DNA from: Tsukamurella sp. TY48 | Lineage (GTDB): Bacteria; Actinomycetota; Actinomycetes; Mycobacteriales; Mycobacteriaceae | Direction: 5' to 3' | Assembly (NCBI RefSeq): GCF_019656655.1 | Contig: NZ_BPMV01000001.1 | Coordinates: 1,736,001 to 1,800,000 of the forward strand | DNA: 64,000 nucleotides | Shown here: one piece after another, positions 1 to 64,000 of the stretch | How the letters are laid out: every line of letters begins with the position of its first letter | Position numbering within the stretch: the first letter of the stretch is position 1 | Program-made: the position numbers and the translations under genes | The notes under the pieces: generated by a model | Database searches by the model: none | The model's input: only the letters and a program-made list of their open reading frames with translations | What the model was told of the DNA's origin: nothing

Positions 1-144
1 AGTGACCCGCTCGCCAGTGAGTCTGCATTCGCAAACTAACGAAAAGAAGAAACGCCTCATGGCCATTGGGTGTTGTTATTGCAAACAAACTTAACCGGCA
101 ACGCCCTTTGTGCTATCGCCGGGGGCGGAACCGCTTCGGCCGCC
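1..144. other. left-edge non-coding stretch
   Basis: No convincing gene is seen here. The stretch is less GC-rich than the rest of the window and lies downstream of the minus-strand GbsR-type regulator that ends at 145. The motif GCAAAC occurs twice. It may hold the 3' end of a transcription unit from outside the window. Confidence 0.4.
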
Positions 145-606
145 TCAGTGTCCGTGGCGCTCAAGGCGTGTCAGACGCCAGCGCTCCATGAGATCCGGGA
201 GTTCCGTGAGCACGAACTCGAAGAAGTCACGCATCACCGCCACACGCTCGGCCGCCGGACCGCCCTCCGGAAGCTCTTTGAGCCCGTCGTCGGCCACGGT
301 GAGCCACCGCTCCAGAATGGGATTGCGCGAGGTCAGCGCTTCGTACCAGATGTCGTCACCCAGCTCGATGAGGCTGTGCCGCGAACCCGGGACGTGCGAT
401 TTCCGGATCATGCCGGCCTGTTCGAGGTAGCCGACCGCACCGGACACGGCGCCGGCCGACACCGAGAGCTGCTTCGCGATCTGCGACGGGGTCAGCGCAC
501 CGTCCGGCGAGGCGAGCACCGCGGAGAAGACCCGGGCCGCCATCCGTTGCATTCCGGCCTCGACGAGGGCGGCTGCCATGTTCTCCACGAAGTTCGGCGC
601 GTCCAC
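145..606 (-). CDS. GbsR/MarR-type transcriptional regulator
   Basis: Predicted cytoplasmic winged-helix repressor of about 153 residues. The N-terminal half reads as a MarR/GbsR helix-turn-helix: a helical lead-in, then a recognition segment around SQIAKQLSVSAGAVSGAV, then a wing with SRH. The C-terminal helices (FFEFVLTELPDLMERW) fit dimerisation. The frame stays open to 708, but that would overlap the divergent ABC gene at 671, so I prefer the GTG at 606. It lies back to back with an ABC exporter, and an inverted repeat sits between them at 622-635, so it probably represses the exporter and itself. The inducer is unknown. The family assignment is confident; the target is inferred. Confidence 0.85.
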   Translation of the reverse strand: MDAPNFVENMAAALVEAGMQRMAARVFSAVLASPDGALTPSQIAKQLSVSAGAVSGAVGYLEQAGMIRKSHVPGSRHSLIELGDDIWYEALTSRNPILERWLTVADDGLKELPEGGPAAERVAVMRDFFEFVLTELPDLMERWRLTRLERHGH

Positions 607-621
607 AGACGCAGAATATAC

Positions 622-635
622 AGTGTTCTGACACT
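622..635. promoter_or_regulatory. candidate operator, AGTGT-N4-ACACT
   Basis: A perfect 5-bp inverted repeat with a 4-base spacer lies in the 64-bp gap between the divergent GbsR-type regulator and the ABC exporter. Its position suggests a binding site for the regulator. No binding evidence is available from sequence alone. Confidence 0.5.
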
Positions 636-670
636 TCACAAACTTCTGAAATGGGTATAGCGTCGCCGCT

Positions 671-1570
671 ATGACCAACGATGTCATCCGCGCCGAGGGC
701 CTGACCAAGACCTTCGGTAGCGCTCACGCTCTCAACGGCCTCGAACTCCACGTCCGCCCCGGGGAGGTACACGCCTTCCTCGGCCCCAACGGCGCGGGGA
801 AGTCGACCACCATCCGAATCCTGCTCGGCCTGCTCAAGAAGACGGACGGCACCGTCGAACTGCTCGGCGGTGATCCCTGGCGCCAGGCCCCCGAGCTGCA
901 CCGTCGGCTCGCCTACGTGCCGGGCGATGTGACCCTGTGGCCCAACCTGTCCGGCGGCGAGATCATCGATCTCCTGGGCCGGCTGCGCGGCGGCATCGAC
1001 GAGGCGCGCCGCGACGAGCTGCTCGACCGCTTCGCCCTCGACCCCACCAAGAAGGCGCGCACCTACAGCAAGGGCAACCGGCAGAAGGTGGCACTGGTCT
1101 CCGCCTTCGCCGCGCGGGCCGAACTGCTGATCCTCGACGAGCCCACCTCGGGCCTCGATCCGCTGATGGAGGAGGTGTTCACGCAGTGCCTGGAGGAGGA
1201 GAAGGCCAGGGGCGCTTCGATCCTGCTGTCGAGCCACATCCTCTCCGAGGTGGACCGGGTGGCTGACGCCGTGACCATCATCAAGGACGGCGCCACCGTG
1301 GAGACCGGCACGCTCGCCTCGCTGCGTCACCTCTCGCGCACCCGGGTGGAGGCCACCGTCTCCCAGCCGACGGATCTGTCGGGCACCGCGGGCGTGCACG
1401 ATCTGCAGGCCGACGGCGATCGACTGTCGTTCAGCGTGGACACCGCCGACCTCGGCAGCGTCCTCGCCCGATTGGCGGCCGGCGCGCCGACCTCACTCAC
1501 CAGCCGCCCGCCCACACTGGAGGAGCTGTTCCTGCGGCATTACGACACGGCCGAACAGGGCGCTCGATGA
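671..1570 (+). CDS. ABC transporter ATP-binding protein
   Basis: ATPase subunit of an ABC-2-like exporter, 299 residues. Walker A is GPNGAGKST at residues 38-46, Walker B is LLILDEP at about 152-158, and the signature is the variant YSKGNRQKV at 132-140 in place of LSGGQ, a form known from drug- and antibiotic-resistance exporters such as the tetronasin type. The gene overlaps the permease by 4 bp (ATGA at 1567-1570), indicating translational coupling. It is divergent from a GbsR/MarR regulator, so expression is probably inducible. The substrate cannot be read from sequence. Confidence 0.93.
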
Positions 1571-3147
1571 CCGGGCTCGGCGCCACCCTGCGGCTGGTGG
1601 TGCGGCGCGACCGCATCCAGCTGGTGGTGTGGCTGTTGCTGTACGTGGCGATGGCGGCCTCGGCCTATTCCACCGCGAAGACCAACTACACCGACCAGGC
1701 CGCACTCGACTCGGCCGCGCGCGCCGCGAGCGAGAACCCCTCGCTCGTCGCGATGTTCGGCCCGGTGTACTCCGCCACCGTCGGCGCCGTGGGCATGATC
1801 AAGATGGTGGTGATGATGGCCGCCGCGCTCGGCCTGCTCACCGGCCTGCTGGTGATCCGGCACACCCGTGCCGACGAGGAATCGGGGCGGCGGGAAATGC
1901 TGGGCGCCTCCGCCATCGACCGCATCGCACCGCCCCTGGCCGCGCTCATCGAGTCCGTCGTGCTCAGCCTGGCGATCGGCGTGCTCAGCGCGCTCACGCT
2001 GATCGGCATGGGCGCCGACGCACCCGGAAGCCTGGCCTTCGGGGCGCTGTGGGCCCTCGCCGGCATCGTCTTCGCGGCCTTCGCCCTGCTGTGCGCGCAG
2101 CTCACCGAAGGCGCCCGCGCCGCTCGCGGGTTGTTCGCCGTGGGACTGGGCGCCGCCTACCTGCTGCGTGCGGTGGGCGATGTCTCGGTGCTCCGCACGG
2201 ACGGCACCCTGCCCGCCGAACCGGGCTGGGAGTCCTGGCTCTCGCCGCTCGGCTGGTCGCAGCAGATGCGCCCCTTCGCGGACGACCGGTGGTGGCCCGT
2301 GATCCCGCTGCTCGTGCTCACCGTGGCGCTCGCCGCGATCGCGCTGCGCATCGCTGCTCAGCGCGACCTGGGCGCCGGGATCATCCCGGTGGGACGGGGC
2401 CGGGCGCACGCCGGTCCCCTGCTCGGCTCCGTCGAGGCGCTCACCTGGCGGCTGCATCGCGGCCAGCTGATCGGCTGGACGGTGGGCATGCTCGCCGTGG
2501 GTGCCGCTTTCGGCGGAATGGGTTCGGCGATCGACTCGCTCGCCGGGAACGAGGGCACCCGCGAGATGCTGGAGCGCCTCGGCGGATCCGGCTCGAACCT
2601 GCTCGACATCTTCTTCGGTGCGGAGTTCTCGGTGATGGGCATGGCCACCGCCGCGCTCGGCATCTCCATCGTGAACACCGCGTGCTCCGAAGAGCTTTCC
2701 GGACGCGCCGAGTACCTGCTCGCCGGACCGGTACGGCGGCTGCGCTGGTACGCCTCCCACCTCACCGTGGCGGTGATCGCCACCTTCGTGGCCACCGCCG
2801 CACTGGGCCTGGGTGTCTCGCTCACCGCCGGACAACAGCTGATCGGTCCCGCGCTGGGCGCACTGCCCGCGGTGTGGGTCCTGACGGCCATCGCCGCGCT
2901 GGCCGGCGCGATCTCCGCGCAGTGGTCCGCGGTGGGGTGGGTGGCGCTGGCCCTGTGCGTGGTGATGATGGTGGCCGACGTCCTGCGCCTGCCCGACTGG
3001 GTCTCGAAGCTGTCGCCGTTCACGCACGTCGCCACGCAGCCCGGTTCCCCGCTCATCACCGGCACCACCGTGGCCCTGATCGCGATCGCCGCGGCCGGCC
3101 TGCTCGCCGCGGCCTTCTCCGAATCGCGACGCGATCTGGCGGCCTGA
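1567..3147 (+). CDS. ABC transporter permease (exporter membrane subunit)
   Basis: A 526-residue integral membrane protein with about a dozen hydrophobic segments in two repeated halves. The second half begins near residue 290, after a loop containing the Arg-rich sequence GRGRAHAG. It partners the ATPase encoded just upstream and starts inside that gene's stop codon. The size and two-in-one arrangement match permeases of the tetronasin-resistance class, where one polypeptide supplies both transmembrane domains. The gene ends before an unusual repeat-rich intergenic region at 3179-3341. Confidence 0.9.
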
Positions 3148-3178
3148 TCGATGACCACGTCCGCCGGCGCCGGTGCGC

Positions 3179-3264
3179 TCCTGAGAGTGCGATCACGCGA
3201 AAAGCCCTGCAAATGACTACTGACCGCAGCGAGCGAGTCAGCTGCGGTCAGTGCACTCTCAGGA
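3179..3264. repeat. nested inverted repeats (12 bp outer, 12 bp inner)
   Basis: Outer arms 3179-3190 and 3253-3264 are perfect 12-bp inverted repeats. Inside them a second perfect 12-bp pair, 3219-3230 and 3241-3252, encloses a 10-base loop. The inner right arm abuts the outer right arm, so the transcript could fold as a three-way junction. The element lies between the convergent permease and racemase genes, where a terminator is expected. The AT-rich run that follows, with five T's at 3306-3310, would serve the plus strand. A small mobile-element remnant is an alternative. Confidence 0.6.
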
Positions 3265-3311
3265 TAACAGGAGAGTTGCGATCATGCATATATCTCATCG
3301 CGATCTTTTTG

Positions 3312-4109
3312 TCATGTCTTTATTTCGTTGTGATCACAACGTTTCAGGAGAGCGCGGCCCGCGGGATACGCGGCCAGCGCGGCCGGCATCGAGCCCGGCC
3401 GCCCGGACTCCAGGACCGCGATCACCGCGCCGAGCCGGTCCGGTCCCCCGGGCTCCACACCGAGCCGTCGCAACACCTGCCGAGCCACCGGTTCCGGTGA
3501 ATCGAAGACCGTGAGATCGCGTCCCGTGCGCTCCCGCAGGGCCGCCACGATCTGCTCCCGCACCAGCCCGTAGTGCGTGCACCCGAGCACCACCGACTCG
3601 ATGTCCTCGGGGGTCGCCGCCGCGGCCGCGGACACCGCCGCGGACACCCGGCCGAGATCGCCGGAGTCGATGGCCTCGGCCAGCCCGTAACAGGGAATCC
3701 GATGCGCCAGTGCCGGATCGGCGAAGGCGTCGATGAGCGAGGTCTGGTAGTCGCTCACCGTGGCCGCGGCGGTGGCCCACACCGCGAAGGGACGCCCCGT
3801 CGACCCCGCGGGACGGATCGCGGGCACCACCCCGATCACCGGCACCGCGGGCTCGAACCGGGCCCGCGCCGCCTCCAGGGCGTACATCGATCCGGTGTTG
3901 CAGGCCACCACGATCGCGTCCACGTCGTAGCGGGCGGCGGCCCCCGCCATGGCCACGATGCACTCGGAGATCCGCTCGGGCGGCAGCAGGCCGTAGGGCA
4001 TGTTGTCGGGATCGCGGGCCAGCACCAGCTCGGTATCGGGGCGCAGCCGCGACAGGGCGTCGGCGTAATTGACCATCCCGAAACCGGAGTCGATCACCGC
4101 CACGCGCAT
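3312..4109 (-). CDS. glutamate/aspartate racemase family protein (MurI-like)
   Basis: Predicted cofactor-independent amino-acid racemase of 265 residues. The two catalytic cysteines are present: Cys70 in VVACNTGS and Cys176 in VLGCTHYG. The N-terminal acid/Ser pair is in VIDSGFG (Asp7, Ser8). The loops differ from canonical MurI (GVFDSGVGG, ACNTASA), so this may be a second, divergent racemase and not the housekeeping enzyme. I chose the ATG at 4109, 10 nt past the histidine kinase stop; the gene is last in the PAP2-regulator-kinase operon. The final ten codons run into AT-rich DNA containing a 16-bp palindrome, so the C-terminus looks replaced. Confidence 0.85.
   Translation of the reverse strand: MRVAVIDSGFGMVNYADALSRLRPDTELVLARDPDNMPYGLLPPERISECIVAMAGAAARYDVDAIVVACNTGSMYALEAARARFEPAVPVIGVVPAIRPAGSTGRPFAVWATAAATVSDYQTSLIDAFADPALAHRIPCYGLAEAIDSGDLGRVSAAVSAAAAATPEDIESVVLGCTHYGLVREQIVAALRERTGRDLTVFDSPEPVARQVLRRLGVEPGGPDRLGAVIAVLESGRPGSMPAALAAYPAGRALLKRCDHNEIKT
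3326..3341. repeat. 16-bp perfect palindrome in the 3' end of the racemase gene
   Basis: CGTTGTGATCACAACG is self-complementary over all 16 bases. It lies within the last codons of the minus-strand racemase gene, in AT-rich DNA unlike its surroundings. It may be a protein-binding site, part of a terminator, or a recombination scar. Confidence 0.55.
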
Positions 4110-4119
4110 GGCCCAGAGT

Positions 4120-5475
4120 TTAGCCGCGGAACCAGGTCCGGAAGACGGTGGTGGCGCCGTCGCGGCGGTAATCCACATCGCCGCCCAGCAGCCGTGCGTT
4201 GTCCCGGGCGATCGCGAGCCCCAGGCCCGCACCGCCGCCGACGGTCCGCGAGCGGGCGTCCTGCACCTTGTGCAACCGGTCGAAGACCAGGGCCTCGTGC
4301 CCGGGCGGCACACCGTCGCCCTGATCACGGACCTCGACGACCGCGCCCGGCTCGCCCTGCTCCGGCGCCCACGGTCCCACCCGCACCGACACCGGCGCGG
4401 CGCCGTGACGCAGCGCATTACCCACCAGGTTCGTGACCACCGCGACGACCCGTCGCCGGTCCGTGTTCACCCACAACTCGGCCGGGCCGCCGACCCGCAC
4501 CGAGTTCCACCCCCGTGCGTCGAGCGCCGAGCGCACCGCCCCGACCAGCTCGAACCGTTCCGCCCGGACCTCGGCGACACCGGCGTCGAGCCGGGTCATC
4601 TCCAGCAGATCGTCGAGCAGCTGGGCCAACCCGTCGACCTCGGTGGCCACCATCCGTGCGGCGCGAGCGAGATCGGGATCGTCGCCCGACTCCGCCGCCA
4701 TGGCATCGGCCTCCTCGCGGAGCACCTCCGCGGCCGGGACCAATGCCGCGAGCGGGCTGCGCAACTCGTGCGAGACATCGCTCGCGAAGCGGCGCGAGCG
4801 CTCGTCCTGGCGGCGCAGCACATCGAGCGATTCGTTCTGCCGGTCGAGCATGCCGTTGAAGTTCTGCGACAGTTCCCGCAGCTCCGCCATCGAGGTCTCC
4901 GGCAGGCGCACCGTCGCATCGCCACCGGCCACCGCGGCGGCCACGTCCTGGACCCGTCGCAACGGGCGGGTGACCGCACGGGCCACGAGCACCCCGGCGA
5001 TCGCGCCGAGCACCGCGCCGCCCAGCGTCGCGAGCGCCACGAGGCTCATCAGTTGCCGCAGGCGTTCGTTCACCCCCTCCAGGGGCTCCACCGCGAAGAC
5101 CATGTACGGATGTTTGTTCGAGCTGTGCCCCACCAGAACCCGGCCGTCGTCCAGCCGCTGGAAACGATAGGTGCTACGCACCTGCCGCAGGTAGTCGTCC
5201 ATCGACTGCGGGATCAGTCCGGGCGGCACCTCGCCCGCCTGGAGGACGGTGCCGTTGAGGTCGACGACGCGATAGGTGGACGACACGAATTCCAGGGTCG
5301 GCCGCTCATCGAAGGTGTCCATATCGTGGCGGAACGTGGTGAGCACGGCCTGCTGGGCGTCCTCGTACACCCAGTCGCGCACCACGTAGGCGACGGAGGC
5401 TCCCGTCACCGCCGCCGTGAACGCCGTGACCAGCACGATGATCACCAGCAGGCGGACCCGGAGGCTCTTGATCAT
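4120..5475 (-). CDS. sensor histidine kinase
   Basis: A 451-residue membrane histidine kinase. One transmembrane helix spans residues 7-31, an extracytoplasmic sensor covers about 32-140, and a second helix at 142-166 leads into a HAMP domain. The HisKA motif is ASDVSHELRSP with phospho-acceptor His236. The ATPase domain shows N-box NLVGNALRHG, G1 DQGDGV and G2 GAGLGLAI. It overlaps the upstream response regulator by 4 bp, so the two form a cognate pair. The gene sits between that regulator and a racemase, with a PAP2-like gene leading the operon, which suggests a cell-envelope signal. The stimulus is unknown. Confidence 0.93.
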   Translation of the reverse strand: MIKSLRVRLLVIIVLVTAFTAAVTGASVAYVVRDWVYEDAQQAVLTTFRHDMDTFDERPTLEFVSSTYRVVDLNGTVLQAGEVPPGLIPQSMDDYLRQVRSTYRFQRLDDGRVLVGHSSNKHPYMVFAVEPLEGVNERLRQLMSLVALATLGGAVLGAIAGVLVARAVTRPLRRVQDVAAAVAGGDATVRLPETSMAELRELSQNFNGMLDRQNESLDVLRRQDERSRRFASDVSHELRSPLAALVPAAEVLREEADAMAAESGDDPDLARAARMVATEVDGLAQLLDDLLEMTRLDAGVAEVRAERFELVGAVRSALDARGWNSVRVGGPAELWVNTDRRRVVAVVTNLVGNALRHGAAPVSVRVGPWAPEQGEPGAVVEVRDQGDGVPPGHEALVFDRLHKVQDARSRTVGGGAGLGLAIARDNARLLGGDVDYRRDGATTVFRTWFRG

Positions 5476-6170
5476 CTCCCCGCCCGGAACCGGTAGCCGA
5501 AGCCCCGCACCGTCTCGATGCAGCTCGGCTCGTCCGGACGATCGACCTTCGGCCGCAGCCGCAGGATCGCGTTGTCCACCAGGCGCGAATCACCGAGGAA
5601 GTCCTGATTCCACACCAGGGTCAACAGCTGCTCGCGGCTGAGCACCTGCCCGGGGTGATCGGCGAAGACGTACATGAGGCGTTTCTCGGTGGGGGTCAAC
5701 GGAAGCGGCTCACCGTCGCGCAGCACTTCGGCCGCCGCGCGGTCCACCGTCAGGCCGGACGAGGTCACCACGGCGGGTGGCGCCTCCTCGTCCTCCACCT
5801 GCTCGACCGCGGGCGCGCTGCGCCGCAGCGCGGCCTTGATCCGGGCGTCCAGGACCCGCGGACTCACGGGCTTGACCACGTAATCGTCTGCGCCGGATTC
5901 GAGTCCCGCCACCGTGTCGATGTCGTCCGCGCGGGCGGTGAGCATGAGGATCGGCACCTGGCTGGTGCGGCGGATCCGGCGGCACACCGCGAAACCGTCG
6001 TCGCCGGGCAGGCCCACGTCCAGGATCACCGCATCGGCGGCGGCCACGTGCTCCTCGAGATCGTCGGGCGCACCCGCGAGGTGTTCGACGGTGTGGTCGA
6101 GCCGCCGCAGGGACAAGGTCAGCGCATCGACGATCGCCGGATCATCCTCGATGAGCAGCAGTTTGACCAC
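5472..6170 (-). CDS. OmpR-family response regulator
   Basis: A 232-residue regulator with an N-terminal receiver domain and a C-terminal winged helix. The acidic pocket is EDD at residues 8-10, the phospho-acceptor is Asp51 in ILDVGLPG, and the switch Lys lies in VVKPVSP. The DNA-binding half contains LTPTEKRLMYVF and ends with VRGFGYRF, typical of OmpR/PhoB proteins. A linker of about 20 residues is rich in Glu and Ala. Its start lies 29 bp inside the PAP2-like gene and its stop overlaps the kinase start, so the operon is translationally coupled. It may activate its own operon; no clear repeat was found to support this. Confidence 0.93.
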   Translation of the reverse strand: MVKLLLIEDDPAIVDALTLSLRRLDHTVEHLAGAPDDLEEHVAAADAVILDVGLPGDDGFAVCRRIRRTSQVPILMLTARADDIDTVAGLESGADDYVVKPVSPRVLDARIKAALRRSAPAVEQVEDEEAPPAVVTSSGLTVDRAAAEVLRDGEPLPLTPTEKRLMYVFADHPGQVLSREQLLTLVWNQDFLGDSRLVDNAILRLRPKVDRPDEPSCIETVRGFGYRFRAGR

Positions 6171-6789
6171 CGACGGGCCTCCTCAGAATCGTCTCCGCAC
6201 TCCACGCCGCGCTGTAGGTGCGCACCGCTCCCGCGGCGCACGCGGCCACCAACCACGCCCCCAGCACATCACCCGGGCGGTGCCATTGCAATGCAACGAC
6301 GGCGAAGGACGCGACCGCGCCCACCCCGAAGGCGTACAGCAGGACGAGCGTGCGCAGCGCCGAGGGCGCGCAGATCACGGCCACCGCGGTGAGCGCGGCG
6401 AAGACGGCGACGGTGTTCGACGGAAACGAATTGAGGGCCGGGCCCACACCGAACGACGGACGGTCCAGCAGGGCCTTGAGCACGTAGGCCCCGCCGAGCG
6501 TGAGGCAGACGATCGCGCCCGCCTCGACGACGGTGCGCAGCGAGCGGTTCGCGGCGAGCAGGATGGCGACGGCGGCGAAGCCGATCATCAGGAGCGGCAT
6601 CTGCGCATCGCCGAACCAGCCGGAGGTGGGGATCTGCACGCCGAAGACGGCGGAGATGCGGACCATGAGCTGGTTGTCGATGTACTGGCCGGACTGGGTG
6701 CCCACCACGACGAGGTAGAGCGCGGCGAGGCCCAGGAAGGACGCGGCGGCCACACTGGCCGCTGCCCAGAGGCGGGGGTTGAGGAGCAT
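6142..6789 (-). CDS. PAP2-superfamily membrane protein, catalytic motifs degenerate
   Basis: A 215-residue membrane protein with about six helices arranged as in PAP2 lipid phosphatases. Motif 1 is recognisable (KALLDRPSF). Motif 2 reads FPSNTV where active enzymes have PSGH, so the acid/base His is missing. Motif 3 keeps the nucleophile-type His and Asp (WHRPGDV) but lacks the usual preceding Arg. It may bind lipid pyrophosphates or use altered chemistry. The start at 6789 has a GGAGG about 9 nt upstream. It leads an operon with a two-component system and a racemase homologue, suggesting work on undecaprenyl or other envelope lipids. Confidence 0.75.
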   Translation of the reverse strand: MLLNPRLWAAASVAAASFLGLAALYLVVVGTQSGQYIDNQLMVRISAVFGVQIPTSGWFGDAQMPLLMIGFAAVAILLAANRSLRTVVEAGAIVCLTLGGAYVLKALLDRPSFGVGPALNSFPSNTVAVFAALTAVAVICAPSALRTLVLLYAFGVGAVASFAVVALQWHRPGDVLGAWLVAACAAGAVRTYSAAWSAETILRRPVGGQTAAHRG

Positions 6790-6944
6790 GACTTCAGCCT
6801 CCGGCGCGGAGGTCCCGCGTCGGCCGCGTCCGCGCCTCATCCGTGTCACAACTCTGTCACAGTAGTCGTTCCGAAGAGCGGAACGCAGACGGATGCGCGG
6901 CGCCGCAGGGGTGAGGGACCCCGCGACGCCGCGCCGGCATGCCG

Positions 6945-9095
6945 TCAGACGTGGGTGAGGGTATCCGCCTCTACGACCGCCGTGTCCGTGACCCGCAGCA
7001 CCTGCCCCGACCGGATGTCGAAGAACAGGCCGACCACATCGATCCGGCCGGCCGCCACGGCCTCGCGCAGCAGCGGATGGGCCCGCAGGTTCTCCACCTG
7101 GACCGCCACATTGACCACGCCGAGCTGATCGGCGGCATCGAACCCCGCCTCCTCGGCGGCGCGCCGCACGGGGTGCCCCTCCTGGTAGGCGGCGACCGAG
7201 GGATCGGCGTGACCGATCCACTCCTCGATGCTCGGCGGCACCGCCGGACGGTTCATCGCCACGCCCATCGCGCCGCAGGCCGAGTGCCCGCACACGATCA
7301 CCTGGCGGACCTGCAGGTTGTCGACCGCGAAGGTGAGCGCTGCCTCGAAGGACCCGTCGACGCCCCCGGCCGGGACCAGGTTGCCCACGTTGCGGACGGT
7401 GAACAGGTCGCCCGGGCCGCTGGCGGTGATCACGTTCGGCACCACCCGCGAATCGGCGCAGGTGAGGAACAGGGCCTCGGGCTGCTGGGCATCGCTGAGC
7501 TCGTCGAAATCGTCGCTGAGCAGCGAGGCGTGCCGGCGGTGGTAGCGGGCGATGCCGTCCGCGAGGCCACCGCGGGCGTGCGCACGCCAGGGCAGCAGGC
7601 CGCGCTCGGCCGGACGGTCGGTGGTGCGTCGCGGCGACATGTCGCCGGCCGCGTGGATCTGCGCGACGCCCAGATCGTCGATGGTCACGGTGCCACCCGA
7701 TGCGCGGTAGCGGCGCACCCACTCGGTGATCTCCTCCGCCGACGCGTGGTCCAGGAAATCGACGGTGAGCTCGATCGCCACGTCCGACTGGGGCGGGACC
7801 GAGGCGAGCACCCGCGAGAGGCGGGGCAGCGAGAAGAAGCTGAGCGATCCGTCGATCGCCACGTGCCACCGTCCGGCGCTGTCCTGCGAGGCCTCGATCG
7901 ATGCCCGGGCCACTCGCCAGAGCACCAGCAGGATGGCCACCACCAGGCCCGCGAGGACACCCTCGAGCAGGTTGAGGAAGAGCACGCCCAGGATGGTGAC
8001 GGCGTAGACCGCGATGTCGCCGGTGCGGCGTGCGGTGCGGATGTGCGCGGTCTTGACCAGCTGGAAGCCGATCACGATGAGCAGGCCGGCGAGTGCCGAG
8101 GTCGGGATCTTCTCCACCAGGCCGGACAGGGCCACGGAGAACAGCAGCAGCCACACGCCGTGCAGCACCGCGGACCACTTGGTGCGGGCACCCGAGGTGA
8201 CGTTCGTGGCACTGCGGACGATCACGCCCGTCACGGGCAGGCCGCCGAGCAGACCGGACAGCGAGTTCGCGGCACCCTGGCCGATCAGCTCACGGTCGAG
8301 GTTCGACTTGGGGCCGTCGTGCATCTTGTCGACGGCGACCGCCGAGAGCAGGCTCTCGACGCTGGCGATCAGCGCCACGGTGAGCACACCGAGGGCGACG
8401 GCGGCCCACTGTCCGGTGGGCAGCTGCGGCAGGCCGATGGCATCGATGATGGAGCCGTTGAGCTTGATCCGCTCCACGTTCATCGGCACCACGAGCGAGA
8501 GCACGGTGGCCGCGACGATGGCGACCAGGGCGCCCGGGACCTTGCGGAACTTCGGCGGCAGCTTCGGCCACACCATCATCACCGCGATCACCACCGCACC
8601 GACGGCGAAATCGGGCCAGTGCATCGACCCGATCCGCGCGGGGAGGTCCATCAGGTTCTGCAGCACCGAGCTCCGCGAGGAGCCGCCGAACAGCACGTGG
8701 GTCTGCTGGATCACGATCGTGACGCCGATACCGGCGAGCATCGCGTGCACCACCACCGGCGAGATCGCCAGGGCGGCACGGGCGATCCGGCTCATGCCGA
8801 GCATGATCTGCACCAGGCCGGCGGCCACGGTGATCGCGGCGGTGACCTTCCAGCCGAACTTGTTGATCAGTTCGGCCACCACCACGGTGAGGCCCGCGGC
8901 GGGGCCGCTGACCAGGAGCGGGGAGCCGCCCATCACGCCGCCGACGATGCCGCCGATGACGCCCGCGATCAATCCCGCCATCAGGGGCGCACCGGATGCG
9001 AGGGCGATGCCCAAGGACAGGGGCAGCGCTACCAGGAACACCACGATGGAGGCGGGCACATCGAAACGCACCACCTCTCTTAACTTCTCCTGCAC
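6945..9095 (-). CDS. SulP-family anion transporter fused to beta-carbonic anhydrase
   Basis: A 716-residue fusion. The first 420 or so residues are a SulP/SLC26-type anion transporter, starting with FDVPASIVVFLVALPLSLGIA and containing the conserved GLLGGLPVTGVIVRS loop. A STAS-like domain follows at about 430-500. The C-terminal portion is a beta-class carbonic anhydrase with zinc ligands in CADSRVV and GHSACGAM. Such fusions are thought to import bicarbonate or sulfate and couple transport to CO2/bicarbonate interconversion; substrate is inferred. The GTG at 9095 is supported by GAGGGAG 5 nt upstream. A two-component system is encoded just upstream on the same strand, separated by 124 bp. 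Confidence 0.92.
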   Translation of the reverse strand: MQEKLREVVRFDVPASIVVFLVALPLSLGIALASGAPLMAGLIAGVIGGIVGGVMGGSPLLVSGPAAGLTVVVAELINKFGWKVTAAITVAAGLVQIMLGMSRIARAALAISPVVVHAMLAGIGVTIVIQQTHVLFGGSSRSSVLQNLMDLPARIGSMHWPDFAVGAVVIAVMMVWPKLPPKFRKVPGALVAIVAATVLSLVVPMNVERIKLNGSIIDAIGLPQLPTGQWAAVALGVLTVALIASVESLLSAVAVDKMHDGPKSNLDRELIGQGAANSLSGLLGGLPVTGVIVRSATNVTSGARTKWSAVLHGVWLLLFSVALSGLVEKIPTSALAGLLIVIGFQLVKTAHIRTARRTGDIAVYAVTILGVLFLNLLEGVLAGLVVAILLVLWRVARASIEASQDSAGRWHVAIDGSLSFFSLPRLSRVLASVPPQSDVAIELTVDFLDHASAEEITEWVRRYRASGGTVTIDDLGVAQIHAAGDMSPRRTTDRPAERGLLPWRAHARGGLADGIARYHRRHASLLSDDFDELSDAQQPEALFLTCADSRVVPNVITASGPGDLFTVRNVGNLVPAGGVDGSFEAALTFAVDNLQVRQVIVCGHSACGAMGVAMNRPAVPPSIEEWIGHADPSVAAYQEGHPVRRAAEEAGFDAADQLGVVNVAVQVENLRAHPLLREAVAAGRIDVVGLFFDIRSGQVLRVTDTAVVEADTLTHV

Positions 9096-9219
9096 GACGA
9101 CTCCCTCACGGATCGGATCTGTTGCTTACCCCATCCACTGTGGTGACGGCATGTGTCCGCGTCGCCGCACGGGCGTGAAGGTTCGGTGAAGTGGCGCAGG
9201 ACACGTTTCGCCCGCGAAT

Positions 9220-10350
9220 TCAGCGGGCGGGCAGCGTCATTGCGAAGGTCGCGCCGGTGCCGGGGCCCTCGGATTCGACCCACAGATGGCCGTCGTGGGC
9301 GGCGACGATGCTGCGGCAGATGGTCAGGCCCACCCCGCTGCCGCCGCTGTCCCGGTCGCGCGCGATATCGGTGCGGTAGAACCGCTCGAAGATCCAGGGC
9401 AGGTGCGCGGCGTCGATGCCGTCGCCGTGATCGACCACGCTGATCTTCACCCGCCGGTGCGAGGCCATCTCCGCCACCACCTCGACCGCGGTCCCGGGCG
9501 GGCTGTGCCGCAGGGCGTTCGCGAGCAGGTTCGCCAGCACCTGCTGGAGCCGCTGGCGGTCGGCGCGGATCGTGGTGCGCCCCAGACGGGTCTTCGACGA
9601 CAGCGCGACGTCCTTGTCCGCGTAGGCCTTCCGGGCGGCCGCCACCGACGACTCCACGAGTTCGCGCACGTCCACCTCGGACGGACGCAGATCCAGCGCG
9701 CCCTCATCGGCGTGCGAGACGGCGAGCACGTCCTCGGTCAGTCGCGCAAGACGGTTGGTCTGCTCCCGCAGCATGGTGACGGTCTCATCGTCGGCCACCA
9801 CCACCCCGTCCTGCATCCCCTCGAGGTACCCGTCGAGAACGCTGACCGGCGTGCGGATCTCGTGCGCCAGATCGGTCAGTAGCCGGCGACGCGACCGCTC
9901 GGTGGATTCCAGGCGGGTGGCCATGTCGTTGAAGGCGGTCACCAGCTCCCCGGCCTCCGGCCCGAGCGAGACCGGCGCCACCCGCACATCGGGGCGGCCG
10001 TCGGCCACCTGCTGGGCCGCGTTCGCCAGCCGCTCCACCGAGCGATTGAGCCGGCGGGCGATCACCAGGCTCAGCGCGATCGACACCACGACGGCCGATC
10101 CGAAGCCGAGGACCACCGCGAGCACGTTCGCCGGTGTGGTGTTGTCCCTGGTGTGGTCCTTCGGATCCGGCAGCCGGATTCCCGCGAAGTGTCCCTCCAG
10201 GATGCTCGGCCACAGCACGAAATCGACCAGGGCCGTCATGGAGAGGGTCACCAGCGACACCAGGACCAGCAGAACCGCCATGCGGGTGCCGATCCCCTGC
10301 CGTGCCAGCCGCTCCCGAATCGGTTCGAGCACCGGTTCGAGAAGTTTCAC
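9220..10350 (-). CDS. sensor histidine kinase
   Basis: A 376-residue two-transmembrane kinase (helices about 24-48 and 75-97) with a short extracytoplasmic loop, HAMP domain at about 98-150, HisKA motif LTDLAHEIRTP with His163, N-box NLLANALRHSP, G1 VDHGDGI and G2 GSGVGLTI. It begins inside the stop of the upstream OmpR-type regulator (ATGA overlap), making them a cognate pair. The small loop suggests sensing within or near the membrane. Whether the pair controls the downstream SulP-carbonic anhydrase gene is inferred only from position. Confidence 0.93.
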   Translation of the reverse strand: MKLLEPVLEPIRERLARQGIGTRMAVLLVLVSLVTLSMTALVDFVLWPSILEGHFAGIRLPDPKDHTRDNTTPANVLAVVLGFGSAVVVSIALSLVIARRLNRSVERLANAAQQVADGRPDVRVAPVSLGPEAGELVTAFNDMATRLESTERSRRRLLTDLAHEIRTPVSVLDGYLEGMQDGVVVADDETVTMLREQTNRLARLTEDVLAVSHADEGALDLRPSEVDVRELVESSVAAARKAYADKDVALSSKTRLGRTTIRADRQRLQQVLANLLANALRHSPPGTAVEVVAEMASHRRVKISVVDHGDGIDAAHLPWIFERFYRTDIARDRDSGGSGVGLTICRSIVAAHDGHLWVESEGPGTGATFAMTLPAR

Positions 10351-11036
10351 CCCTGACCCATTCGGTATCCCACGCCGCGCACGGTACGAACGTAGCGCGG
10401 GTCGCCCGCATCGTCGCCGAGTTTGCGGCGCACCCGGCCGACGTGCACGTCGACCAGGCGCTCATCGCCCACCCAGCCGGCGCCCCAGACGGCCTCGATC
10501 AGCTGTCGCCGGGAGAAGGCGACGTTGGGGCTGCGGGCGAGCACCGCGAGCACGTCGAATTCGGTGGCGGTGAGGTCCACGGCCTGATCGCCCAGGCGCA
10601 CCTCGCGCCCGAGCAGGTCGATCGCGAGGTCTCCGTAGGTGCGGTCGGTGCCGGCACCGTCGGGCATGCGCCGGGGGCGGCGCAGCATGGCCCGCACCCG
10701 GGCCACCACCTCGCGCGGGCTGAAGGGTTTGACCAGGTAGTCGTCGGCCCCGACGGACAGGCCGACGATCTTGTCGGTCTCGTCACCGCGGGCGGTGAGC
10801 ATGAGGACGTAGGCGTCGGAGAACCTGCGCAGTGAGCGGCAGACTTCGAGTCCGTCGATCCGGGGGAGGCCGATGTCGAGGATGATCACGGCGGGGTCGA
10901 GCTCGCGGGCGAGCTGCAGGCCGCGCTCTCCGTCCATGGCCACCGTGACGTCGAATCCTTCGCGGGTCAGATAGTCCCGGACGAGCCGTCCGAGGGCGGG
11001 TTCGTCCTCGATCACGAGGACACTTTCAGTGTTCAT
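10347..11036 (-). CDS. OmpR-family response regulator
   Basis: Response regulator of 229 residues (232 if the upstream in-frame ATG at 11045 is used). Phospho-acceptor Asp lies in IILDIGLPR, the conserved Thr/Lys region is MLTARGDE followed by LVKPFSP, and the C-terminal winged helix contains LTATEFDVL and ends VRGVGYRMG. I prefer the ATG at 11036 because a TACAAT box at 11049-11044 ends 7 nt before it, which fits leaderless transcription. The kinase gene overlaps by 4 bp. The promoter overlaps the divergent promoter of the CtaG gene. Confidence 0.92.
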   Translation of the reverse strand: MNTESVLVIEDEPALGRLVRDYLTREGFDVTVAMDGERGLQLARELDPAVIILDIGLPRIDGLEVCRSLRRFSDAYVLMLTARGDETDKIVGLSVGADDYLVKPFSPREVVARVRAMLRRPRRMPDGAGTDRTYGDLAIDLLGREVRLGDQAVDLTATEFDVLAVLARSPNVAFSRRQLIEAVWGAGWVGDERLVDVHVGRVRRKLGDDAGDPRYVRTVRGVGYRMGQG

Positions 11037-11043
11037 GACATTC

Positions 11044-11053
11044 ATTGTAATAT
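11044..11053. promoter_or_regulatory. overlapping divergent -10 boxes
   Basis: On the plus strand TAATAT at 11048-11053 ends 6 nt before the GTG start of the CtaG gene. On the minus strand TACAAT at 11049-11044 ends 7 nt before the ATG of the response regulator. The two boxes share the TA step at 11048-11049. Both spacings fit transcripts that begin at the start codon. Confidence 0.6.
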
Positions 11054-11059
11054 GCGCAT

Positions 11060-11989
11060 GTGGATATGCCAGCGCCGCCGGCGGCGGCGCCCACCGTGCT
11101 GGGAATGCTCGGGTGGGAGCCGCCGCAGTTACCCCTGCTCCCGGTACTCGCGGCCGTCGCGGCGATCGTCTACCTGATCGGCGTGCGCAGGGTGCGCGCC
11201 CAAGGGCGATCGTGGCACCCGGCGCGGGTGATCAGCTTCCTGCTCGGATGCCTCGCACTGGCCGCCGTCACCGGCCTGAAGATCGAGGCCTACTCCTGGC
11301 ACCTGTTCAGCGCATTCATGTTCCAGCAGCTCACCCTGTCGATCCTGGTGCCGCCCCTGCTGGTGGGCGGGGCACCCGGCGTCCTGCTGCTGCGCGCCAC
11401 CCCGCACCACGGCGCGGGCAAGGTGGTGCTCGGCGCCGCCCTGGGGCTGCTGCGCAGCCGGGCGCCCAGGATCCTGCTGCACTCCGGCTTCACCATCCCG
11501 CTGTTCCTGATCAGCTATTACGGCGTGTACCTCAGCGGCATCATCGACCGGATCGGCGGCAACTGGTTCGGTCACACGGCCCTGCAGCTGTTCTTCCTGG
11601 GCGCCGGGATCCTGTTCATCCTGCCGATCATGTCGGTGGGCCCGCTGCCGGGCCGCGACTCCTGGCTCATGCGCTTCTTCGACATCTTCATCGAGATGCC
11701 CTTGCACGTCTTCATCGGCGTGATGCTGATGATGGCCACCACGCCGATGGTCGCGATGTTCGCCTTCCCGCCACCGGAATGGGGCATCGACCCGGTGCGC
11801 GACCAGACCATCGCCGGCGCCCTCGCCTGGTCGTACGGCGAACCGGTCGCGATGGTCACCGTGTGCATCTTCGCGCTGCGCTGGCGCCGCGCGGAGAACC
11901 ACGACTCCGAGCGGGCCGGCGCCGAGGTCCGCGAAGACGACGAGCGGGCCGCCTACAACGCCTACCTGGAGCAATTGCGCGGCCGGTAA
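11060..11989 (+). CDS. CtaG-like cytochrome c oxidase assembly protein
   Basis: A 309-residue membrane protein of the caa3-type CtaG family, which helps deliver copper to cytochrome oxidase. About seven transmembrane helices are visible. The conserved His-containing positions of the family are present, in YSWHLFSAFMFQ, in the ATPHHGAG loop and in EMPLHVFIGVML. The C-terminus is a charged cytoplasmic tail. The start is GTG at 11060, with ATG at 11066 as an alternative; a TAATAT box ends 6 nt before 11060. A second CtaG domain lies in the CopD fusion at 25.9 kb, so the genome carries at least two. Confidence 0.85.
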   Translation: MDMPAPPAAAPTVLGMLGWEPPQLPLLPVLAAVAAIVYLIGVRRVRAQGRSWHPARVISFLLGCLALAAVTGLKIEAYSWHLFSAFMFQQLTLSILVPPLLVGGAPGVLLLRATPHHGAGKVVLGAALGLLRSRAPRILLHSGFTIPLFLISYYGVYLSGIIDRIGGNWFGHTALQLFFLGAGILFILPIMSVGPLPGRDSWLMRFFDIFIEMPLHVFIGVMLMMATTPMVAMFAFPPPEWGIDPVRDQTIAGALAWSYGEPVAMVTVCIFALRWRRAENHDSERAGAEVREDDERAAYNAYLEQLRGR

Positions 11990-11998
11990 CGTGGGGAC

Positions 11999-12706
11999 AT
12001 GCAGCGAGCCCGCCTGGTGATCATCGCGGGCGCGATCTTCTATTCGGCGTGGATCTTCGCCCCCACCCTCGGCTCCACCCTCAACGGACTGCGGTCCTAC
12101 GTGAGCGAGGTGGCGGCCACCGGCCAGCCCTACGCCCAGTTCTTCCGCGCCACCGACCTGCTGGCCGGCACCTGCTTCATCGTGGGCGCCGCGCTGTGGT
12201 GGAAGGCCGCCCGGCCCGAGTCACGATTCGCCTGGGCCTGGATGGGCGGCATGATCGTGCTGGGCGCGGCCACCATGTGCGATGCGCTGCTGCCGCTGTC
12301 CTGCACGCCCACCGCCGATGCCACGTGCGCCTACCGCGAGGCCAACGGGCAGGTCCCGTTCACCCACCTCGCGCACGCCTACTCCTCGGGACTCGCCGGA
12401 ACGGGCGGGGCCGTGGCGGTGCTCGCCTGGGGCGCCTGGCTGCTGCGCGGCGGGCACGACGGTGCGCTGCGCACCGTCCGGCCCGTCACCGTGGTCGCGT
12501 TCGTCGCGGGACTGACCTACCTGATCGCGTCGGTGTGGACGCTGGCCGCGATGGCGATCACCGATCCGGACCTGTATCTCGGTGTGGCGCAACGCCTGCA
12601 GATCGCGGGGCTCACCGTGTGGCTGGTGCTCATCGCCCTGCCGATACCGGTACGCCCGCCTCCTGATCCGCCGCCTCCTGATCCGCCGCCGCCAGTACCG
12701 AGCTGA
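11999..12706 (+). CDS. DUF998 membrane protein
   Basis: A 235-residue protein with six to seven transmembrane helices that resembles the DUF998 family of unknown function. It begins 9 nt after the CtaG gene and is probably cotranscribed. The C-terminus is a proline-rich tail made by a perfect 15-bp tandem repeat (12658-12687). The last 77 bp overlap, in convergent orientation, the 3' end of the ArsR-type regulator, so both tails are constrained by the same DNA. No catalytic motif is seen. Confidence 0.75.
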   Translation: MQRARLVIIAGAIFYSAWIFAPTLGSTLNGLRSYVSEVAATGQPYAQFFRATDLLAGTCFIVGAALWWKAARPESRFAWAWMGGMIVLGAATMCDALLPLSCTPTADATCAYREANGQVPFTHLAHAYSSGLAGTGGAVAVLAWGAWLLRGGHDGALRTVRPVTVVAFVAGLTYLIASVWTLAAMAITDPDLYLGVAQRLQIAGLTVWLVLIALPIPVRPPPDPPPPDPPPPVPS

Positions 12707-12968
12707 GCAGCCCGGGGTACACGTCCTCCACATCGTCGAGCCGGAGTTGCTGGCGCGCCTGCGCACCCTCATCGGCGCGCCGGGTGACGCCCGCCTCCCG
12801 GAGCACCTTGAAGTGATGGCTCGCCGTGGCCTTGGTGACCCCGTCGTAGAGCTCCGCACAGGCCAGCGGCCGCTGCTCGCGATGCAGACGACGAACCATC
12901 TCCAGGCGCACCGGATCGGCGAGCGCGGCGAGGACGGTCTGCAACGGGGCGACGGGGCTGTCGGGCAT
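12630..12968 (-). CDS. ArsR-family transcriptional regulator
   Basis: A 112-residue winged-helix regulator. The fold is evident from LADPVRLEMVRRL, then ACAELYDGVTKATASHHFKVL, then a wing. It has no clustered cysteines, so the metal-sensing type is unlikely; it is closer to metal-independent ArsR proteins. The ATG at 12968 gives the usual family N-terminus. It is divergent from an MFS transporter, and TCGAAC/GTTCGA repeats lie in the gap, so it probably represses the pump. The tail carries a duplicated DQEAA unit from the tandem repeat shared with the DUF998 gene. Confidence 0.88.
   Translation of the reverse strand: MPDSPVAPLQTVLAALADPVRLEMVRRLHREQRPLACAELYDGVTKATASHHFKVLREAGVTRRADEGAQARQQLRLDDVEDVYPGLLSSVLAAADQEAADQEAGVPVSAGR
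12658..12687. repeat. 15-bp tandem duplication inside two overlapping genes
   Basis: GCCTCCTGATCCGCC occurs twice head to tail. It encodes a repeated proline-rich PPPDP unit in the plus-strand DUF998 gene and a repeated DQEAA unit in the convergent ArsR gene. Confidence 0.85.
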
Positions 12969-13003
12969 GGCTCTCGTTTCCTGAGATAACGGTTTGATCT
13001 TGA

Positions 13004-13047
13004 TCGAACTTGACTGTACTCTCGTCTTGGTTCGACGTCCATCGAAC
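13004..13047. promoter_or_regulatory. candidate ArsR operator with TCGAAC repeats
   Basis: Three copies of the same hexamer lie in the gap before the MFS gene: TCGAAC at 13004-13009, GTTCGA at 13030-13035 and TCGAAC at 13042-13047. The last two form an inverted repeat with a 6-base spacer. A TTGACT at 13010-13015 could be the -35 box, although no good -10 box follows. Confidence 0.5.
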
Positions 13048-13071
13048 TCGGAACCACCGGAAGGCATGCCG

Positions 13072-14301
13072 ATGAGCATCACCGAGCACCAGCGCAGCGC
13101 GGCCCGGCCGCACCCGCAGGCCTGGTCGTTCGCGCTCCTGCTCACGCTGCTCGCACTCGCGCTCGGCGTCTCCGGGCTGCCCTCCCCGCTGTACCCGATC
13201 TACCAGCAGCAGTGGCACCTGTCGGCCCTGTCGACCACGCTCGTCTTCGCCGTCTACGCGATCGGTGCGCTCGGCGCGGCGCTCACCGTGGGCCCCATCT
13301 CGGACGCGATCGGCCGCAAACCCGTGCTGCTGGTCGCGGTCGCGACCATCCTGGTGGGCCTGGTGATCTTCCTGTTCGCCGGCGCCGAATGGCAGCTGAT
13401 CCTGGCGCGATTCCTGCACGGCGCCGCCATCGGCTCGATCACCGTGGTCGCGGGCGCGGCCCTGCTGGACGTGCGACCCCAGGAGGGCGCGCGCAACGGC
13501 ATGCTGTCCGGCGTCTTCCTCAACGTGGGCATCGCGGCCACCGCGCTCGGCGCCGCCGCCGTCGCGCAGTACGCACCCAGCCCGCTGCGCACCCCGTTCA
13601 TCGCCATGGGCGTGGTGGTGCTGGTGATCCTGATCGGCGTCATCGCCCTCGTGGAACCGCACTTCGGGCGCACCGGCGGCCGGGTCCGGTTCTCCCGCCC
13701 CAGCGTTCCCGGCGAGATCACCTCCGACTTCTGGTTCTCCGGCATCGGCATCATCACCGCGTGGTCGGTGCTCGGCGTCTTCCTCAGCCTGTACCCGGCG
13801 CTGGTGCAGCACGTGACCGGGCACCGCTCGGTGATCTTCACCGGCATGCTGGTGGCCATGATGGCCGTGGCCTCCGCCGTGGCGCAGTACGTGGGCGGCC
13901 GGTATCCGGCGCGCCCCACCGCCATCGTCGGCGATCTGGGGCTGGTGGTCTCGCTGGGCCTGGCCGTGGTGGCCGTGCACTCCGGCATCACCTGGCTGAT
14001 CATGGTCGACACCGTGGCCCTCGGCGCCACCTTCGGACTCGCCTTCGGCGGCTCCCTGCGGCACCTCGCCTCCGTCGCGCCCGCGCACGCCCGCGGACAG
14101 GTGATGAGCGCCTACTACCTGCTGGGCTACCTCGCGATGGGCGTGCCCACCGTGATCGCCGGCTACCTGGCCACCGAGTACGGCACCGCCGCGATCTTCC
14201 CGTGGTTCGCCGCCGCCGTCGCCTCCGGCTGCCTCATCGCCGCCGCGATCGGCATGCGCAGCGGCCGCGCGCGCCCCGTCGTCACCGAGCGGGTGGTCTA
14301 G
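13072..14301 (+). CDS. MFS transporter, probable drug efflux
   Basis: A 409-residue major facilitator with about 12 transmembrane helices and the family loop 2-3 motif GPISDAIGRKP. It resembles proton-coupled efflux pumps. I prefer the ATG at 13072 because GGAAGG lies 7 nt upstream; the in-frame ATG at 13066 is too close to that site. A divergent ArsR regulator and repeats in the gap suggest substrate-inducible expression. The stop overlaps the convergent L,D-transpeptidase gene by 4 bp. The substrate is not predictable. Confidence 0.9.
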   Translation: MSITEHQRSAARPHPQAWSFALLLTLLALALGVSGLPSPLYPIYQQQWHLSALSTTLVFAVYAIGALGAALTVGPISDAIGRKPVLLVAVATILVGLVIFLFAGAEWQLILARFLHGAAIGSITVVAGAALLDVRPQEGARNGMLSGVFLNVGIAATALGAAAVAQYAPSPLRTPFIAMGVVVLVILIGVIALVEPHFGRTGGRVRFSRPSVPGEITSDFWFSGIGIITAWSVLGVFLSLYPALVQHVTGHRSVIFTGMLVAMMAVASAVAQYVGGRYPARPTAIVGDLGLVVSLGLAVVAVHSGITWLIMVDTVALGATFGLAFGGSLRHLASVAPAHARGQVMSAYYLLGYLAMGVPTVIAGYLATEYGTAAIFPWFAAAVASGCLIAAAIGMRSGRARPVVTERVV

Positions 14302-15644
14302 TTCCCCGGGGCCACGGAGCTCGGCGCCGATGACGGAGCCGGACCCGAACCCGCACTCGGCGTGGTGCTCGGGGTCTCGTCGACCGGAGCGCCCCCGGCC
14401 ACCCAGGTGGCCCACGGCACCGTCCAGTCGCCGTTCTGCCACTGCTCCAGCGGCGGACCGCCGGTGTTGCGGACCTCGACCACATCGCCCGGCTGGCTGA
14501 GCTCGAAGAACCACTGCGCGTTCGCGGGGCTCAGGTTCAGGCAGCCGTGCGACTCGTTGCGCACGCCCTGCGCGCCGATGTTGTCCAGCGCGTGCAGGTA
14601 GATGCCGTCGTTGCTGATCCGGGTGGCCCAGCCGATGGTCTGCTTGTAGCCCAGCCGCGAGTTGATCGGCAGGCCGTAGGTGGACGAGTCCATGATCACC
14701 GGATTCGCCTTGTCCAGCACCGTGTACACGCCGCGCTGCGTCCAGAAGTGCAGCGTCTTGCCGTTCACCACCTCGGTGCCGCCCTGCCCCATCGACGTGG
14801 GCATCGACCGCACCATCTGGCCACCCACGAAGACCTGCACCTGCTTGGTGTTGTCGTCGGCGATCGAGACGTGGGATTCGCCGATGCTGAAGGTGATCGC
14901 GATGTCCTTCTCGCCCCACAGTCCGGGGCTGACCTGCTTGCCGAAGGCGTTCACCTCGATCGAGACCTTGGTGCCCGAGGGGTAGTAGTCCTTGGGCCGC
15001 CAGGCGACCGTCTTATCGGTGGTCCAGCTCCACGCGCCCTCGACGGGCGGCGTGGTGGTCGCCTTGAGCAGCTTCTGCGCCATCGAGCGATCCTTGATCG
15101 GCTCGTCGAAGTGCACCACGGCCACCTGGCCCACGCCGTACACGGCACCGTCGTTGAGCGACATGCCGCCGGTGTTCTCGAAGTAGGGCAGCGTCTTGTT
15201 GGTCTCATCGACCACCACCGTGCTGAACGTGGTCTTGTGCTCGCGCGGCTGGCCGAGCGTCTCGTACTTCGCGACCAGGGTGTACACGCCGTTGTAGGCG
15301 AGCGGCTTGGCGGGCTTCCACGACAGCATGTCGGTGGACAGCTTCCCCTCCACGGCGACGCCGTTGGCATCGGTGAGGGTGACCGAGCCCAGCACGGCCT
15401 TGGCGATCGACACCGAGACCGGGGCGATCGGGCTCACGTCCTTCGCACCGTCGGCCGGGGTCACGGTGATCTCGGCCGGATCCTTCGCTGGGGTCGACGG
15501 TGCCGCGTTCTTGCCGCCCACATCGCCGATCGTGCAGGCACCGGCGACCAGCGGCACCGCCGCGGCGGCGCCGATGAGCACCGTCCGTCGCCCGACCAGC
15601 TGCTGACCGCCGCTCCGGGCACGTTTGAATCGCGTCACGTACAT
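14298..15644 (-). CDS. L,D-transpeptidase, LdtMt2-like lipoprotein
   Basis: Predicted peptidoglycan cross-linking enzyme that makes 3-3 links between meso-diaminopimelate residues. The N-terminus has a twin-arginine motif (GRRTVLIG), a hydrophobic stretch and a lipobox-like VAGAC, so the product is probably exported and anchored to the outer leaflet. Immunoglobulin-like domains cover about residues 50-240. The YkuD catalytic domain carries SHGCLNLS with nucleophile Cys368. The tail is rich in Ser, Pro and Thr. The 448-residue size fits the mycobacterial class. A GTG at 15638 has a better-placed GAGGGG upstream than the ATG at 15644 and may be the true start. Confidence 0.92.
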   Translation of the reverse strand: MYVTRFKRARSGGQQLVGRRTVLIGAAAAVPLVAGACTIGDVGGKNAAPSTPAKDPAEITVTPADGAKDVSPIAPVSVSIAKAVLGSVTLTDANGVAVEGKLSTDMLSWKPAKPLAYNGVYTLVAKYETLGQPREHKTTFSTVVVDETNKTLPYFENTGGMSLNDGAVYGVGQVAVVHFDEPIKDRSMAQKLLKATTTPPVEGAWSWTTDKTVAWRPKDYYPSGTKVSIEVNAFGKQVSPGLWGEKDIAITFSIGESHVSIADDNTKQVQVFVGGQMVRSMPTSMGQGGTEVVNGKTLHFWTQRGVYTVLDKANPVIMDSSTYGLPINSRLGYKQTIGWATRISNDGIYLHALDNIGAQGVRNESHGCLNLSPANAQWFFELSQPGDVVEVRNTGGPPLEQWQNGDWTVPWATWVAGGAPVDETPSTTPSAGSGPAPSSAPSSVAPGN

Positions 15645-15665
15645 CCCCTCATCGTCGACCGCAGT

Positions 15666-16307
15666 CTAACGATCTCCGGTGACGTCTCCGTTTCCGAAAC
15701 GCTCCCGGTGCACCGCCGCAGACAGCGGGCGCCGATCGCGCCATCCGAATCGTTCCAGGTCAGGGACTTCCTGGAAGCGTGTGACCGGTCCCACACATAA
15801 CCACGCCACAATATGAACGTGTTCCGGTACGCCGACCAGTTCGCGCAGTGCGGGTTCGCGGTAGAAGGACACCCAGCCCACCCCGACGCCCTCCGATGTG
15901 GCCGCCAGCCACAGGTTCTGGATGGCGAGCGCCACCGAGAGATGGCCGGTCTCGTCGATGGTGTGCCGGCCCAGGATGTTGGCGCCGCCGCGGGTGGGGT
16001 CGTAGGTCACCACGACACCGGTGCGCGAGCTCTCGATGCCCTCGATGACGATCGGGTTGAAGGTCTCGCGACGGTCCTCGGGCAGCGACCGGGCGAAGTC
16101 ATCACGGCACCGCCCCACGTGCGCGGCGAAGGCGGCCAGCGTGGCCGGGTCCTGCACCACCACGAAGTCCCAGGGCTGGGTGTTCCCCACGCTGGGTGCG
16201 CTGTGCGCGGCCCGCAGCAGCCGGGTGAGGCGGTCCTCGTCGATCAGCTCGCCGCTGAACTCGTTGCGCACATCGCGGCGCGCGCGGATCGCCTCGAAGA
16301 CGTCCAT
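15666..16307 (-). CDS. bluB: 5,6-dimethylbenzimidazole synthase BluB
   Basis: A 213-residue flavin-dependent nitroreductase-fold enzyme. BluB fragments reduced FMN with oxygen to form 5,6-dimethylbenzimidazole, the lower ligand of vitamin B12. Family hallmarks are visible: ERRDVR-like ARRDVRNEF near the start, APSVGNTQPWDF, DPTRGGANILGRHT, VALAIQNLWLAA and GVGVGWVSFY. The start overlaps the stop of the GNAT gene by one base (TGATG). It is the third gene of a TetR-GNAT-BluB operon, with no other cobalamin gene nearby, which is unusual placement. A general nitroreductase role is the main alternative. Confidence 0.85.
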   Translation of the reverse strand: MDVFEAIRARRDVRNEFSGELIDEDRLTRLLRAAHSAPSVGNTQPWDFVVVQDPATLAAFAAHVGRCRDDFARSLPEDRRETFNPIVIEGIESSRTGVVVTYDPTRGGANILGRHTIDETGHLSVALAIQNLWLAATSEGVGVGWVSFYREPALRELVGVPEHVHIVAWLCVGPVTRFQEVPDLERFGWRDRRPLSAAVHRERFGNGDVTGDR

Positions 16308-16804
16308 CAGGAACCGTCGAACTGGCTCGCCAACGATCCGAGGGCATCGCCGGTGAGGCGCTGCGTGGTCCAGTCGTCCATCGGGACGGCGCCGAGCGCC
16401 CGGTAGAAGCCGATCGCCGGGGTGTTCCACTCCACGACGGTCCACTCCAGCCGCGGGTATCCGCGGTCGGCGCACAGCTTCGCCAGCGAGGCGATGAGCT
16501 GCTTGCCGTGGCCGCCGCCCCGCGAGGTGGAACGGACGTACAGGTCCTCGAGCCAGATGCCGTAGCCGCCGGTCCAGGTGGAGAAGGTGCGGAAGAAGAC
16601 GGCCATGCCCACGGCCACCTCGGCGCCGTCTTCGCCGGGCTCGGTGGCCAGGTGCGCGAACACGGCCGGGTGCTCGCCGAACAGCGCCTCGTGCAGCTGC
16701 TCCTCGGTGGCGACGGCCGCATCGGGAGCCTTGTTGTAGGCGGCCAGCTCGGAGATCATCGCGAGCAGCTCGGGGACATCAGCGGGTGTAGCCGGGCGGA
16801 TCAT
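16307..16804 (-). CDS. GNAT-family N-acetyltransferase
   Basis: A 165-residue acetyltransferase. It starts IRPATPADVPEL, has the acetyl-CoA loop in SRGGGHGKQLIASL (the Q/RxxGxG/A-type pyrophosphate loop) and the C-terminal WNTPAIGFYRALGA. It resembles the diamine/spermidine-like N-acetyltransferases, but the substrate is not clear. The ATG at 16804 overlaps the TetR stop by 4 bp and the stop overlaps the bluB start by one base, so the three genes are translationally coupled. Confidence 0.88.
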   Translation of the reverse strand: MIRPATPADVPELLAMISELAAYNKAPDAAVATEEQLHEALFGEHPAVFAHLATEPGEDGAEVAVGMAVFFRTFSTWTGGYGIWLEDLYVRSTSRGGGHGKQLIASLAKLCADRGYPRLEWTVVEWNTPAIGFYRALGAVPMDDWTTQRLTGDALGSLASQFDGS

Positions 16805-17415
16805 GAAGCTCCTTCGGTTGCGGCCGCGGTCTGCGCGGCGATCGCGGGCATCAGGCACTCACGGACCACCCGGCCCGCGGCGTACGGATCGTCGAAACTG
16901 ATCAGCCCGTCCGGCGCCAGCAGCACCGAGTGCCCCACACGCGCGAAGATCTCGGCGATCGGCTTCGGATCGAACGGCGGCAGATCACCCTTGTCCTGGA
17001 AGCCCTCGATGATGTTGGCCGCGAAGGTCCGCCCGATCTCGATGAGCATCGCCCCGCCCTGCGCGATCATCGGCAGGCCCACCACCACGTTACCGTCGCC
17101 GATCCCGCGGATCAGCGGGCGCCGGTGCGCCTCGCGGAGGAAGGCCACGAAGCCCTCGGTGAGCGCCTCCTCCACCGTGGGCAGGCCCGCGATCTGCTGC
17201 TCGATGGTCTTGAGCAGTTGTTCGGCCTCGTACCGGATGGCCTGTTGGACGAGGTTGTCCTTGCGGTTGAAGCGGCGGTACACGGTGGCCACGCCGATGC
17301 CCGCGAGGTTCGCGACGTGCTCCATGGTGGTACGCGAGATACCGACGCTGCCGATGCTCGCCACCGCCGCAGAGAGGATGCTCTGCGCGGTCTGATCGTT
17401 TCTGCCGGGACTCAC
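16801..17415 (-). CDS. TetR-family transcriptional regulator
   Basis: A TetR repressor of about 204 residues. The N-terminal helix-turn-helix is AAVASIGSVGISRTTMEHVA followed by GIGVATVYRRFNRKDNL. The C-terminal domain is variable and presumably binds a ligand. The frame stays open to 17493, with ATGs there and at 17457, but a TAGAAT box at 17429-17424 followed 8 nt later by GTG points to 17415. It leads a coupled operon with a GNAT enzyme and BluB, which it probably autoregulates. Confidence 0.87.
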   Translation of the reverse strand: MSPGRNDQTAQSILSAAVASIGSVGISRTTMEHVANLAGIGVATVYRRFNRKDNLVQQAIRYEAEQLLKTIEQQIAGLPTVEEALTEGFVAFLREAHRRPLIRGIGDGNVVVGLPMIAQGGAMLIEIGRTFAANIIEGFQDKGDLPPFDPKPIAEIFARVGHSVLLAPDGLISFDDPYAAGRVVRECLMPAIAAQTAAATEGAS

Positions 17416-17615
17416 AACGTCCGATTCTAGGCTTGTGACCCCGCCGGGAAGGTTCATGATGGCAAGAACCGCCCGGAATTGTGGTTCGTTCATGCCACAT
17501 CAAGGGCCGGTGGCCGGGCGCGACGGGCCGCGGACCGCACCCCAGCACCTCGTCGTCACCGCGTTCGTGCACGCGCGATTCGCCCCGCTCGGCACGGGGA
17601 TTGCGTGGTGAGACA

Positions 17616-18014
17616 ATGACTGACATGACCGACAGCCCGAGCAAGCCGAACCCCGTGCAGTACCTGCTGTACTCCTACGGGCGCACGCTGCCGGACTCGA
17701 TGCGCGACTGGGTGGCAAACGATCTCGCCGGTCCCGGCGCCGCCGCGCGCACCGTGATCCGGTTCTCGATCCCGTGTTTCCTGATGCTGGTGCCGTTCTG
17801 GTTCGTGGACGCGGACTTCCTGGTCAAGGCCACGATGACGCTGCCGATCTTCATCCCGTTCGTGTACTTCGCGATCGCCCTGAACAAGATCTACCGGCGG
17901 GCGCGGCTGCGCTGGCACGGCCTCGATCCCGATCTGGTGGATCAGCGCGCCCGGGTGCGGGAGGCGGATCTGCACCGGGAGTACGTGGAGAAGTACGGGC
18001 CCCGGGGTCAGTGA
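17616..18014 (+). CDS. DUF5313 membrane protein
   Basis: A 132-residue protein very like the mycobacterial DUF5313 family: an N-terminal SYGRTLPDSMRDWVANDL block, two transmembrane helices, and a C-terminal block with ALNKIYRRARLRWHGLDPD and EYVEKYGPR. The function of this family is unknown. An ATG at 17625 is a good alternative start, since GACAAT at 17612-17617 ends 7 nt before it. It precedes a PaiB-like gene by 10 nt and is probably cotranscribed. Confidence 0.85.
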   Translation: MTDMTDSPSKPNPVQYLLYSYGRTLPDSMRDWVANDLAGPGAAARTVIRFSIPCFLMLVPFWFVDADFLVKATMTLPIFIPFVYFAIALNKIYRRARLRWHGLDPDLVDQRARVREADLHREYVEKYGPRGQ

Positions 18015-18024
18015 GGCGCCGCTG

Positions 18025-18627
18025 ATGTACGTCGCCGCACCCGACCGCTCCGATGAGGAGCGGGCCCGCGCCACCGTGGACGCCGCCGGTATCGGCACCG
18101 TCTTCTCCGCCGCCGGTGGCCTGCACGCGACCACGCTGCCCCTGCTCTGGGTGGGCGAGACGGTGATCGGGCATTTCGCGAAGGCCAACCGGCACTGGCG
18201 CGAGCTCGACGGCGCCGAGGTCCTGATCGTGGTGACGGGGCCGGATTCCTATGTCTCCCCCGGTTGGTACCCGTCCAAGGCCGAGCACGGTCGCGCGGTG
18301 CCCACCTGGAACTACTCCGAGGTGCAGCTGCGGGGCCGCGCGAGCATCCACGAGGACGCCGCGGCGTGCCGCGACATCGTCGCCCGGCTCACCGCCCGGC
18401 ACGAGGCGGGCAGGCCCGCACCGTGGGGCCTGGACGACGCCCCGTCCACGTACATCGAGCAGCAATTGAAGGCGATCGTCGGGCTCCGGGTCGCGGTCAC
18501 CGAGGTGGCCGCGAAGGAGAAGTGGAGCCGCGGCCGCAGCCCCGAGGACATCGCCGGGGTGCAGGCCGCCCTGGACGCCTCGGACCCGGTGGCGGCGGCG
18601 GAGATGCGCCGCGCGCGGGATGTGTGA
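18025..18627 (+). CDS. FMN-binding negative transcriptional regulator, PaiB family
   Basis: A 200-residue protein of the PaiB/FMN-binding split-barrel family. It contains the family segments TTLPLLW, IGHFAKANRHW, SYVSPGWYPSK and VPTWNYSEVQLRG, and the C-terminal KAIVGLRV and EKWSRGRSPEDIAG. PaiB represses sporulation genes in Bacillus; in actinobacteria the physiological role is unproven and it may act as a flavin-dependent enzyme. A GAGG lies about 9 nt before the ATG. Confidence 0.88.
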   Translation: MYVAAPDRSDEERARATVDAAGIGTVFSAAGGLHATTLPLLWVGETVIGHFAKANRHWRELDGAEVLIVVTGPDSYVSPGWYPSKAEHGRAVPTWNYSEVQLRGRASIHEDAAACRDIVARLTARHEAGRPAPWGLDDAPSTYIEQQLKAIVGLRVAVTEVAAKEKWSRGRSPEDIAGVQAALDASDPVAAAEMRRARDV

Positions 18628-18636
18628 CGCACGTCC

Positions 18637-18642
18637 TACTAT
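18637..18642 (+). promoter_or_regulatory. -10 box, probable leaderless promoter of the esterase gene
   Basis: TACTAT ends 6 nt before the ATG at 18649. No ribosome-binding site lies in between, so translation probably begins on a leaderless transcript. Confidence 0.55.
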
Positions 18643-18648
18643 CGGATC

Positions 18649-19731
18649 ATGGCGCTCAAAGAACTCGTCCAGAAGGCCGCTCTGTCGATTCCCACCCCGC
18701 TGGTCGCGGGCGGGGCGAAGGCGGTCTTCGGCCTCCCCACCCAGGTGAAGCGGCGGCTGGTGGGCCCCGCGCCGCGGGTCGACGGCAACGAGATGGATCT
18801 CGATTCGCAGATCACCCTGATGCTCCTCAAGGCGCAGGGCGTGGACGGCCTGGCCGGGCGCGATGTGGCCCTCTCCCGCGCCTCGATGCTCAAGCTCAGC
18901 GCCGCCGTCGGCGCGGGCACGGCGCCGTCGGTGGGCACGCGCGGACTGATGGTCGACGGTGCCGCCGGCCCCCTCCCGGCGCGGCTGTACACCCCGAAGG
19001 ACCTGCCCGCGGGCTCGCCGCTGGTGGTCTTCTTCCACGGCGGCGGGTTCGTGCTGGGCGATCTGGACTCGCACGACGCACCGTGCCGGTACATCGCGGA
19101 GCGCGCCGGGGTGCGGGTGCTCGCGGTGGACTACCGGCTGGCCCCGGAGGACATCTTCCCGGCGGCCGCGGACGATGCGGTGGCGGCCACGCTGTGGGCG
19201 ATCGCGCACGCCGATCAACTGGGCGCCGATCCGAAGCGGGTCGCGGTCTCCGGTGACAGCGCGGGCGGGAACCTCTCAGCGGTGGTCTCGCGGGAGTTGT
19301 CGCTGCGCGGCGGTCCGCAACCCGCCTTCGCGTTGCTGTTCTACCCGGTCACGGGCGCCGATCCGGCGAACCGCAGCCGCGACACCTTCGCCTCCGGCTA
19401 CTTCCTGACGAAGGCGGACATCGAGTGGTTCCGGCAGCAGTACACGCCGGAACCCGGGCAGGACACCGATCCGAAGTTCCACGTGCTGCACGCCGACGGC
19501 CTGGGCGGGATCGGCCGGACCCACGTGGTGGTGGCCGGTTTCGATCCCCTGCGGGACGAGGGAGCGGCGTACGCGCAGCGGCTGCGGGACGCCGGTGTGG
19601 ACGCCACCACGCAGCTCGCGCCCGGCGCGTTGCACGGATTCCTGAATTCGGTGGGTGTGAGCGCCGATGCGCGCGTCGATGTGGACACCGCGCTTGACGT
19701 GCTGCGAACCGTTCTGGCGGCGCGATCTTGA
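18649..19731 (+). CDS. alpha/beta hydrolase, hormone-sensitive-lipase type esterase
   Basis: A 360-residue carboxylesterase of the HSL family, close to mycobacterial LipH/LipN-type enzymes. The oxyanion motif HGGG lies at residues 130-133, the nucleophile is Ser204 in GDSAGGN, the acid is in GFDPLRDEG and the His in LHGFLNS. There is no signal peptide, so it probably acts in the cytoplasm on short or medium acyl esters. It has its own leaderless-type promoter and ends before an inverted-repeat-rich region. Confidence 0.92.
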   Translation: MALKELVQKAALSIPTPLVAGGAKAVFGLPTQVKRRLVGPAPRVDGNEMDLDSQITLMLLKAQGVDGLAGRDVALSRASMLKLSAAVGAGTAPSVGTRGLMVDGAAGPLPARLYTPKDLPAGSPLVVFFHGGGFVLGDLDSHDAPCRYIAERAGVRVLAVDYRLAPEDIFPAAADDAVAATLWAIAHADQLGADPKRVAVSGDSAGGNLSAVVSRELSLRGGPQPAFALLFYPVTGADPANRSRDTFASGYFLTKADIEWFRQQYTPEPGQDTDPKFHVLHADGLGGIGRTHVVVAGFDPLRDEGAAYAQRLRDAGVDATTQLAPGALHGFLNSVGVSADARVDVDTALDVLRTVLAARS

Positions 19732-19757
19732 CAACGTGGGTAGGCACATTGCACTGC

Positions 19758-19837
19758 CATGCGAACACGCATGTCACGAAAGGTGGCGGGCGTACGCGTA
19801 CACCACGTATCGTAGGTTCTGCGGCCGTCATATGACG
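19758..19837. repeat. cluster of three short palindromes
   Basis: CATGCG-N4-CGCATG (19758-19773), GTACGCGTAC (19792-19801) and CGTCATATGACG (19826-19837) are all perfect inverted repeats in the 235-bp gap before the copper ATPase gene. They may be binding sites for a copper-responsive or other regulator, or they may arise by chance in a GC-rich background. I recognise no known operator. Confidence 0.45.
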
Positions 19838-19868
19838 TCTCCCCCCACGTCGACGGCTGCGTGTTTGA

Positions 19869-19921
19869 GCCTTGATACCGGCTCCCCCTCCTCCCCCCAT
19901 TCCGGGAGCCGGTATCAAGGC
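19869..19921. terminator. 18-bp stem hairpin, terminator or regulatory element
   Basis: Arms 19869-19886 and 19904-19921 form a perfect 18-bp inverted repeat around a 17-base pyrimidine-rich loop. The stem is very stable. There is no long T tract on either side, only CTTTCG downstream. It probably ends the esterase transcript, but it lies only 46 bp before the ATPase start, so a regulatory role in that leader is possible. Confidence 0.6.
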
Positions 19922-19966
19922 CTTTCGCGTTTCCGGGCGATTTCTCCCGGCGTGGATACTGGAGGG

Positions 19967-22213
19967 GTGACGGATCTGCACTCGGCCGCGCCGGCCGCCC
20001 CCGCGGAGGATTCCGCGGCGTCGGCGCAGCGCACCTTCCTCGATGTCGGCGGCATGACCTGCGCCGCGTGCGTCGGCCGGGTCGAGCGGAAGCTGAACAA
20101 GCTCGACGGGGTGCGCGCGGTGGTCAACCTGGCCACGCGCACCGCCACCGTCGAGCACGCGCCCGAGGTCACCGTCGAGCAGCTGACCGGCACCGTCGAG
20201 GCGGCCGGGTACACCGCGGCCCCGAAGTCGCCCAATCCGCGCCGCGCGATGCTGGCGGAGGAACGCGAGCGGCGCGACGTGCTGCGCCGGCTCGTGGTCT
20301 CGCTGGTGCTGTTCGTGCCCGCGGCCGATCTGTCGATCGTGCTGGCCACCATCCCGTCCACCCGCTTCCCGGGCTGGGAGTGGGTGCTGCTGGCGCTGAG
20401 CCTGCCGGTGGTCACGTGGGGCGCGTGGCCGCTGCACAAGAAGGCCTGGCAGGGCGCGCGGCACGGCGCCGCCACGATGGACACCCTGGTCTCGGTGGGC
20501 ATCATCACGGCCACCGCGTGGTCGGTGGTCACCGTGCTCACCCCGGGCCGGCAGCGTCCCGATCCGCACGGCCTGTGGAACGCGATCATCCAGTCCGATC
20601 CGATCTACCTCGAAGTCGCCATGGGCGTCACGGTGTTCGTGCTCGCCGGGCGGTACTTCGAGGCCTCCGCGCGGGCCAAGGCCGCCGCGGCGCTGCGCGA
20701 TCTGTCCACGCGGGGGGCCCGCGAGGTGTCCGTGCTCGTGCGCGACGGCTCCGAGTTGCGGATCCCGATCGGCGAGCTCCGCGAGGAGCAGCAGTTCGTG
20801 GTGCGCCCCGGCGAGACCATCGCCACCGACGGCGTCGTCGAATCCGGCTCCGCCTTCGTCGACAACTCGGCGATGACCGGCGAATCCCGTCCCGTCCCGG
20901 CCGGTCCCGGCGACCGGGTGGTGGGCGGCACGGTGTGCCAGGACGGCCGCCTGACGGTGCGCGCCACCGCGGTCGGCGAGGACACCACGTTCGCGGCGAT
21001 GCTGCGCCTGGTGGAGGACGCGCAGGCCACCAAGGCGCGCATGCAGCGGCTGGCCGACCGGGTCTCGGCGGTCTTCGTGCCCTGCGTCTTCGGCATCGCC
21101 GCGCTCACCTTCCTGGGCTGGCTGGTGTTCGGCGGCTCGATCGACAACGCGGTGAAGGCCGCGATCGCGGTCCTGGTGATCGCCTGCCCGTGCGCCCTGG
21201 GCCTCGCGACGCCGGTGGCCTTCATGGTGGCCTCCGGGCGCGGCGCGCAACTCGGCGTGTACGTGCGCGGACACCAGGCCCTCGAAGCCACCGAGACCAT
21301 CGACACCGTGGTCTTCGACAAGACCGGCACGGTGACCACCGGCCTGTTGGAGGTGACGGGGGTGACCGCGGCGCCGGGCTTCTCGGACGACGAGGTGCTG
21401 CGCCTCGCGGGCGCCGTGGAGACCGCCTCCGAGCACGCCGTGGCCCGGGCCGTGGTGGCCCGGGCGGGCGGGGATCTGCCTGCGGTGGACGACTTCCGGG
21501 CGGTACCCGGCCTGGGCGCCACCGGTGTGGTCGACGGTCGCGCGGTGCGGGTGGGCAATCCGCGGTTCGTCGCGCCCGGGGGCCTCGCCGCCGCCGTCGA
21601 CGCCGCGGCGCAGGCCGGGCGCACGGTGGCCGTGGTCGAGGTCGACGGTGCCGTGGCCGCCGTGCTCGAGGTGGCCGACACCGTCAAGCCCGACGCCGCG
21701 GCGGCCATCGCGCGGCTGCACGAGGCCGGCATCACCACGGTGCTGCTCACCGGCGACAACGCCGCCGCCGCCGCGAAGGTCGCCGCGTCCGTGGGCATCG
21801 ACGACGTGCGTGCCGACGTGCTGCCGGACGGCAAGGTGGACGCGGTGCGGGAGCTGCAGGCGCAGGGCCGTCGCGTGGCGATGGTGGGCGACGGCGTGAA
21901 CGACGGCCCGGCGCTCGCCGCGGCCGATCTGGGCCTGGCGATGGGCACGGGTACCGATGTGGCGCAGGGTGCCGCCGATGTGGTGCTGATGCGCGAGGAG
22001 CTCGCCGCCGTGCCGGACGCCCTCGGCCTCGCCCGCGCCACCCTGAAGACGATCAAGACGAATCTGGTGTGGGCCTTCGGCTACAACGTGGCCGCGATCC
22101 CGATCGCCGCCGCGGGACTGCTGAACCCGCTGATCAGTGCCGCCGCGATGAGTTTCAGCTCCTTCTTCGTGGTGTGGAACAGCTTGCGCCTGCGCAAGTT
22201 CGGCGAGCGCTGA
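19967..22213 (+). CDS. copper-type P1B ATPase (heavy-metal translocating)
   Basis: A 748-residue metal-export pump. An N-terminal HMA domain carries MTCAACVGRVERK (metal-binding CxxC), followed by eight expected transmembrane helices with the CPC metal site in VIACPCALGLATP. The actuator motif is MTGES, the phosphorylation motif DKTGT, and the hinge GDGVNDGPAL. The CPC motif together with the helix pattern indicates Cu(I) export. GTG at 19967 is chosen because it precedes the HMA domain; a GATACT box ends 6 nt upstream, so the transcript may be leaderless. CopD-CtaG and a Met/His-rich protein lie 4-9 kb away. Confidence 0.93.
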   Translation: MTDLHSAAPAAPAEDSAASAQRTFLDVGGMTCAACVGRVERKLNKLDGVRAVVNLATRTATVEHAPEVTVEQLTGTVEAAGYTAAPKSPNPRRAMLAEERERRDVLRRLVVSLVLFVPAADLSIVLATIPSTRFPGWEWVLLALSLPVVTWGAWPLHKKAWQGARHGAATMDTLVSVGIITATAWSVVTVLTPGRQRPDPHGLWNAIIQSDPIYLEVAMGVTVFVLAGRYFEASARAKAAAALRDLSTRGAREVSVLVRDGSELRIPIGELREEQQFVVRPGETIATDGVVESGSAFVDNSAMTGESRPVPAGPGDRVVGGTVCQDGRLTVRATAVGEDTTFAAMLRLVEDAQATKARMQRLADRVSAVFVPCVFGIAALTFLGWLVFGGSIDNAVKAAIAVLVIACPCALGLATPVAFMVASGRGAQLGVYVRGHQALEATETIDTVVFDKTGTVTTGLLEVTGVTAAPGFSDDEVLRLAGAVETASEHAVARAVVARAGGDLPAVDDFRAVPGLGATGVVDGRAVRVGNPRFVAPGGLAAAVDAAAQAGRTVAVVEVDGAVAAVLEVADTVKPDAAAAIARLHEAGITTVLLTGDNAAAAAKVAASVGIDDVRADVLPDGKVDAVRELQAQGRRVAMVGDGVNDGPALAAADLGLAMGTGTDVAQGAADVVLMREELAAVPDALGLARATLKTIKTNLVWAFGYNVAAIPIAAAGLLNPLISAAAMSFSSFFVVWNSLRLRKFGER

Positions 22214-22234
22214 GCCCGGCCGAGCCCGAGCCCG

Positions 22235-23299
22235 TCAGAAGCTGCCCGACGATCCGCCGCCGCCCGAGAATCCTCCCGAGCTCGACGACGAGCTCGAACT
22301 GTCCGAGGAGAAGCTGGAGCTCGATCCGCCGCCTCCGCTGAAGCCGCCGAAGGAGCTGGAGCTCGAGCTCGAGCTGGACCGATCCTCGTGCACGCGCCAC
22401 TGCGGATAGATCGCGTTCCACGTTCCGGTGCCGATGCTGGTGTGCCGGCGGGCGTGGTTGTAGCGCTGCCGGTTCGACCAGGTGGACCACTCCGGTTCCT
22501 CGTCGATGAGGCCGGACAACTGCGTGCGGAGCGCGGGGGTGTCGGACACGGAGTTCGCGGAGGACACGATCGCCTTGACGATGCCGCCCACGAGCACCAG
22601 CGCGACGAAACCGATGAACAGCCCGACCGCGGTGCCCGTCCCGTCGTTCCGCTCGACCGATGGCGTTCCCGGCCATCCGGTCTGGCCGAAGGTCGGCCAG
22701 CTCCCCTGCTGGCCGGGGAAGGGCATTCCGCCGACCCCGCCCGGGTACACCGTGATGGTGGGTCCGCCGATGTCCCCCGGCGCCGCACCGGCCGGCGCGG
22801 TCGCGGGCGGGTCCGCGGTGGTGGTGGCCGCGGGGGCGGCCACACCGGTGGCGACATCGGCGAGTGCGCGCAGGCCGTCGATCACGCCCTGCGGGTAGTC
22901 CCCCGTGCGGAAGGGCGGCGTGATCACGGTGTCGACGATGCGGGTCACCTCGGCGTCGGGGATCCGGGCCATCGCCTGCGGTGTGGTGTAGACGCCCACC
23001 TTGCGGGTCTGGACGTCGACGCCGATCACCACCGCCTCGCCCTGATCGCGGCCGAGGACGGCGCCCGCGGTCGTGGCGTAACCGCGGATGTCCTGGCCGC
23101 CGATCCCGTTCGCGGTGGCGACGGTGGCGGTCATGCCGGTGCGGGCCTGGAAGTCGGTGAGGACCGCCTCGACATCGCCGGTCCGCGCGCCGAACAGTCC
23201 CGCCCGGTCGGCGATGCCGGCCGGGTCCGCCGAGGCCGGTGCGGCGCCGATGATCAGCGCAACGAGGAGTGTCCCGATGATGCCGATGATCCGTTTCAT
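22235..23299 (-). CDS. secreted TPM-domain membrane protein
   Basis: A 354-residue protein with a Sec signal peptide ending near ASADPAG, then a TPM domain (about 30-140) with the expected ADRAGLFG and AVVIGVDVQTRKVGVYT segments. A Pro/Gly-rich linker leads to one transmembrane helix (about 235-255), then a cytoplasmic part and a Ser/Gly low-complexity tail ending SGSF. TPM proteins are linked to photosystem repair phosphatases in plants and are of unclear role in bacteria. TATGAT at 23311-23306 ends 6 nt before the ATG at 23299, consistent with a leaderless message. Confidence 0.85.
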   Translation of the reverse strand: MKRIIGIIGTLLVALIIGAAPASADPAGIADRAGLFGARTGDVEAVLTDFQARTGMTATVATANGIGGQDIRGYATTAGAVLGRDQGEAVVIGVDVQTRKVGVYTTPQAMARIPDAEVTRIVDTVITPPFRTGDYPQGVIDGLRALADVATGVAAPAATTTADPPATAPAGAAPGDIGGPTITVYPGGVGGMPFPGQQGSWPTFGQTGWPGTPSVERNDGTGTAVGLFIGFVALVLVGGIVKAIVSSANSVSDTPALRTQLSGLIDEEPEWSTWSNRQRYNHARRHTSIGTGTWNAIYPQWRVHEDRSSSSSSSSSFGGFSGGGGSSSSFSSDSSSSSSSSGGFSGGGGSSGSF

Positions 23300-23305
23300 G
23301 TACGA

Positions 23306-23311
23306 ATCATA
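23306..23311 (-). promoter_or_regulatory. -10 box TATGAT of the TPM gene
   Basis: TATGAT on the minus strand ends exactly 6 nt before the ATG at 23299, with no ribosome-binding site in between. Confidence 0.6.
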
Positions 23312-23394
23312 ATTTGCTAACACGGCGTGGGTCTACAGTGTGACGAACTCAGCCGGGCGATCGGCCGCGACCGGCCGAGTGATACTTTTCAGCC

Positions 23395-24162
23395 GTGAGG
23401 AGAAGCGTACGAGTGCTCGGCGTCGACTTCGACGATCGGACCGTCGACGGGGCTCTGACGGAGCTCCGGGACGCGATCGCCGACACCCGGCGTCCGCACT
23501 CGGTGTTCTTCCCCAATGCCGCGACCCTCAACCTCGCCGCGGGCGACCCCGCCTACCGCGACGTGCTCAACGCCGCCGATTTCGTCTATCCCGACGGCAC
23601 CGGGGTCCGGTGGGCGGCGCGGATGCGCGGTGTGGACCTGCTGGCCAATCTCAACGGCACCGATGTGATCCCCGCGCTGCTCGCCGCCTCGCCCGGGCTG
23701 CGGGTCCACCTGCTCGGCAGTACCGAGGAGGTGAACGCCGCCGCAGCGGAATCGGTGCGGCGCAGCTACCCCGACATCGTGGTGGCGGGCCGCCACCACG
23801 GCTACTTCGACCACGACGATTCCGGCGCCGTGATCGACGAGATCAACGCGGCGGCACCCGATGTGCTCCTGGTGGGCTTCGGGAATCCACTGCAGGAGAA
23901 CTGGATCCACCACAACCGGTCCGATCTCCGCGTCCCTTTGATCGCCGGCGTGGGCGGGCTCTTCGGATTCTGGTCCGGAACCCGTACCCGCGCTCCGGGA
24001 TTCGCCCGCAGGATCGGGATGGAATGGGTCGACATCCTGCTCCGCGAACCGCACAAGGCCCGGCGTTACCTGCTGGGCAATCCCACCTTCCTCTACCGGG
24101 CGGCGCGCACGCGCGGACGCGACCTGGCGGAGCCCCCGGCCGATTCCGGGCCCGCGCACTGA
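23395..24162 (+). CDS. WecG/TagA/CpsF family glycosyltransferase
   Basis: A 255-residue GT26-type transferase. It shows the family blocks FPNAATLNLA, DFVYPDGTGV, VHLLGSTEE and LVGFGNPLQENWI. Relatives add N-acetylmannosamine or related sugars to lipid-linked precursors of wall polymers. The protein lacks transmembrane helices but probably docks at the membrane. The GTG at 23395 is the likely start; GATACT lies 8 nt upstream. It is separated from the main polysaccharide cluster by 5 kb, and converges on the GT-C-like gene. Confidence 0.9.
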   Translation: MRRSVRVLGVDFDDRTVDGALTELRDAIADTRRPHSVFFPNAATLNLAAGDPAYRDVLNAADFVYPDGTGVRWAARMRGVDLLANLNGTDVIPALLAASPGLRVHLLGSTEEVNAAAAESVRRSYPDIVVAGRHHGYFDHDDSGAVIDEINAAAPDVLLVGFGNPLQENWIHHNRSDLRVPLIAGVGGLFGFWSGTRTRAPGFARRIGMEWVDILLREPHKARRYLLGNPTFLYRAARTRGRDLAEPPADSGPAH

Positions 24163-24185
24163 CCCGCACCCCGATCCGGGGTCAG
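24159..24185. terminator. bidirectional hairpin between convergent genes
   Basis: CTGACCC at 24159-24165 pairs with GGGTCAG at 24179-24185. The stop codons of both convergent genes lie in the stem. No T tract follows. Confidence 0.45.
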
Positions 24186-25837
24186 CGGGACCGCAGTTCG
24201 TAGATCACCTGATCGCCCGACCGGCCGATCTCCACCAGCCGGGATCGGTTATCGCTCAGCTGTTTGCGGACCGCCCCGTTGCCCGCCGGCGCCTCGGTGC
24301 TCGGCGGCGGCGTGAAGGCCCACGACGAGACGAGCACCCGGCGCGTACCCAGGGCCGCCTGCAGCTGGTCCACATCGTCCGAGGAGGCCTCGATCGGCAA
24401 CACATCGGTCATGAGGGCGAGGTTGCCCCGGCACACGTAGGGGCAGTCGGTGACGATCACATCGCCCGTGCGCGCGACCTCGCGGAAACCCTTGTTCTGC
24501 ACCGACCAGTAGTCGGTATCGCTCTGCGAGTAGGGCAGGACGGCACCGAGGAGGTTCGCGACGAACAACGCTCCCACGAGGACGAACCCGGCCGCCACGA
24601 CCCTGGTCCGCCGCGAGAGGAGGACGGCCAGCAGGAGCGCCAGCACCGGCGTCACGGCGATCCAGAACTCGAGGTTCCCCGGTTCCCAGATCATGATGAG
24701 CAGGGCGCTGATCACCAGGTAGACGGTGGCGAACCCGGTGAACCGGCGCCGCGGCCCGTCGTCGGACCCGCTGAGCTCCGGGCCCGGTGCCCGGCGGGCG
24801 AGGCGCAGCACCAACCACAGCGTCGCCAGGGCCGCCACGACCATCGCGATGACGATCGCGACGAAAGCGGGGGTGCTGATGCCGTGCTCGGCCAGATAGC
24901 GCTCCTCGACGAGCGACTTCCCGGCGAACACCCTGGACATCACGTCGGCGGAGCGCGGCGAGTGGAACAGGAAGTTGATGGAGAAGATCGACCGGACGAA
25001 CCCGGCCACCAGCAGCAGCGGCGTCTTCGCGGACAGGCTCTCCCACAGGCCGTTGCTGGCGTGGCCCCGGGACCACCCGATCACCTCGGACACCGAGTGC
25101 AGCCCCAGGGCGTAGCGCCCCACGAGCAGGTAGGCCCCCGCGGTGATCACCACCGCGACCGTCACGAAAACGCCCACGGCGCGCAGGAGCGGCGGCACCG
25201 TCCGCTCGGGATCGCGCCGCCAGAGCACGACGAAGGTGATCGCGATGATGGGAATCACGAAGGCGTACTGCTGATGGAGCAGCGCGGCCACGGCGACGAC
25301 GGCCCCGAGTCCCGCGAGGCGCAGGACGGTGCGCCGGCCGGTGTCCGCGAACGATGCGAACCGCAGGAGCAGCAGAATCGCCCACAGCAGGAAGGGCATC
25401 GGCAGGAGATAGGTGTCCGCCTCCAGGCTGTACACCCAGAAGCCGAACGAGAAGCAGGCCCAGCCCGTGGCCACGAGGGCCAGCGGAAGGCCGGCGCCGA
25501 TGCGCAGCGCGATGCGGTAGATCAGCCAGGCGGAGGTCAGGCTCGCGAGCACGGACAGGATCTGCATCGGGACCGTCGCGTTGCCCCCGTAGCCGAACGC
25601 CTCCCACACGAGGTAGTGAATCCGGTTCAGCGGCGCGAAGAGGAGGTGGTTCGGGTGATAGAGATCGTCGCCGTTGGTGACGTTCACGATGTACAGCGCG
25701 GAGTCCTCCGCCTCGCTGTGGCTGCGCGACAGGGTCGACAGATCCAGGAGCCCCAGGGCGAGAAGCGGAACGAGTATCCAGAAGCGATGAAGCCCCGTGG
25801 GCATCATCGCTATCGCGCGCGCGTTCCCCACCGACAT
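24182..25837 (-). CDS. polytopic membrane protein, GT-C-like glycosyltransferase candidate
   Basis: A 551-residue protein with about 11 transmembrane helices and a C-terminal extracytoplasmic domain of about 130 residues containing a CPYVC pair. After the first helix is a loop with EAEDSALY and YHPNHLLFAP, an acidic/His layout resembling the catalytic loop of GT-C enzymes such as ArnT and PMT-like mannosyltransferases. The assignment is by architecture, not clear homology. GGAGGGGG lies 5 nt before the ATG at 25837. It may transfer a polyprenyl-linked sugar in the outer envelope. Confidence 0.6.
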   Translation of the reverse strand: MSVGNARAIAMMPTGLHRFWILVPLLALGLLDLSTLSRSHSEAEDSALYIVNVTNGDDLYHPNHLLFAPLNRIHYLVWEAFGYGGNATVPMQILSVLASLTSAWLIYRIALRIGAGLPLALVATGWACFSFGFWVYSLEADTYLLPMPFLLWAILLLLRFASFADTGRRTVLRLAGLGAVVAVAALLHQQYAFVIPIIAITFVVLWRRDPERTVPPLLRAVGVFVTVAVVITAGAYLLVGRYALGLHSVSEVIGWSRGHASNGLWESLSAKTPLLLVAGFVRSIFSINFLFHSPRSADVMSRVFAGKSLVEERYLAEHGISTPAFVAIVIAMVVAALATLWLVLRLARRAPGPELSGSDDGPRRRFTGFATVYLVISALLIMIWEPGNLEFWIAVTPVLALLLAVLLSRRTRVVAAGFVLVGALFVANLLGAVLPYSQSDTDYWSVQNKGFREVARTGDVIVTDCPYVCRGNLALMTDVLPIEASSDDVDQLQAALGTRRVLVSSWAFTPPPSTEAPAGNGAVRKQLSDNRSRLVEIGRSGDQVIYELRSR

Positions 25838-25937
25838 CCGGCCCCCTCCGCAGCAACCGACACCTGTTTGCCGCTGCAAACGGTACACGGCGAGTGCGGG
25901 ACCGGACCACGGATGAGGCCGTGGCGACGGCGCGCGA

Positions 25938-27779
25938 TCAGAGCAGTTCGGGCTCGGAATCCTCGTCGCGGTTCTGCCAGGCCCAGTGCAGCACCAGGCC
26001 GAGCGTCACCAGGGCGATGGCGGCCTCGTCGACCGCCCAGGCGGCGACGCCACCCACGAACTGGTCGCGCTGCAGGTCGGTCATCCACGACAGGTCGAGG
26101 TAGTAGTACAGCCGCGACCCGACGAGGCCGTCCATCGTCATCACGATGAGCGCGAACACCATCGAGATGGGCATCATCGCCAGCAGCATGCCGATGCGGC
26201 CGATGAAGGGCAGCGGCTTGGGCACCGGATCGATCTGGAAGACGCGCCAGTAGAACAGGAATCCGGTGAACAGCAGCGCGATGTTGATGCCGAAGTGGCC
26301 CCAGTGGTACCGGCCGATCCGGTCGAACAGCGGGGTGAAGTACAGGCCGTACAGCATGAACGCGAACATCAGCAGCTGCACCGAGGGGCGCATCAGCACC
26401 ACGAAGGAACGCGAACCGAGGAACAGCTCCAGCCACCGCTTCGGCGCACCGGTGAGGGTGTCGCGCAGCAGCGTGATCGGCGCGCCCAGCAGCAGGAACA
26501 CCGGTACCAGCGAGGTCATCAGCATGTGCGAGACCATGTGCACGCTGAACATGGCCTTGGAGTAGGTGCTCACGCCCGAGCTGGTGAGCACCAGCAGCGC
26601 GAGGCAGCCGAACAGGAAGCACGCGGTGCGGTACCCGGGCCACGCGGTGGTGCGCCGCACCAGCAGCAGGTAGCCGATGGCGAAGGCGGCCACGATGAGC
26701 ACGAAGTTCAGGTCGAACCGCCACAGTGTGGCCAGCCGCAGCGCGTTCGGCGGCTCGGGCAGGTCGTAGCCCATGAACACCTCGCCCACCGTGAACCGCG
26801 TGCGCAGGAAGGGCGGCGGGGTCAGCAGCGAGGCGGACAGGGCGGTACCGATGGACGCGGTGAGCAGCGCGGCGGCGGGCGCGAGGGCGCGGAGGTACTG
26901 CGCCACGGCGGCCCCGGCGATCAGCACGGCGGTGGCGATGTACAGCCAGCCGTACCAGGTGACCCAGAGATCGGATCCCGGTGCGTAGACCACGGCGAGA
27001 ACGGCGCCGTTCGCCAGCACGAGCGCCGCGAAGGCGGGTGCGGTCCAGCGCTTCTCGGGGCGCTCGGGCAGCCGGACGGAGGTCCACAGGCCACCCAGCC
27101 ACAGGGCCCCGGCGAGCGCGATCGTGATGAGCGCGGCGGTGGAGTAGTCGTGTTTGGGGCCCTGCGCCTCGTTCGCCGTGACCACGGTGGCCAGAAGGCC
27201 GACCGCCGCGGGCAGCAGGATCCACAGGTGCGCCACCCAGCTCAGGGCGTTGCGCAGCGCGACGATCACGATCACCGCGCAGATCAGGGACACGATCCAG
27301 CCCTTGGCGCCCTCGGACGCCGAGACCAGGGCGAACAGGCCGCCCACCCGGTAGGTGGCCACCAGGTCCTGGCCGGCGCTGTCGGACGCGGCGAGCAGCA
27401 CCATCGGGGCCGAGACGAGGGCCCAGACGGCCGCGTACCGTCGGGCGTGCAGCTGCGTGACGTAGCCGCGCAGGCCGAGTTCGCCACCGTCCTGCGGTTT
27501 GGTGCGGAAGACGGCGTAGCCGAGCGCGCCGAAGGTGAGGGCCGCGGTCAGCGTGCCGACGAGCCGGCCGATCGACGCACCGTAGGCGGTGAGCGCCCCC
27601 GGGTAGCTGTCGCCGTTGATGTCGTAGCGGATCTCGCCCTCGCTCGTCACGAGCCAGAGCACGACGGCGAAGGCCACCGCGAACCCGATGCCGAGCGCCA
27701 CCGCTCCGCCCCGCGACGTGGTGCCGGGGCGCTCCGCGGGGGTCGGCGACGGGCGCTCGGGGGCGACCGCCTCCGCCAT
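25938..27779 (-). CDS. CopD-CtaG fusion, copper transport and oxidase assembly
   Basis: A 613-residue membrane protein. The first half resembles CopD (helices with SWVAHLWILL and LWLGGLWTS), which moves copper across the membrane. The second half is a caa3-type CtaG domain, with SVHMVSHMLMTSLVP, RYHWGHFGIN and a final AWAVDEAAIALV segment. The fusion is common in actinobacteria and is thought to pass copper to cytochrome oxidase. The start is 2 nt from the stop of a secreted protein gene, so the two form an operon. The region also holds a Met/His-rich membrane protein and a copper ATPase. Confidence 0.88.
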   Translation of the reverse strand: MAEAVAPERPSPTPAERPGTTSRGGAVALGIGFAVAFAVVLWLVTSEGEIRYDINGDSYPGALTAYGASIGRLVGTLTAALTFGALGYAVFRTKPQDGGELGLRGYVTQLHARRYAAVWALVSAPMVLLAASDSAGQDLVATYRVGGLFALVSASEGAKGWIVSLICAVIVIVALRNALSWVAHLWILLPAAVGLLATVVTANEAQGPKHDYSTAALITIALAGALWLGGLWTSVRLPERPEKRWTAPAFAALVLANGAVLAVVYAPGSDLWVTWYGWLYIATAVLIAGAAVAQYLRALAPAAALLTASIGTALSASLLTPPPFLRTRFTVGEVFMGYDLPEPPNALRLATLWRFDLNFVLIVAAFAIGYLLLVRRTTAWPGYRTACFLFGCLALLVLTSSGVSTYSKAMFSVHMVSHMLMTSLVPVFLLLGAPITLLRDTLTGAPKRWLELFLGSRSFVVLMRPSVQLLMFAFMLYGLYFTPLFDRIGRYHWGHFGINIALLFTGFLFYWRVFQIDPVPKPLPFIGRIGMLLAMMPISMVFALIVMTMDGLVGSRLYYYLDLSWMTDLQRDQFVGGVAAWAVDEAAIALVTLGLVLHWAWQNRDEDSEPELL

Positions 27780-27781
27780 CG

Positions 27782-28504
27782 CTACTTCGCGTCCTTGATC
27801 TTGTTCACCGACTTGTTGAAGAAGGAGTCGAACTCGCCGCGATCCGGATCGCCGCCGAGCTTGGTGCCCTGCACGGCCACGGTGTAGCCGCGCAGCGAGG
27901 CGACACCGAAGAGCACCTTCTGCTGGATCGGGAAGGAATCGGTGCCCTTGGTGCGGGTGCCGTTGAGCACCACCTCGAAGGTGGCCTTCTGCTTATCGGA
28001 GGACACCTCCTTGGTCTTCGCCCGCGCCTTGATCACGCCGCCCTTGGGATCGTTGGTCTCGATGGTGACGTCGGAGCACAGCTTGAGCAGGCCCACCTTG
28101 AGGGTGTCGACATCGGCGGCCTTGGGCACCAGCGACTCGCTCAGGCTCTTGCGGTCCTGATCGTGCACGCCGGCCACGGTGTTGAGGTCGCCCTCGCCGT
28201 TCTTCGCGGCGTTCAGCAGGTTCTTGCACTCGGGCGGGTTCACCTTGGCCGCGCTGATCAGGGTCAGCGGATCGGCACCGAGCTCATTGGCCAGGCGCTG
28301 CTGCGGCGAGGGCACCACCCAGTAGCCACTGGGGAATTCCTTCTGATCGAGCAGCAGGTCGGACACCGGGGTGGTGGGCGTGGTCTCGGCGTCGGGCTCG
28401 GCGGTGGCGATGCCACCGGTGAGGCCGAACATCACGGCGGTGGCCGCGGCCACGGCAGCGGCCCGGCGCAGGGCCGGCTTCTGGAAGTTGGTCGTCGCGT
28501 TCAT
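27782..28504 (-). CDS. secreted protein, DUF5642-like
   Basis: A 240-residue protein with a Sec signal peptide ending in GGIATAEPDA. The mature part has two cysteines (CKNLL and LCSD) that could form a disulfide and recalls the mycobacterial DUF5642 or sensor-domain proteins; this is a loose match. AGGTGA precedes the ATG. It is the first gene of a pair with CopD-CtaG, separated by 2 nt, which suggests a role in extracytoplasmic copper handling or oxidase assembly. Confidence 0.7.
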   Translation of the reverse strand: MNATTNFQKPALRRAAAVAAATAVMFGLTGGIATAEPDAETTPTTPVSDLLLDQKEFPSGYWVVPSPQQRLANELGADPLTLISAAKVNPPECKNLLNAAKNGEGDLNTVAGVHDQDRKSLSESLVPKAADVDTLKVGLLKLCSDVTIETNDPKGGVIKARAKTKEVSSDKQKATFEVVLNGTRTKGTDSFPIQQKVLFGVASLRGYTVAVQGTKLGGDPDRGEFDSFFNKSVNKIKDAK

Positions 28505-28523
28505 CGCTTCACCTATCTGTTCT

Positions 28524-28552
28524 GATCACCCGAGTGTTAGCACCGGGTGATC
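28524..28552. terminator. 9-bp stem hairpin between two minus-strand genes
   Basis: GATCACCCG (28524-28532) pairs with CGGGTGATC (28544-28552) around an 11-base loop. It lies between the end of the Met/His-rich gene and the start of the secreted-protein gene. It may terminate the former or act as an operator for the latter. Confidence 0.5.
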
Positions 28553-28556
28553 GTGG

Positions 28557-29021
28557 TCACCCGGCGGTCCGTGAGATCCCGCGGTTGCGGAGAGCGATCA
28601 TGCCCAGCGCCGCGACCGCCACCACGATCTCGGCGGCCGCGAAAACGATCATCAGGGTCATCCACGGCTGCATCGACGCCATCTCCATGCCGCCCATGTC
28701 CATGCCCGGCATGGAGTGGTCCATCGCCATGCCCGAGCCGTGGCCCATCGCGGACATGAGAACGGGGTGCAGGGCGATCATGATCGCGCCCATCGCGGCG
28801 GTGCGCACCCAGGCGCTCACCGTCGGATTGCGGAACAGGCACACGGAGCAGTGCGCGCAGCCGATCAGCATCGCGGCCACGATGATCGACACCACCCAGC
28901 TGTTGTCGCCGAGCATCGGGATGTGCACGAGCGATGTGGCCAGCGCGACGGCGGCGCCCACCCAGCCCCAGATCCGCAGGGACCGGGAGGAGGTGGCGGC
29001 GTCGGCTGGCGCGTGGTTCAC
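28557..29021 (-). CDS. Met/His-rich small membrane protein, possible copper binding
   Basis: A 154-residue protein with four transmembrane helices. Between helices 3 and 4 lies a loop very rich in Met and His (GHGSGMAMDHSMPGMDMGG), and there is a CAHCSVC cluster in helix 2. Both are typical copper(I) ligands. The GTG at 29021 is preceded by TAGGAT ending 7 nt upstream, a leaderless layout. It lies upstream of the secreted protein and CopD-CtaG genes on the same strand. I recognise no named family with certainty; a copper storage or delivery role is inferred. Confidence 0.75.
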   Translation of the reverse strand: MNHAPADAATSSRSLRIWGWVGAAVALATSLVHIPMLGDNSWVVSIIVAAMLIGCAHCSVCLFRNPTVSAWVRTAAMGAIMIALHPVLMSAMGHGSGMAMDHSMPGMDMGGMEMASMQPWMTLMIVFAAAEIVVAVAALGMIALRNRGISRTAG

Positions 29022-29028
29022 GCGCCCG

Positions 29029-29034
29029 ATCCTA
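29029..29034 (-). promoter_or_regulatory. -10 box TAGGAT of the Met/His-rich gene
   Basis: TAGGAT on the minus strand ends 7 nt before the GTG at 29021; no ribosome-binding site is visible. Confidence 0.5.
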
Positions 29035-29086
29035 CCTGCGGCGACGCCGCAGCCGAAACCGTACGTCGTCCACCTCGGCGCGGGCC

Positions 29087-31579
29087 TCAGGCGTCGGGCA
29101 GGCGCCGGGGCGCCGCGCTGCGCCGCAGGGCGGGGGCCACGGGACGGCCCCGCAGGTGTCCGTCGACGGTGCCGTCGACGATCGCCCGCCCGTACGCGAC
29201 GAGGGCCTCCTCGATCGCGTCCACGGTGTGATCGATATCGGCGTCGGTGTGCGCGGCGGAGTTCACGAAGGACTGGCCGAGCACGCCGTTGTCGAGCAGG
29301 CCCTGCAGGAACAGGGTGCGGTAGGCCTGGGACGGCGCACCGTCGGGACCGCGGGTCACGAAGACCTGACACGACGGGCGCCCGATGACCTGCACGTATT
29401 CGCCGAGTCCGGCACCCACGATGGCGTCGGTGGCGGCGTTCTCCAGCCGCCGGCCCGCGGTCTCCATCGCGCCGATCGGATCGGATTCGGCGTATTCGGC
29501 GACCACCGCGCGGAAGGCCGCCAGGCTCGCGGTCTCGGGACCGTGGGTGGTGGACAGCAGGAAGACCCGGTCGCTGTCGGTGTTCAGGCCGCCTAGCTCC
29601 ATGTACTCGCGCTTGCCGGCGAGCGCGGCCAGGGGGAAGCCGTTGCCCATGGCCTTGCCCCAGCAGGACAGGTCGGGGGTCACGCCGTAGAGGTCCTGCG
29701 CGCCGTGCTCGGACCAGCGGAATCCGGTGATCATCTCGTCGAAGACGAGCAGCGCCCCGTGCCGGTCGCACAGGGTGCGCACCCGGTCCAGGAAGCCGTC
29801 GACCGGTTCGGCGGTGGCGGTGGCGGCCTCGAGGAAGACGCAGGCGATCCGGCCCGGGTTCTCCTCGAACAGCCGCTCCAGGGAGCCGGGGTCGTTGTAG
29901 CGGAAGCGCAGGGTCTTGGCCGGGACCTCGGCGGGGATGCCGGCGTTCATGGCGGTGGTGCCGATGAACCAGTCGTCCACCGAGAAGAAGGGGTGATCGC
30001 AGGCGGCCACCAGGTCGCGGCCGGTGACGGCGCGGGCCAGGCGCAGCGCGGCGGTGGTGGCATCGGAGCCGTTCTTGGCGAACTTGACCATATCGGCGCC
30101 GGGCACCAGGCCCAGGAAGTCCTCGGCGGCGGCCACCTCCAGCGCGGTGGGCCGGCTGAAGTTGGTGCCGTGGGCGATGGCATCGGTCACGGCGGCCACC
30201 ACCCGCGGGTGGGCATGTCCCAGGGTCACGGCCCGAAGGCCCATGCCGTACTCGACGTACTCGTTGCCGTCGGCGTCCTGCACGCGCGCGCCCAGGCCGC
30301 GGGTGAGCACGGGCGCCATGTGCTCCGGGTACTGATCCGAACCGCGGGCGTAGGTGTGCGCGCCGCCGGGCACCAGCTCGTGCAGGCGGGCCTGCAGCCG
30401 GTTCGATGCGGTGAAGTCGCGGCGCACCGGCTCCTCGTCGGCGGGCGGTGCGGTCGGCTGTTCGGCCGGCTCTTCGGGGACGGCCGACGGTGCCGCCGGT
30501 GGTGCGGCGGTGGCCGGATCGACGACCAGGCGCCCGGCGAACGCCGGGTAGCCCGCCAGCAGTTCGTCGCGCAGGTCCGGCAGGGTCAGGAGAACGGGCC
30601 CGCCGCCCGCGGCGACGTCGGCCGGAGCCACGATGGGGATATCGGTGCCCGGCATGCGCCGCCCCTGTTTGCCGGGGCTGGCATCGGCGACGGCGGACAG
30701 CACGGTGCGGTCCAGTCCCGCGAGCGCGAACAACGCCACCGCGCGCGAGGCCGCGCCGTAGGCGGCCGGACGCCGTCCCGCGGCGGTCTCGGCCTGCGCC
30801 CACGTCCGCAGCGCACCGGCCTGCCGCTGCGCCGCGGCACCGAGGGTGCCCACCACGGCGGGATCGCGCAGGCCCGCGCGCTCCTCCTCGTCCAGCAGCC
30901 GGAAGACGGTGTCGTCGGGTGCCACAGTGCCGCGCACCACCGCCAGCAGTACGGTTCCGCCGTACAGATCGAACTCCCAGGCCGCGGCGATGCTCAGGCC
31001 CGCGCGGGCCAGCAGGCCGCTCAGTGCGTGCAACGAGTAGTACGCGAAGTGCCCGTGGCGCAGCGCATTCCACTGCTCGCCGGCCACGATCGCGCCGAGT
31101 GCGTGGTACTGCAGCAGCAGGACACCGCCGGGGGTGAGGGCCTCGGCTCGGCGGGCGAAGGCCGCGGCCTGATCGGGCTCGTGCATGATGCCGAAGCAGT
31201 CCACCACCACATCAGCGGGGCCGTCGGTGGGGGTGAGTCCGCGCTCGGCGAGCAGGGGCAGCCAGGTCCCGCCGTGCGGGCTGCCGAACTCGCGCACCGT
31301 GTTCCCGGTGAGCCAGCCGTCCGCCGCCGCGCGGGCCACGGCATCGGCGGCCTGGTCCCGCAGCGCCTGCGGTTCCACCCCCCGGGGCTCATCGGTCACC
31401 GTGTCGTCGTCGGCGAGCTGCGCGAGAGCGCAGGCACCGCAGAGGTCCATCGCCAGCGGATGCGCGGACTCGCCCGGCTCGACGGGGGTGTCGGCGGGCG
31501 GGAAGTGGTCGGCCGCGGGCACGGCGCCCAGGTCCAGCACGCGGTGCAGATCGCCGCTCCCGCAGCCCCGGCAGGCCAT
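29087..31579 (-). CDS. methyltransferase-like domain fused to GSA-type aminotransferase
   Basis: An 830-residue fusion. Residues 1-60 form a zinc-finger-like domain with Cys pairs CRGC and CGAC, as in sugar C-methyltransferases. The central domain follows that family, but its SAM-binding loop reads VREFGSPHGG in place of the usual E-G-x-N/D-G pattern, so it may not bind SAM. Residues 310-395 match the C-terminal domain of the same family (YGAASRAV, MPGTDIPI). From about 430 a class-III PLP aminotransferase like glutamate-1-semialdehyde aminomutase follows, with FDEMITGFR and the PLP lysine in CWGKAMGNG. It starts 2 nt after the SDR gene and ends a five-gene cassette. Confidence 0.88.
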   Translation of the reverse strand: MACRGCGSGDLHRVLDLGAVPAADHFPPADTPVEPGESAHPLAMDLCGACALAQLADDDTVTDEPRGVEPQALRDQAADAVARAAADGWLTGNTVREFGSPHGGTWLPLLAERGLTPTDGPADVVVDCFGIMHEPDQAAAFARRAEALTPGGVLLLQYHALGAIVAGEQWNALRHGHFAYYSLHALSGLLARAGLSIAAAWEFDLYGGTVLLAVVRGTVAPDDTVFRLLDEEERAGLRDPAVVGTLGAAAQRQAGALRTWAQAETAAGRRPAAYGAASRAVALFALAGLDRTVLSAVADASPGKQGRRMPGTDIPIVAPADVAAGGGPVLLTLPDLRDELLAGYPAFAGRLVVDPATAAPPAAPSAVPEEPAEQPTAPPADEEPVRRDFTASNRLQARLHELVPGGAHTYARGSDQYPEHMAPVLTRGLGARVQDADGNEYVEYGMGLRAVTLGHAHPRVVAAVTDAIAHGTNFSRPTALEVAAAEDFLGLVPGADMVKFAKNGSDATTAALRLARAVTGRDLVAACDHPFFSVDDWFIGTTAMNAGIPAEVPAKTLRFRYNDPGSLERLFEENPGRIACVFLEAATATAEPVDGFLDRVRTLCDRHGALLVFDEMITGFRWSEHGAQDLYGVTPDLSCWGKAMGNGFPLAALAGKREYMELGGLNTDSDRVFLLSTTHGPETASLAAFRAVVAEYAESDPIGAMETAGRRLENAATDAIVGAGLGEYVQVIGRPSCQVFVTRGPDGAPSQAYRTLFLQGLLDNGVLGQSFVNSAAHTDADIDHTVDAIEEALVAYGRAIVDGTVDGHLRGRPVAPALRRSAAPRRLPDA

Positions 31580-31581
31580 GC

Positions 31582-32598
31582 CTAGGCCGGGCGCATCGTG
31601 TCGTCCAGCGTGCCCGCCTCCTGCCGCGCCTTCAGGTGCGCGAGCCGGGTGTAGCGCTGGAAGAAGGCGTCCGAGGTGAGACCACGGGCGGTGTACTCGC
31701 GGTACAGCTCGGCGGCGCCCTGCGGCACCGTCCACTGCGCCTCGAACCCGAGTCCCTCACGGGCGCGGGAGAAGTCGACGCGGTAGGAGCGCGGGTCGGC
31801 ACCGGACTCACCGGTGATGTTGAGCGTGGAGCCGGGGACCGCGTCGACCACCGACTGCGCGATCTCGGCCACGGTCACGTTGTTGACCTCGGTGCCGATG
31901 TTGTAGGCCCGGCAGGAGATCTTCTCCACCGGCGCGGTGAGGCAGGTGGCGAAGGCGCGGGCGATGTCCTGCGCGTGCACCAGCGGCCGCCACGGCGTGC
32001 CGTCGGAGAGCACCTTCACCTCGCCGGTGAGGGTGGCGTAGCCCACCAGGTTGTTGAGCACGATGTCGGCGCGCAGCCGCGGCGAGAAGCCGAAGGCGGT
32101 GGCGTTGCGCAGGAAGACGGGGGCGAACCCCGAGTCCGCGAGGGCCGCGGCATCGTCTTCCACCCGCACCTTGCTCTCCGCGTACGGGGTGAGCGGGCGC
32201 AACGGGGCGTCCTCGTTGACCAGGCCGTCGCCCGCGGCGCCGTACACCGAACACGTGGAGGCGTAGAGGAACCGGGACACGCCGGCCTGCTTGGCCAGGC
32301 GCGCCAGGCGCGAGGAGGCGTGGTGGTTGATGTCGTAGGTGATCTGCGGTTCCAGTGCGCCCAGCGGATCGTTGGACAGGGCGGCGAGGTGGATCACGGC
32401 GTCGAAGCCGGTGAGCTGCTCCTCGGTCACATCGCGCAGGTCCACCGCGATGTCCGGGGGCTCGGGCGGCGCGACGCCCAGCGTGCAGTCGGCGAACAGG
32501 CCCGAATCGAGGCCCACCACGTCGTGGCCCTCCGCCTGCAGCAGCGGCACCATGACCGTGCCCAGGTATCCCTGGTGGCCGGTGACCAGAACCTTCAT
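31582..32598 (-). CDS. NAD-dependent sugar-nucleotide epimerase/dehydratase (SDR)
   Basis: A 338-residue extended SDR. The Rossmann motif is GHQGYLG near the N-terminus, the catalytic triad region is ASTCSVYG and the YxxxK motif is YAESK. Family relatives act on nucleotide sugars; whether this one epimerises, dehydrates or reduces cannot be read. GGAGG lies 6 nt before the ATG at 32598, and the start overlaps the PIG-L stop by 4 bp. The next gene begins 2 nt downstream. Confidence 0.9.
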   Translation of the reverse strand: MKVLVTGHQGYLGTVMVPLLQAEGHDVVGLDSGLFADCTLGVAPPEPPDIAVDLRDVTEEQLTGFDAVIHLAALSNDPLGALEPQITYDINHHASSRLARLAKQAGVSRFLYASTCSVYGAAGDGLVNEDAPLRPLTPYAESKVRVEDDAAALADSGFAPVFLRNATAFGFSPRLRADIVLNNLVGYATLTGEVKVLSDGTPWRPLVHAQDIARAFATCLTAPVEKISCRAYNIGTEVNNVTVAEIAQSVVDAVPGSTLNITGESGADPRSYRVDFSRAREGLGFEAQWTVPQGAAELYREYTARGLTSDAFFQRYTRLAHLKARQEAGTLDDTMRPA

Positions 32599-33248
32599 CG
32601 ACTTCCTCCGAACTCCACGATCGCCTTCTCCAGCATGAATCCCTCGGCATAGGGTGCGCGGCATTGGATTCCGCGCAGCCGGGCCAGGCCGAGGAAGGAC
32701 TCGTCATCGAACCAGTCGTGCGCGGTCTGCGACGGATAGCACTCGGTCAGCAACCGGGCCTTCGTCATCGCGGCGTACACGGTGAGCGGGTTCAGCGCCG
32801 TGGGACGCGGGGTGTCGGTCTCCCACTTGAGGATCTCGTAACCGAGGATCAGGTGGTCGCGGAACTCCGTGGGCACCAGTTCGGCGAGCTGACGGTGGTC
32901 CTGATGCGCATCGCCGCGGTGCGGCGCGAACACCAGGTCCGGGTCCGTCGAGCGACGGAATTCACTGAGCGCCTGCTTCTCCCGCTCCCAGTACGCGGGG
33001 GAACGCCCGTCGGGGAGATCGAAGACGGTGACCTGCAGGTCTGCGCCGGGCGCGAACGCGGCGAGCGCGGCCCGCTCCTCCGCCTCGCGCGGTGTGCCGC
33101 CGCCGCTGCCCACCCAGGCGCGCACTCGGACACCGGGATTCGCCTCGGCGATCTGCAACAGGGTGCCGCCCATGCCGATCGCGATGTCGTCGCAGTGCGC
33201 GCCGAGTACCGCGATCTCACGGACCGTTCCGGGCGAGAGTCCGATCAC
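32595..33248 (-). CDS. PIG-L family deacetylase
   Basis: A 217-residue zinc-dependent deacetylase of the PIG-L/LmbE family. The metal site is GAHCDDIAIG (AHxDD form, usual AHPDD) and the second His motif is AHQDHRQL. Members remove N-acetyl groups from GlcNAc derivatives, as in mycothiol and GPI synthesis. I prefer the GTG at 33248, which overlaps the RfbF stop by 4 bp (GTGA); a GTG at 33266 is also possible. In this operon it probably deacetylates an amino-sugar nucleotide or a lipid-linked sugar. Confidence 0.88.
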   Translation of the reverse strand: MIGLSPGTVREIAVLGAHCDDIAIGMGGTLLQIAEANPGVRVRAWVGSGGGTPREAEERAALAAFAPGADLQVTVFDLPDGRSPAYWEREKQALSEFRRSTDPDLVFAPHRGDAHQDHRQLAELVPTEFRDHLILGYEILKWETDTPRPTALNPLTVYAAMTKARLLTECYPSQTAHDWFDDESFLGLARLRGIQCRAPYAEGFMLEKAIVEFGGSR

Positions 33249-34027
33249 GAGTGGTCGTTCTCCCACAGCATCCAGAGGCGGTACCCCTGGGCGTAGCCGG
33301 CATCGAGTTCGGCGCGCTCCTTGAAGGTATCGGCCGGCTTCCAGAATCCGCGGTGCCGGTATCCGATCAGCCGATCCTCTTTGAGCAGGGCGCCGCAGGC
33401 GTCCGCCACCAGATCGCCGCCCTCCGGCAGATGGTCGAAGACCTCCTGGGTGAGCACGAAGTAGCCGCCGTTCTCCCAGATCGGGAACTCGGAGACCGGC
33501 GTGATGCCCGTGACCTTGTCGTCGTCGTTCACATCGACGCAGTGGAAGGAGGACTGCGGCGGCACCAGCAGCATGGAGGCGGCGGCGCCCTCGGCCTTGA
33601 CCTTGTCGATGATGGTGTTCATCGGGGCGTCGCTGAGCACATCGGCGTAGTTGGCGAGGAAGTACTCGTCACCGTCGAGGAAGGGGCGCACGCGCCGGAG
33701 TCGTTCGCCGATGGCGGATTCCAGGCCGGTGTCGACGAAGTTGATCGTCCAGTCCGACATGTCCGAGTGCAGCAGTTCCACCTCGCCGCCGCGGATCACG
33801 AAATCGTTCGAGGCCGTCTCGCGGTAGTTGAGGAAGTAATCCTTGATGTGGCCGGCGCCGTAGCCGAGGCAGAGGATGAATTCGGTGTGCCCGAAGTGGG
33901 CGTAGTACCGCATCACGTGCCAGATCAACGGCCGCGGGCCCACCATCTGCATGGGCTTGGGCACGGTGTCGTCGGCACTGCCCCGCATCCGCATGCCGTA
34001 TCCGCCGCAGAACAGGACGACCTTCAT
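33245..34027 (-). CDS. RfbF-like glucose-1-phosphate cytidylyltransferase
   Basis: A 260-residue nucleotidyltransferase. It resembles RfbF: CGGYGMRMR near the start with KPMQMVG, then PLIWHVMRYYAHFGH, ENGGYFVL and GFWKPADTFKERAEL. RfbF makes CDP-glucose from CTP and glucose-1-phosphate. No CDP-glucose 4,6-dehydratase lies in the window, so the product sugar and even the nucleotide are uncertain. AAGGAG lies 7 nt before the ATG. It begins 13 nt after the C-methyltransferase gene. Confidence 0.88.
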   Translation of the reverse strand: MKVVLFCGGYGMRMRGSADDTVPKPMQMVGPRPLIWHVMRYYAHFGHTEFILCLGYGAGHIKDYFLNYRETASNDFVIRGGEVELLHSDMSDWTINFVDTGLESAIGERLRRVRPFLDGDEYFLANYADVLSDAPMNTIIDKVKAEGAAASMLLVPPQSSFHCVDVNDDDKVTGITPVSEFPIWENGGYFVLTQEVFDHLPEGGDLVADACGALLKEDRLIGYRHRGFWKPADTFKERAELDAGYAQGYRLWMLWENDHS

Positions 34028-34040
34028 GGTGTGCTCCTTG

Positions 34041-35282
34041 TCAGCCGACCCGCGCGGGCAGGTCGGCGGAGTGCAGGGTGGGAAGCGGGTACACGAGCTC
34101 GGCGCCCCACTCCGCGACGTGGGCGAGCTGCGCGGTGATCTCGGTCTCCAGATTCCACGGGAGGACCACGATCACATCGGGCCGGTCTTCGTCGATCCGC
34201 TCGGGCGCATGGATCGGGATCCGGCTGCCCGGCGTGTAGCGGCCGTGCTTGTAGGGGTTGCGGTCCACGGTGTACTCGAGCAGGTCGGGCCGCACGCCGC
34301 AGTAGTTGAGCAGGGTGTTGCCCTTACCGGGCGCGCCGTAGCCGACCACCTTCTTGCCCTCCGCCTTCCGGTCGAGCAGGAAGCGGAGCAGGTCCTGGCG
34401 GGTGGCATCGGCGCGGTCCTGCAGCCCGGTGTACCCGGCCACCTCGTGCAGCCCCGCCTCGGCCTCCAGGGCCAGCACCTCGGCGACCCGGGGCGACGGG
34501 GTGGCGCCGGCCTCCACCGGGCGCGCCCACAGCCGGATGGAGCCGCCGTGGGTGGGGATCAGCTCGACGTCGACCACCTCGAGCCCGGCGGTGGCCAGGG
34601 CCCGCTGCGCCGAGTACACGGTGTAGTAGCTGAAGTGCTCGTGGTAGATGGTGTCGAACTGGCCGAGCTGCACCAGGTTCAGCGCGTGGTGCACCTCGAT
34701 GCTGAGCCAGCCGTCGTCGGCCAGCAGGGTGCGCAGCGACCGGGTGAAGCCGAGGACGTCCGGGACGTGCGCGTAGACGTTGTTCGCGGCGATCAGATCG
34801 GCCTTGCCGTGTTCGGCGACCACCTGCGCGGCGGTCTCCTCGCCCAGGAAAGCGGTCAGCGTGGGCACGCCCTTCTCGCGGGCCGCGGCGCCCACGTTCA
34901 CCGAGGGCTCGATGCCCAGGCACGGGATGCCGCGGGCCACGGCGTGCTGCAGCAGGTAGCCGTCGTTGCTGGCCACCTCGATCAGCAGGCTGTCCGGGCC
35001 GAGGCCGAGCCGGTCGGCGGATTCGTCCACGAAGCGCTTCGCGTGCGCCACCCAGCTGTCGCTGAAGGACGAGAAGTACGCGTACTCGGAGAAGGTCTCC
35101 TCCGGCAGGATCAGCGCGGGGATCTGCAGCAGCAGGCAGTTCTCGCACAGCCGCAGGTGCAGCGGGTACGTGGGCTCGGGCAGGTCCAGCTCATCGGCCG
35201 TCAGGAACTTCTCACACGGCGGGGTGGCGCCGAGGTCCACCACGCTGCGCAGGCGCTCCGAGCCACACACACTGCAGGTCAT
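34041..35282 (-). CDS. SAM-dependent sugar C-methyltransferase
   Basis: A 413-residue enzyme of the TylCIII/NovU type, which adds a methyl group to a carbon of a keto-deoxysugar nucleotide. The N-terminal zinc domain has CSVCGS and CENC. The SAM motif is intact (LIEVASNDGYLL), the catalytic-region IYHEHFSYY is present, and the C-terminal domain begins GYGAPGKGNTLLNYCG. It is the first gene of the five-gene cassette. Upstream on the minus strand lie TAGCAT and TACAGT boxes, giving a leader of roughly 60-80 nt. Confidence 0.92.
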   Translation of the reverse strand: MTCSVCGSERLRSVVDLGATPPCEKFLTADELDLPEPTYPLHLRLCENCLLLQIPALILPEETFSEYAYFSSFSDSWVAHAKRFVDESADRLGLGPDSLLIEVASNDGYLLQHAVARGIPCLGIEPSVNVGAAAREKGVPTLTAFLGEETAAQVVAEHGKADLIAANNVYAHVPDVLGFTRSLRTLLADDGWLSIEVHHALNLVQLGQFDTIYHEHFSYYTVYSAQRALATAGLEVVDVELIPTHGGSIRLWARPVEAGATPSPRVAEVLALEAEAGLHEVAGYTGLQDRADATRQDLLRFLLDRKAEGKKVVGYGAPGKGNTLLNYCGVRPDLLEYTVDRNPYKHGRYTPGSRIPIHAPERIDEDRPDVIVVLPWNLETEITAQLAHVAEWGAELVYPLPTLHSADLPARVG

Positions 35283-35351
35283 ACCGGGTCAGCTCCCCTG
35301 CTCTGCGCGCCGTGCGATCTCGACGCTGAACGGATCATCGTTACTCGACGA

Positions 35352-35371
35352 ATGCTATCGCACACACTGTA
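35352..35371 (-). promoter_or_regulatory. candidate promoter of the five-gene sugar cassette
   Basis: Two -10-like boxes lie upstream of the C-methyltransferase on the minus strand: TACAGT (35371-35366) and TAGCAT (35357-35352). Either would give a 5' leader of about 60-80 nt. No -35 box is clear. Confidence 0.35.
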
Positions 35372-35390
35372 GTGGGAAATTCCGGAGGTC

Positions 35391-37010
35391 TCATCGTCCG
35401 AGTTCGACGGTGCCCGCCGGATATCCGCCCCCGGTGTCGCGCCCGGTCTGTGCCAGTGCCATCGGCTGCAGGTCCACCGTGTGGGTGGCGTCGGGTTTGC
35501 GCTCGTCCCACTGCACCCGGACCCGCAGCGAATAGGTCCCCGGGCGCAGGTAGGGCAGCTCGACGGTGTCCGTCACCTCGGCCGCCGGGGGCACCGCGGG
35601 GGCCCCCGCGTAGGGCTCGGTGGTCAGCAGGCCCGCGAGATCGACGGCGCCGGGGATGCTGGCGCGCACGCGCCCGAGCGTGTCGAGCAGGTCGTAGGTC
35701 ACCGTCCACCGGTCGTGGGTCGGCGCCGAACCGGCGTTGGTCCACCGCACATCGAGGACGCGGCGTCCGTCGTCCGTCGTCCGGGGACCGAGGGTGGCCG
35801 CGCTGTAGCGGTATCCGGCGTACTTGTTGGCCCGCTCCCACAGTTCGTACTGCTCGGCCGTCATCCGCTCGGGCCGGCTCTGCGCCGGGAACCCGGTGCT
35901 CGAGGTGCTGGAGACGTGCTGTCGCACCACGTCGTTCGCTCCCCGGCGGTAGTACTCGAGGTCGGTGCCGCCGGTCAGCAGCTGGGGCGACCACTCGGAC
36001 AGGACCGGTGCCGTGCGGTATCGCTGCGCCAGCACGCCGATCAGCGGATCGCGGTCGATCACGTACTGGGACCACCGGTTCTGCGCCCAGGTGGGGAAGA
36101 TCTCCATGCCGCCGAGCGAGTCGGCGCGGATGCCGACCGGGCGGCGCAGCCCGGCCAGGTCGGGATGGTCGCGCAGCAGCAGCCGGGCGATCTCGGGGTT
36201 GCCCATCGGGGACACGATCTGGGTGCTGCGGAAGGCCCGCAGCGTGGTTCCCACCAGCCGGTTCGCCGACGCCGCCGTGAGCGTCTGGTCGCGGTACTGG
36301 CTGAAGTAGCCGAGCTCGGCCCTGCTCCGTTCGGGCGCCGGACCCGGTGCGCCGAGGCTGTCGCGGGCGAAGGACATGTGGTTCTCGCTGAAGTCCCCGT
36401 AGCCCGAGAACTCGAACACCGCGACCCGCTCGTCCCGGTCGTACCGGCGGCCCAGGGCCTCGACCAGACCGGTGAAGGCGTCGAGGTAGGCGGCGTCGTT
36501 CCACCGCGGGATCACGTACGAGACACCGTCCTTCACGGCCGTCGTCGACGCACCGGGGAGGGTCCGCAGCCACGCGGGCGCCGTGGTGACCACATCGCCG
36601 GGCTTGGTGGCGTCGCAGCAGGAGTTGAACGCGGTGACCCGGAATCCCACGCGTTTGCCCTGTTTCGCCGCATCGGCGATGTAGGTGTCGAGCTGGTCGA
36701 AGGAGTACTTCTCGGTGTCGGTCGCGTCGGCGGGCACCGTGCGCGGGTCCTTCGGCTGCAGGAAGGACCACGGGATGCGGACGCTGACATCGGCCACGCC
36801 GGGCCATGCGGGCAGGTCCCGGTTCAGCTCCGAGGTCTGGGGGAAGGGCCCGGTCAGGAGGTTCTCGTACTGCCCGCGCAGGGGATTGACCAGATCGGGT
36901 TCCGAGAAGGGAAGGTCGCCCGGCGGGGGCGGCGCGGAGGTGGTGGAGAGGGTGACGGCGGCGGCCGCGGCGAGCGCCACCGGCCCCAGCAGCCATGCCG
37001 TGCGGGTCAC
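35391..37010 (-). CDS. exported DUF4832 protein
   Basis: A 539-residue protein with an N-terminal hydrophobic signal/anchor (about residues 4-22). It resembles DUF4832/DUF4874 proteins, which have a TIM-barrel glycoside-hydrolase-like fold; visible blocks are VRIPWSFLQP, KQGKRVGFRVTAF and VFEFSGYGDF, and a beta-sandwich domain seems to follow at about 440-539. Candidate acidic residues are present, but the catalytic pair cannot be assigned. The GTG at 37010 overlaps the Wzy stop by 4 bp. It is last in the Wzz-Wzz-Wzy operon, so it probably processes or modifies the polymer outside the membrane. Confidence 0.8.
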   Translation of the reverse strand: MTRTAWLLGPVALAAAAAVTLSTTSAPPPPGDLPFSEPDLVNPLRGQYENLLTGPFPQTSELNRDLPAWPGVADVSVRIPWSFLQPKDPRTVPADATDTEKYSFDQLDTYIADAAKQGKRVGFRVTAFNSCCDATKPGDVVTTAPAWLRTLPGASTTAVKDGVSYVIPRWNDAAYLDAFTGLVEALGRRYDRDERVAVFEFSGYGDFSENHMSFARDSLGAPGPAPERSRAELGYFSQYRDQTLTAASANRLVGTTLRAFRSTQIVSPMGNPEIARLLLRDHPDLAGLRRPVGIRADSLGGMEIFPTWAQNRWSQYVIDRDPLIGVLAQRYRTAPVLSEWSPQLLTGGTDLEYYRRGANDVVRQHVSSTSSTGFPAQSRPERMTAEQYELWERANKYAGYRYSAATLGPRTTDDGRRVLDVRWTNAGSAPTHDRWTVTYDLLDTLGRVRASIPGAVDLAGLLTTEPYAGAPAVPPAAEVTDTVELPYLRPGTYSLRVRVQWDERKPDATHTVDLQPMALAQTGRDTGGGYPAGTVELGR

Positions 37011-38359
37011 GCGGCCGCCTCGACGACGCCCGGTTCCTCGGCTTGGTTCACCCGCGCCAAGCGGTAGGCGACACCGGCCAGGGCGAGCAGGATCCAGGTG
37101 AGGTACCAGATCTGTTGGAAGCCGGAGGTGTCCAGGATCAGGCAGATCACGATGAGGGCCGCGACCGCGCCGCTGATGCCGCCGGCCAGCTCCGCGAGCG
37201 GTCCGTCGGCGGCGGTGGACGCGCGCATCGCGAGGTAGAGCGCGATCGCCAGGGCCACACAGAAACTGACCAGGCCCACGATCCCCGACTCCATCAGCCG
37301 CGACAGGTATTGATTGTCGAGGACCGGCTGTTTGAGAGTGGGGTACGCGCCGACGCCCTGGCCGAACCAGAGGTGTTTCTCCACGTTGTCGGCGACGAAG
37401 GCGCGCCCGATCTCGCGCGACTGGATGGACGAGTCGGTCGACGAGCCCGCGAAGGTCTCGATCAGCGCGGTGACGAGCTTGAGCTGCGCCACCGTCCCGA
37501 CGACCACCACGGCCGCACCGGTGCCCAGCAGCAATGCCAACCGCTGCACGGGCCACCGCCAGCACATCACGCCGATCGCGGCCGCCCCGCCCACCACGGC
37601 GGACCGCGAGACGGTGGAGAGATCGGCCACCAGCACGATCAGCAAGCAGGCCAGCCACAGCCGCGTCCCCGCGCCGCGGGCCTTGGCGTTGAAGTACAGG
37701 GCCGCGGCCAGGGGCGCGATCACCGTGAGGACCGCGCCCAGTTCCAGGGGGTGGCCCGCGCTGCCCTGGGGCCGGTTCACGCCGGCGCGGGCGAGGTTGC
37801 GCAGGATCACCCAGTCGTTCGCCTTGGTCAGCCCGGGAACCCGGAAGCTGGCGGCGATGTCCATGCCGGTGGCCGCGAAGAGGAGGGCGAACAGGGAGCT
37901 CACCGTGGCGCCCAGGACGAGGCCGCCGAGGATCACGCGCAGCCCGTGCTCGGTGCGGACCACCGTGAGGATCAGCAGCACCAGGCCGGCCAGGAAGAGG
38001 TCGGTGATCACGTAGCGGTCGATCGAGGGCTGCGATTCCGCCGGGATGCCGCGCGCCGAGGCCAGCGCGTAGGAGATGAAGGAGGCGCTCACGTAGCCGA
38101 GGACCGCGGCGATCACCACCCAGTCCTTCACCAGGTGCGCGTGTCCGGTGAGGACCGTGGCCAGCCACAGCAGCGATCCGCACGCGAACAACGTGCCGGC
38201 GAAGGACATGCCGTACGTGCCCGGCACCGAGATCACCTGGCGCATCGACAGCAGCGAGAACGAGGCGACGGCGATGAACAGCGCCCCCGCGGGCGCGAAC
38301 CGTTCGATCCGGGAGACCGTGCGGGAACCGGTCTCCACCAGGTCGATTCCGCCGATCAC
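37007..38359 (-). CDS. O-antigen ligase/polymerase family protein (Wzy-like)
   Basis: A 450-residue membrane protein with about 12 helices and a large extracytoplasmic loop holding GAGVNRPQGSAGHPLELG, which matches the Wzy_C/RfaL family block (NRPxGxxxHPxELG) with its conserved Arg and His. Such proteins polymerise or ligate lipid-linked oligosaccharide units at the outer face of the membrane. It overlaps both neighbours by 4 bp in the order Wzz-like, Wzz-like, Wzy, DUF4832. Confidence 0.88.
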   Translation of the reverse strand: MIGGIDLVETGSRTVSRIERFAPAGALFIAVASFSLLSMRQVISVPGTYGMSFAGTLFACGSLLWLATVLTGHAHLVKDWVVIAAVLGYVSASFISYALASARGIPAESQPSIDRYVITDLFLAGLVLLILTVVRTEHGLRVILGGLVLGATVSSLFALLFAATGMDIAASFRVPGLTKANDWVILRNLARAGVNRPQGSAGHPLELGAVLTVIAPLAAALYFNAKARGAGTRLWLACLLIVLVADLSTVSRSAVVGGAAAIGVMCWRWPVQRLALLLGTGAAVVVVGTVAQLKLVTALIETFAGSSTDSSIQSREIGRAFVADNVEKHLWFGQGVGAYPTLKQPVLDNQYLSRLMESGIVGLVSFCVALAIALYLAMRASTAADGPLAELAGGISGAVAALIVICLILDTSGFQQIWYLTWILLALAGVAYRLARVNQAEEPGVVEAAA

Positions 38360-39030
38360 GCCGGCACCGGCTCACGCTCGGCGTCCGGCGCGGACGAGGC
38401 TCGGGAGGCGGACGATCGCGCGCGCATCGCCGCGCCGGCGGCCGCGACGCACAGCAGCGCCAGCACCGCACCGATGGCCATGCCGACGGCCGAGCGCACC
38501 CGGTCGCCGCTGCCCGCCTCTCCGGGATCCGGCTCCACGGTGACCCGGAAGTCGGCGTAGGTCCCGTCGACCAGGCCCGCATCGCGCTGCAGGGACCGCA
38601 GCCGCGTGCGCATCAGGTCGATCAGCGCCATCGCACCCTCCCGGGCCACCCAGGGGCCGGGACCGCGCACCGAGATCCTGATCTGCGCCGACAGCTGGGA
38701 CGACGTCGGTCCCTGGCCGGCCACGCGGAACACGGTGTAGTCGCTCGACGATGCGCCCGTCTTCGCGACGGTCGCCCTTCCCTCGTCGCCGTAGGCGATC
38801 ACCGCGAGGGCGTTCGCGAACTGGGAGGTGGTGTCGAGCCGGTTGAACGGGTTGTTGCGGGCGTCGGGGTTACCCGCGCCGGGCGGAATGACGAGCACGA
38901 CGCCGGAGGACTCGTACCAGACGGACGTGGACTTCCAGCCGAAGCTTCCCGCCGTGAGCCCCACGAGCAACACGGCGCCGACTGCGAGCCATCGCCGCAG
39001 CAGCACCGATGAGCGGGCGGATTCCTTCAT
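38356..39030 (-). CDS. Wzz-like chain-length protein (second copy)
   Basis: A 224-residue protein with a helix near each end (about 12-31 and 177-200) and an extracytoplasmic domain, the architecture of Wzz/polysaccharide co-polymerases. It is a tandem paralogue of the upstream gene, sharing VLVIPPGAGN, NPFNRL and DGTYADFRVTVE-type blocks. It lacks a C-terminal kinase domain. The start overlaps the upstream frame by 4 bp. It probably helps set polymer length together with its paralogue. Confidence 0.82.
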   Translation of the reverse strand: MKESARSSVLLRRWLAVGAVLLVGLTAGSFGWKSTSVWYESSGVVLVIPPGAGNPDARNNPFNRLDTTSQFANALAVIAYGDEGRATVAKTGASSSDYTVFRVAGQGPTSSQLSAQIRISVRGPGPWVAREGAMALIDLMRTRLRSLQRDAGLVDGTYADFRVTVEPDPGEAGSGDRVRSAVGMAIGAVLALLCVAAAGAAMRARSSASRASSAPDAEREPVPA

Positions 39031-40004
39031 CCCCTCAGACCTTGGGACGCGCCGGATCGTCGCGGTTCGCGGGCCGCGCCCACCGGACCTGCGGCGACGG
39101 TCGCCGCGACGACCGGCCCGCCGGCGTCGTCTCGTCGGTGGGTGCGGGGAGCGGCTCCTCCTCGGAGGACCAGTCGGTCACCTGGCTCGGCTGCGAGCGC
39201 ACGGGGCGCTGCGGGGGTGCGATGCGCCGCGGCCGCGGGGGGCGGCCCTCGTCGGGGGGCGGCACGGTCGGCGGCGCCGTCGGCGGCCGGGGCCTCGCCG
39301 TGCGGCGCGGGTGCGGCCGCCGCGGGAGCGTTCGCCGGCGCGGGCGCGGGTCCGGGTGCCGCGACCGCGGGGACGCGGCGGCGCAGCAGTTGCTGACGCA
39401 CCGCCGTCACCACCAGCAGGGCGATGATCACCAGTGCCGCCGCCGCCATCCCGTAGGAGGCCGCGGTCCGCGCCGATTTCGCGGGCACCTCGGTGCCGGG
39501 CTGCGCCTCGACGGTGACGCGCAGATCGGCGAACGTGCCGTCCGCCACACCGGCCTGGACCTGCATCTTCCGCAGCTCCGCGCGCATGAACGCCACGAGC
39601 GCCTGGGAGCCGCGCTGCGCCGTCTCCGGGTCCGGCCCGGACACCTGGAAGGTGATCTGCGGCGAGAGCTGATTGAAGCTCGACGAATCGCCCGCGAGGG
39701 TGGAGAGCTGGTAGTCGGGCTGCGCGCCCGTGGCCGCCACCTTGTCGCGCGCCTCGGGTGACCCGGAGGAGGTCGCGAGTACGTGGGCGAGGAGCGGGGG
39801 CCCGCCGTTGAGGTTGGCGAACGGGTTCCGGCCGGCGTCGGTGTTGCCCGCCCCCGGGGGGATCACCAGCACGGCACCGCCGCTGACGTAGTGCGGCGAC
39901 GTCGACGACCAGCCGACCGCGCCCGCGGCGGCGGTCACCACCACGAGGACGACGAGGACCAGCGGCTTGGCGAGAACAGTCCTTACGAATCCCGCGACAT
40001 TCAT
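39027..40004 (-). CDS. Wzz-like chain-length protein with a frameshifted C-terminal tail
   Basis: As read, 325 residues. Helices at about 11-31 and 187-207 flank an extracytoplasmic domain, as in Wzz. AAGGAGA lies 8 nt before the ATG at 40004. After a Pro/Ala-rich linker, the frame loses its GC-rich third positions at a run of six C's (minus strand, 39259-39254). Removing one C continues a well-formed frame that ends at 39035 with codon use like the rest of the genome, and a tail rich in Pro, Arg, Asp and Glu. The native product is thus probably about 322 residues with that cytoplasmic tail. It may be an assembly error or a slippage site. Confidence 0.8.
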   Translation of the reverse strand: MNVAGFVRTVLAKPLVLVVLVVVTAAAGAVGWSSTSPHYVSGGAVLVIPPGAGNTDAGRNPFANLNGGPPLLAHVLATSSGSPEARDKVAATGAQPDYQLSTLAGDSSSFNQLSPQITFQVSGPDPETAQRGSQALVAFMRAELRKMQVQAGVADGTFADLRVTVEAQPGTEVPAKSARTAASYGMAAAALVIIALLVVTAVRQQLLRRRVPAVAAPGPAPAPANAPAAAAPAPHGEAPAADGAADRAAPRRGPPPAAAAHRTPAAPRALAAEPGDRLVLRGGAAPRTHRRDDAGGPVVAATVAAGPVGAAREPRRSGASQGLRG

Positions 40005-40083
40005 GATCCGTCTCTCCTTGGTCCCTGGCTCCGCACCGCGAGCACTGGTCAGCGGCACCGAGCAAACGCCGACTTTGCAACTC

Positions 40084-40089
40084 TATAAT
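40084..40089 (+). promoter_or_regulatory. consensus -10 box TATAAT of a GNAT gene
   Basis: A perfect TATAAT ends 6 nt before the ATG at 40096. On the minus strand the same DNA gives TATAGA (40087-40082), which could serve the divergent Wzz operon with a leader of about 70 nt. Confidence 0.65.
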
Positions 40090-40095
40090 GAAGCA

Positions 40096-40737
40096 ATGCT
40101 GCGTAGTATTCGAACCCGCCTGGCCTCCGGCCGTGCCAGGACCGTGGCCGCGATGCGGCTCGACGGGGTCGACTACGAAGTGCGTCACATGCGATTGAGC
40201 GACTTCCGGCCCTGGCAGAAGACGCGTCTGCGCTGCGAAGACCGGTTGGCTCCCGCGTTCGCCGCGGAGGGCAGGACGTGGGCCGAACAGAACGACGTCA
40301 CTTCCTGGGTGGAGTACGCCACACCCCTCATCGAGGGGTACCGGAGCCGCCGCACACTGCCGCTGGTGATCTACCGGCGCGACGCCCACGGGGAGGAGTT
40401 CCTCGGCGAGGTCGGGCTGTGCGGTATCGACGATGCGACCCGCTCGGGTGAGATGTACGGCTGGATCGCCCCCACCAAGACCCGCATCACACCGTGGACC
40501 CTGTCGACGGCGGTCGGCATGGTGCTCGAGCCCGAGTACCGGTTGGACCGCGTCATCGTGCCCGCGGCCGCGGCCAACGCGGCCACCCGGCCGGGTCTGC
40601 AGATCCTGGGCTTCTCCGACGGTGGCCGTCGGCACGCCCTACGGCCCTACGCCGGCGCACCCGCCGATCACGACATCTCGTACCTGGACAACACGCCGGA
40701 GAACCGGGCCGCGATCGCCAAGTGGGCGAAGGCATGA
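40096..40737 (+). CDS. GNAT-family acetyltransferase (RimJ/RimL-like)
   Basis: A 213-residue acetyltransferase. It shares many blocks with the gene at 62742-63395: RLAPAF, GEVGLCGIDDAT, a conserved Trp, YRLDRVIVP and ending DHDISYLDNTP. The N-acyltransferase fold with GEVGL and the SGEMYGWI strand points to the RimJ/RimL class. It lies between the Wzz operon and a glycosyltransferase, so it may acetylate a sugar or amino group of the surface polymer; this is inferred from place only. The leaderless-type promoter has a perfect TATAAT. Confidence 0.82.
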   Translation: MLRSIRTRLASGRARTVAAMRLDGVDYEVRHMRLSDFRPWQKTRLRCEDRLAPAFAAEGRTWAEQNDVTSWVEYATPLIEGYRSRRTLPLVIYRRDAHGEEFLGEVGLCGIDDATRSGEMYGWIAPTKTRITPWTLSTAVGMVLEPEYRLDRVIVPAAAANAATRPGLQILGFSDGGRRHALRPYAGAPADHDISYLDNTPENRAAIAKWAKA

Positions 40738-40770
40738 TCCGTCCCGCTTCCCGCGCGGACCGTCGAACGA

Positions 40771-41832
40771 TCACATCCTGCGCAGCATCCGGGCGAGGTG
40801 ATCGGCCATGACGTCGGAGGTGAACCGCTCCCGGGCGCGCTCGGCGGCGCGGCGCCCCATCTCGATCCGCAGCGCATCGTCGCCGAGCAGCGATTCGATC
40901 GCCGCCGCGAGTGCCGCGGGATCGCCCGCGGGAACGGTGAGGCCGGTGACTCCGTGCTCGACGTAGTCGGCGATACCGGGATTGTCGGTGACCACGATCG
41001 GCCGGCCGCTGGCCATCGCCTCCAGCACCACGGTGAGACCGGACCCGGTCACCGTGGGGTGCAACGCGACCGCCACCACGCTCGCGCGGCGGTACAGGTC
41101 GCGGATACGGCCGTTGAGCCGCTCGGTGTGCAGGGCGACGAGGCCCTCCGGGGCCGCGAAGGGGAGCGCGGAGGCCAGTTCGAGGCGGGTCTCGGCGCGC
41201 CGCTCACGCACCGCCGCCACGGCGGCGATCAGCGTGGCGTGATCGCGGAAGCGATCCTCGCCCGCGCTCATCACCAGGCCGGGACGCTCGGGCAGGGGCT
41301 GCTCGCAGTAGAAGTCGGTATCGATGCCCAGCGGGATGAACTGCAGGCGGGACTCCGGTACGCCCCACTCGGCGCCGATCACCGGGAGCACGGCGGAGCA
41401 CTGCGCCCACACCGCGCCGGCGCGGGGCAGAGCCTTCGCGGCGAGCGCACCGTGCACGCGATCCGTCCCCGCGCGGGTGGTGAGCCAGCCGATGCCGGCG
41501 GCCACGGGCGTGCGTCCGGTGAGCAGGGCGGGCACGCCCGTCCGCTCGTCGTAGGCGAGCACGGCGTCGGCATCGCCGGTGCGGCCGCTGCCGGTGAGGG
41601 CCTCGACGAATTCGTAGCCGCCGGTGCGGTGGCGCACGGCGCGAGCGACGCGGGAGGCGGCCCGGCCGCCCGGTCCGGCGCCGAATCCTGCGGTGGCGAA
41701 ACGCACGTCGATGTCGTGCCGCGCCAGTTGATGGAGGCCGTACGGTGAACGATCCGGGACCTCACCGGCGTCGTGACGGCGAGCCCAGTCCTGCTCGGAC
41801 AGACCTCCGGCCAGCGGCACCGTCACCCGCAC
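40771..41832 (-). CDS. family 4-type glycosyltransferase
   Basis: A 353-residue GT-B glycosyltransferase. The donor-site region GSGLTVVLEAMASGRPIVVTD has the family's final Glu, but the first Glu of the E-x7-E motif is replaced by Gly or Ser. A QFIPLGIDTDFY block precedes it. I prefer the GTG at 41832, since GGAGG lies 5 nt upstream; a GTG at 41826 is an alternative. It is divergent from the flippase, with only 35 bp between starts. The sugar and linkage are unknown. Confidence 0.85.
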   Translation of the reverse strand: MRVTVPLAGGLSEQDWARRHDAGEVPDRSPYGLHQLARHDIDVRFATAGFGAGPGGRAASRVARAVRHRTGGYEFVEALTGSGRTGDADAVLAYDERTGVPALLTGRTPVAAGIGWLTTRAGTDRVHGALAAKALPRAGAVWAQCSAVLPVIGAEWGVPESRLQFIPLGIDTDFYCEQPLPERPGLVMSAGEDRFRDHATLIAAVAAVRERRAETRLELASALPFAAPEGLVALHTERLNGRIRDLYRRASVVAVALHPTVTGSGLTVVLEAMASGRPIVVTDNPGIADYVEHGVTGLTVPAGDPAALAAAIESLLGDDALRIEMGRRAAERARERFTSDVMADHLARMLRRM

Positions 41833-41867
41833 CTGATCCTCCGCTCGACCTCGCCCCGGAATCGGGC

Positions 41868-43415
41868 GTGCCCGATTATTCGATCGCAACAGAGGGTAAC
41901 GGTACCCAGCCCCCCACTGCACAGGGACGTGCCTCCTCCGGGCGCATCGCCCGCGCCTTCGGGCTGCAGATGGTGGCGCGCGTCGTGGGCCTCATGGCGT
42001 CGATCTTCACCATGGCGCTCACCAGCCGTCACCTCGGGCTGACCTCGTACGGCCACCTGCAGACCGCGATCGCCTTCGTGGGCCTGTGGACCAGCTTCAC
42101 CGAGCTGGGCATCGGTTCCGTGATCGTGCGCCGGGTCACCTCCGGCGTCGACGATCTCGCACACCTGGTCCGGGTGAGCATCGGCCTGTCCCTCGCGTAC
42201 TGCGTGCCACTCGGGGCGCTGACCCTGTTCATGGGCTGGGGCATCTACGCCGATCAGGGCACGGAGGTGATCGCGATGATCGCGATCGTCTCCACCAGCC
42301 TGGTGCTCACCACGCTGAGCAGTTGTTTCCAGCCGATCTTCATGACCAACGTGCGATTCGGCGCGGTCGCGGCCTCCGATGTGCTCGGCCGCGTCTTCTC
42401 GCTGGCGGGCACGGTGTGGCTGATCTCGATCGACGCACCGCTCGTGTGGTTCGCCGCGGTCCAGGTGATCCCCCCGCTGATCGCGCTGGTCATCCAGGCG
42501 GTGGCGGCCCGCCGGCTGGTGGACGTGACGCCCATCTTCTCCGCGAGCGAGAGCTGGCACCTGGTCCGGGAGAGCCTGCCCCAGACGGGCGTGCTCATCA
42601 TCGCGGCGCTCTACTGGCGGTCGGACGCCTTCCTGCTCAGCATCCTGAGCACGCCGCAGCAGCTGGGCGGGTACAGCCTCGCGTACGGCATCGCCTTCAA
42701 CGCCACGGTGATCTCCACGGTGTACCTCGCCTCGGCCCTGTCGACGATGACCAACCTGTGGGCCACCGACCGCGACGAGTTCGCCCGGTTCACGGTGCGC
42801 AGCATGCAGGCAATGCTGTTCCTGGGCGCCCCGATGGTGGTGATCGGCGTGATCCTCTCCTCGGGCCTGATCCACCTGATCAGTGACGACGAGTTCGTCC
42901 AGATCGGCGGTATCGCACTGGGACTGCTGTTCATCGCGGTGGCCATCCGGTTCGTGAACGCGGTGCTCAGCCAGGCACTGTTCGCCGCCCACGATCAGGT
43001 CTTCCTGCTCCGGCTGAACGTGGTGAACCTGATCGGCAACATCGTGCTCAACCTGATCCTGATCCCGCCCTTCGGCGCCGCGGGTGCCAGTGTCGCGCTC
43101 ATCGCCAGCGAGACCGTGGGCCTGCTGGTGGCCACCTGGCGGCTCACCCGGCGCAGCCCGTACCGCACGCCGTGGCGGTTCTGCCTGCATCTGACGGTTC
43201 CGCTCGCCGCGACGGCGGCCGTCTGCGTCCTACTGCGGGATCAGCCGGTGCTTCTCACAGCACTCCTGGCCGGGGTGGTCTACCTGGTCGTCAACGCGGT
43301 GCTCGGCCCCGTCCGGCCCGCGGCGGTGCGCCAGATGGTGGCCCGCGCCGAGGGCGAGGAGTCCGACGAGCCCGGTGCCCCCGAATCCACCGCCTCCGAA
43401 GGGAGCACACCGTGA
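41868..43415 (+). CDS. polysaccharide flippase (Wzx-like, MOP superfamily)
   Basis: A 515-residue protein with 14 expected helices. It begins with FGLQMVARVVGLMASI and contains LTSRHLGLTSYGHLQTAIAF, typical of Wzx-type flippases that move undecaprenyl-linked units across the membrane. The frame upstream of 41868 only shadows the divergent glycosyltransferase, so GTG at 41868 is preferred. The gene overlaps the GT2-GT4 gene by 4 bp (GTGA), so export and assembly are coupled in expression. Confidence 0.9.
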   Translation: MPDYSIATEGNGTQPPTAQGRASSGRIARAFGLQMVARVVGLMASIFTMALTSRHLGLTSYGHLQTAIAFVGLWTSFTELGIGSVIVRRVTSGVDDLAHLVRVSIGLSLAYCVPLGALTLFMGWGIYADQGTEVIAMIAIVSTSLVLTTLSSCFQPIFMTNVRFGAVAASDVLGRVFSLAGTVWLISIDAPLVWFAAVQVIPPLIALVIQAVAARRLVDVTPIFSASESWHLVRESLPQTGVLIIAALYWRSDAFLLSILSTPQQLGGYSLAYGIAFNATVISTVYLASALSTMTNLWATDRDEFARFTVRSMQAMLFLGAPMVVIGVILSSGLIHLISDDEFVQIGGIALGLLFIAVAIRFVNAVLSQALFAAHDQVFLLRLNVVNLIGNIVLNLILIPPFGAAGASVALIASETVGLLVATWRLTRRSPYRTPWRFCLHLTVPLAATAAVCVLLRDQPVLLTALLAGVVYLVVNAVLGPVRPAAVRQMVARAEGEESDEPGAPESTASEGSTP

Positions 43416-45388
43416 GCCGCGAGCTCGACCGTGCGTATCTGGCGGGCGGACTGCGCTCGGCGCCGCCGCCCGCCGTGCCCACGCGGCGCGATCTCGCCGT
43501 CGCGATCGTCGCCTACCGCAACCCCGGCGATCTCCGGCAGTGCCTCACGTCGGTGGCGGAGCACCTCCCGGGAACACCGGTCCTCTTGTGGGACAACTCC
43601 TTCCCCGCCGATCCCGAGGTCCCCGCCGTGGTGGGCGAATTCGCCGATGCCCGGTACCTCGGGGACGGCCGCAATCACGGTTTCGCCGCGGGCGTCAACC
43701 GGATCGCGGCCGAGGTGCCCGATCACGATCTGCTGCTGCTCAATCCCGATGCGGTGATCCGGGACGGGCTGACGGCAACGCGCGCCGCGCTGGGCCGCAC
43801 CGGCGTCGCGGCCGCAGCTCCCCCGGTGCGGGATCCCGAGGACGGGGCGGGGATCCGGCGCCCCTGGGACGTCGCGCACCGCCGCCGCGGAGTGCTGCGG
43901 GCCTTGGTCTCGCGGGCCGGATACGCCGAGCGCCTGCGCGGCACACCGCTGTCCGATCTCTACGCCGATCCGCCGGAGGAGGTGTCCGGTTACCTCACCG
44001 GCGCCTGCCTCGCGGTCTCCCGGGACGCGTGGAACGCGCTGGGGCCCTTCGACGAGGAGTTCTTCCTCTACGGTGAGGAATCCGACTGGCAGGCGCGGGC
44101 GCGGGCCGCGGGATGGCGGCTGCTGCTCACCGGGGACGCCGGGATCGACCACAGCGGGCACGGCACGGTCCGTAACGACGGTGCCGCGAGCCGTCGTTCC
44201 ACGGACCTGTTGCGCGCCAACACGGCCCTGAACCTCGAGCACGAGCTCGGCGCCCGCGCGGCCGGTGGCTACCTGGCCGGGGCCTCGCTCCTGGACCGGG
44301 TGCAGCGGTCCAAGCGTGCGGCCACGCGAGCCCCGGCCGCGGCGAAGCCGGCGATCGTGATCACCACCAACCGGCTCGTCTTCGGCGGCGCCGAACGCCA
44401 GCACGTGGTGTTGGCCACCGAGCTCGCGCGCCGCGGCTACCCGGTGACGATCGTCTGCATGCAACGGTTCGGCCCGCTGGTGAGCGAGATCCCGCACGGT
44501 GTGCGGGTGGTGCGCCAGCCGTGGTGGGCTCCGGCTCTCGACCTCCCGCCGGGACCGCAGATCCTGATCAGCGGCGATACCAACACCGAGACCGGTTTCG
44601 CCACCCTGTGGCGGGCCGCCGGTCGGGACCGGAAGTGGTTGGTGGCGGCGCATATTCCGCCGGAGCTCGACCGGCCGACGTATTCGGCGGGGTTGGCCGC
44701 GGCCATGCGCCGGGCCGACGGATTCATCGCCCTCTCGCCTCGCCACTGGGAGGAGGCCACCGCGCATCAGGACCTCGGCTCCACGGTGTTCACCGCCCCC
44801 AACGGCGTGGCCTCCGCCGCTTCCCTCGACGGCGTTCCCGCCCGTCCGCCGGTCACCGGACCGCCGCATCTGGTGATGCTCTCGCGCATCGTCGAACACA
44901 AGAACCCGCACCTGCTGGTCGAGGCCCTGGCCGGCCTGCGCGATCTCCCGTGGGAGCTGTCGATCTTCGGCGACGGTCCCGATCGCGCGCGCCTCGAGGC
45001 GCTCACGCCCGGCGATCTGCGCGACCGGATCCATTGGCGCGGATGGTCGCCGGGACCCGAGCACGCCCTCGCGGACGCCGACCTCGTGTGTGTCCCGAGC
45101 CGCTCGGAGGCCTTCCCGCTGGTGATCCTGGAGGCGATGGCGCGCAGGGTGCCGGTGGCGGCATCGGCGGTGTGCGCGGTGCCCGACATGCTCGACGGTG
45201 GCCGCGCGGGCGCCGTGGTGGAGGACATCACGGTGGCCGGCTGGCGCGCCGCGCTGAGTGAACTGCTGGCCGATACCGCGCGGTGGAAGCAGCTCGGGGA
45301 GCGCGGATTCGACCGGATGCGCGAGCGGTACACGATCGAGGCCATGGCCGATGCCTACGAGGCGGCCTTCGCGGGTGTGCTGCGGTGA
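43412..45388 (+). CDS. bifunctional GT2-GT4 glycosyltransferase
   Basis: A 658-residue fusion. Residues 25-310 are a GT2 domain with AIVAYRNPGDL, a NPDAV acidic site, and EEFFLYGEESDWQARAR, resembling rhamnosyltransferases. Residues 330-658 are a GT4 domain with FGGAERQHVV, HIPPELDRPTYSAG and the E-x7-E motif EAFPLVILE. The fusion would add two sugars in succession. It overlaps the flippase and the next glycosyltransferase gene by 4 bp each. Confidence 0.9.
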   Translation: MSRELDRAYLAGGLRSAPPPAVPTRRDLAVAIVAYRNPGDLRQCLTSVAEHLPGTPVLLWDNSFPADPEVPAVVGEFADARYLGDGRNHGFAAGVNRIAAEVPDHDLLLLNPDAVIRDGLTATRAALGRTGVAAAAPPVRDPEDGAGIRRPWDVAHRRRGVLRALVSRAGYAERLRGTPLSDLYADPPEEVSGYLTGACLAVSRDAWNALGPFDEEFFLYGEESDWQARARAAGWRLLLTGDAGIDHSGHGTVRNDGAASRRSTDLLRANTALNLEHELGARAAGGYLAGASLLDRVQRSKRAATRAPAAAKPAIVITTNRLVFGGAERQHVVLATELARRGYPVTIVCMQRFGPLVSEIPHGVRVVRQPWWAPALDLPPGPQILISGDTNTETGFATLWRAAGRDRKWLVAAHIPPELDRPTYSAGLAAAMRRADGFIALSPRHWEEATAHQDLGSTVFTAPNGVASAASLDGVPARPPVTGPPHLVMLSRIVEHKNPHLLVEALAGLRDLPWELSIFGDGPDRARLEALTPGDLRDRIHWRGWSPGPEHALADADLVCVPSRSEAFPLVILEAMARRVPVAASAVCAVPDMLDGGRAGAVVEDITVAGWRAALSELLADTARWKQLGERGFDRMRERYTIEAMADAYEAAFAGVLR

Positions 45389-46407
45389 GCGGCCGCCTGC
45401 TGTGGCTGTCGCCGTGGATGCGCCCGCTGGCGCGCGTGTACTGCGAGGCGCTCGCCGACCGCGGCTGGGAGGTGGTGCTCGTGACCTCCGATCAGCACCC
45501 CGAATCCGATGCCGCCCGGCCGTACGAGTGGGTCCTCGATCCGCGGCCCAAGACGCCGGCCACGTGGGCGCCGTTCGCGCGCACGCTGGGCGAGGCCAGG
45601 CGATTCGCGCCCGATGTGGTGGTCACCGAACTGGTGCGGGATCCACGGTGGATCGCGCTCGCGGGCCGCGCCCCCCGGGTGCGGCTGGTGCACGACGACC
45701 GCCCGCACGATTCCGGTGAGGCCCTCCCCCGCTGGGAACGCGCCCTGTTCGACCGCTGGGGCGGTTCGGCCGCGGCGACCGTCGCCTTCAGTGATTACGT
45801 CCGCGGCGCCGTGGGAGCGGACGGATTCGCGCCGCTCACCAGCGATCTGGCCGAATCGCTCGTTCCCCCGGTGGTCGCCGCCGAGGGCCGCAGGGACTTC
45901 GTGGCGGTCGGCCGGCTCAACGGCTACAAGAACCTCGACGTCACGCTCCGGGCGTGGGAGCGTCATGCCACCGGCCCCGGGTGGCGCGGAGACGAATTGG
46001 TGCTCATCGGCGATGGTGACGCGCCGCTGCGCGATGCGCCGCACGTGCGCCGGGTGGCCGGCGCCTACTCCTACGCCGATGTGATCGCGCCGCTCGCCGC
46101 CGCCAAAGGGTCGGTGGCGCATTACCGCCGGGCCACGCAGAGCGGGGTGCAGGTACTGGCCATGCAGCTCGGCGTCACCCCGATCGTCTCCGACCGCGGT
46201 GCGCTGCCGGAGTTCCAGCCGCCGGGCGAGCCGCCGATCGCGGTGGACGATGTGGCCGGGCTCGCAGCGGCTTTCGACGCGCTGGCCGATCCCGCCGAGG
46301 CGGCCCGCCGCGGGACCGCGGCGCGGGCCCACTACCTCGCCGAGTACGCGGCCCCGGTTTCGGCGGCTCGCCTCGACGAGGTGCTCAGCCGCGCCGCGCG
46401 GGCCTGA
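45385..46407 (+). CDS. GT-B glycosyltransferase
   Basis: A 340-residue protein resembling family 1/4 glycosyltransferases, with VAVGRLNGYKNLDVTL and QLGVTPIVSDRGALPEF in the donor domain. The typical E-x7-E motif is not clear. GTG at 45385 overlaps the preceding stop by 4 bp. It is third in the flippase operon, and its 3' end overlaps, in convergent orientation, the next glycosyltransferase by 23 bp. Confidence 0.83.
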   Translation: MSGRLLWLSPWMRPLARVYCEALADRGWEVVLVTSDQHPESDAARPYEWVLDPRPKTPATWAPFARTLGEARRFAPDVVVTELVRDPRWIALAGRAPRVRLVHDDRPHDSGEALPRWERALFDRWGGSAAATVAFSDYVRGAVGADGFAPLTSDLAESLVPPVVAAEGRRDFVAVGRLNGYKNLDVTLRAWERHATGPGWRGDELVLIGDGDAPLRDAPHVRRVAGAYSYADVIAPLAAAKGSVAHYRRATQSGVQVLAMQLGVTPIVSDRGALPEFQPPGEPPIAVDDVAGLAAAFDALADPAEAARRGTAARAHYLAEYAAPVSAARLDEVLSRAARA

Positions 46408-47479
46408 CCGGGAGCAGCGCGTTCCACCGCTGGCCGAGCGTCTCGTACCAGGATTCGATGTCGAAGTCGTCGGCGCGCTCGCGCGCGGCCGCGGCGAGTT
46501 CCGCCGTGGACTCGCGGTCGCGGACCATGGCGGTGAGCGCCGCGGCGAGGGCCGCGGTATCGCCCGGCTGCACCAGCACGCCGTCGGCCCCGTCGGCGAT
46601 CGCGTCCGGGATGCCGCCCACCCCGGTGGCGAGCGGTGCGAGCCCGGCGGCCATCGCCTCGAGCAGCGCCATCGGCAGGCCCTCGTGGTAGCTCGGCAAC
46701 GCGAAGACGTGGCTCGCGGCCAGCAGCCGGTCCCGCTCCGCGGCGTCCACCCAGCCGCGCACCGTCACCGTCGCGCCGACGCCCGCGTCCGCGACGGCGG
46801 CCCGTACCTGCTCGACCTCGCCGTCGCCCGCGAGCGTGAGGTGCAGCTGCGCGGCCACCTCGGGCGGGAGCTGGGCCACGGCGCGCACCAGGTCGTAGCT
46901 GCCCTTGCGTTCACCGAGCCGGCCCAGGGAGACCACCTGCAGCACCTCGGCCCCGCGCGGGTCCGGAGCGGCGACGGAGCCGGAGGGCACCGGGTTGTGC
47001 AGGACGCGCACGCGGTCGGCGGGGAGCCGGAGCGCCGCGCGGTACTCCTCGGCGAGGCCGGTGCTGAGCACGAGCCATTCATCGGCGGGCAGGGCCGCCC
47101 GCACCACGGCCTGCGCCGGGGCGGGCAGGCGCCGCATCCAACCGCCGAAATCGAAGCTGTGGCCGTGCACCACGGCGGGGACTCCGCGCAGGCGAGCAGC
47201 CCACAGCGGTACCGCCTTGCGCACCACGCTGCCACCGTGCGAGAGGTGCACGTGCAGCACGTCGACCCGGCCGAGGAGCACGAGCGCCGCCGCACGCAGC
47301 ATCCCGGTCACGCCCACCCGGAGCCGTTCGGCGGGGGTGCCGTCCACGTAGGTGGGCACCACGGTGATCCGGGCGCCGGGGTGCGCGGCCATGTGCCCCA
47401 TCACCGTGGCCATGCCGCCGCGACTATCCGGACCCGGCGGTGCGGGCCCGACCAGCAGGACGCGGAGCGGCTCGTTCAT
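46385..47479 (-). CDS. GT4 glycosyltransferase
   Basis: A 364-residue GT4 enzyme with GPAPPGPDSRGGMATVM near the N-terminus, HVHLSHGGSVVRKAV, SLGRLGERKGSYDLV and the E-x7-E motif in EGLPMALLEAMAAG. These are standard features of retaining glycosyltransferases that use nucleotide sugars. The ATG at 47479 is preceded by TATGCT ending 6 nt upstream, so it is probably leaderless. It shares a 38-bp divergent promoter region with the following gene. Confidence 0.9.
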   Translation of the reverse strand: MNEPLRVLLVGPAPPGPDSRGGMATVMGHMAAHPGARITVVPTYVDGTPAERLRVGVTGMLRAAALVLLGRVDVLHVHLSHGGSVVRKAVPLWAARLRGVPAVVHGHSFDFGGWMRRLPAPAQAVVRAALPADEWLVLSTGLAEEYRAALRLPADRVRVLHNPVPSGSVAAPDPRGAEVLQVVSLGRLGERKGSYDLVRAVAQLPPEVAAQLHLTLAGDGEVEQVRAAVADAGVGATVTVRGWVDAAERDRLLAASHVFALPSYHEGLPMALLEAMAAGLAPLATGVGGIPDAIADGADGVLVQPGDTAALAAALTAMVRDRESTAELAAAARERADDFDIESWYETLGQRWNALLPVRPARRG

Positions 47480-47485
47480 CGTCTT

Positions 47486-47509
47486 AGCATATGCAAAACC
47501 CGCTACACT
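47486..47509. promoter_or_regulatory. compact divergent promoter pair
   Basis: TATGCT (minus, 47491-47486) ends 6 nt before the ATG at 47479. TACACT (plus, 47504-47509) ends 8 nt before the GTG at 47518. Both promoters fit into the 38 bp between the two start codons. Confidence 0.5.
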
Positions 47510-47517
47510 CCCGTTCC

Positions 47518-48078
47518 GTGGGATCTGACGAGCTGGCCGACCGTGCAGCGATGACCGTAGCGAGGGCCCGAATCGGGGTGCGTCAGGCGCGCCGCGCCCT
47601 GGCGCAGTACCGCGCGGGCGCCGCACCCCGGGAACTCCCCCCGATCGAAGGGGTGCGGTTCACGCCGTGCACGCCGGATCAGACCAAGCGCGCGGCCCTG
47701 GCCTCGGGAATCCGGGCATCGGCCGCGGCGGCCGCCGTGCGCAGCGGCGCCCTGACCGCCTACCAGGTGTCGATCGGCTCGGATTCCTCGACGTATCTGT
47801 GCCGGTACGACGGGGGCACCGCGACCACCGAGGTGTATCCGGCATCGGGGCCGCGGGGTCCGGTGGATCACCGGGCGGTGGCGGCGCTCGCCCGAGCGCT
47901 CGTGGCCGCCGGTCCGGACCTGCGCCGAGTCGCCATATCGCTGCCGCCCGCGGCACCGTCGGGGCCCGCGCTGGTCGGCCTCGGGTTCCTGGACGAGGGC
48001 TGGTCGGCCCCGCCCGCCGGTGGCTTGATCGGCGCCGACGGCGGCGATTGGCACATGTACACCCTGCTCGCGCACTGA
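47518..48078 (+). CDS. hypothetical protein, 186 aa
   Basis: I do not recognise this protein. It is soluble, alanine-rich at the N-terminus with probable helices (ARARIGVRQARRALAQYRA), and has an alternating strand-helix pattern afterwards that might be a small alpha/beta fold such as a GNAT remnant. The GTG at 47518 gives 186 residues, with TACACT just upstream. It lies amid the polysaccharide genes, before the RmlC gene on the other strand. Confidence 0.7.
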   Translation: MGSDELADRAAMTVARARIGVRQARRALAQYRAGAAPRELPPIEGVRFTPCTPDQTKRAALASGIRASAAAAAVRSGALTAYQVSIGSDSSTYLCRYDGGTATTEVYPASGPRGPVDHRAVAALARALVAAGPDLRRVAISLPPAAPSGPALVGLGFLDEGWSAPPAGGLIGADGGDWHMYTLLAH

Positions 48079-48102
48079 TCGCCCGCCGCGCCGCCGCACG
48101 GC

Positions 48103-48678
48103 TCAGGCGCCGCCGAAGGCCTCGCGCAAGGACGGTGCCGCGCCGTCCTTCGCGGATCGCACGTAGTGCAGCGCCGCGCCGTCGCGCCCCGTGGTGGGCC
48201 AGTCGATCGCCAGATCGGGATCGAAGGCGTCGATCTCCCGGTCGAGATCGGGGGCGTACTCGGACGAGCACAGGTACATCACCGTGGACTGGTCCTCCAG
48301 CGACAGGATCGCGTGCCCCAGGCCCGCGGGGAGGTACACCGCACGGCGGTCCACATCGTCGAGCAGGACGCTGTCCCAGGTGCCGAAGGTGGCCGAATCG
48401 CGTCGCAGGTCCACGATCACATCCAGGAAGGCGCCCCGCACGCAGGTCACGTACTTCGCCTGGCCGGGCGGATTCAGTGTGTAGTGCACGCCCCGCAGCA
48501 CCCCGGCGGCGGACACCGAGCAGTTCGCCTGCTGCAGCTCCGGCATCGGCGAGCCGGTGGCCGCCTCGAACTCGGAAGCCTTGAACCACTCCAGGAACCG
48601 GCCGCGATCGTCGCCGAACTGCTGCGGCGTGAACTCGAACGCCCCGGGCACCGTCAAACCGCGCGCCTGCACTCCCAT
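48103..48678 (-). CDS. rmlC: dTDP-4-dehydrorhamnose 3,5-epimerase
   Basis: A 191-residue cupin that catalyses the third step of dTDP-L-rhamnose synthesis. It closely resembles mycobacterial RmlC: QANCSVSAAGVLRGVHY with the catalytic His, QAKYVTCVRG, TFGTWDSVLLDD, and STVMYLCSSEY with the catalytic-region Tyr. The usual GLAHGF loop reads GLGHAI. AAAGGGG lies 8 nt before the ATG. Unlike the classic arrangement, RmlB and RmlD are not nearby. L-rhamnose links arabinogalactan to peptidoglycan in this order and may also serve the local polysaccharide. Confidence 0.88.
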   Translation of the reverse strand: MGVQARGLTVPGAFEFTPQQFGDDRGRFLEWFKASEFEAATGSPMPELQQANCSVSAAGVLRGVHYTLNPPGQAKYVTCVRGAFLDVIVDLRRDSATFGTWDSVLLDDVDRRAVYLPAGLGHAILSLEDQSTVMYLCSSEYAPDLDREIDAFDPDLAIDWPTTGRDGAALHYVRSAKDGAAPSLREAFGGA

Positions 48679-48828
48679 GACTCACGCCCCTTTCGCTTGC
48701 GATCCTACCGACGGAACTTGACCGGCACGGGACGCCGTGTTTCAGTGGGCGAAGCGGTCCGCCCTGCGGCGGGCCGGCAGGCGTGACGAATCCGCGCGAC
48801 GTACCAGCCCGAACGGATCGGATCACCC

Positions 48829-50283
48829 ATGCACGCACGGAAACTCGGCGCGGCCTTCGCCGCCGTCCTCGCCGCCACCACTGTCGCCTCCTGCGGTTCC
48901 GGCGAGGAGAAGGACAGCCCGATCTCGTGGAGCCCGGTGACCGGCGACCGGTTCACCGCCAACCCGGGCGCCTGGCAGACCGACGGTGTGCCGGTCCCCG
49001 AGGCCGGGGTGTCCATGGTGGGCGATCCGGTCCCCGCACAGGCGGTGGCGAACGCGGGCCTGCAACAGGGCACCGTGACCGCCACGTCCGGGGACACCAC
49101 GGTCTACTACCCCAAGGCTCCCGAGATTCCCGGCCTACCCGTGGCACCCGATCAGGTGACTCCGCCGCCGCCGCAGTTGCAGCGGCCCACCGGCACCGCC
49201 CCCTGGCGGTACACGCCCCACCAGATCGCCGCGTTCCGGCAGATCTGCGAGACGGGGCGCTGGAACGACTGGGCGGCGAGCACCGAGGTGCAGACGCAGA
49301 CCTGCTGGACGGTGTACGGACGCCAATTGGGCGTGCGGCCCTGGCATCCGGGCCAGCCCAAGCCCTGGGAGCGGCCGTCGTGGCCCACGCCGTGGTTCGA
49401 GCGCGACTTCCGGCCCGACGTTCCGGTGATGTGGGTGTACCCGCCCACCTGGAGCAAACCCAAGCCGCAGCCACTGATCTCGGTCTCGATCGGGCTGAAC
49501 CTGCCGCGCAATCCGTACGCCCGCCCGAACCCGCAGCGGCGCACGGAGGCGTACTACCCGGTCTGGGCGGTGACCCCGGGCCAGCCCGTGGTGGCCCGGG
49601 ACCAGTCGCGGGTGGTGGCCCCCTGGATCCCCGGCTACGCCACCGCCACGTCGACCACCACCTACATCGCGCCGCCCGCCTACCCGGGCGTCACACTGGC
49701 CGGGATCCCGTCCGACGGCCGGGTACAGCTGCTGACCGCCACCCCGGGTCAACGCCTCCCGGAGAACCCCAACACCGATGCCGCCGTGCTGATCCCGACG
49801 GCCGCCGCGATCAAGGGCGCCACCCTGTACAGCGGCTCGCGCGCCGATCTCGCGCAGGTGTACGGGGCCGATGCCGACGTGCGCACCGCCACGGCGACGA
49901 CCACATCCGCGACCAGCCGTGCCGCGTCCACGTCGACATCCACCACACCGGAGTCGACCACATCGGCGTCCACCACGTCGGAATCCACCTCGCGGTCCAC
50001 CGCCCCGAGCGCCGACACCACCACCACGACCGCCCCAGCCACCGGCGGCTCCGGGACACGAACGCCTGCGCCCGGCACCGGCACAGCGTCGAGCACCGCA
50101 CCGGAATCGACGACCACCGAGCCCACCCGCGCGGCACCGTCGGCCACGTCCCGGACCCCGCGGCCCTCGGCCACCACGACCGCCCCGACGACCACGACGG
50201 CGGCTGCGACCACCACGACCACGCCACCGGCGACCACCACGACCACCCGGCCCGCGCCGACCACCACCACGACAGCCCCCTGA
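48829..50283 (+). CDS. lipoprotein with Thr-rich tail
   Basis: A 484-residue predicted lipoprotein: the signal peptide ends in the lipobox VASC at residues 19-22. The mature part contains many Trp, Pro and Tyr residues (MWVYPPTWSKPKPQ). From about residue 350 to the end it is nearly all Thr, Ser, Ala and Pro, which would be an extended wall-spanning or glycosylated stalk. I know no family for it. It lies between RmlC and a DUF1361 gene, and may be an adhesin-like or envelope protein. Confidence 0.8.
   Translation: MHARKLGAAFAAVLAATTVASCGSGEEKDSPISWSPVTGDRFTANPGAWQTDGVPVPEAGVSMVGDPVPAQAVANAGLQQGTVTATSGDTTVYYPKAPEIPGLPVAPDQVTPPPPQLQRPTGTAPWRYTPHQIAAFRQICETGRWNDWAASTEVQTQTCWTVYGRQLGVRPWHPGQPKPWERPSWPTPWFERDFRPDVPVMWVYPPTWSKPKPQPLISVSIGLNLPRNPYARPNPQRRTEAYYPVWAVTPGQPVVARDQSRVVAPWIPGYATATSTTTYIAPPAYPGVTLAGIPSDGRVQLLTATPGQRLPENPNTDAAVLIPTAAAIKGATLYSGSRADLAQVYGADADVRTATATTTSATSRAASTSTSTTPESTTSASTTSESTSRSTAPSADTTTTTAPATGGSGTRTPAPGTGTASSTAPESTTTEPTRAAPSATSRTPRPSATTTAPTTTTAAATTTTTPPATTTTTRPAPTTTTTAP
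49880..50280 (+). repeat. Thr/Ala/Ser low-complexity coding tract
   Basis: Degenerate ACC/ACG/GCC codon repeats run for about 400 bp through the tail of the lipoprotein gene. Runs of ACC ACG ACC triplets are frequent, so the tract is likely to vary in length between strains. Confidence 0.7.
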
Positions 50284-50328
50284 CCGCGGCCGCGGCGCAC
50301 ACCGCCGCGCACCGGGCACACTGGTCCG

Positions 50329-51015
50329 ATGACCAAGGCCCGAGGCGTCCTCCTGGTGGCGTCCCTGCTCGCGACCACCGCGCTCACCGTCGCCCTCGGC
50401 GTGAGCGACCCGCAGGCACCGCTGTTCTATCCGACCCGGTTCCTGGTGTGGAACCTCTTCCTCGCCTGGATCCCCATGCTGTGCGCGATCGGGTTCGCGA
50501 CGGTGCGCGGCCGCGCGTGGCTCGTGCCCCTCGGCCTCGGCTGGCTCGCCTTCCTGCCGAACTCGCCGTACCTGGTGACCGACCTCGTGCACCTCGGCGA
50601 GGGCGCGAACCTGTGGCGGCACGTGCTGCAGTACGGCTTCGCGGCGTGGACGGGCATCCTGCTGGGCGTGATCTCGCTGCTCCTGGTGCACCGGCGGCTC
50701 ACGCGTGAGTTCGGCGCCCGGTGGGGCTGGCTCGCCGTGGCGCTGTCGGTGGCGCTGTGCGCCATCGGCGTGGTGATCGGCCGGTTCCAGCGGTGGAACT
50801 CGTGGGACCTGGTGACCCGCCCGGACGACGTGGTGGCAGCCACCTTCGGATGGATCGGCTCACCCTTCGCGCACGTGGAATCGACGGGTGTGGCCTTCGC
50901 CGTCGCGGCCTTCTACGGTCTGGCCTACCTGACCATCTGGTCGCTGACGCCCACGGTATCTAGTTCCGCTCCGCGGCAAGGAGATTCAGTAGATACGCGC
51001 CGTATCCGGATTTGA
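50329..51015 (+). CDS. DUF1361 membrane protein
   Basis: A 228-residue protein with six or seven helices. It matches the DUF1361 pattern: [32 protein letters not shown] and [11 protein letters not shown]. The function of the family is unknown. It starts 45 nt after the lipoprotein gene and may be cotranscribed. Its last 56 bp overlap the 3' end of the convergent rmlA gene. Confidence 0.85.
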
Positions 51016-51832
51016 CCAGCGGCTCCGCGCGCACGCGCAGCTCATCGTCGGTGAGGAAACCGCGGCGCCAGGCCACCTCCTCGGGCACCCCGATCCGCAA
51101 GCCCTGCCGCTGCTCGATGGTGCGCACGTAGGTGCCCGCGTCGAGCAGCGAATCCACGGTTCCGGTGTCGAGCCAGGCCGTTCCACGGGGCAGCACCTCC
51201 ACCTGGAGCTTCCCGCGGCGCAGGTACTCGAGGTTCACATCGGTGATCTCCAGTTCGCCGCGCGCCGAGGGCTGCAGGCCGGCCGCGATCTCGACCACGT
51301 CGTTGTCGTAGAAGTACAGGCCGGGCACGGCGTAGTTCGACCGCGGGTGCTCCGGCTTCTCCACGAGCGAGAGCGCCGTGCCGTCGGCGTCGAACTCGAT
51401 CACGCCGTACCGCTCGGGATCGGACACCCGGTAGGCGAACACCGCGCCGCCGTCGATGCCGGAGAAGCGCTGCAACTGCGAGCCCAGCCCGGGGCCGTAG
51501 AAGATGTTGTCGCCCAGCACGAGTGCGGCCGACTCACCGCCGATGTGCTCGCGCCCGATGCGGAAGGCGCTCGCCAGACCGTCGGGTTCCGGCTGCACCG
51601 CGTAGGTGATGGCGATGCCGAACTGGCTGCCGTCGCCGAGCAGCCGGGTGAAGGCCTCGCGGTCGTGCGGGGTGGTGATCACCAGCACGTCCGAGATCCC
51701 GGCCAGGATCAGCGTGGACAGCGGGTAGTAGATCATCGGCTTGTCGTACACCGGGACCAGCTGCTTGCTCACGCCCAAGGTGATGGGATGCAGCCTGCTG
51801 CCGGTGCCGCCGGCCAGGATGATTCCGCGCAT
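50960..51832 (-). CDS. rmlA: glucose-1-phosphate thymidylyltransferase
   Basis: A 290-residue enzyme that makes dTDP-glucose, the first step to dTDP-rhamnose. It starts [14 protein letters not shown], with [37 protein letters not shown], and the C-terminal [17 protein letters not shown]. Length and motifs match bacterial RmlA closely. It is divergent from an RmlC-like gene with 52 bp between starts. A longer frame exists upstream but adds nothing conserved. Confidence 0.95.
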
Positions 51833-51884
51833 TCGCCCATCGTGCCTCAGATGGCCGGTGCGGCGCGCATGACACCATGTTTGC

Positions 51885-52439
51885 GTGCGCATCGAGCAGA
51901 CCGACCTCAACGACGTGGTGCTGTTGATCCCGGAGCCGTTCCGCGATCAGCGGGGACTGTTCACCCGGACCTTCGACGCGGAGGTCTTCGACGCCCACCT
52001 GGGGCGGCCGGGGGCCTCGGCGAGCTTCGTTCAGGATTCGCAATCGCGGTCCCACGCCGGCGTCGTGCGGGGCATGCACGGGCGCTCGGGGCGGGGCGAG
52101 GCGAAGCTGGTGCGGTGCGCGCACGGCGCCGTGCTGGACGTGCTCGTGGACATCCGGCCCGATTCGTCCACTTTCGGCAGGCACGCGACCTTCCGGCTGG
52201 ACGACGACGCCTTCCACCACCTGTACGTGCCGCCGGGCTTCCTGCACGGATTCCAGGCGCTGACGCCGGTGGCCGATGTCTGCTACCGGATCGACCGCCC
52301 GCACGATCCGAAAGAGGACCTGGCGGTGGCTTACAACGACCCAGGTTTAGGGATTCACTGGCCGCTACCTGTGACACTGATCTCACCTCGCGATGCCGCC
52401 GCCGGCTCGTGGAAAGACCTCGTCGAGCGTCTGCGCTGA
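51885..52439 (+). CDS. RmlC-like sugar-nucleotide epimerase
   Basis: A 184-residue cupin of the dTDP-4-dehydrorhamnose 3,5-epimerase family, distinct from the RmlC at 48.1 kb. It keeps the His in VVRGMHGR, the [10 protein letters not shown] loop and the Tyr in DVCYRIDRP, so it may be active. It could be a 3- or 5-epimerase on another 4-keto sugar, or an alternative RmlC. GTG at 51885. It is divergent from rmlA. Confidence 0.85.
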
Positions 52440-52515
52440 TCAGCGCGATCCCACTTAGATAGGGGTCCGAAAGGCCTGCTCAAGGCCGCAACTTCGGATC
52501 AACCCCGGGGTGTTC

Positions 52516-52555
52516 TGCAACGCGATTGCACAAGGTATCGTGACGCGGGTAATCG
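52516..52555 (+). promoter_or_regulatory. candidate promoter and inverted repeat before the sugar transferase gene
   Basis: TGCAA-N5-TTGCA forms an inverted repeat at 52516-52530. TTGCAC at 52526-52531 with TAATCG at 52550-52555, 18 nt apart, would make a weak -35/-10 pair. Confidence 0.3.
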
Positions 52556-52596
52556 AGCGGGCCCGCCTCGAACCAGCGGACGGAGGTGCGCGACCA

Positions 52597-54117
52597 ATGA
52601 CGGAACTATCCGCCGAGACCACCCGTGGCGCAGCCGTGCACGCTGGTCAGCCCCCTGCCCCGACGCCCGAGACCGCGCCCTTCTCCGCGCCGGCACCGGG
52701 CGACCGCTCCACCACCACCCCGAGCCTGCCGCGGGGCGCCGTCCTCACCGACGATCTGGTCGTGGCCGCCGTCGCCTCCGCCTCCGGGATCGCCGCCGCC
52801 ATCCGCGCGGGCGCTGCCCCGCTGGCCTCGGTGATCATCATCCTCGCGATCCATGCGATCTGGGTGGGTGCGCTGAGCAGCTCCCGCGCCCTCGCCGTGC
52901 CGCTACTGCGGCTGGGTTCGGCCGAGTACCGCCACGTCATCCAGGCCACCATCGTGGTCTTCGGCATCACGGCCATCGTCGAGGCCTACGTGCACACCCC
53001 GCTCCTGCAGTCCGTCATGCAGGCCTCGTTCCCGGTCGCCCTGGGCGGCGTGCTCCTGTGCCGCCTGCTGTGGGGACGCCGCGTCCGCGCCCACGACAGC
53101 CGGCAGTTCCGCACTCCCACGCTGGTGGTGGGCAGCTACTACGCCAGCCGGGCCACCGCCGCGGCACTGCTGCGCGAGACGCGCACGGGCGCCGAGGTGG
53201 TGGGGATCTGCCTGCCCGAGAGCGAGTCCGAGCTGCACGAGGTGGTCCCGCTCGACGATGGCACCAAGGTCCCCGTGATCGGATCCGATCAGACCCTGCT
53301 CGCCGCGATCGACAGGACCGGCGCGCGGGCCGTGGCGCTCACCCCGACCGACACCCTCGGCCCCGGCGATCTCCGCAAGCTCATCTGGGAACTGGACGAG
53401 AAGCAGGTCGAGCTGGTGCTCGCCCCCGGCGTGGTGGACGTGGCCGGACACCGGGTGCTGTACCAGGCGGTCAGCGGCATGCCGATGCTGTCCATCGCCC
53501 GACCGCAGCACCGCCGGGCCGACAGTCTGGCCAAGCGCGCCTTCGACATCGTCTTCGCGCTCGCCGCGCTGCTGTTCACCCTGCCGCTCACCGTGGCCGT
53601 CGCGATCGCGATCAAGATCGATTCCCGCGGCCCGCTGTTCTACCGGGCCGAACGCGTCGGTGCGCGCGGCCGGACCTTCCGCATGGTGAAGTTCCGCAGC
53701 ATGGTCGACGGTGCCGACAGGTACCGGGACACGCTGGCCGACAAGGACGTCGGCGCCGGCGTGCTGTTCAAGATCCCCGACGATCCCCGGGTCACGCGGG
53801 TGGGCCGGCTGCTGCGGCGCTACAGCGTCGACGAGCTGCCCCAGTTCATCAACGTGCTCACGGGTGAGATGTCCGTGGTGGGTCCGCGGCCGGCGCTGCC
53901 CGCCGAGGTCGCGCAGTACCCGCCGGTGATGCGCCGCCGGCACCTGGTCAAGCCCGGCATCACCGGTGCCTGGCAGGTGAGCGGGCGGTCCGACCTGTCC
54001 TGGGACGAGTCCGTGCGCCTCGATCTGGGGTACGTGGAGAACTGGTCGATCTTCACCGACCTGTCGATCGTCGCGCGCACCGTGCGGACCGTCGTCAGGT
54101 CGAGCGGCGCATACTGA
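52597..54117 (+). CDS. polyprenyl-phosphate sugar transferase (WbaP/WcaJ-type)
   Basis: A 506-residue initiating glycosyltransferase that moves a sugar phosphate to undecaprenyl or decaprenyl phosphate. Helices at about 51-160, a CoA-binding-like domain at 170-290, a further helix at about 310-330, and a C-terminal catalytic domain with VKFRSMVDG, SVDELPQFINVLTGEM and VVGPRPALP. GGAGG lies 10 nt before the ATG at 52597. This step would begin assembly of the repeat unit exported by the flippase. Confidence 0.92.
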   Translation: MTELSAETTRGAAVHAGQPPAPTPETAPFSAPAPGDRSTTTPSLPRGAVLTDDLVVAAVASASGIAAAIRAGAAPLASVIIILAIHAIWVGALSSSRALAVPLLRLGSAEYRHVIQATIVVFGITAIVEAYVHTPLLQSVMQASFPVALGGVLLCRLLWGRRVRAHDSRQFRTPTLVVGSYYASRATAAALLRETRTGAEVVGICLPESESELHEVVPLDDGTKVPVIGSDQTLLAAIDRTGARAVALTPTDTLGPGDLRKLIWELDEKQVELVLAPGVVDVAGHRVLYQAVSGMPMLSIARPQHRRADSLAKRAFDIVFALAALLFTLPLTVAVAIAIKIDSRGPLFYRAERVGARGRTFRMVKFRSMVDGADRYRDTLADKDVGAGVLFKIPDDPRVTRVGRLLRRYSVDELPQFINVLTGEMSVVGPRPALPAEVAQYPPVMRRRHLVKPGITGAWQVSGRSDLSWDESVRLDLGYVENWSIFTDLSIVARTVRTVVRSSGAY

Positions 54118-54122
54118 ACCGG

Positions 54123-54572
54123 ATGCCGGACAGTCCTATCCCCCGCGCCACGCGGTCCGAGAGCGCAGCGGTCGCCGCCGGCGGCGCGGTGGGCGCAGCG
54201 ATCACCTACTACGTGCAGACGCACGCCGACGACACCGGTCAGGGCGCCGCGAGCCTCCCACTGGTGACCCTGCTCCTCGTGGGCGCGGGCTGCCTGGCCG
54301 CGGGTGCGCTCCTCGGTGGCGCCGGCGCCCGGCTGCCCCGCCTTCCCCGCGCCCTCGTGATCGGCTTGCTCTGCGGGATTACGCCGGTGGCGAGCTATGC
54401 GGCGGTGGGCCTGACGGTGCACGCCGGGATCGGCAGCGCCGTCTTCCTGGTGGGCACGCCCGTGGTCGCGCTGATCGCGGGAGTCGCCGGCTACTCCGCG
54501 GCATCCGCCCTCACCCGGCGGTCCGGCGGCCCCGAGGCGCACGCCGTCGACACGGACGGTGCGGCCTCGTGA
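54123..54572 (+). CDS. small membrane protein with distant CrcB-like layout
   Basis: A 149-residue protein with four transmembrane helices. It starts GGAVGAAITYYV and later has GLLCGITPVASYAA, similar in position to the CrcB/Fluc blocks GGALGALARY and G-x-GG-x-TTFSTF. The conserved Asn and Phe residues needed for fluoride transport are missing, so I do not call it a fluoride channel. It begins 5 nt after the sugar transferase gene and overlaps the next gene by 4 bp (GTGA). Confidence 0.65.
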   Translation: MPDSPIPRATRSESAAVAAGGAVGAAITYYVQTHADDTGQGAASLPLVTLLLVGAGCLAAGALLGGAGARLPRLPRALVIGLLCGITPVASYAAVGLTVHAGIGSAVFLVGTPVVALIAGVAGYSAASALTRRSGGPEAHAVDTDGAAS

Positions 54573-54946
54573 TCGTCACCGCGTTCGCCGCGGCCGGTGG
54601 GGCGCTGGGCGCGATCGTCGCCTACCGCAGCGCCCGCCTCTCGCCGGAGAACCGCGCCACCGCGCTGCTGCTGTTGGTCGCGGCAGCATCGATGGCGCTG
54701 GGGGCGATCGCCCGGGCGGGCGCCGCGGCGCACGCCTCCCCGGTCGGGGCCTTCCTCACCGGATTGTGCGGAACGATGGTCTCCTTCGCGGCGCTGGCGT
54801 GGTGCCTGGTGCGCGCCGAGCGCCCGGTGCGGGCCGCGGCGGCGGTCGCGGTGATCGTGGGGGCCTCGGTGGCGGCGGCGATGCTCGGCTACCTGGCCTT
54901 CGACCTGCTGGGCCTGGCGTACGTGAAGCTGCCCCGGGTGGGCTGA
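54569..54946 (+). CDS. small membrane protein, partner of the preceding gene
   Basis: A 125-residue protein with four helices. It has GGALGAIVAYRS and GAFLTGLCGTMVSFAALAW, again CrcB-like in layout but without TTFSTF. The pair could form a heterodimer like tandem Fluc proteins in Gram-positive bacteria. GTG at 54569 overlaps the preceding stop. Function is not known. Confidence 0.65.
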   Translation: MIVTAFAAAGGALGAIVAYRSARLSPENRATALLLLVAAASMALGAIARAGAAAHASPVGAFLTGLCGTMVSFAALAWCLVRAERPVRAAAAVAVIVGASVAAAMLGYLAFDLLGLAYVKLPRVG

Positions 54947-54954
54947 GCCCGCGG

Positions 54955-55512
54955 TCAGCAGCCGCCCTGCACGGTGGCCTTGAGCATGGCGAAGCTCTGG
55001 TAGAGGTAGATGAGCTCCCAATCGGCGGGGCCGAAATCGTAGCCACGCGGCACCGCGCGCGTCACGGTCTCCCCGGCGAAGCAGTTACCGAAGATGAAGC
55101 GGGACCGCGGCAGGTGGTACCGCCAGCTGATCACAATCACCTTCTTCCAGCCGCGTTCCTTCGCGAGCCGCTCGGTGAACAGGGCCTCACCGCGGGTGGT
55201 GGAGGGATCGGGCACCTCGCACAGCACCTCGATCCCGTCGATCCGCCGATCGCACAGCGGGGCCATCACCGGATCGTGCGACTCGTACGGGTTCGACAGC
55301 ACGACCGTGGACGCGTAGCCCTCCCGGGCCAGATCGATCCCGTACTGCTCGCGACCGTCGTGTTCGCCGCCGAGGACCACCACCGCGTCCACGCGTTCGA
55401 GCGGATCCTCCTTGGCCTTGCCGAACATCGGGTAGCCGACGGCCGCGACCACGCCGAGGACCACGACCACGAGCACGGCCGTACTCCAGATCGCGATCTT
55501 GATCTTCGACAC
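54955..55512 (-). CDS. DUF218 (YdcF/SanA/ElyC) protein
   Basis: A 185-residue protein with an N-terminal transmembrane anchor (about 5-27) and a DUF218 domain: VDAVVVLGGEHDGR, then TRGEALFTERLA and VIVISWRYHLPRSRFIF. Relatives such as ElyC and SanA act in envelope integrity; the biochemical role is unresolved. It sits between polysaccharide-related genes and a lipase. Confidence 0.85.
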   Translation of the reverse strand: MSKIKIAIWSTAVLVVVVLGVVAAVGYPMFGKAKEDPLERVDAVVVLGGEHDGREQYGIDLAREGYASTVVLSNPYESHDPVMAPLCDRRIDGIEVLCEVPDPSTTRGEALFTERLAKERGWKKVIVISWRYHLPRSRFIFGNCFAGETVTRAVPRGYDFGPADWELIYLYQSFAMLKATVQGGC

Positions 55513-55550
55513 GGCCGCCAGACTACCGGCAGCTCAGCGGCGGGGAGGAA

Positions 55551-56849
55551 TCAGAACCGGCCGCCCGCGGCCACCCGGGCCGCGGTGCCCACCAGCCGCA
55601 GAGTGCGGCCGATCTGCTTCGGCGAGGCCATGATCGAGCGGCTGTGCCGGTGCCCGGCGGCCCCGGCCGGCTTACCGTCGAGCCGGTCGGCCAGCCAGCC
55701 GAGCAGCAGGGGCGCCGACATGAAGTGCATGGAGAAGTGGTCGCTCCACTGGTCGGTGCGGTACTCGACGTGGGTACCGCCGGCGGCGTAGCGGCCCACG
55801 TGCGCGGCGGCGTCCTGCTCCGGGGAGATCTGGTCCTTGGTGGACTGCACCACGAGCATCGGCACCGTGGGGGCCGACTGTCCGGGGCGGATGTCGTCGA
55901 AGATCTCCAGCAGCTTGGGCAGCCGCGCGATCTCGTCGAAGGGCAGATCGCAGTAGTAGCCGAAGTCCTTGTGCGCCATCTTGCGGATGGCCCGCTCGGG
56001 CGACCATTCGAGGGCGTCCTCGTAGAACAGCTTGCGGCCCTTGTCGTCCACGTGCTCGGCCAGTACCTCACGCAGGGTGGGGTACTCGCGGGCGAGCGCC
56101 GCGATCACGAGGGTGGGGAGCCCGGTGAAGAGCGTGTTGTTGAGGTAGACGAAAACGTTGCCCGGATCGGAGACCGGGGCGCCCACGGCACTGGCGATGA
56201 GGTTCAGCTCGGGCGCGTACGTGGGTGCGGTCTCCGCCGCCCAGACGGTGGCGAGCCCGCCGCCGGAGTAGCCCCACACGCCGATGCGGGTGTCCGGCGC
56301 GAGGTCGAGCGGGGCGTGCGCGAGGCAGGCGCGCAGGCCGTCGAGCACCATGTGGCCGGGCTCGCGGGGGATGCCCCAGCGGCCGGTCTGGCCGCCGTGG
56401 TCGGGCACCGAGACGGTCCAGCCCTTGGCCACGGCCGCGGCGATGAACAGGTACTCGATCTGCGGGAACGAGGCGTCCTCGGTGCGCACGCCGTGCTGGA
56501 GCACGTACGAGGGGAAGGTCTTGGGGTGCAGCGAGTCGATCGCGCACTGGTACGAGACCAGCGGGGCACCGGGCTTCGCGCCGCGGCGGGGCGCGATCAC
56601 AGTGGTCACGGTGACCTCGGGCTCGCCGTGCATGTTGACGGTGCGGTAGAGCAGCTGGGTGGCGCGCACGCGCTGCTTGATCCGGCCCAGGAAGCCGACG
56701 GTGACGTCGCGGTAGCGCAGCACGGTGCCCACGGGGGCCTCCGCGAAGCCTGCGGGTGCGTCGAAGAACGGATCGACGCCCACCTGCTGCGGCTCCGCGG
56801 GTGCGGGCCACTGCTCGGCGGTCTCGAGGCGCGTGCTCACGGCCGTCAT
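55551..56849 (-). CDS. secretory-lipase (LIP) family hydrolase
   Basis: A 432-residue alpha/beta hydrolase of the secretory lipase family. The nucleophile lies in GVWGYSGGGLAT, and the block PQIEYLFIAAAVAKGWTVSVPDHGG is typical. There is no clear signal peptide, so it may be cytosolic or exported by another route. GGAGG lies 6 nt before the ATG at 56849. A perfect 10-bp inverted repeat (56894-56920) lies upstream as a candidate repressor site. Confidence 0.85.
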   Translation of the reverse strand: MTAVSTRLETAEQWPAPAEPQQVGVDPFFDAPAGFAEAPVGTVLRYRDVTVGFLGRIKQRVRATQLLYRTVNMHGEPEVTVTTVIAPRRGAKPGAPLVSYQCAIDSLHPKTFPSYVLQHGVRTEDASFPQIEYLFIAAAVAKGWTVSVPDHGGQTGRWGIPREPGHMVLDGLRACLAHAPLDLAPDTRIGVWGYSGGGLATVWAAETAPTYAPELNLIASAVGAPVSDPGNVFVYLNNTLFTGLPTLVIAALAREYPTLREVLAEHVDDKGRKLFYEDALEWSPERAIRKMAHKDFGYYCDLPFDEIARLPKLLEIFDDIRPGQSAPTVPMLVVQSTKDQISPEQDAAAHVGRYAAGGTHVEYRTDQWSDHFSMHFMSAPLLLGWLADRLDGKPAGAAGHRHSRSIMASPKQIGRTLRLVGTAARVAAGGRF

Positions 56850-56893
56850 ATCGGTCCTCCTGATTCGGCGGTCCGTGCGACCATACACGGCTT

Positions 56894-56920
56894 TGGGACA
56901 GATCTGAATAATCTGTCCCA
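56894..56920. promoter_or_regulatory. candidate operator, TGGGACAGAT-N7-ATCTGTCCCA
   Basis: A perfect 10-bp inverted repeat with a 7-base spacer lies 45 bp upstream of the lipase start. The size suits a TetR-type repressor. The same region would hold the promoter of the small plus-strand gene at 57013. Confidence 0.65.
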
Positions 56921-57012
56921 TTCAACGATGGTGAACATCCGATGAACCGGCCTCAAGAATCCGTTCCACCGGCTAGCTTTGCTGATTCCGACATCTAGAA
57001 GAGGTGACCGCC

Positions 57013-57156
57013 ATGACCCCCGGTGATCGAGTGCAGCTCCGCGACGAGGCGCTGACCTACGGAACGGTGCTCCGGACCGAGAAGGACGCGGTCTCGGTGA
57101 AGCTCGACGACGGCCGCGCCGTCGCGGTCGACCGCGAGGATCTGGTGCTGCTGTAG
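57013..57156 (+). CDS. small 47-aa protein, SH3-like barrel candidate
   Basis: A short frame starting MTPGDRVQLRDEALTYGT and ending DREDLVLL. Alternating strands with GD and DDGR turns suggest a small SH3- or Tudor-like beta barrel, as in other short regulatory or RNA-binding proteins. AGAGG lies about 10 nt upstream; a GTG at 57004 is an alternative start. Codon use has high third-position GC, supporting real coding. It lies between the lipase operator and a TetR gene. Confidence 0.6.
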   Translation: MTPGDRVQLRDEALTYGTVLRTEKDAVSVKLDDGRAVAVDREDLVLL

Positions 57157-57163
57157 TTCCGGG

Positions 57164-57793
57164 TCAGCGCACGCCCGCGGCGAGCAGGGTCAGGGTGCTG
57201 CGCATGGTGTCGATCACCGGCTCGGCGGACAGGGTGGGATCGACGGCGCGCTGGATGCCGAGCCCGATACCGGCGCTGAGCAGGAGATCCGCGGTGGCCT
57301 CCAGCTCGTAGAGTTCCGCCTCCGCCTCGGCCACGTCGATGTCCTCGTCGTCGGCGCCCAGCAGGCCGCGCAGCATGTCCACCACCGTGCGATGCGCGGC
57401 GGTGCGGAGTTCGACCACCATCTCCCGCAGCTTCGGATCGTTGCGGGAGACGGTCACGAACTCGAGTTCGAGCATCGTCCAGCCCACATCGCCCACGGTG
57501 CGCTCGACCCACTCGGCGAGGCCGTCGATGCGGTCCTGCAGATCGCCCGGACCGGTGATGAGCGCCGCCATCTCGGCGACCTTCTCCTCGTGCAGGTCCT
57601 GCAGCACCTCGCGGCACAGATTCGGCTTGTCGACGAAGTTCGAGTAGACGGCGCCCTTGGAGTAGCCGGCCCGATCGGCGATGTCGTCGAGGCTGGCCGC
57701 CGCGTAGCCCACGGCCAGGAATCGCTCGCGGGCGGCGATCAGCAGATCAGCACGGGTCTGCGCGCGTTGTTCCGCCCGGGTCAGCCTCGCCAT
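57164..57793 (-). CDS. TetR-family transcriptional regulator
   Basis: A 209-residue repressor with the N-terminal helix-turn-helix AASLDDIADRAGYSKGAVYS and a ligand-binding helical domain. The ATG at 57793 fits the family start (ARLTRAEQRAQTR). It is divergent from an SDR-patatin-monooxygenase operon, and an inverted repeat at 57818-57858 lies between them. It probably represses that operon in response to a lipophilic ligand. Confidence 0.9.
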   Translation of the reverse strand: MARLTRAEQRAQTRADLLIAARERFLAVGYAAASLDDIADRAGYSKGAVYSNFVDKPNLCREVLQDLHEEKVAEMAALITGPGDLQDRIDGLAEWVERTVGDVGWTMLELEFVTVSRNDPKLREMVVELRTAAHRTVVDMLRGLLGADDEDIDVAEAEAELYELEATADLLLSAGIGLGIQRAVDPTLSAEPVIDTMRSTLTLLAAGVR

Positions 57794-57817
57794 GCGAAAA
57801 GGATAACGCCCTCCGGT

Positions 57818-57858
57818 ATTCAAAAACCACCAGTATTCAGATACCGTGGGTTTTGAAT
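57818..57858. promoter_or_regulatory. candidate TetR operator, 13-bp inverted repeat
   Basis: ATTCAAAAACCAC (57818-57830) pairs with GTGGGTTTTGAAT (57846-57858) with one mismatch. A second, inner pair GGTAT/ATACC (57815-57819 and 57841-57845) overlaps it. The site is in the gap between the TetR gene and the SDR operon. Confidence 0.65.
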
Positions 57859-57889
57859 GGTCCGTGCGGACCCGATGGAAGGACTCGCG

Positions 57890-58783
57890 ATGGCGGCATG
57901 GAACGGCCTACTCCCGATCGGCGGCAAGCGCCGCCCCGACCTCAACGGTGCCGTGGTGGTGATCACCGGCGGCGCGCGCGGCATCGGCGCGGCCACGGCG
58001 CGGCTGTTCGCCCAGCAGGGGGCCACGGTGTGGATCGGTGATGTCGATGTCGAGGTGGCGGCCGAGACCGCCCGCGGCATCCCCGGCGCCCACGCCGGCC
58101 GCCTCGACGTGACCGACCGCGCATCCTGGACCGCCTTCCTCTCCGAGGTGACCGCGGAATCGGGCCCGGTGGACGTGCTCGTCAACAACGCGGGCGTGAT
58201 GCCGCTCGGCCATTTCGAGACCGAGGCGGAGTCCACCACCGACCTGATCCTGGACGTGAACGTGCGCGGCATGCTCAACGGCATGCGCGCCACCATCCCG
58301 TCGATGGTGACCCGCGGCCGCGGCCACGTGGTGAACGTGGCGTCGATGGCCGGGATGATCCCGATCCCCGGCATGCTCACCTACAACGCCAGCAAGTTCG
58401 CCGCGCTCGGCGCCTCACTCGGGGCGCGCCGGGAGTACGACGGCACCGGCGTCGCGGTCTGCGCGATCCTGCCCGCCGCGGTGCGCACCGAGCTCTCCTC
58501 GGGCGCGCAGCTCGGCGGTGCCCTGCCCACGGTGGACCCCGAGGACGTCGCGGCCGCCGCCCTGGACACCCTGCGCACCCGCGCGGCCCGCACCTCGGTG
58601 CCGAAGTGGGTGGCACCGGGCTGGAGCCTGGTGGAGGCCTTCGTCCCCGAGCCGGTCGAGCGGCTCGCACGCAGGCTCGCCGGCGACCGCCGCGCGCTCG
58701 ATGTGGACGGCTCGGCGCGCAAGGCCTACACCGACCGGATCGAGCGGCACGCCTCCGCACACGCCGAGGAGGCCACCCGATGA
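57890..58783 (+). CDS. short-chain dehydrogenase/reductase
   Basis: A 297-residue SDR. The cofactor motif is ITGGARGIG, the structural motif VNNAG, and the catalytic YNASK is present with the Ser in NVASMAG. A C-terminal extension of about 50 residues is typical of SDRs that act on lipids or long-chain substrates. I prefer the ATG at 57890 because GGAAGGA lies 7 nt upstream. It is the first gene of a coupled operon and overlaps the patatin gene by 4 bp. Confidence 0.9.
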   Translation: MAAWNGLLPIGGKRRPDLNGAVVVITGGARGIGAATARLFAQQGATVWIGDVDVEVAAETARGIPGAHAGRLDVTDRASWTAFLSEVTAESGPVDVLVNNAGVMPLGHFETEAESTTDLILDVNVRGMLNGMRATIPSMVTRGRGHVVNVASMAGMIPIPGMLTYNASKFAALGASLGARREYDGTGVAVCAILPAAVRTELSSGAQLGGALPTVDPEDVAAAALDTLRTRAARTSVPKWVAPGWSLVEAFVPEPVERLARRLAGDRRALDVDGSARKAYTDRIERHASAHAEEATR

Positions 58784-59709
58784 GCCGCGCCCTGGTGATC
58801 GGCTGCGGCGGCACCATCGGCGGCGCCTGGACCATGGCCGCCCTCGCCGCGCTGGCCGATCAGCTCGACTGGGATCCCCGTGAAGCCGCTGTGCTGCAGG
58901 GAACCTCGGCCGGCGCCGAGATCGTGACGATGCTCTCCGGCGGCTGTTCGCCGCACGATCTGGTGGCGATGCAGGAGGAGAGCACCGACGACCCGGTGCT
59001 GATCCGCCACCTCGCGGCGACCCCGGCACCGCTGCCCCGCATCCCCTTCTCGCTCCCCACCCAGCCGTCCACGCTGTGGAGCCGCACCGGTGGTCACGCG
59101 CCCCTCACGGGCATCGCGCCGCGCGGTCGCGGCGACGCGAGCTGGTTGCAGGAGCTCGCGGATTCGACGCTCGGCCCGGGTGCTCCGGTCCCCGACCGGG
59201 CGCGCCTCGTCGCCTACGAACCCGCGACCGGCGAGCGCGTGGCCTTCGGGGCGCCCGGCGCACCGTCGGCGACGGCGGGTGAGGCGCTGCGCGCGTCCTG
59301 GGCCATCCCCGCCTGGATGCCGCCGGTCACCATCGGCGGCCGCACCTTCGTGGACGGTGGCGCCGCCTCCACCGCCTCGCTCGATCTGGTGGGCCCCGAC
59401 GATGCCGACGAGATCTACGCCATCGTCTCGATGGCCTCGGCGCCCGGCGTCCGCGGTCCCGGCCTGGGCGGACTGCTCGAACAGGCCGTGCTGCGCCGGC
59501 CCATGTCCACCGTCTTCTGGCGCGAGGTGGCGGTGGCCCGGGCCCGGGGGCAGAAGGTCACCGTGATCGCGCCCGACGGTGCCGATCTCGCCGGGCTCGG
59601 CGCGAACTTCATGGCGCGGGGCAAGCGGGCGCAGGCCTTCGCTTCCGCGCAGCGCACCGCACCCGAGGCCGTGCGGCGCGCACTGTCCGGCGAGGCGGTG
59701 ACCCGGTGA
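58780..59709 (+). CDS. patatin-like phospholipase
   Basis: A 309-residue acyl hydrolase. The oxyanion-type loop is GCGGTIGGAW, the nucleophile is Ser43 in LQGTSAGA, and the catalytic Asp lies in FVDGGAAS. It is probably cytoplasmic and acts on phospholipids or other acyl esters. It overlaps the SDR and the monooxygenase genes by 4 bp each, so all three are expressed together. Confidence 0.9.
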   Translation: MSRALVIGCGGTIGGAWTMAALAALADQLDWDPREAAVLQGTSAGAEIVTMLSGGCSPHDLVAMQEESTDDPVLIRHLAATPAPLPRIPFSLPTQPSTLWSRTGGHAPLTGIAPRGRGDASWLQELADSTLGPGAPVPDRARLVAYEPATGERVAFGAPGAPSATAGEALRASWAIPAWMPPVTIGGRTFVDGGAASTASLDLVGPDDADEIYAIVSMASAPGVRGPGLGGLLEQAVLRRPMSTVFWREVAVARARGQKVTVIAPDGADLAGLGANFMARGKRAQAFASAQRTAPEAVRRALSGEAVTR

Positions 59710-61169
59710 CCGAACCGCGCGTGGTGATCATCGGTGCCGGTGTCGCCGGCATCTCGGCGGCGCACGTGCTGCAGCAGCAGGGATTCACCGACTGGGTGGT
59801 GCTGGAGAAGGGCGCCGATGTGGGTGGCGTCTGGTACTGGAACCACTACCCCGGACTCACCTGTGATGTGCCCTCGCAGATCTATCAGTTCGCGTTCGCC
59901 CCGAAGCCCGACTGGGAACGCATCTGGGCCACCGGTCCCGATATCCAGCGCTACCACCGGGACGTGGTCGACGAGCTCGGCCTCAGCGATCGGATCCGGT
60001 GCAACACCGAGGTTCTCGCGGCGGAGTTCGACGACGCCACCGGTACCTGGGCGCTGACCCTGAACACCGGCGAGAGCATCACCGCCGACTTCGTGGTGTG
60101 CGCCACCGGTGTGCTGCAGAACCCCGCGATCCCCGACATCCCCGGACTCGCCGATTTCGACGGCACCGTGGTGCACACCGCACGCTGGGACGACGAGCTC
60201 GTCACGGACGGCAAGCGGATCGCCGTGATCGGCACCGGATCGACCGGGGTGCAGGTGGTCTCGGCGCTACAACCGGGGGCGCGGTCGGTGACGCACTTCG
60301 TGCGCTCGCCGCAGTGGGTGCTGTGGGCACCGATGCGGATCCCCCAGTTCGGCGCGATCACGGCGCTGTTCCAGCGCGCACCGAAGGCCCTCGACGCCGT
60401 GCACCGGGGCCTGCTCTGGGGCTCGGGCATCCTGGCCGACATCGTGACCACGCCCTCCTGGCGGCGCCGCGCGGTGCAGGCCTACGCCCGCCTCTCGCTC
60501 CGGGCACAGGTGCGCGACAAGGCACTCCGCTCACAGCTCACGCCCGATTTCGAGCCGCTGTGCAAGCGCCAGGTGGTCTCGGGCACCTACTACCGCGCCC
60601 TGCAACGCGAGAACGTGGAACTGGTGACCGAGGGCATCACCGCGATCACCGGCCAGGGCGTCCGGACCGCCGATGGACGGCTGCATCCGGCGGATGTCCT
60701 GGTGCTGGCCACCGGTTTCCGCGCCCACGACTACATGCGGCCGATGCAGGTGACCGGGCGTGAGGGAATCAAGCTCGACGATGCCTGGGCCGACGGTCCG
60801 CGCGCCTACCGGATGACCGCGATCCCCGGCTTCCCGAACCTGTTCACCGTGCTCGGCCCCAACTCGCCGACCGGCTCCATCTCCTTGCAGTTCTCCGCCG
60901 AGCTGACCGCGAAGTACATCGCGCAGTGGCTCGACCGTTTCCGGCGCGGCGAGATCGCGACGGTCGAGGTCACGGAGGAGGCGACCGCCGGCTTCAACCG
61001 GCAGGTGGCGGAGGCGATGGGCCCGACGGTGTGGAACACCGGGTGCAACTCCTGGTACTTCACCGAGGGCGGCAGCATCGATCTGTGGCCGTTCGACCGC
61101 GCGACCATGGTGGAGATGCTCAGCACCCCCGATGACCGCGACTTCCGGGTGGCCGCCAGGACGCCCTGA
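59706..61169 (+). CDS. flavin-containing (Baeyer-Villiger type) monooxygenase
   Basis: A 487-residue FAD/NADPH enzyme. The FAD motif is IIGAGVAGI, the Baeyer-Villiger fingerprint FDGTVVHTARW spans residues 151-161, and the NADPH motif is VIGTGSTGVQ. The usual ATG motif is present at CATGVLQNP. The substrate is probably a ketone or fatty acyl compound. GTG overlaps the patatin stop. An SDR-lipase-monooxygenase set recalls the mycobacterial mymA locus, which modifies envelope lipids under acid. Confidence 0.9.
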   Translation: MTEPRVVIIGAGVAGISAAHVLQQQGFTDWVVLEKGADVGGVWYWNHYPGLTCDVPSQIYQFAFAPKPDWERIWATGPDIQRYHRDVVDELGLSDRIRCNTEVLAAEFDDATGTWALTLNTGESITADFVVCATGVLQNPAIPDIPGLADFDGTVVHTARWDDELVTDGKRIAVIGTGSTGVQVVSALQPGARSVTHFVRSPQWVLWAPMRIPQFGAITALFQRAPKALDAVHRGLLWGSGILADIVTTPSWRRRAVQAYARLSLRAQVRDKALRSQLTPDFEPLCKRQVVSGTYYRALQRENVELVTEGITAITGQGVRTADGRLHPADVLVLATGFRAHDYMRPMQVTGREGIKLDDAWADGPRAYRMTAIPGFPNLFTVLGPNSPTGSISLQFSAELTAKYIAQWLDRFRRGEIATVEVTEEATAGFNRQVAEAMGPTVWNTGCNSWYFTEGGSIDLWPFDRATMVEMLSTPDDRDFRVAARTP

Positions 61170-61205
61170 CCTGCTCCGCACCTCGATGTGAGAACCGAGC
61201 CCGCG

Positions 61206-62348
61206 CTACTTCTCCCGGGCGAACTGGACGGGCAGCCACGGATCGGTGTTGTGCGCATCCGGGCGCGGGAATCCGTGTGAGGGCGTGGGGATCTCGCTGA
61301 TCGCCCGGGCCAGATCGGCGAGCGGCGCCTCGGGGGCGCCTGCGGGAACGGGGGCACGGCGCATCCGCTGGTGCACCGCGAGCGCCACCAGGTAGGCGAG
61401 CGCCCCCGCCGAGCCGGCGGCGAACAGGGCCCAGGCCAGCCGCGTGGAATCATCGGTGGCGACGGCGGCCACCGGCTGCTCCGTATCGCGGGACTCCGCC
61501 TGCAGGCGGGTCTGGATCAGGGCGAGCTGATCGTCGATGGACTTGAGAGCGATGCCCAGTTGCTTGGTGCCGGTGGACAGATTGTTCATCGCCGCTTCGG
61601 CATCGGGCCGGGCGTGGGCGATCGTCGCGAGGCCGTCGTGCAGCCGGTGCGCGGCACTGCGCGCGGAGGCGAGCGCGCCCGCCGACCTGCCGGAGAGCGT
61701 GGTCAACGAGGTGAGCGAGCTCTTGAGCTGATCGACCGATTCGAGGGTCTTGAGACCGTCGGTGGCGGCGAGCACGTGGTCGAGCTGCTCCACCGTCTCG
61801 TGCGAACCCGGGGTCGGGTTCTCGACGAGCTGTTGACGCAGCCGGGTCGAACTCGACCGGACGGCCACCGAGAGACCGGAGACGCCCTGCACCTGGTCGA
61901 GGGTGTTCGCCCACGCCCCCGCCGATTCGGTGACCTCGTTGAGCGCCGCCTGGGTGGTGGCGGTCTCCTCGAGCCCCGCCACGACCTCCGCCGCACCGGC
62001 GCGGGCGGTGTCGACGCTGTCGAAGATCTGCGGCACCCCGGACATCGCCGCGGCGAGCCCGCTCGACGAGGAGGTGACGGCGTTTGACAACAGGCCGAAG
62101 ATGACCCGCGAATCGTCGGCCGCCTTGAGCGCCACCCGGACGTTCTCATCGGTGCTCGCACCGGTCGTCTTCTGCGGCGAGGCAGCGGGCGCGGCCGGTG
62201 CGCGCAGGGCGTAGGTGGCGCCGCCGGCGGCGATCGCAACCATCACGGCGATCAAGGCCGTGCCCGACACAGCCCACGCCGCGCCGAGGGTCGAGGCGAC
62301 CGCGGCGCGAAGTCGGGGGGTTCCTTCGCCAGGCACGGAGGCGATCAT
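61206..62348 (-). CDS. membrane protein with coiled-coil periplasmic domain
   Basis: A 380-residue protein with a helix near the N-terminus (about 20-45) and another near residue 310. Between them are about 230 residues of helices rich in Ala, Ser and Leu with heptad-like spacing, which fits an extracytoplasmic coiled coil. The C-terminal tail is cytoplasmic. No family is recognised with certainty; a structural or sensor role is possible. A GTG at 62390 would add 14 residues. Confidence 0.7.
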   Translation of the reverse strand: MIASVPGEGTPRLRAAVASTLGAAWAVSGTALIAVMVAIAAGGATYALRAPAAPAASPQKTTGASTDENVRVALKAADDSRVIFGLLSNAVTSSSSGLAAAMSGVPQIFDSVDTARAGAAEVVAGLEETATTQAALNEVTESAGAWANTLDQVQGVSGLSVAVRSSSTRLRQQLVENPTPGSHETVEQLDHVLAATDGLKTLESVDQLKSSLTSLTTLSGRSAGALASARSAAHRLHDGLATIAHARPDAEAAMNNLSTGTKQLGIALKSIDDQLALIQTRLQAESRDTEQPVAAVATDDSTRLAWALFAAGSAGALAYLVALAVHQRMRRAPVPAGAPEAPLADLARAISEIPTPSHGFPRPDAHNTDPWLPVQFAREK

Positions 62349-62450
62349 ACGGAACAACGATTTCCCGTGCTGCACTGGCAGATTCCGCACTTTGTGTACA
62401 CGTATGGAGTGAACAATCCGCCGTGCGCGCCTATCACATAGTGAATCGCG

Positions 62451-62660
62451 TCACCGGTCGGAGAAGTTCGCGCGCAACCGATCGAGCGCGCGATGCTGGT
62501 GCCATCGCACCTCCTCCTCGGTCAGCTGCAGGACCTCCGCACACCGGGTCACGCTGAGCCCGGCCACGATCCGCAGGAGCAGCACGGTGCGCAGTTCCCG
62601 GGGTAGGCGATCCACCGAGGCGCGCGCGTGCGAGGGCTCGGAAGGGTCTGGGCAGAGCAT
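62451..62660 (-). CDS. sigma-70 region 4-like fragment
   Basis: A 69-residue frame that matches sigma region 4: LPRELRTVLLLRIVAGLS, then helix-turn-helix CAEVLQLTEEEVRWHQHRAL. Region 2 is missing, and the frame runs upstream to about 62741 without one. It may be the tail of a decayed ECF-type sigma factor or a small DNA-binding protein. No good ribosome-binding site precedes the ATG. It lies between a coiled-coil gene and a GNAT gene. Confidence 0.6.
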   Translation of the reverse strand: MLCPDPSEPSHARASVDRLPRELRTVLLLRIVAGLSVTRCAEVLQLTEEEVRWHQHRALDRLRANFSDR

Positions 62661-62741
62661 GCCGACGATGATGCTGCCGGCGTGCTGCGAGCACTCCTCA
62701 GTACCGTCACAGCTCGGTCCCAGCTCCGCCCCGAGATGCGG

Positions 62742-63395
62742 TCAGTCGCCGGAGCGGGCACCCGGTGCGGAGTACGCCGCGAGATCGTGCAGCGCGGCGC
62801 GGGTGGCAGGAGTGTTCTCGATGACCCAGATGTCGTGGTCGCGCGGCGCACCGTCGTACTCGCGCAGCGCCCGCCGGACGGCCCGGCGCTCCATCCCCAC
62901 CGCCTCGAACATGCGGCACGGTCCGGGGTTGTTCCGGGCCACGGGGGCCACCACCCGATCCAATCGGTGCTCGGAAGCGAAGGCGGCCGCCACGAGGCTG
63001 GCGGTGGCCCACGGCATCACCGCATCGGGGAGGTCCGTCGCCCACACGCTGATTTCGCCGGAGGCCGTGACCGGATCCACCCCGCAGATCCCGACCTCGC
63101 CGACGATCCGCTCGTTCCCCCGCGGATCGCGCGCGACCACCACGTAGGTCAGCGACCTCCCCCGGCGGGAGAGGCCCGGCACCGGGCCGAAACGCTCCAA
63201 CCACGCCGACCGCGTGTTCAAGGCGGACCAGAGCCGGTCCGGGCTGCCGAAGGCCGGGGCGAGCCTCCGCTCGTTCGCCATCCGGGTAGCGCGCCAGGAG
63301 CGGTAGTCGAGGAGCCGGGCCGGTCGCACGAGATACTCGTCCCCCGCCGCGCCGTCGGCCACGGAGGGGAGGCGCGATCCGAGAGTGCTTCTCAT
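62742..63395 (-). CDS. GNAT-family acetyltransferase (RimJ/RimL-like)
   Basis: A 217-residue acetyltransferase, paralogous to the gene at 40096-40737: RLAPAF, GEVGICGVD, SGEISVWATD, HRLDRVVAP and DHDIWVIENTP. TATAGT at 63407-63402 ends 6 nt before the ATG at 63395. A TGAAC-N5-GTTCA repeat overlaps that box. The substrate is unknown. Confidence 0.83.
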   Translation of the reverse strand: MRSTLGSRLPSVADGAAGDEYLVRPARLLDYRSWRATRMANERRLAPAFGSPDRLWSALNTRSAWLERFGPVPGLSRRGRSLTYVVVARDPRGNERIVGEVGICGVDPVTASGEISVWATDLPDAVMPWATASLVAAAFASEHRLDRVVAPVARNNPGPCRMFEAVGMERRAVRRALREYDGAPRDHDIWVIENTPATRAALHDLAAYSAPGARSGD

Positions 63396-63398
63396 GAA

Positions 63399-63413
63399 TG
63401 AACTATAGGTTCA
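63399..63413. promoter_or_regulatory. -10 box within an inverted repeat
   Basis: TGAAC-TATAG-GTTCA (63399-63413) holds the minus-strand -10 box TATAGT (63407-63402), which ends 6 nt before the GNAT start. A regulator bound here would block the promoter. Confidence 0.5.
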
Positions 63414-63564
63414 ATTCCGCGTCCACAGCCTGATCGGAACCTGTATATCTCATGACATTGCCTGGGCGAGACGGTCATTACGGCGCAAACCGGGACGTCT
63501 CGGACAGCCTGCGAGGACTCCTGCGATCATGGCAGTACCCACGCGCTCCCGGAAGGACGTCGAC

Positions 63565-64000
63565 GATGCCGCAGCTCCAGGTAACCGCTCTGGGGATCGA
63601 CACCCGCCTCACCCTGCTCGCCGCGGGCCTCGTCTTCCTCTGGGCCCTGGCCCTGGGGTGTGGAAGTACCACGGCATCATGACCTCGCCCGAACACCACG
63701 CCCACGTGTACGTGGACATCGCCCACCGGGCGGCACTGATGTACTCCTTCGCGCTGGCGCTCACCGCGGTCTTCGTCCAGCTCAGCGCCTGGCCGACGGT
63801 GGTGAACCTGGCCGCCTCCGCGGTGCTCACCTTCTTCTTCGTGGCCGCGATCGGGAGCTACTGCTGGCACGGATACCGCCGCGACACCGATAACCAGCTG
63901 GCGCCGCCCGCACCCGGGGTGCGCGGCTTCATGATCGCGCTCATCGGCGCCGAGATCGGCGCCTTCGCCGTGCTGCTGGCGGGTTTCGTCGCGGCCTGGT
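63565..64000 (+). pseudogene. frameshifted four-helix membrane protein, cut by the window edge
   Basis: From the ATG at 63565 (AAGGA about 8 nt upstream) the frame gives a first helix and then stops at 63682. A run of four G's at 63655-63658 appears one base short; adding a G continues as VWKYHG, TSPEHHAHVYVDIAHR, two further helices, GYRRDTDNQL and a fourth helix that runs off the right edge. The joined product looks like a normal small membrane protein. Family not certain. It may be an assembly error, a decayed gene or a slippage site. Confidence 0.65.

Follow-up and report, generated by a model that had tools for sequence, protein, structure and literature searches.

A conserved putative nucleotide-sugar cassette of Mycobacteriales carries a C-methyltransferase homologue whose methyl-donor site appears to be lost

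A compact group of genes in Tsukamurella sp. TY48 raises two questions, namely which sugar it produces and whether the methyltransferase-like half of its fused protein still is a methyltransferase. We analysed the group within a stretch of 64,000 nucleotides, here called the window. The cassette sits in a surface-polysaccharide locus, where genes of Wzx, Wzy, and glycosyltransferase type accompany it (Table 1); this backs the nucleotide-sugar type of function predicted earlier.

An open reading frame check of the window recovers all five genes of the original prediction between 29087 and 35282 on the minus strand. They encode a putative C-methyltransferase (MT1), a nucleotidyltransferase (CT), a PIG-L-type deacetylase (PIGL), an epimerase or dehydrogenase (SDR), and a fusion of a C-methyltransferase homologue with an aminotransferase (MT2-AT). 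Pfam places Methyltransf_13 and Methyltransf_14 in both MT1 and the fusion, and further detects PIG-L, Epimerase, and Aminotran_3. The spacing agrees with the gaps of 13 nt or less and the two 4-bp overlaps claimed at the outset: MT1 and CT are separated by 13 nt, the fusion begins two nt past the SDR stop, PIGL overlaps SDR by 4 bp (ATGA), and PIGL overlaps CT by 4 bp (GTGA) if PIGL starts at GTG 33248. This start is likely, judging from homologous proteins. A longer PIGL frame is possible from GTG 33266; most relatives align to it only from residue 3 to 7, the close relative in genome G010 from residue 1. The five genes stand, but the set has a further member, an RmlC-like gene (RmlCx) on the plus strand. 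In the window it lies 16.6 kb from the cassette, whereas most relatives carry it in antisense orientation in the SDR-MT2 interval; its product exceeds the rmlC cut-off (TIGR01221, 163 against 155.75 bits). RmlCx belongs to the cassette set and is relocated in the window genome. A cassette-strand gene of about 195 aa, considered for the SDR-MT2 gap of relatives, was discarded; its frames are noise, and the real gene there is the antisense RmlC-like one.

Table 1 Cassette genes and locus context in the window.
Feature	Coordinates	Strand	Evidence
MT1, putative SAM-dependent sugar C-methyltransferase, 413 aa	34041..35282	-	Methyltransf_13/_23/_14; MtmC 4rv9 2.7e-79
CT, RfbF-like nucleotidyltransferase of divergent clade, 260 aa	33245..34027	-	1tzf 5.7e-41
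PIGL, PIG-L/LmbE-type deacetylase (likely start)	32595..33248	-	PF02585 1.1e-13; BshB1-like
SDR, extended, NAD-dependent epimerase or dehydrogenase, 338 aa	31582..32598	-	PF01370 1.8e-43; 6vo6 5.3e-30
MT2-AT fusion protein, 830 aa	29087..31579	-	single open frame
MT2 half, C-methyltransferase homologue, shortened SAM region, changed motif I	30494..31579	-	Methyltransf_23 only at 80-161 of 164
AT half, class III PLP aminotransferase, PRK06209 family	29090..30424	-	NF004856 682.8 bits
RmlCx, RmlC-like 3,5-epimerase	51885..52439	+	4.7e-101 to cassette RmlC alignment; TIGR01221 163 bits
WecG/TagA/CpsF glycosyltransferase, locus context	23395..24162	+	PF03808 9e-51
Wzy/O-antigen ligase-like protein, locus context	37007..38359	-	PF04932 1.9e-9
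Glycosyltransferase, locus context	40771..41922	-	PF13692 9.9e-20
Polysaccharide flippase (Wzx-like), locus context	41745..43415	+	PF01943 1.4e-17
Glycosyltransferase, locus context	45283..46407	+	PF13439/PF13692
Bacterial sugar transferase, directly past RmlCx, locus context	52510..54117	+	PF02397 1.1e-67

Gene order was compared across the best 80 of at least 197 loci, a sample that is biased to MT2-type cassettes because it was found through two MT2 patterns. Matches below identity thresholds chosen for this comparison (38-50%) were left out, and some gene calls in relatives come from a simple GC-position script. Among the 75 of these loci with enough flank, 61 keep the order MT1-CT-PIGL-SDR, 53 have the full six-gene order, in which the antisense RmlC-like gene and MT2 follow, and 14 contain rearranged or partial sets; in 7 of the 80, only MT1 and MT2 are seen. 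As orthologues keep the four-gene order in 61 loci, the gene set is far beyond chance. The original prediction would have fallen had no other genome conserved the order; the order is in fact widespread, and a related neighbourhood centred on DUF4910 was published in 2014 (PMC4000134). The statement of the original prediction that it knew of no characterised pathway with this exact order accords with literature searches, part of them directed at other questions and with subscription papers mostly outside their reach, that found no characterised pathway with this gene set. Among the matches listed, the cassette occurs in Mycobacterium, Mycolicibacterium, Nocardia, Rhodococcus, Gordonia, Williamsia, and Tsukamurella. 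Across 249 genomes of the order, at thresholds that more divergent copies escape (1e-80 for AT, 1e-70 for MT2 and CT, 1e-20 for DUF4910), CT is present in 37, AT in 29, MT2 in 25, and DUF4910 in 11. CT accompanies MT2 in 25/25 genomes and AT in 28/29, and CT and AT together accompany DUF4910 in 11/11.

Judged by alignment, MT1 has retained its catalytic residues and is a putative SAM-dependent sugar C-methyltransferase. It aligns end to end with TcaB9 and MtmC and resembles the sugar 3-C-methyltransferases MtmC, TcaB9, and KijD1 over its full length. All 74 orthologues read keep SNDG and YHEH. The SAM motif is present in the alignment, together with equivalents of the five residues that were mutated in the TcaB9 structure entries (Y76, H181, Y222, E224, and H225); this mapping assumes that the chain index minus two equals the residue number, in agreement with the mutants that the entry titles name. 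PIGL lies above the PF02585 gathering score (52.2 against 28.2). The best solved match of SDR, 6vo6, is an enzyme that forms a keto group on the sugar ring with no 4,6-dehydratase involved.

The best solved matches of AT belong to glutamate-1-semialdehyde aminomutase (HemL), but AT falls below the hemL cut-off (TIGR00713, 221.2 against 527.3 bits) and above the curated cut-off of PRK06209 (486 bits). A 36% identical relative elsewhere in the genome is presumably the true HemL. At its threshold, AT is missing from 8 of the 25 MT2 genomes, so the amine is not universal and the idea that AT always accompanies MT2 was dropped; within the 37 CT genomes, the association of MT2 with AT is not significant (p = 0.22, Fisher test, kinship ignored). 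The notion of one specific gene replacing AT downstream of MT2 was likewise abandoned, as different genes occupy this place in 30 loci inspected, among them genes for glycosyltransferases, an MspA-like protein, a luciferase-like monooxygenase, and a flippase. For the branched, aminated, deacetylated nucleotide sugar proposed initially, the nucleotide-sugar type holds, while "aminated" and "deacetylated" stay predictions at the level of enzyme family.

MT2 is the novel part of the cassette, and seems to be a former methyltransferase whose methyl-donor site has been lost. Its C-methyltransferase fold is kept: the predicted structure (pLDDT 92.6) matches C3-methyltransferases with Z 36.0-38.0, rmsd 2.3-2.8, and 353-359 aligned residues, and Pfam detects both the C-terminal C-methyltransferase domain and the zinc-binding one. 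A large part of the SAM region, in contrast, is gone. Methyltransf_23 is matched only in its later part (Table 1), about 35-45 SAM-domain residues are missing (10 and 8 MT2 rows aligned), and neither SAM-binding motif I nor the following acidic segment was found by domain match, alignments, or motif count. Among the best 80 of at least 197 loci, SPHGG stands in place of SNDG in 79 and RHGH in place of YHEH in 80. H181 and H225 of TcaB9 have counterparts, Y222 and E224 are changed to R and G, and Y76 has no counterpart in the alignment. MT2 is thus similar in fold to MtmC, TcaB9, and KijD1, yet differs in its shortened SAM region and in lacking three of the five catalytic positions compared. 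On this evidence the label methyltransferase for this half of the fused protein needs correcting, and MT2 is probably unable to bind SAM in the usual way. We regard it as very unlikely that MT2 is still a methyltransferase with unusual SAM binding that adds a second C-methyl group. The kept domains, fold, and two histidines would fit this, as would genome G256, where a methyltransferase that Methyltransf_23 matches in full takes the place of MT2 between SDR and AT; the partial domain match starting at position 80, the two exchanged motifs, and the missing residues argue against it.

MT2 and AT are joined without an intervening stop in 6/26 and 1/17 loci of two sets that share some Tsukamurella loci, where fusion was judged by the lack of stops between the two matches and assembly errors are possible; elsewhere they are separate genes or non-adjacent. 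Fusion in two separated clades, combined with a shortened SAM region and retained zinc-binding and C-terminal domains, is consistent with a role of MT2 as a scaffold without catalysis or as an allosteric partner, in either case for AT or MT1. We consider this conceivable but on balance somewhat unlikely, since 62 columns are invariant in 56 sequences (the MT2 alignment A5 covers 55 of the 80 loci, the best of at least 197), and these columns, including H102, H133, R174, H175, G176, and H177, look like an active site. The MT2 genomes without AT also speak against a scaffold.

Sister cassettes with DUF4910 and without MT2 are found in Agrobacterium pusense, Qingshengfaniella, and Streptomyces sp. 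KN37. MT2 and DUF4910 are nearly mutually exclusive: of the 37 CT genomes, 24 have only MT2, 10 only DUF4910, 1 both, and 2 neither, with Fisher values that ignore relatedness. The window genome has no DUF4910 match at E 1e-20. Lineage alone could account for the split; genome G160, with one MT2 and one DUF4910 in separate cassettes, speaks against this as a single case. In genome G178, neither was found at its one AT cassette (L157). The 2014 work on DUF4910/CA_C2195 modified-carbohydrate neighbourhoods, in the parts consulted, proposes a surface polysaccharide, includes clades from actinobacteria and alphaproteobacteria, and leaves the DUF4910 reaction open (PMC4000134). In these neighbourhoods, too, a single odd gene is surrounded by genes for an NDP-sugar epimerase, a nucleotidyltransferase, a SAM methylase, and glycosyltransferases, but the window genome has MT2 instead of DUF4910; the main text of that paper does not contain the words PIG-L, aminotransferase, or cytidylyltransferase.

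At E 0.001, Pfam yields nothing for CT, but the protein matches the solved RfbF 1tzf. It lies below the equivalog cut-off for glucose-1-phosphate cytidylyltransferase (TIGR02623, 176.4 against 300.25 bits), as do the CTs of locus L053 (196.4) and Agrobacterium (212.0); an rfbF control adjoining rfbG reaches 419.7. The E-K motif ahead of the NGG motif has a role in sugar-phosphate binding. It is absent from 62/62 cassette CTs read and 8/8 aligned, and present in 3/3 rfbF controls and in 1tzf. The label of an RfbF-like cytidylyltransferase therefore needs correcting for a protein outside the RfbF equivalog. The reported lack of a CDP-glucose 4,6-dehydratase (RfbG) is upheld, with 0/6 genomes (the window genome and five relatives) above the TIGR02622 cut-off, which 1/14 controls exceeded. 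RfbF/RfbG CDP-deoxysugar pathways, such as that of Campylobacter CDP-fucofuranose (PMC12369002, in the parts consulted), share with the cassette a cytidylyltransferase, a 3,5-epimerase, and a reductase on a CDP sugar; the cassette differs from them in that no 4,6-dehydratase exceeds the cut-off and its CT falls outside the RfbF equivalog.

Elsewhere, the host genome encodes a dTDP-glucose 4,6-dehydratase (RmlB, 435.2 bits against a cut-off of 365.1), so MT1, RmlCx, and SDR could act on a dTDP sugar instead. Two parallel pathways might then serve the same glycan, with these three yielding a C-methylated sugar from dTDP-4-keto-6-deoxyglucose made by housekeeping RmlA/RmlB, and CT, PIGL, and AT making a CDP-linked amino compound. 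The entry titles of TcaB9 and KijD1, solved relatives of MT1 with dTDP or dTDP sugars, would suit such a division, as would the missing E-K motif and the patchy occurrence of AT. We nevertheless find it doubtful and favour one pathway, because none of the 25 MT2 genomes lacks CT and the MT1-CT-PIGL-SDR order is kept in 61/75 loci. A CDP route is feasible, since a Campylobacter 3,5-epimerase acts on CDP-4-keto-6-deoxyglucose, as described in part of PMC12369002.

The cassette thus probably serves to build a single sugar or sugar-like residue that is activated by a nucleotide and bears a C-methyl branch, as well as an amine where AT is present; its destination would be a surface polysaccharide of the Wzx/Wzy type. 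The likeliest form of this compound is a sugar that is CDP-activated, C-methylated, and in many cases aminated. The following scheme, with its substrates, its sequence of steps, its product, and the part played by MT2, is inferred. CT would couple CTP to a phosphorylated precursor, probably other than plain glucose-1-phosphate, and SDR would form a ketone on the ring, or reduce it later, with no 4,6-dehydratase taking part. RmlCx may epimerise and MT1 may C-methylate a carbon adjacent to the ketone, AT would convert a carbonyl to an amine, and PIGL would strip an N-acyl group. MT2 would carry out or assist the step taken by DUF4910 proteins in the sister cassettes. More speculatively, and with little confidence, we suggest that MT2 is a new enzyme type, an ex-C-methyltransferase without a SAM site that has kept the histidines of the carbanion machinery for SAM-free carbanion chemistry (e.g. 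epimerisation or isomerisation) on a CDP-keto sugar, replacing the unrelated DUF4910, and that glucose-1-phosphate is not what the CT clade activates. Kansosamine, which is C-methylated and aminated, was considered as the product for these two features; nothing was found linking it to the cassette.

One public record lists CT as "glucose-1-phosphate cytidylyltransferase", MT2 as "class I SAM-dependent methyltransferase", and AT as "glutamate-1-semialdehyde 2,1-aminomutase"; this evidence calls all three names into question. That MT2 and DUF4910 almost never occur together gives an entry point for studying DUF4910, the reaction of which the 2014 study did not settle (PMC4000134, in the parts consulted). 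If our reading is true, members of many Mycobacteriales genera would have an undescribed surface sugar in common.

All five open reading frames of the original prediction lie on the minus strand of the window. They encode a sugar C-methyltransferase (MT1), an RfbF-like nucleotidyltransferase (CT), a PIG-L deacetylase (PIGL), an epimerase/dehydrogenase (SDR), and a fusion of a methyltransferase homologue (MT2) with a class III PLP aminotransferase (AT). The same locus also encodes a flippase, a Wzy-like protein, glycosyltransferases and a bacterial sugar transferase, and is thus a surface-polysaccharide locus that houses the cassette. The predicted five-gene extent, however, proved too small, as in relatives an antisense RmlC-like gene (184 aa) sits between SDR and MT2. 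It is missing from that interval in the window genome and in genome G010; its window orthologue, RmlCx, is encoded elsewhere. A second RmlC-family gene is also present within this locus.

Features of the cassette, its relatives and their surroundings
Feature	Sequence	Coordinates	Strand	Remarks
Five-gene cassette	window	29087-35282	minus	
RmlCx, orthologue of cassette RmlC	window	51885-52439		E 4.7e-101; above rmlC cut-off
Second RmlC-family gene	window	48103-48678	minus	PF00908; 147.5 bits, slightly below rmlC cut-off 155.75
Methyltransferase of G256	L143	11414-12571		full Methyltransf_23 match
~430-aa protein, Streptomyces sp. KN37	L165	8974-10266		downstream of DUF4910
~430-aa protein, G112	L141	8948-10234		downstream of DUF4910; no Pfam match
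MspA-like porin gene, Nocardia	L084	9068-9808		downstream of MT2

The MT2 alignment was used to scan a genome collection, and the best 80 of 197 loci were retained, hosted by Mycobacterium, Mycolicibacterium, Mycolicibacter, Nocardia, Rhodococcus, Gordonia, Williamsia, Antrihabitans, Aldersonia, Tsukamurella and metagenome-assembled genomes. Among the 75 of these with at least 3.9 kb upstream of MT2, the order MT1-CT-PIGL-SDR is kept in 61 and the full MT1-CT-PIGL-SDR-RmlC(antisense)-MT2 in 53, with partial or rearranged cassettes in 14. AT is detected in 26 of the best 80, sometimes away from MT2. The Tsukamurella genomes G013 (L041/L042) and G002 (L049/L050) carry two cassettes apiece, one in G013 beginning inside the SDR gene at a contig end. 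MspA-like porin genes follow MT2 in some Nocardia loci, and their cluster (c9) has members in 14 of the best 80 loci.

Among 72,556 plasmid records, 33 contain CT-like proteins (E 1e-40), 31 contain AT-like ones (E 1e-80) and only three, from Tsukamurella, Gordonia and Pseudonocardia, contain MT2-like ones (E 1e-20). Cassettes on the plasmid-filed records L161 (Tsukamurella tyrosinosolvens, named plasmid 14) and L162 (Gordonia terrae pPE105) hint at transfer. On Pseudonocardia autotrophica plasmid pPA12743CP (L164), an RmlC-family gene lies near MT2, and the incomplete gene table lists no CT within 12 kb.

MT1 aligns over its full length with the solved sugar 3-C-methyltransferases MtmC and TcaB9 and has counterparts of TcaB9 Y76, H181, Y222, E224 and H225, residues mutated in PDB entries; SNDG and YHEH motifs occur in all 74 orthologues read. 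CT is not RfbF. The window protein reaches 176 bits where the cut-off is 300, and relatives reach 196 (G027) and 212 (Agrobacterium), whereas a control rfbF adjoining rfbG scores 420. The E-K motif, which we take to bind sugar phosphate, is present in three rfbF controls and 1tzf and absent from 8/8 cassette CTs aligned and 62/62 read. D129 and D233, presumably metal ligands, are invariant across 11 aligned rows.

Structurally, MT2 is a C-methyltransferase by fold, not by cofactor site. Its zinc-binding and C-terminal C-methyltransferase domains are retained, and the nearest solved structures to its AlphaFold model (pLDDT 92.6) are the same C3-methyltransferases (Z 36-38; other families 13.6 at best). 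The Methyltransf_23 model covers MT2 only from position 80 of 164. Motif I reads SPHGG (79/80) and the catalytic stretch RHGH (80/80); two alignments (10 and 8 MT2 rows) lack ~35-45 residues downstream of motif I, a segment that in MT1 presumably holds the acidic residue of motif II. Two of the five TcaB9 positions are retained, H181 and H225 (H133 and H177 in the window). We infer that MT2 does not bind SAM.

A single open frame spans MT2 and AT in the window, in G010 (one of 17 loci tested in a second set) and in six of the 26 named loci that were tested (L061, L065, L066, L067, L089, L113), all Mycobacterium or Mycolicibacterium; elsewhere among the loci tested they are separate or non-adjacent. 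A 27-row tree places fused rows in two separate clades, with at least three state changes, gains or losses, on well supported branches. This pattern supports functional coupling of MT2 and AT, although 8 of 25 MT2 genomes lack AT.

Those counts come from a census of 249 genomes of the order, in which CT occurs in 37, AT in 29, MT2 in 25 and DUF4910, a family found in sister cassettes without MT2, in 11. CT accompanies MT2 in 25/25 genomes and AT in 28/29 (exception G224), and all 11 DUF4910 genomes have both CT and AT. The 37 CT genomes comprise 24 with MT2 only, 10 with DUF4910 only, one with both and two with neither (G152, G256), a near-exclusion (Fisher p = 2e-6, kinship ignored). The genome with both, G160, keeps them in separate cassettes (L149, L150). 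G256, which at the thresholds used has neither, carries another methyltransferase between SDR and AT, the place of MT2 in Mycobacteriales. DUF4910-type cassettes include those of Agrobacterium pusense pAt1 and Qingshengfaniella, with RmlC on the strand opposite to MT1 and CT, and of Streptomyces sp. KN37, with RmlC on the same strand. If MT2 replaces the DUF4910 step, its reaction could involve amide or acyl chemistry just as well as carbanion chemistry; we take Cj1295 to carry DUF4910.

No CDP-glucose 4,6-dehydratase scores above cut-off in the window genome or five relatives, so the ketone for MT1 and RmlCx must come from SDR or a dTDP sugar. SDR would be a candidate source: among solved structures it matches best a putative sugar-nucleotide epimerase/dehydratase, 6vo6, that we take to be Campylobacter Cj1427, and Cj1427 oxidises a nucleotide heptose at C4 with no dehydration step. 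Supply through a dTDP sugar is retained as a rival because RmlB, the dTDP-glucose 4,6-dehydratase, is present in the genome. Deacetylase and aminotransferase roles for PIGL and AT are putative, assigned from family membership.

As a whole, the sugar cassette is real, conserved and uncharacterised, and cassettes of its kind have already been partly seen in the literature, with DUF4910 as the starting point. New here are an apparently SAM-less MT2, its near-exclusion with DUF4910, the MT2-AT fusion in two clades and a non-RfbF cytidylyltransferase clade.
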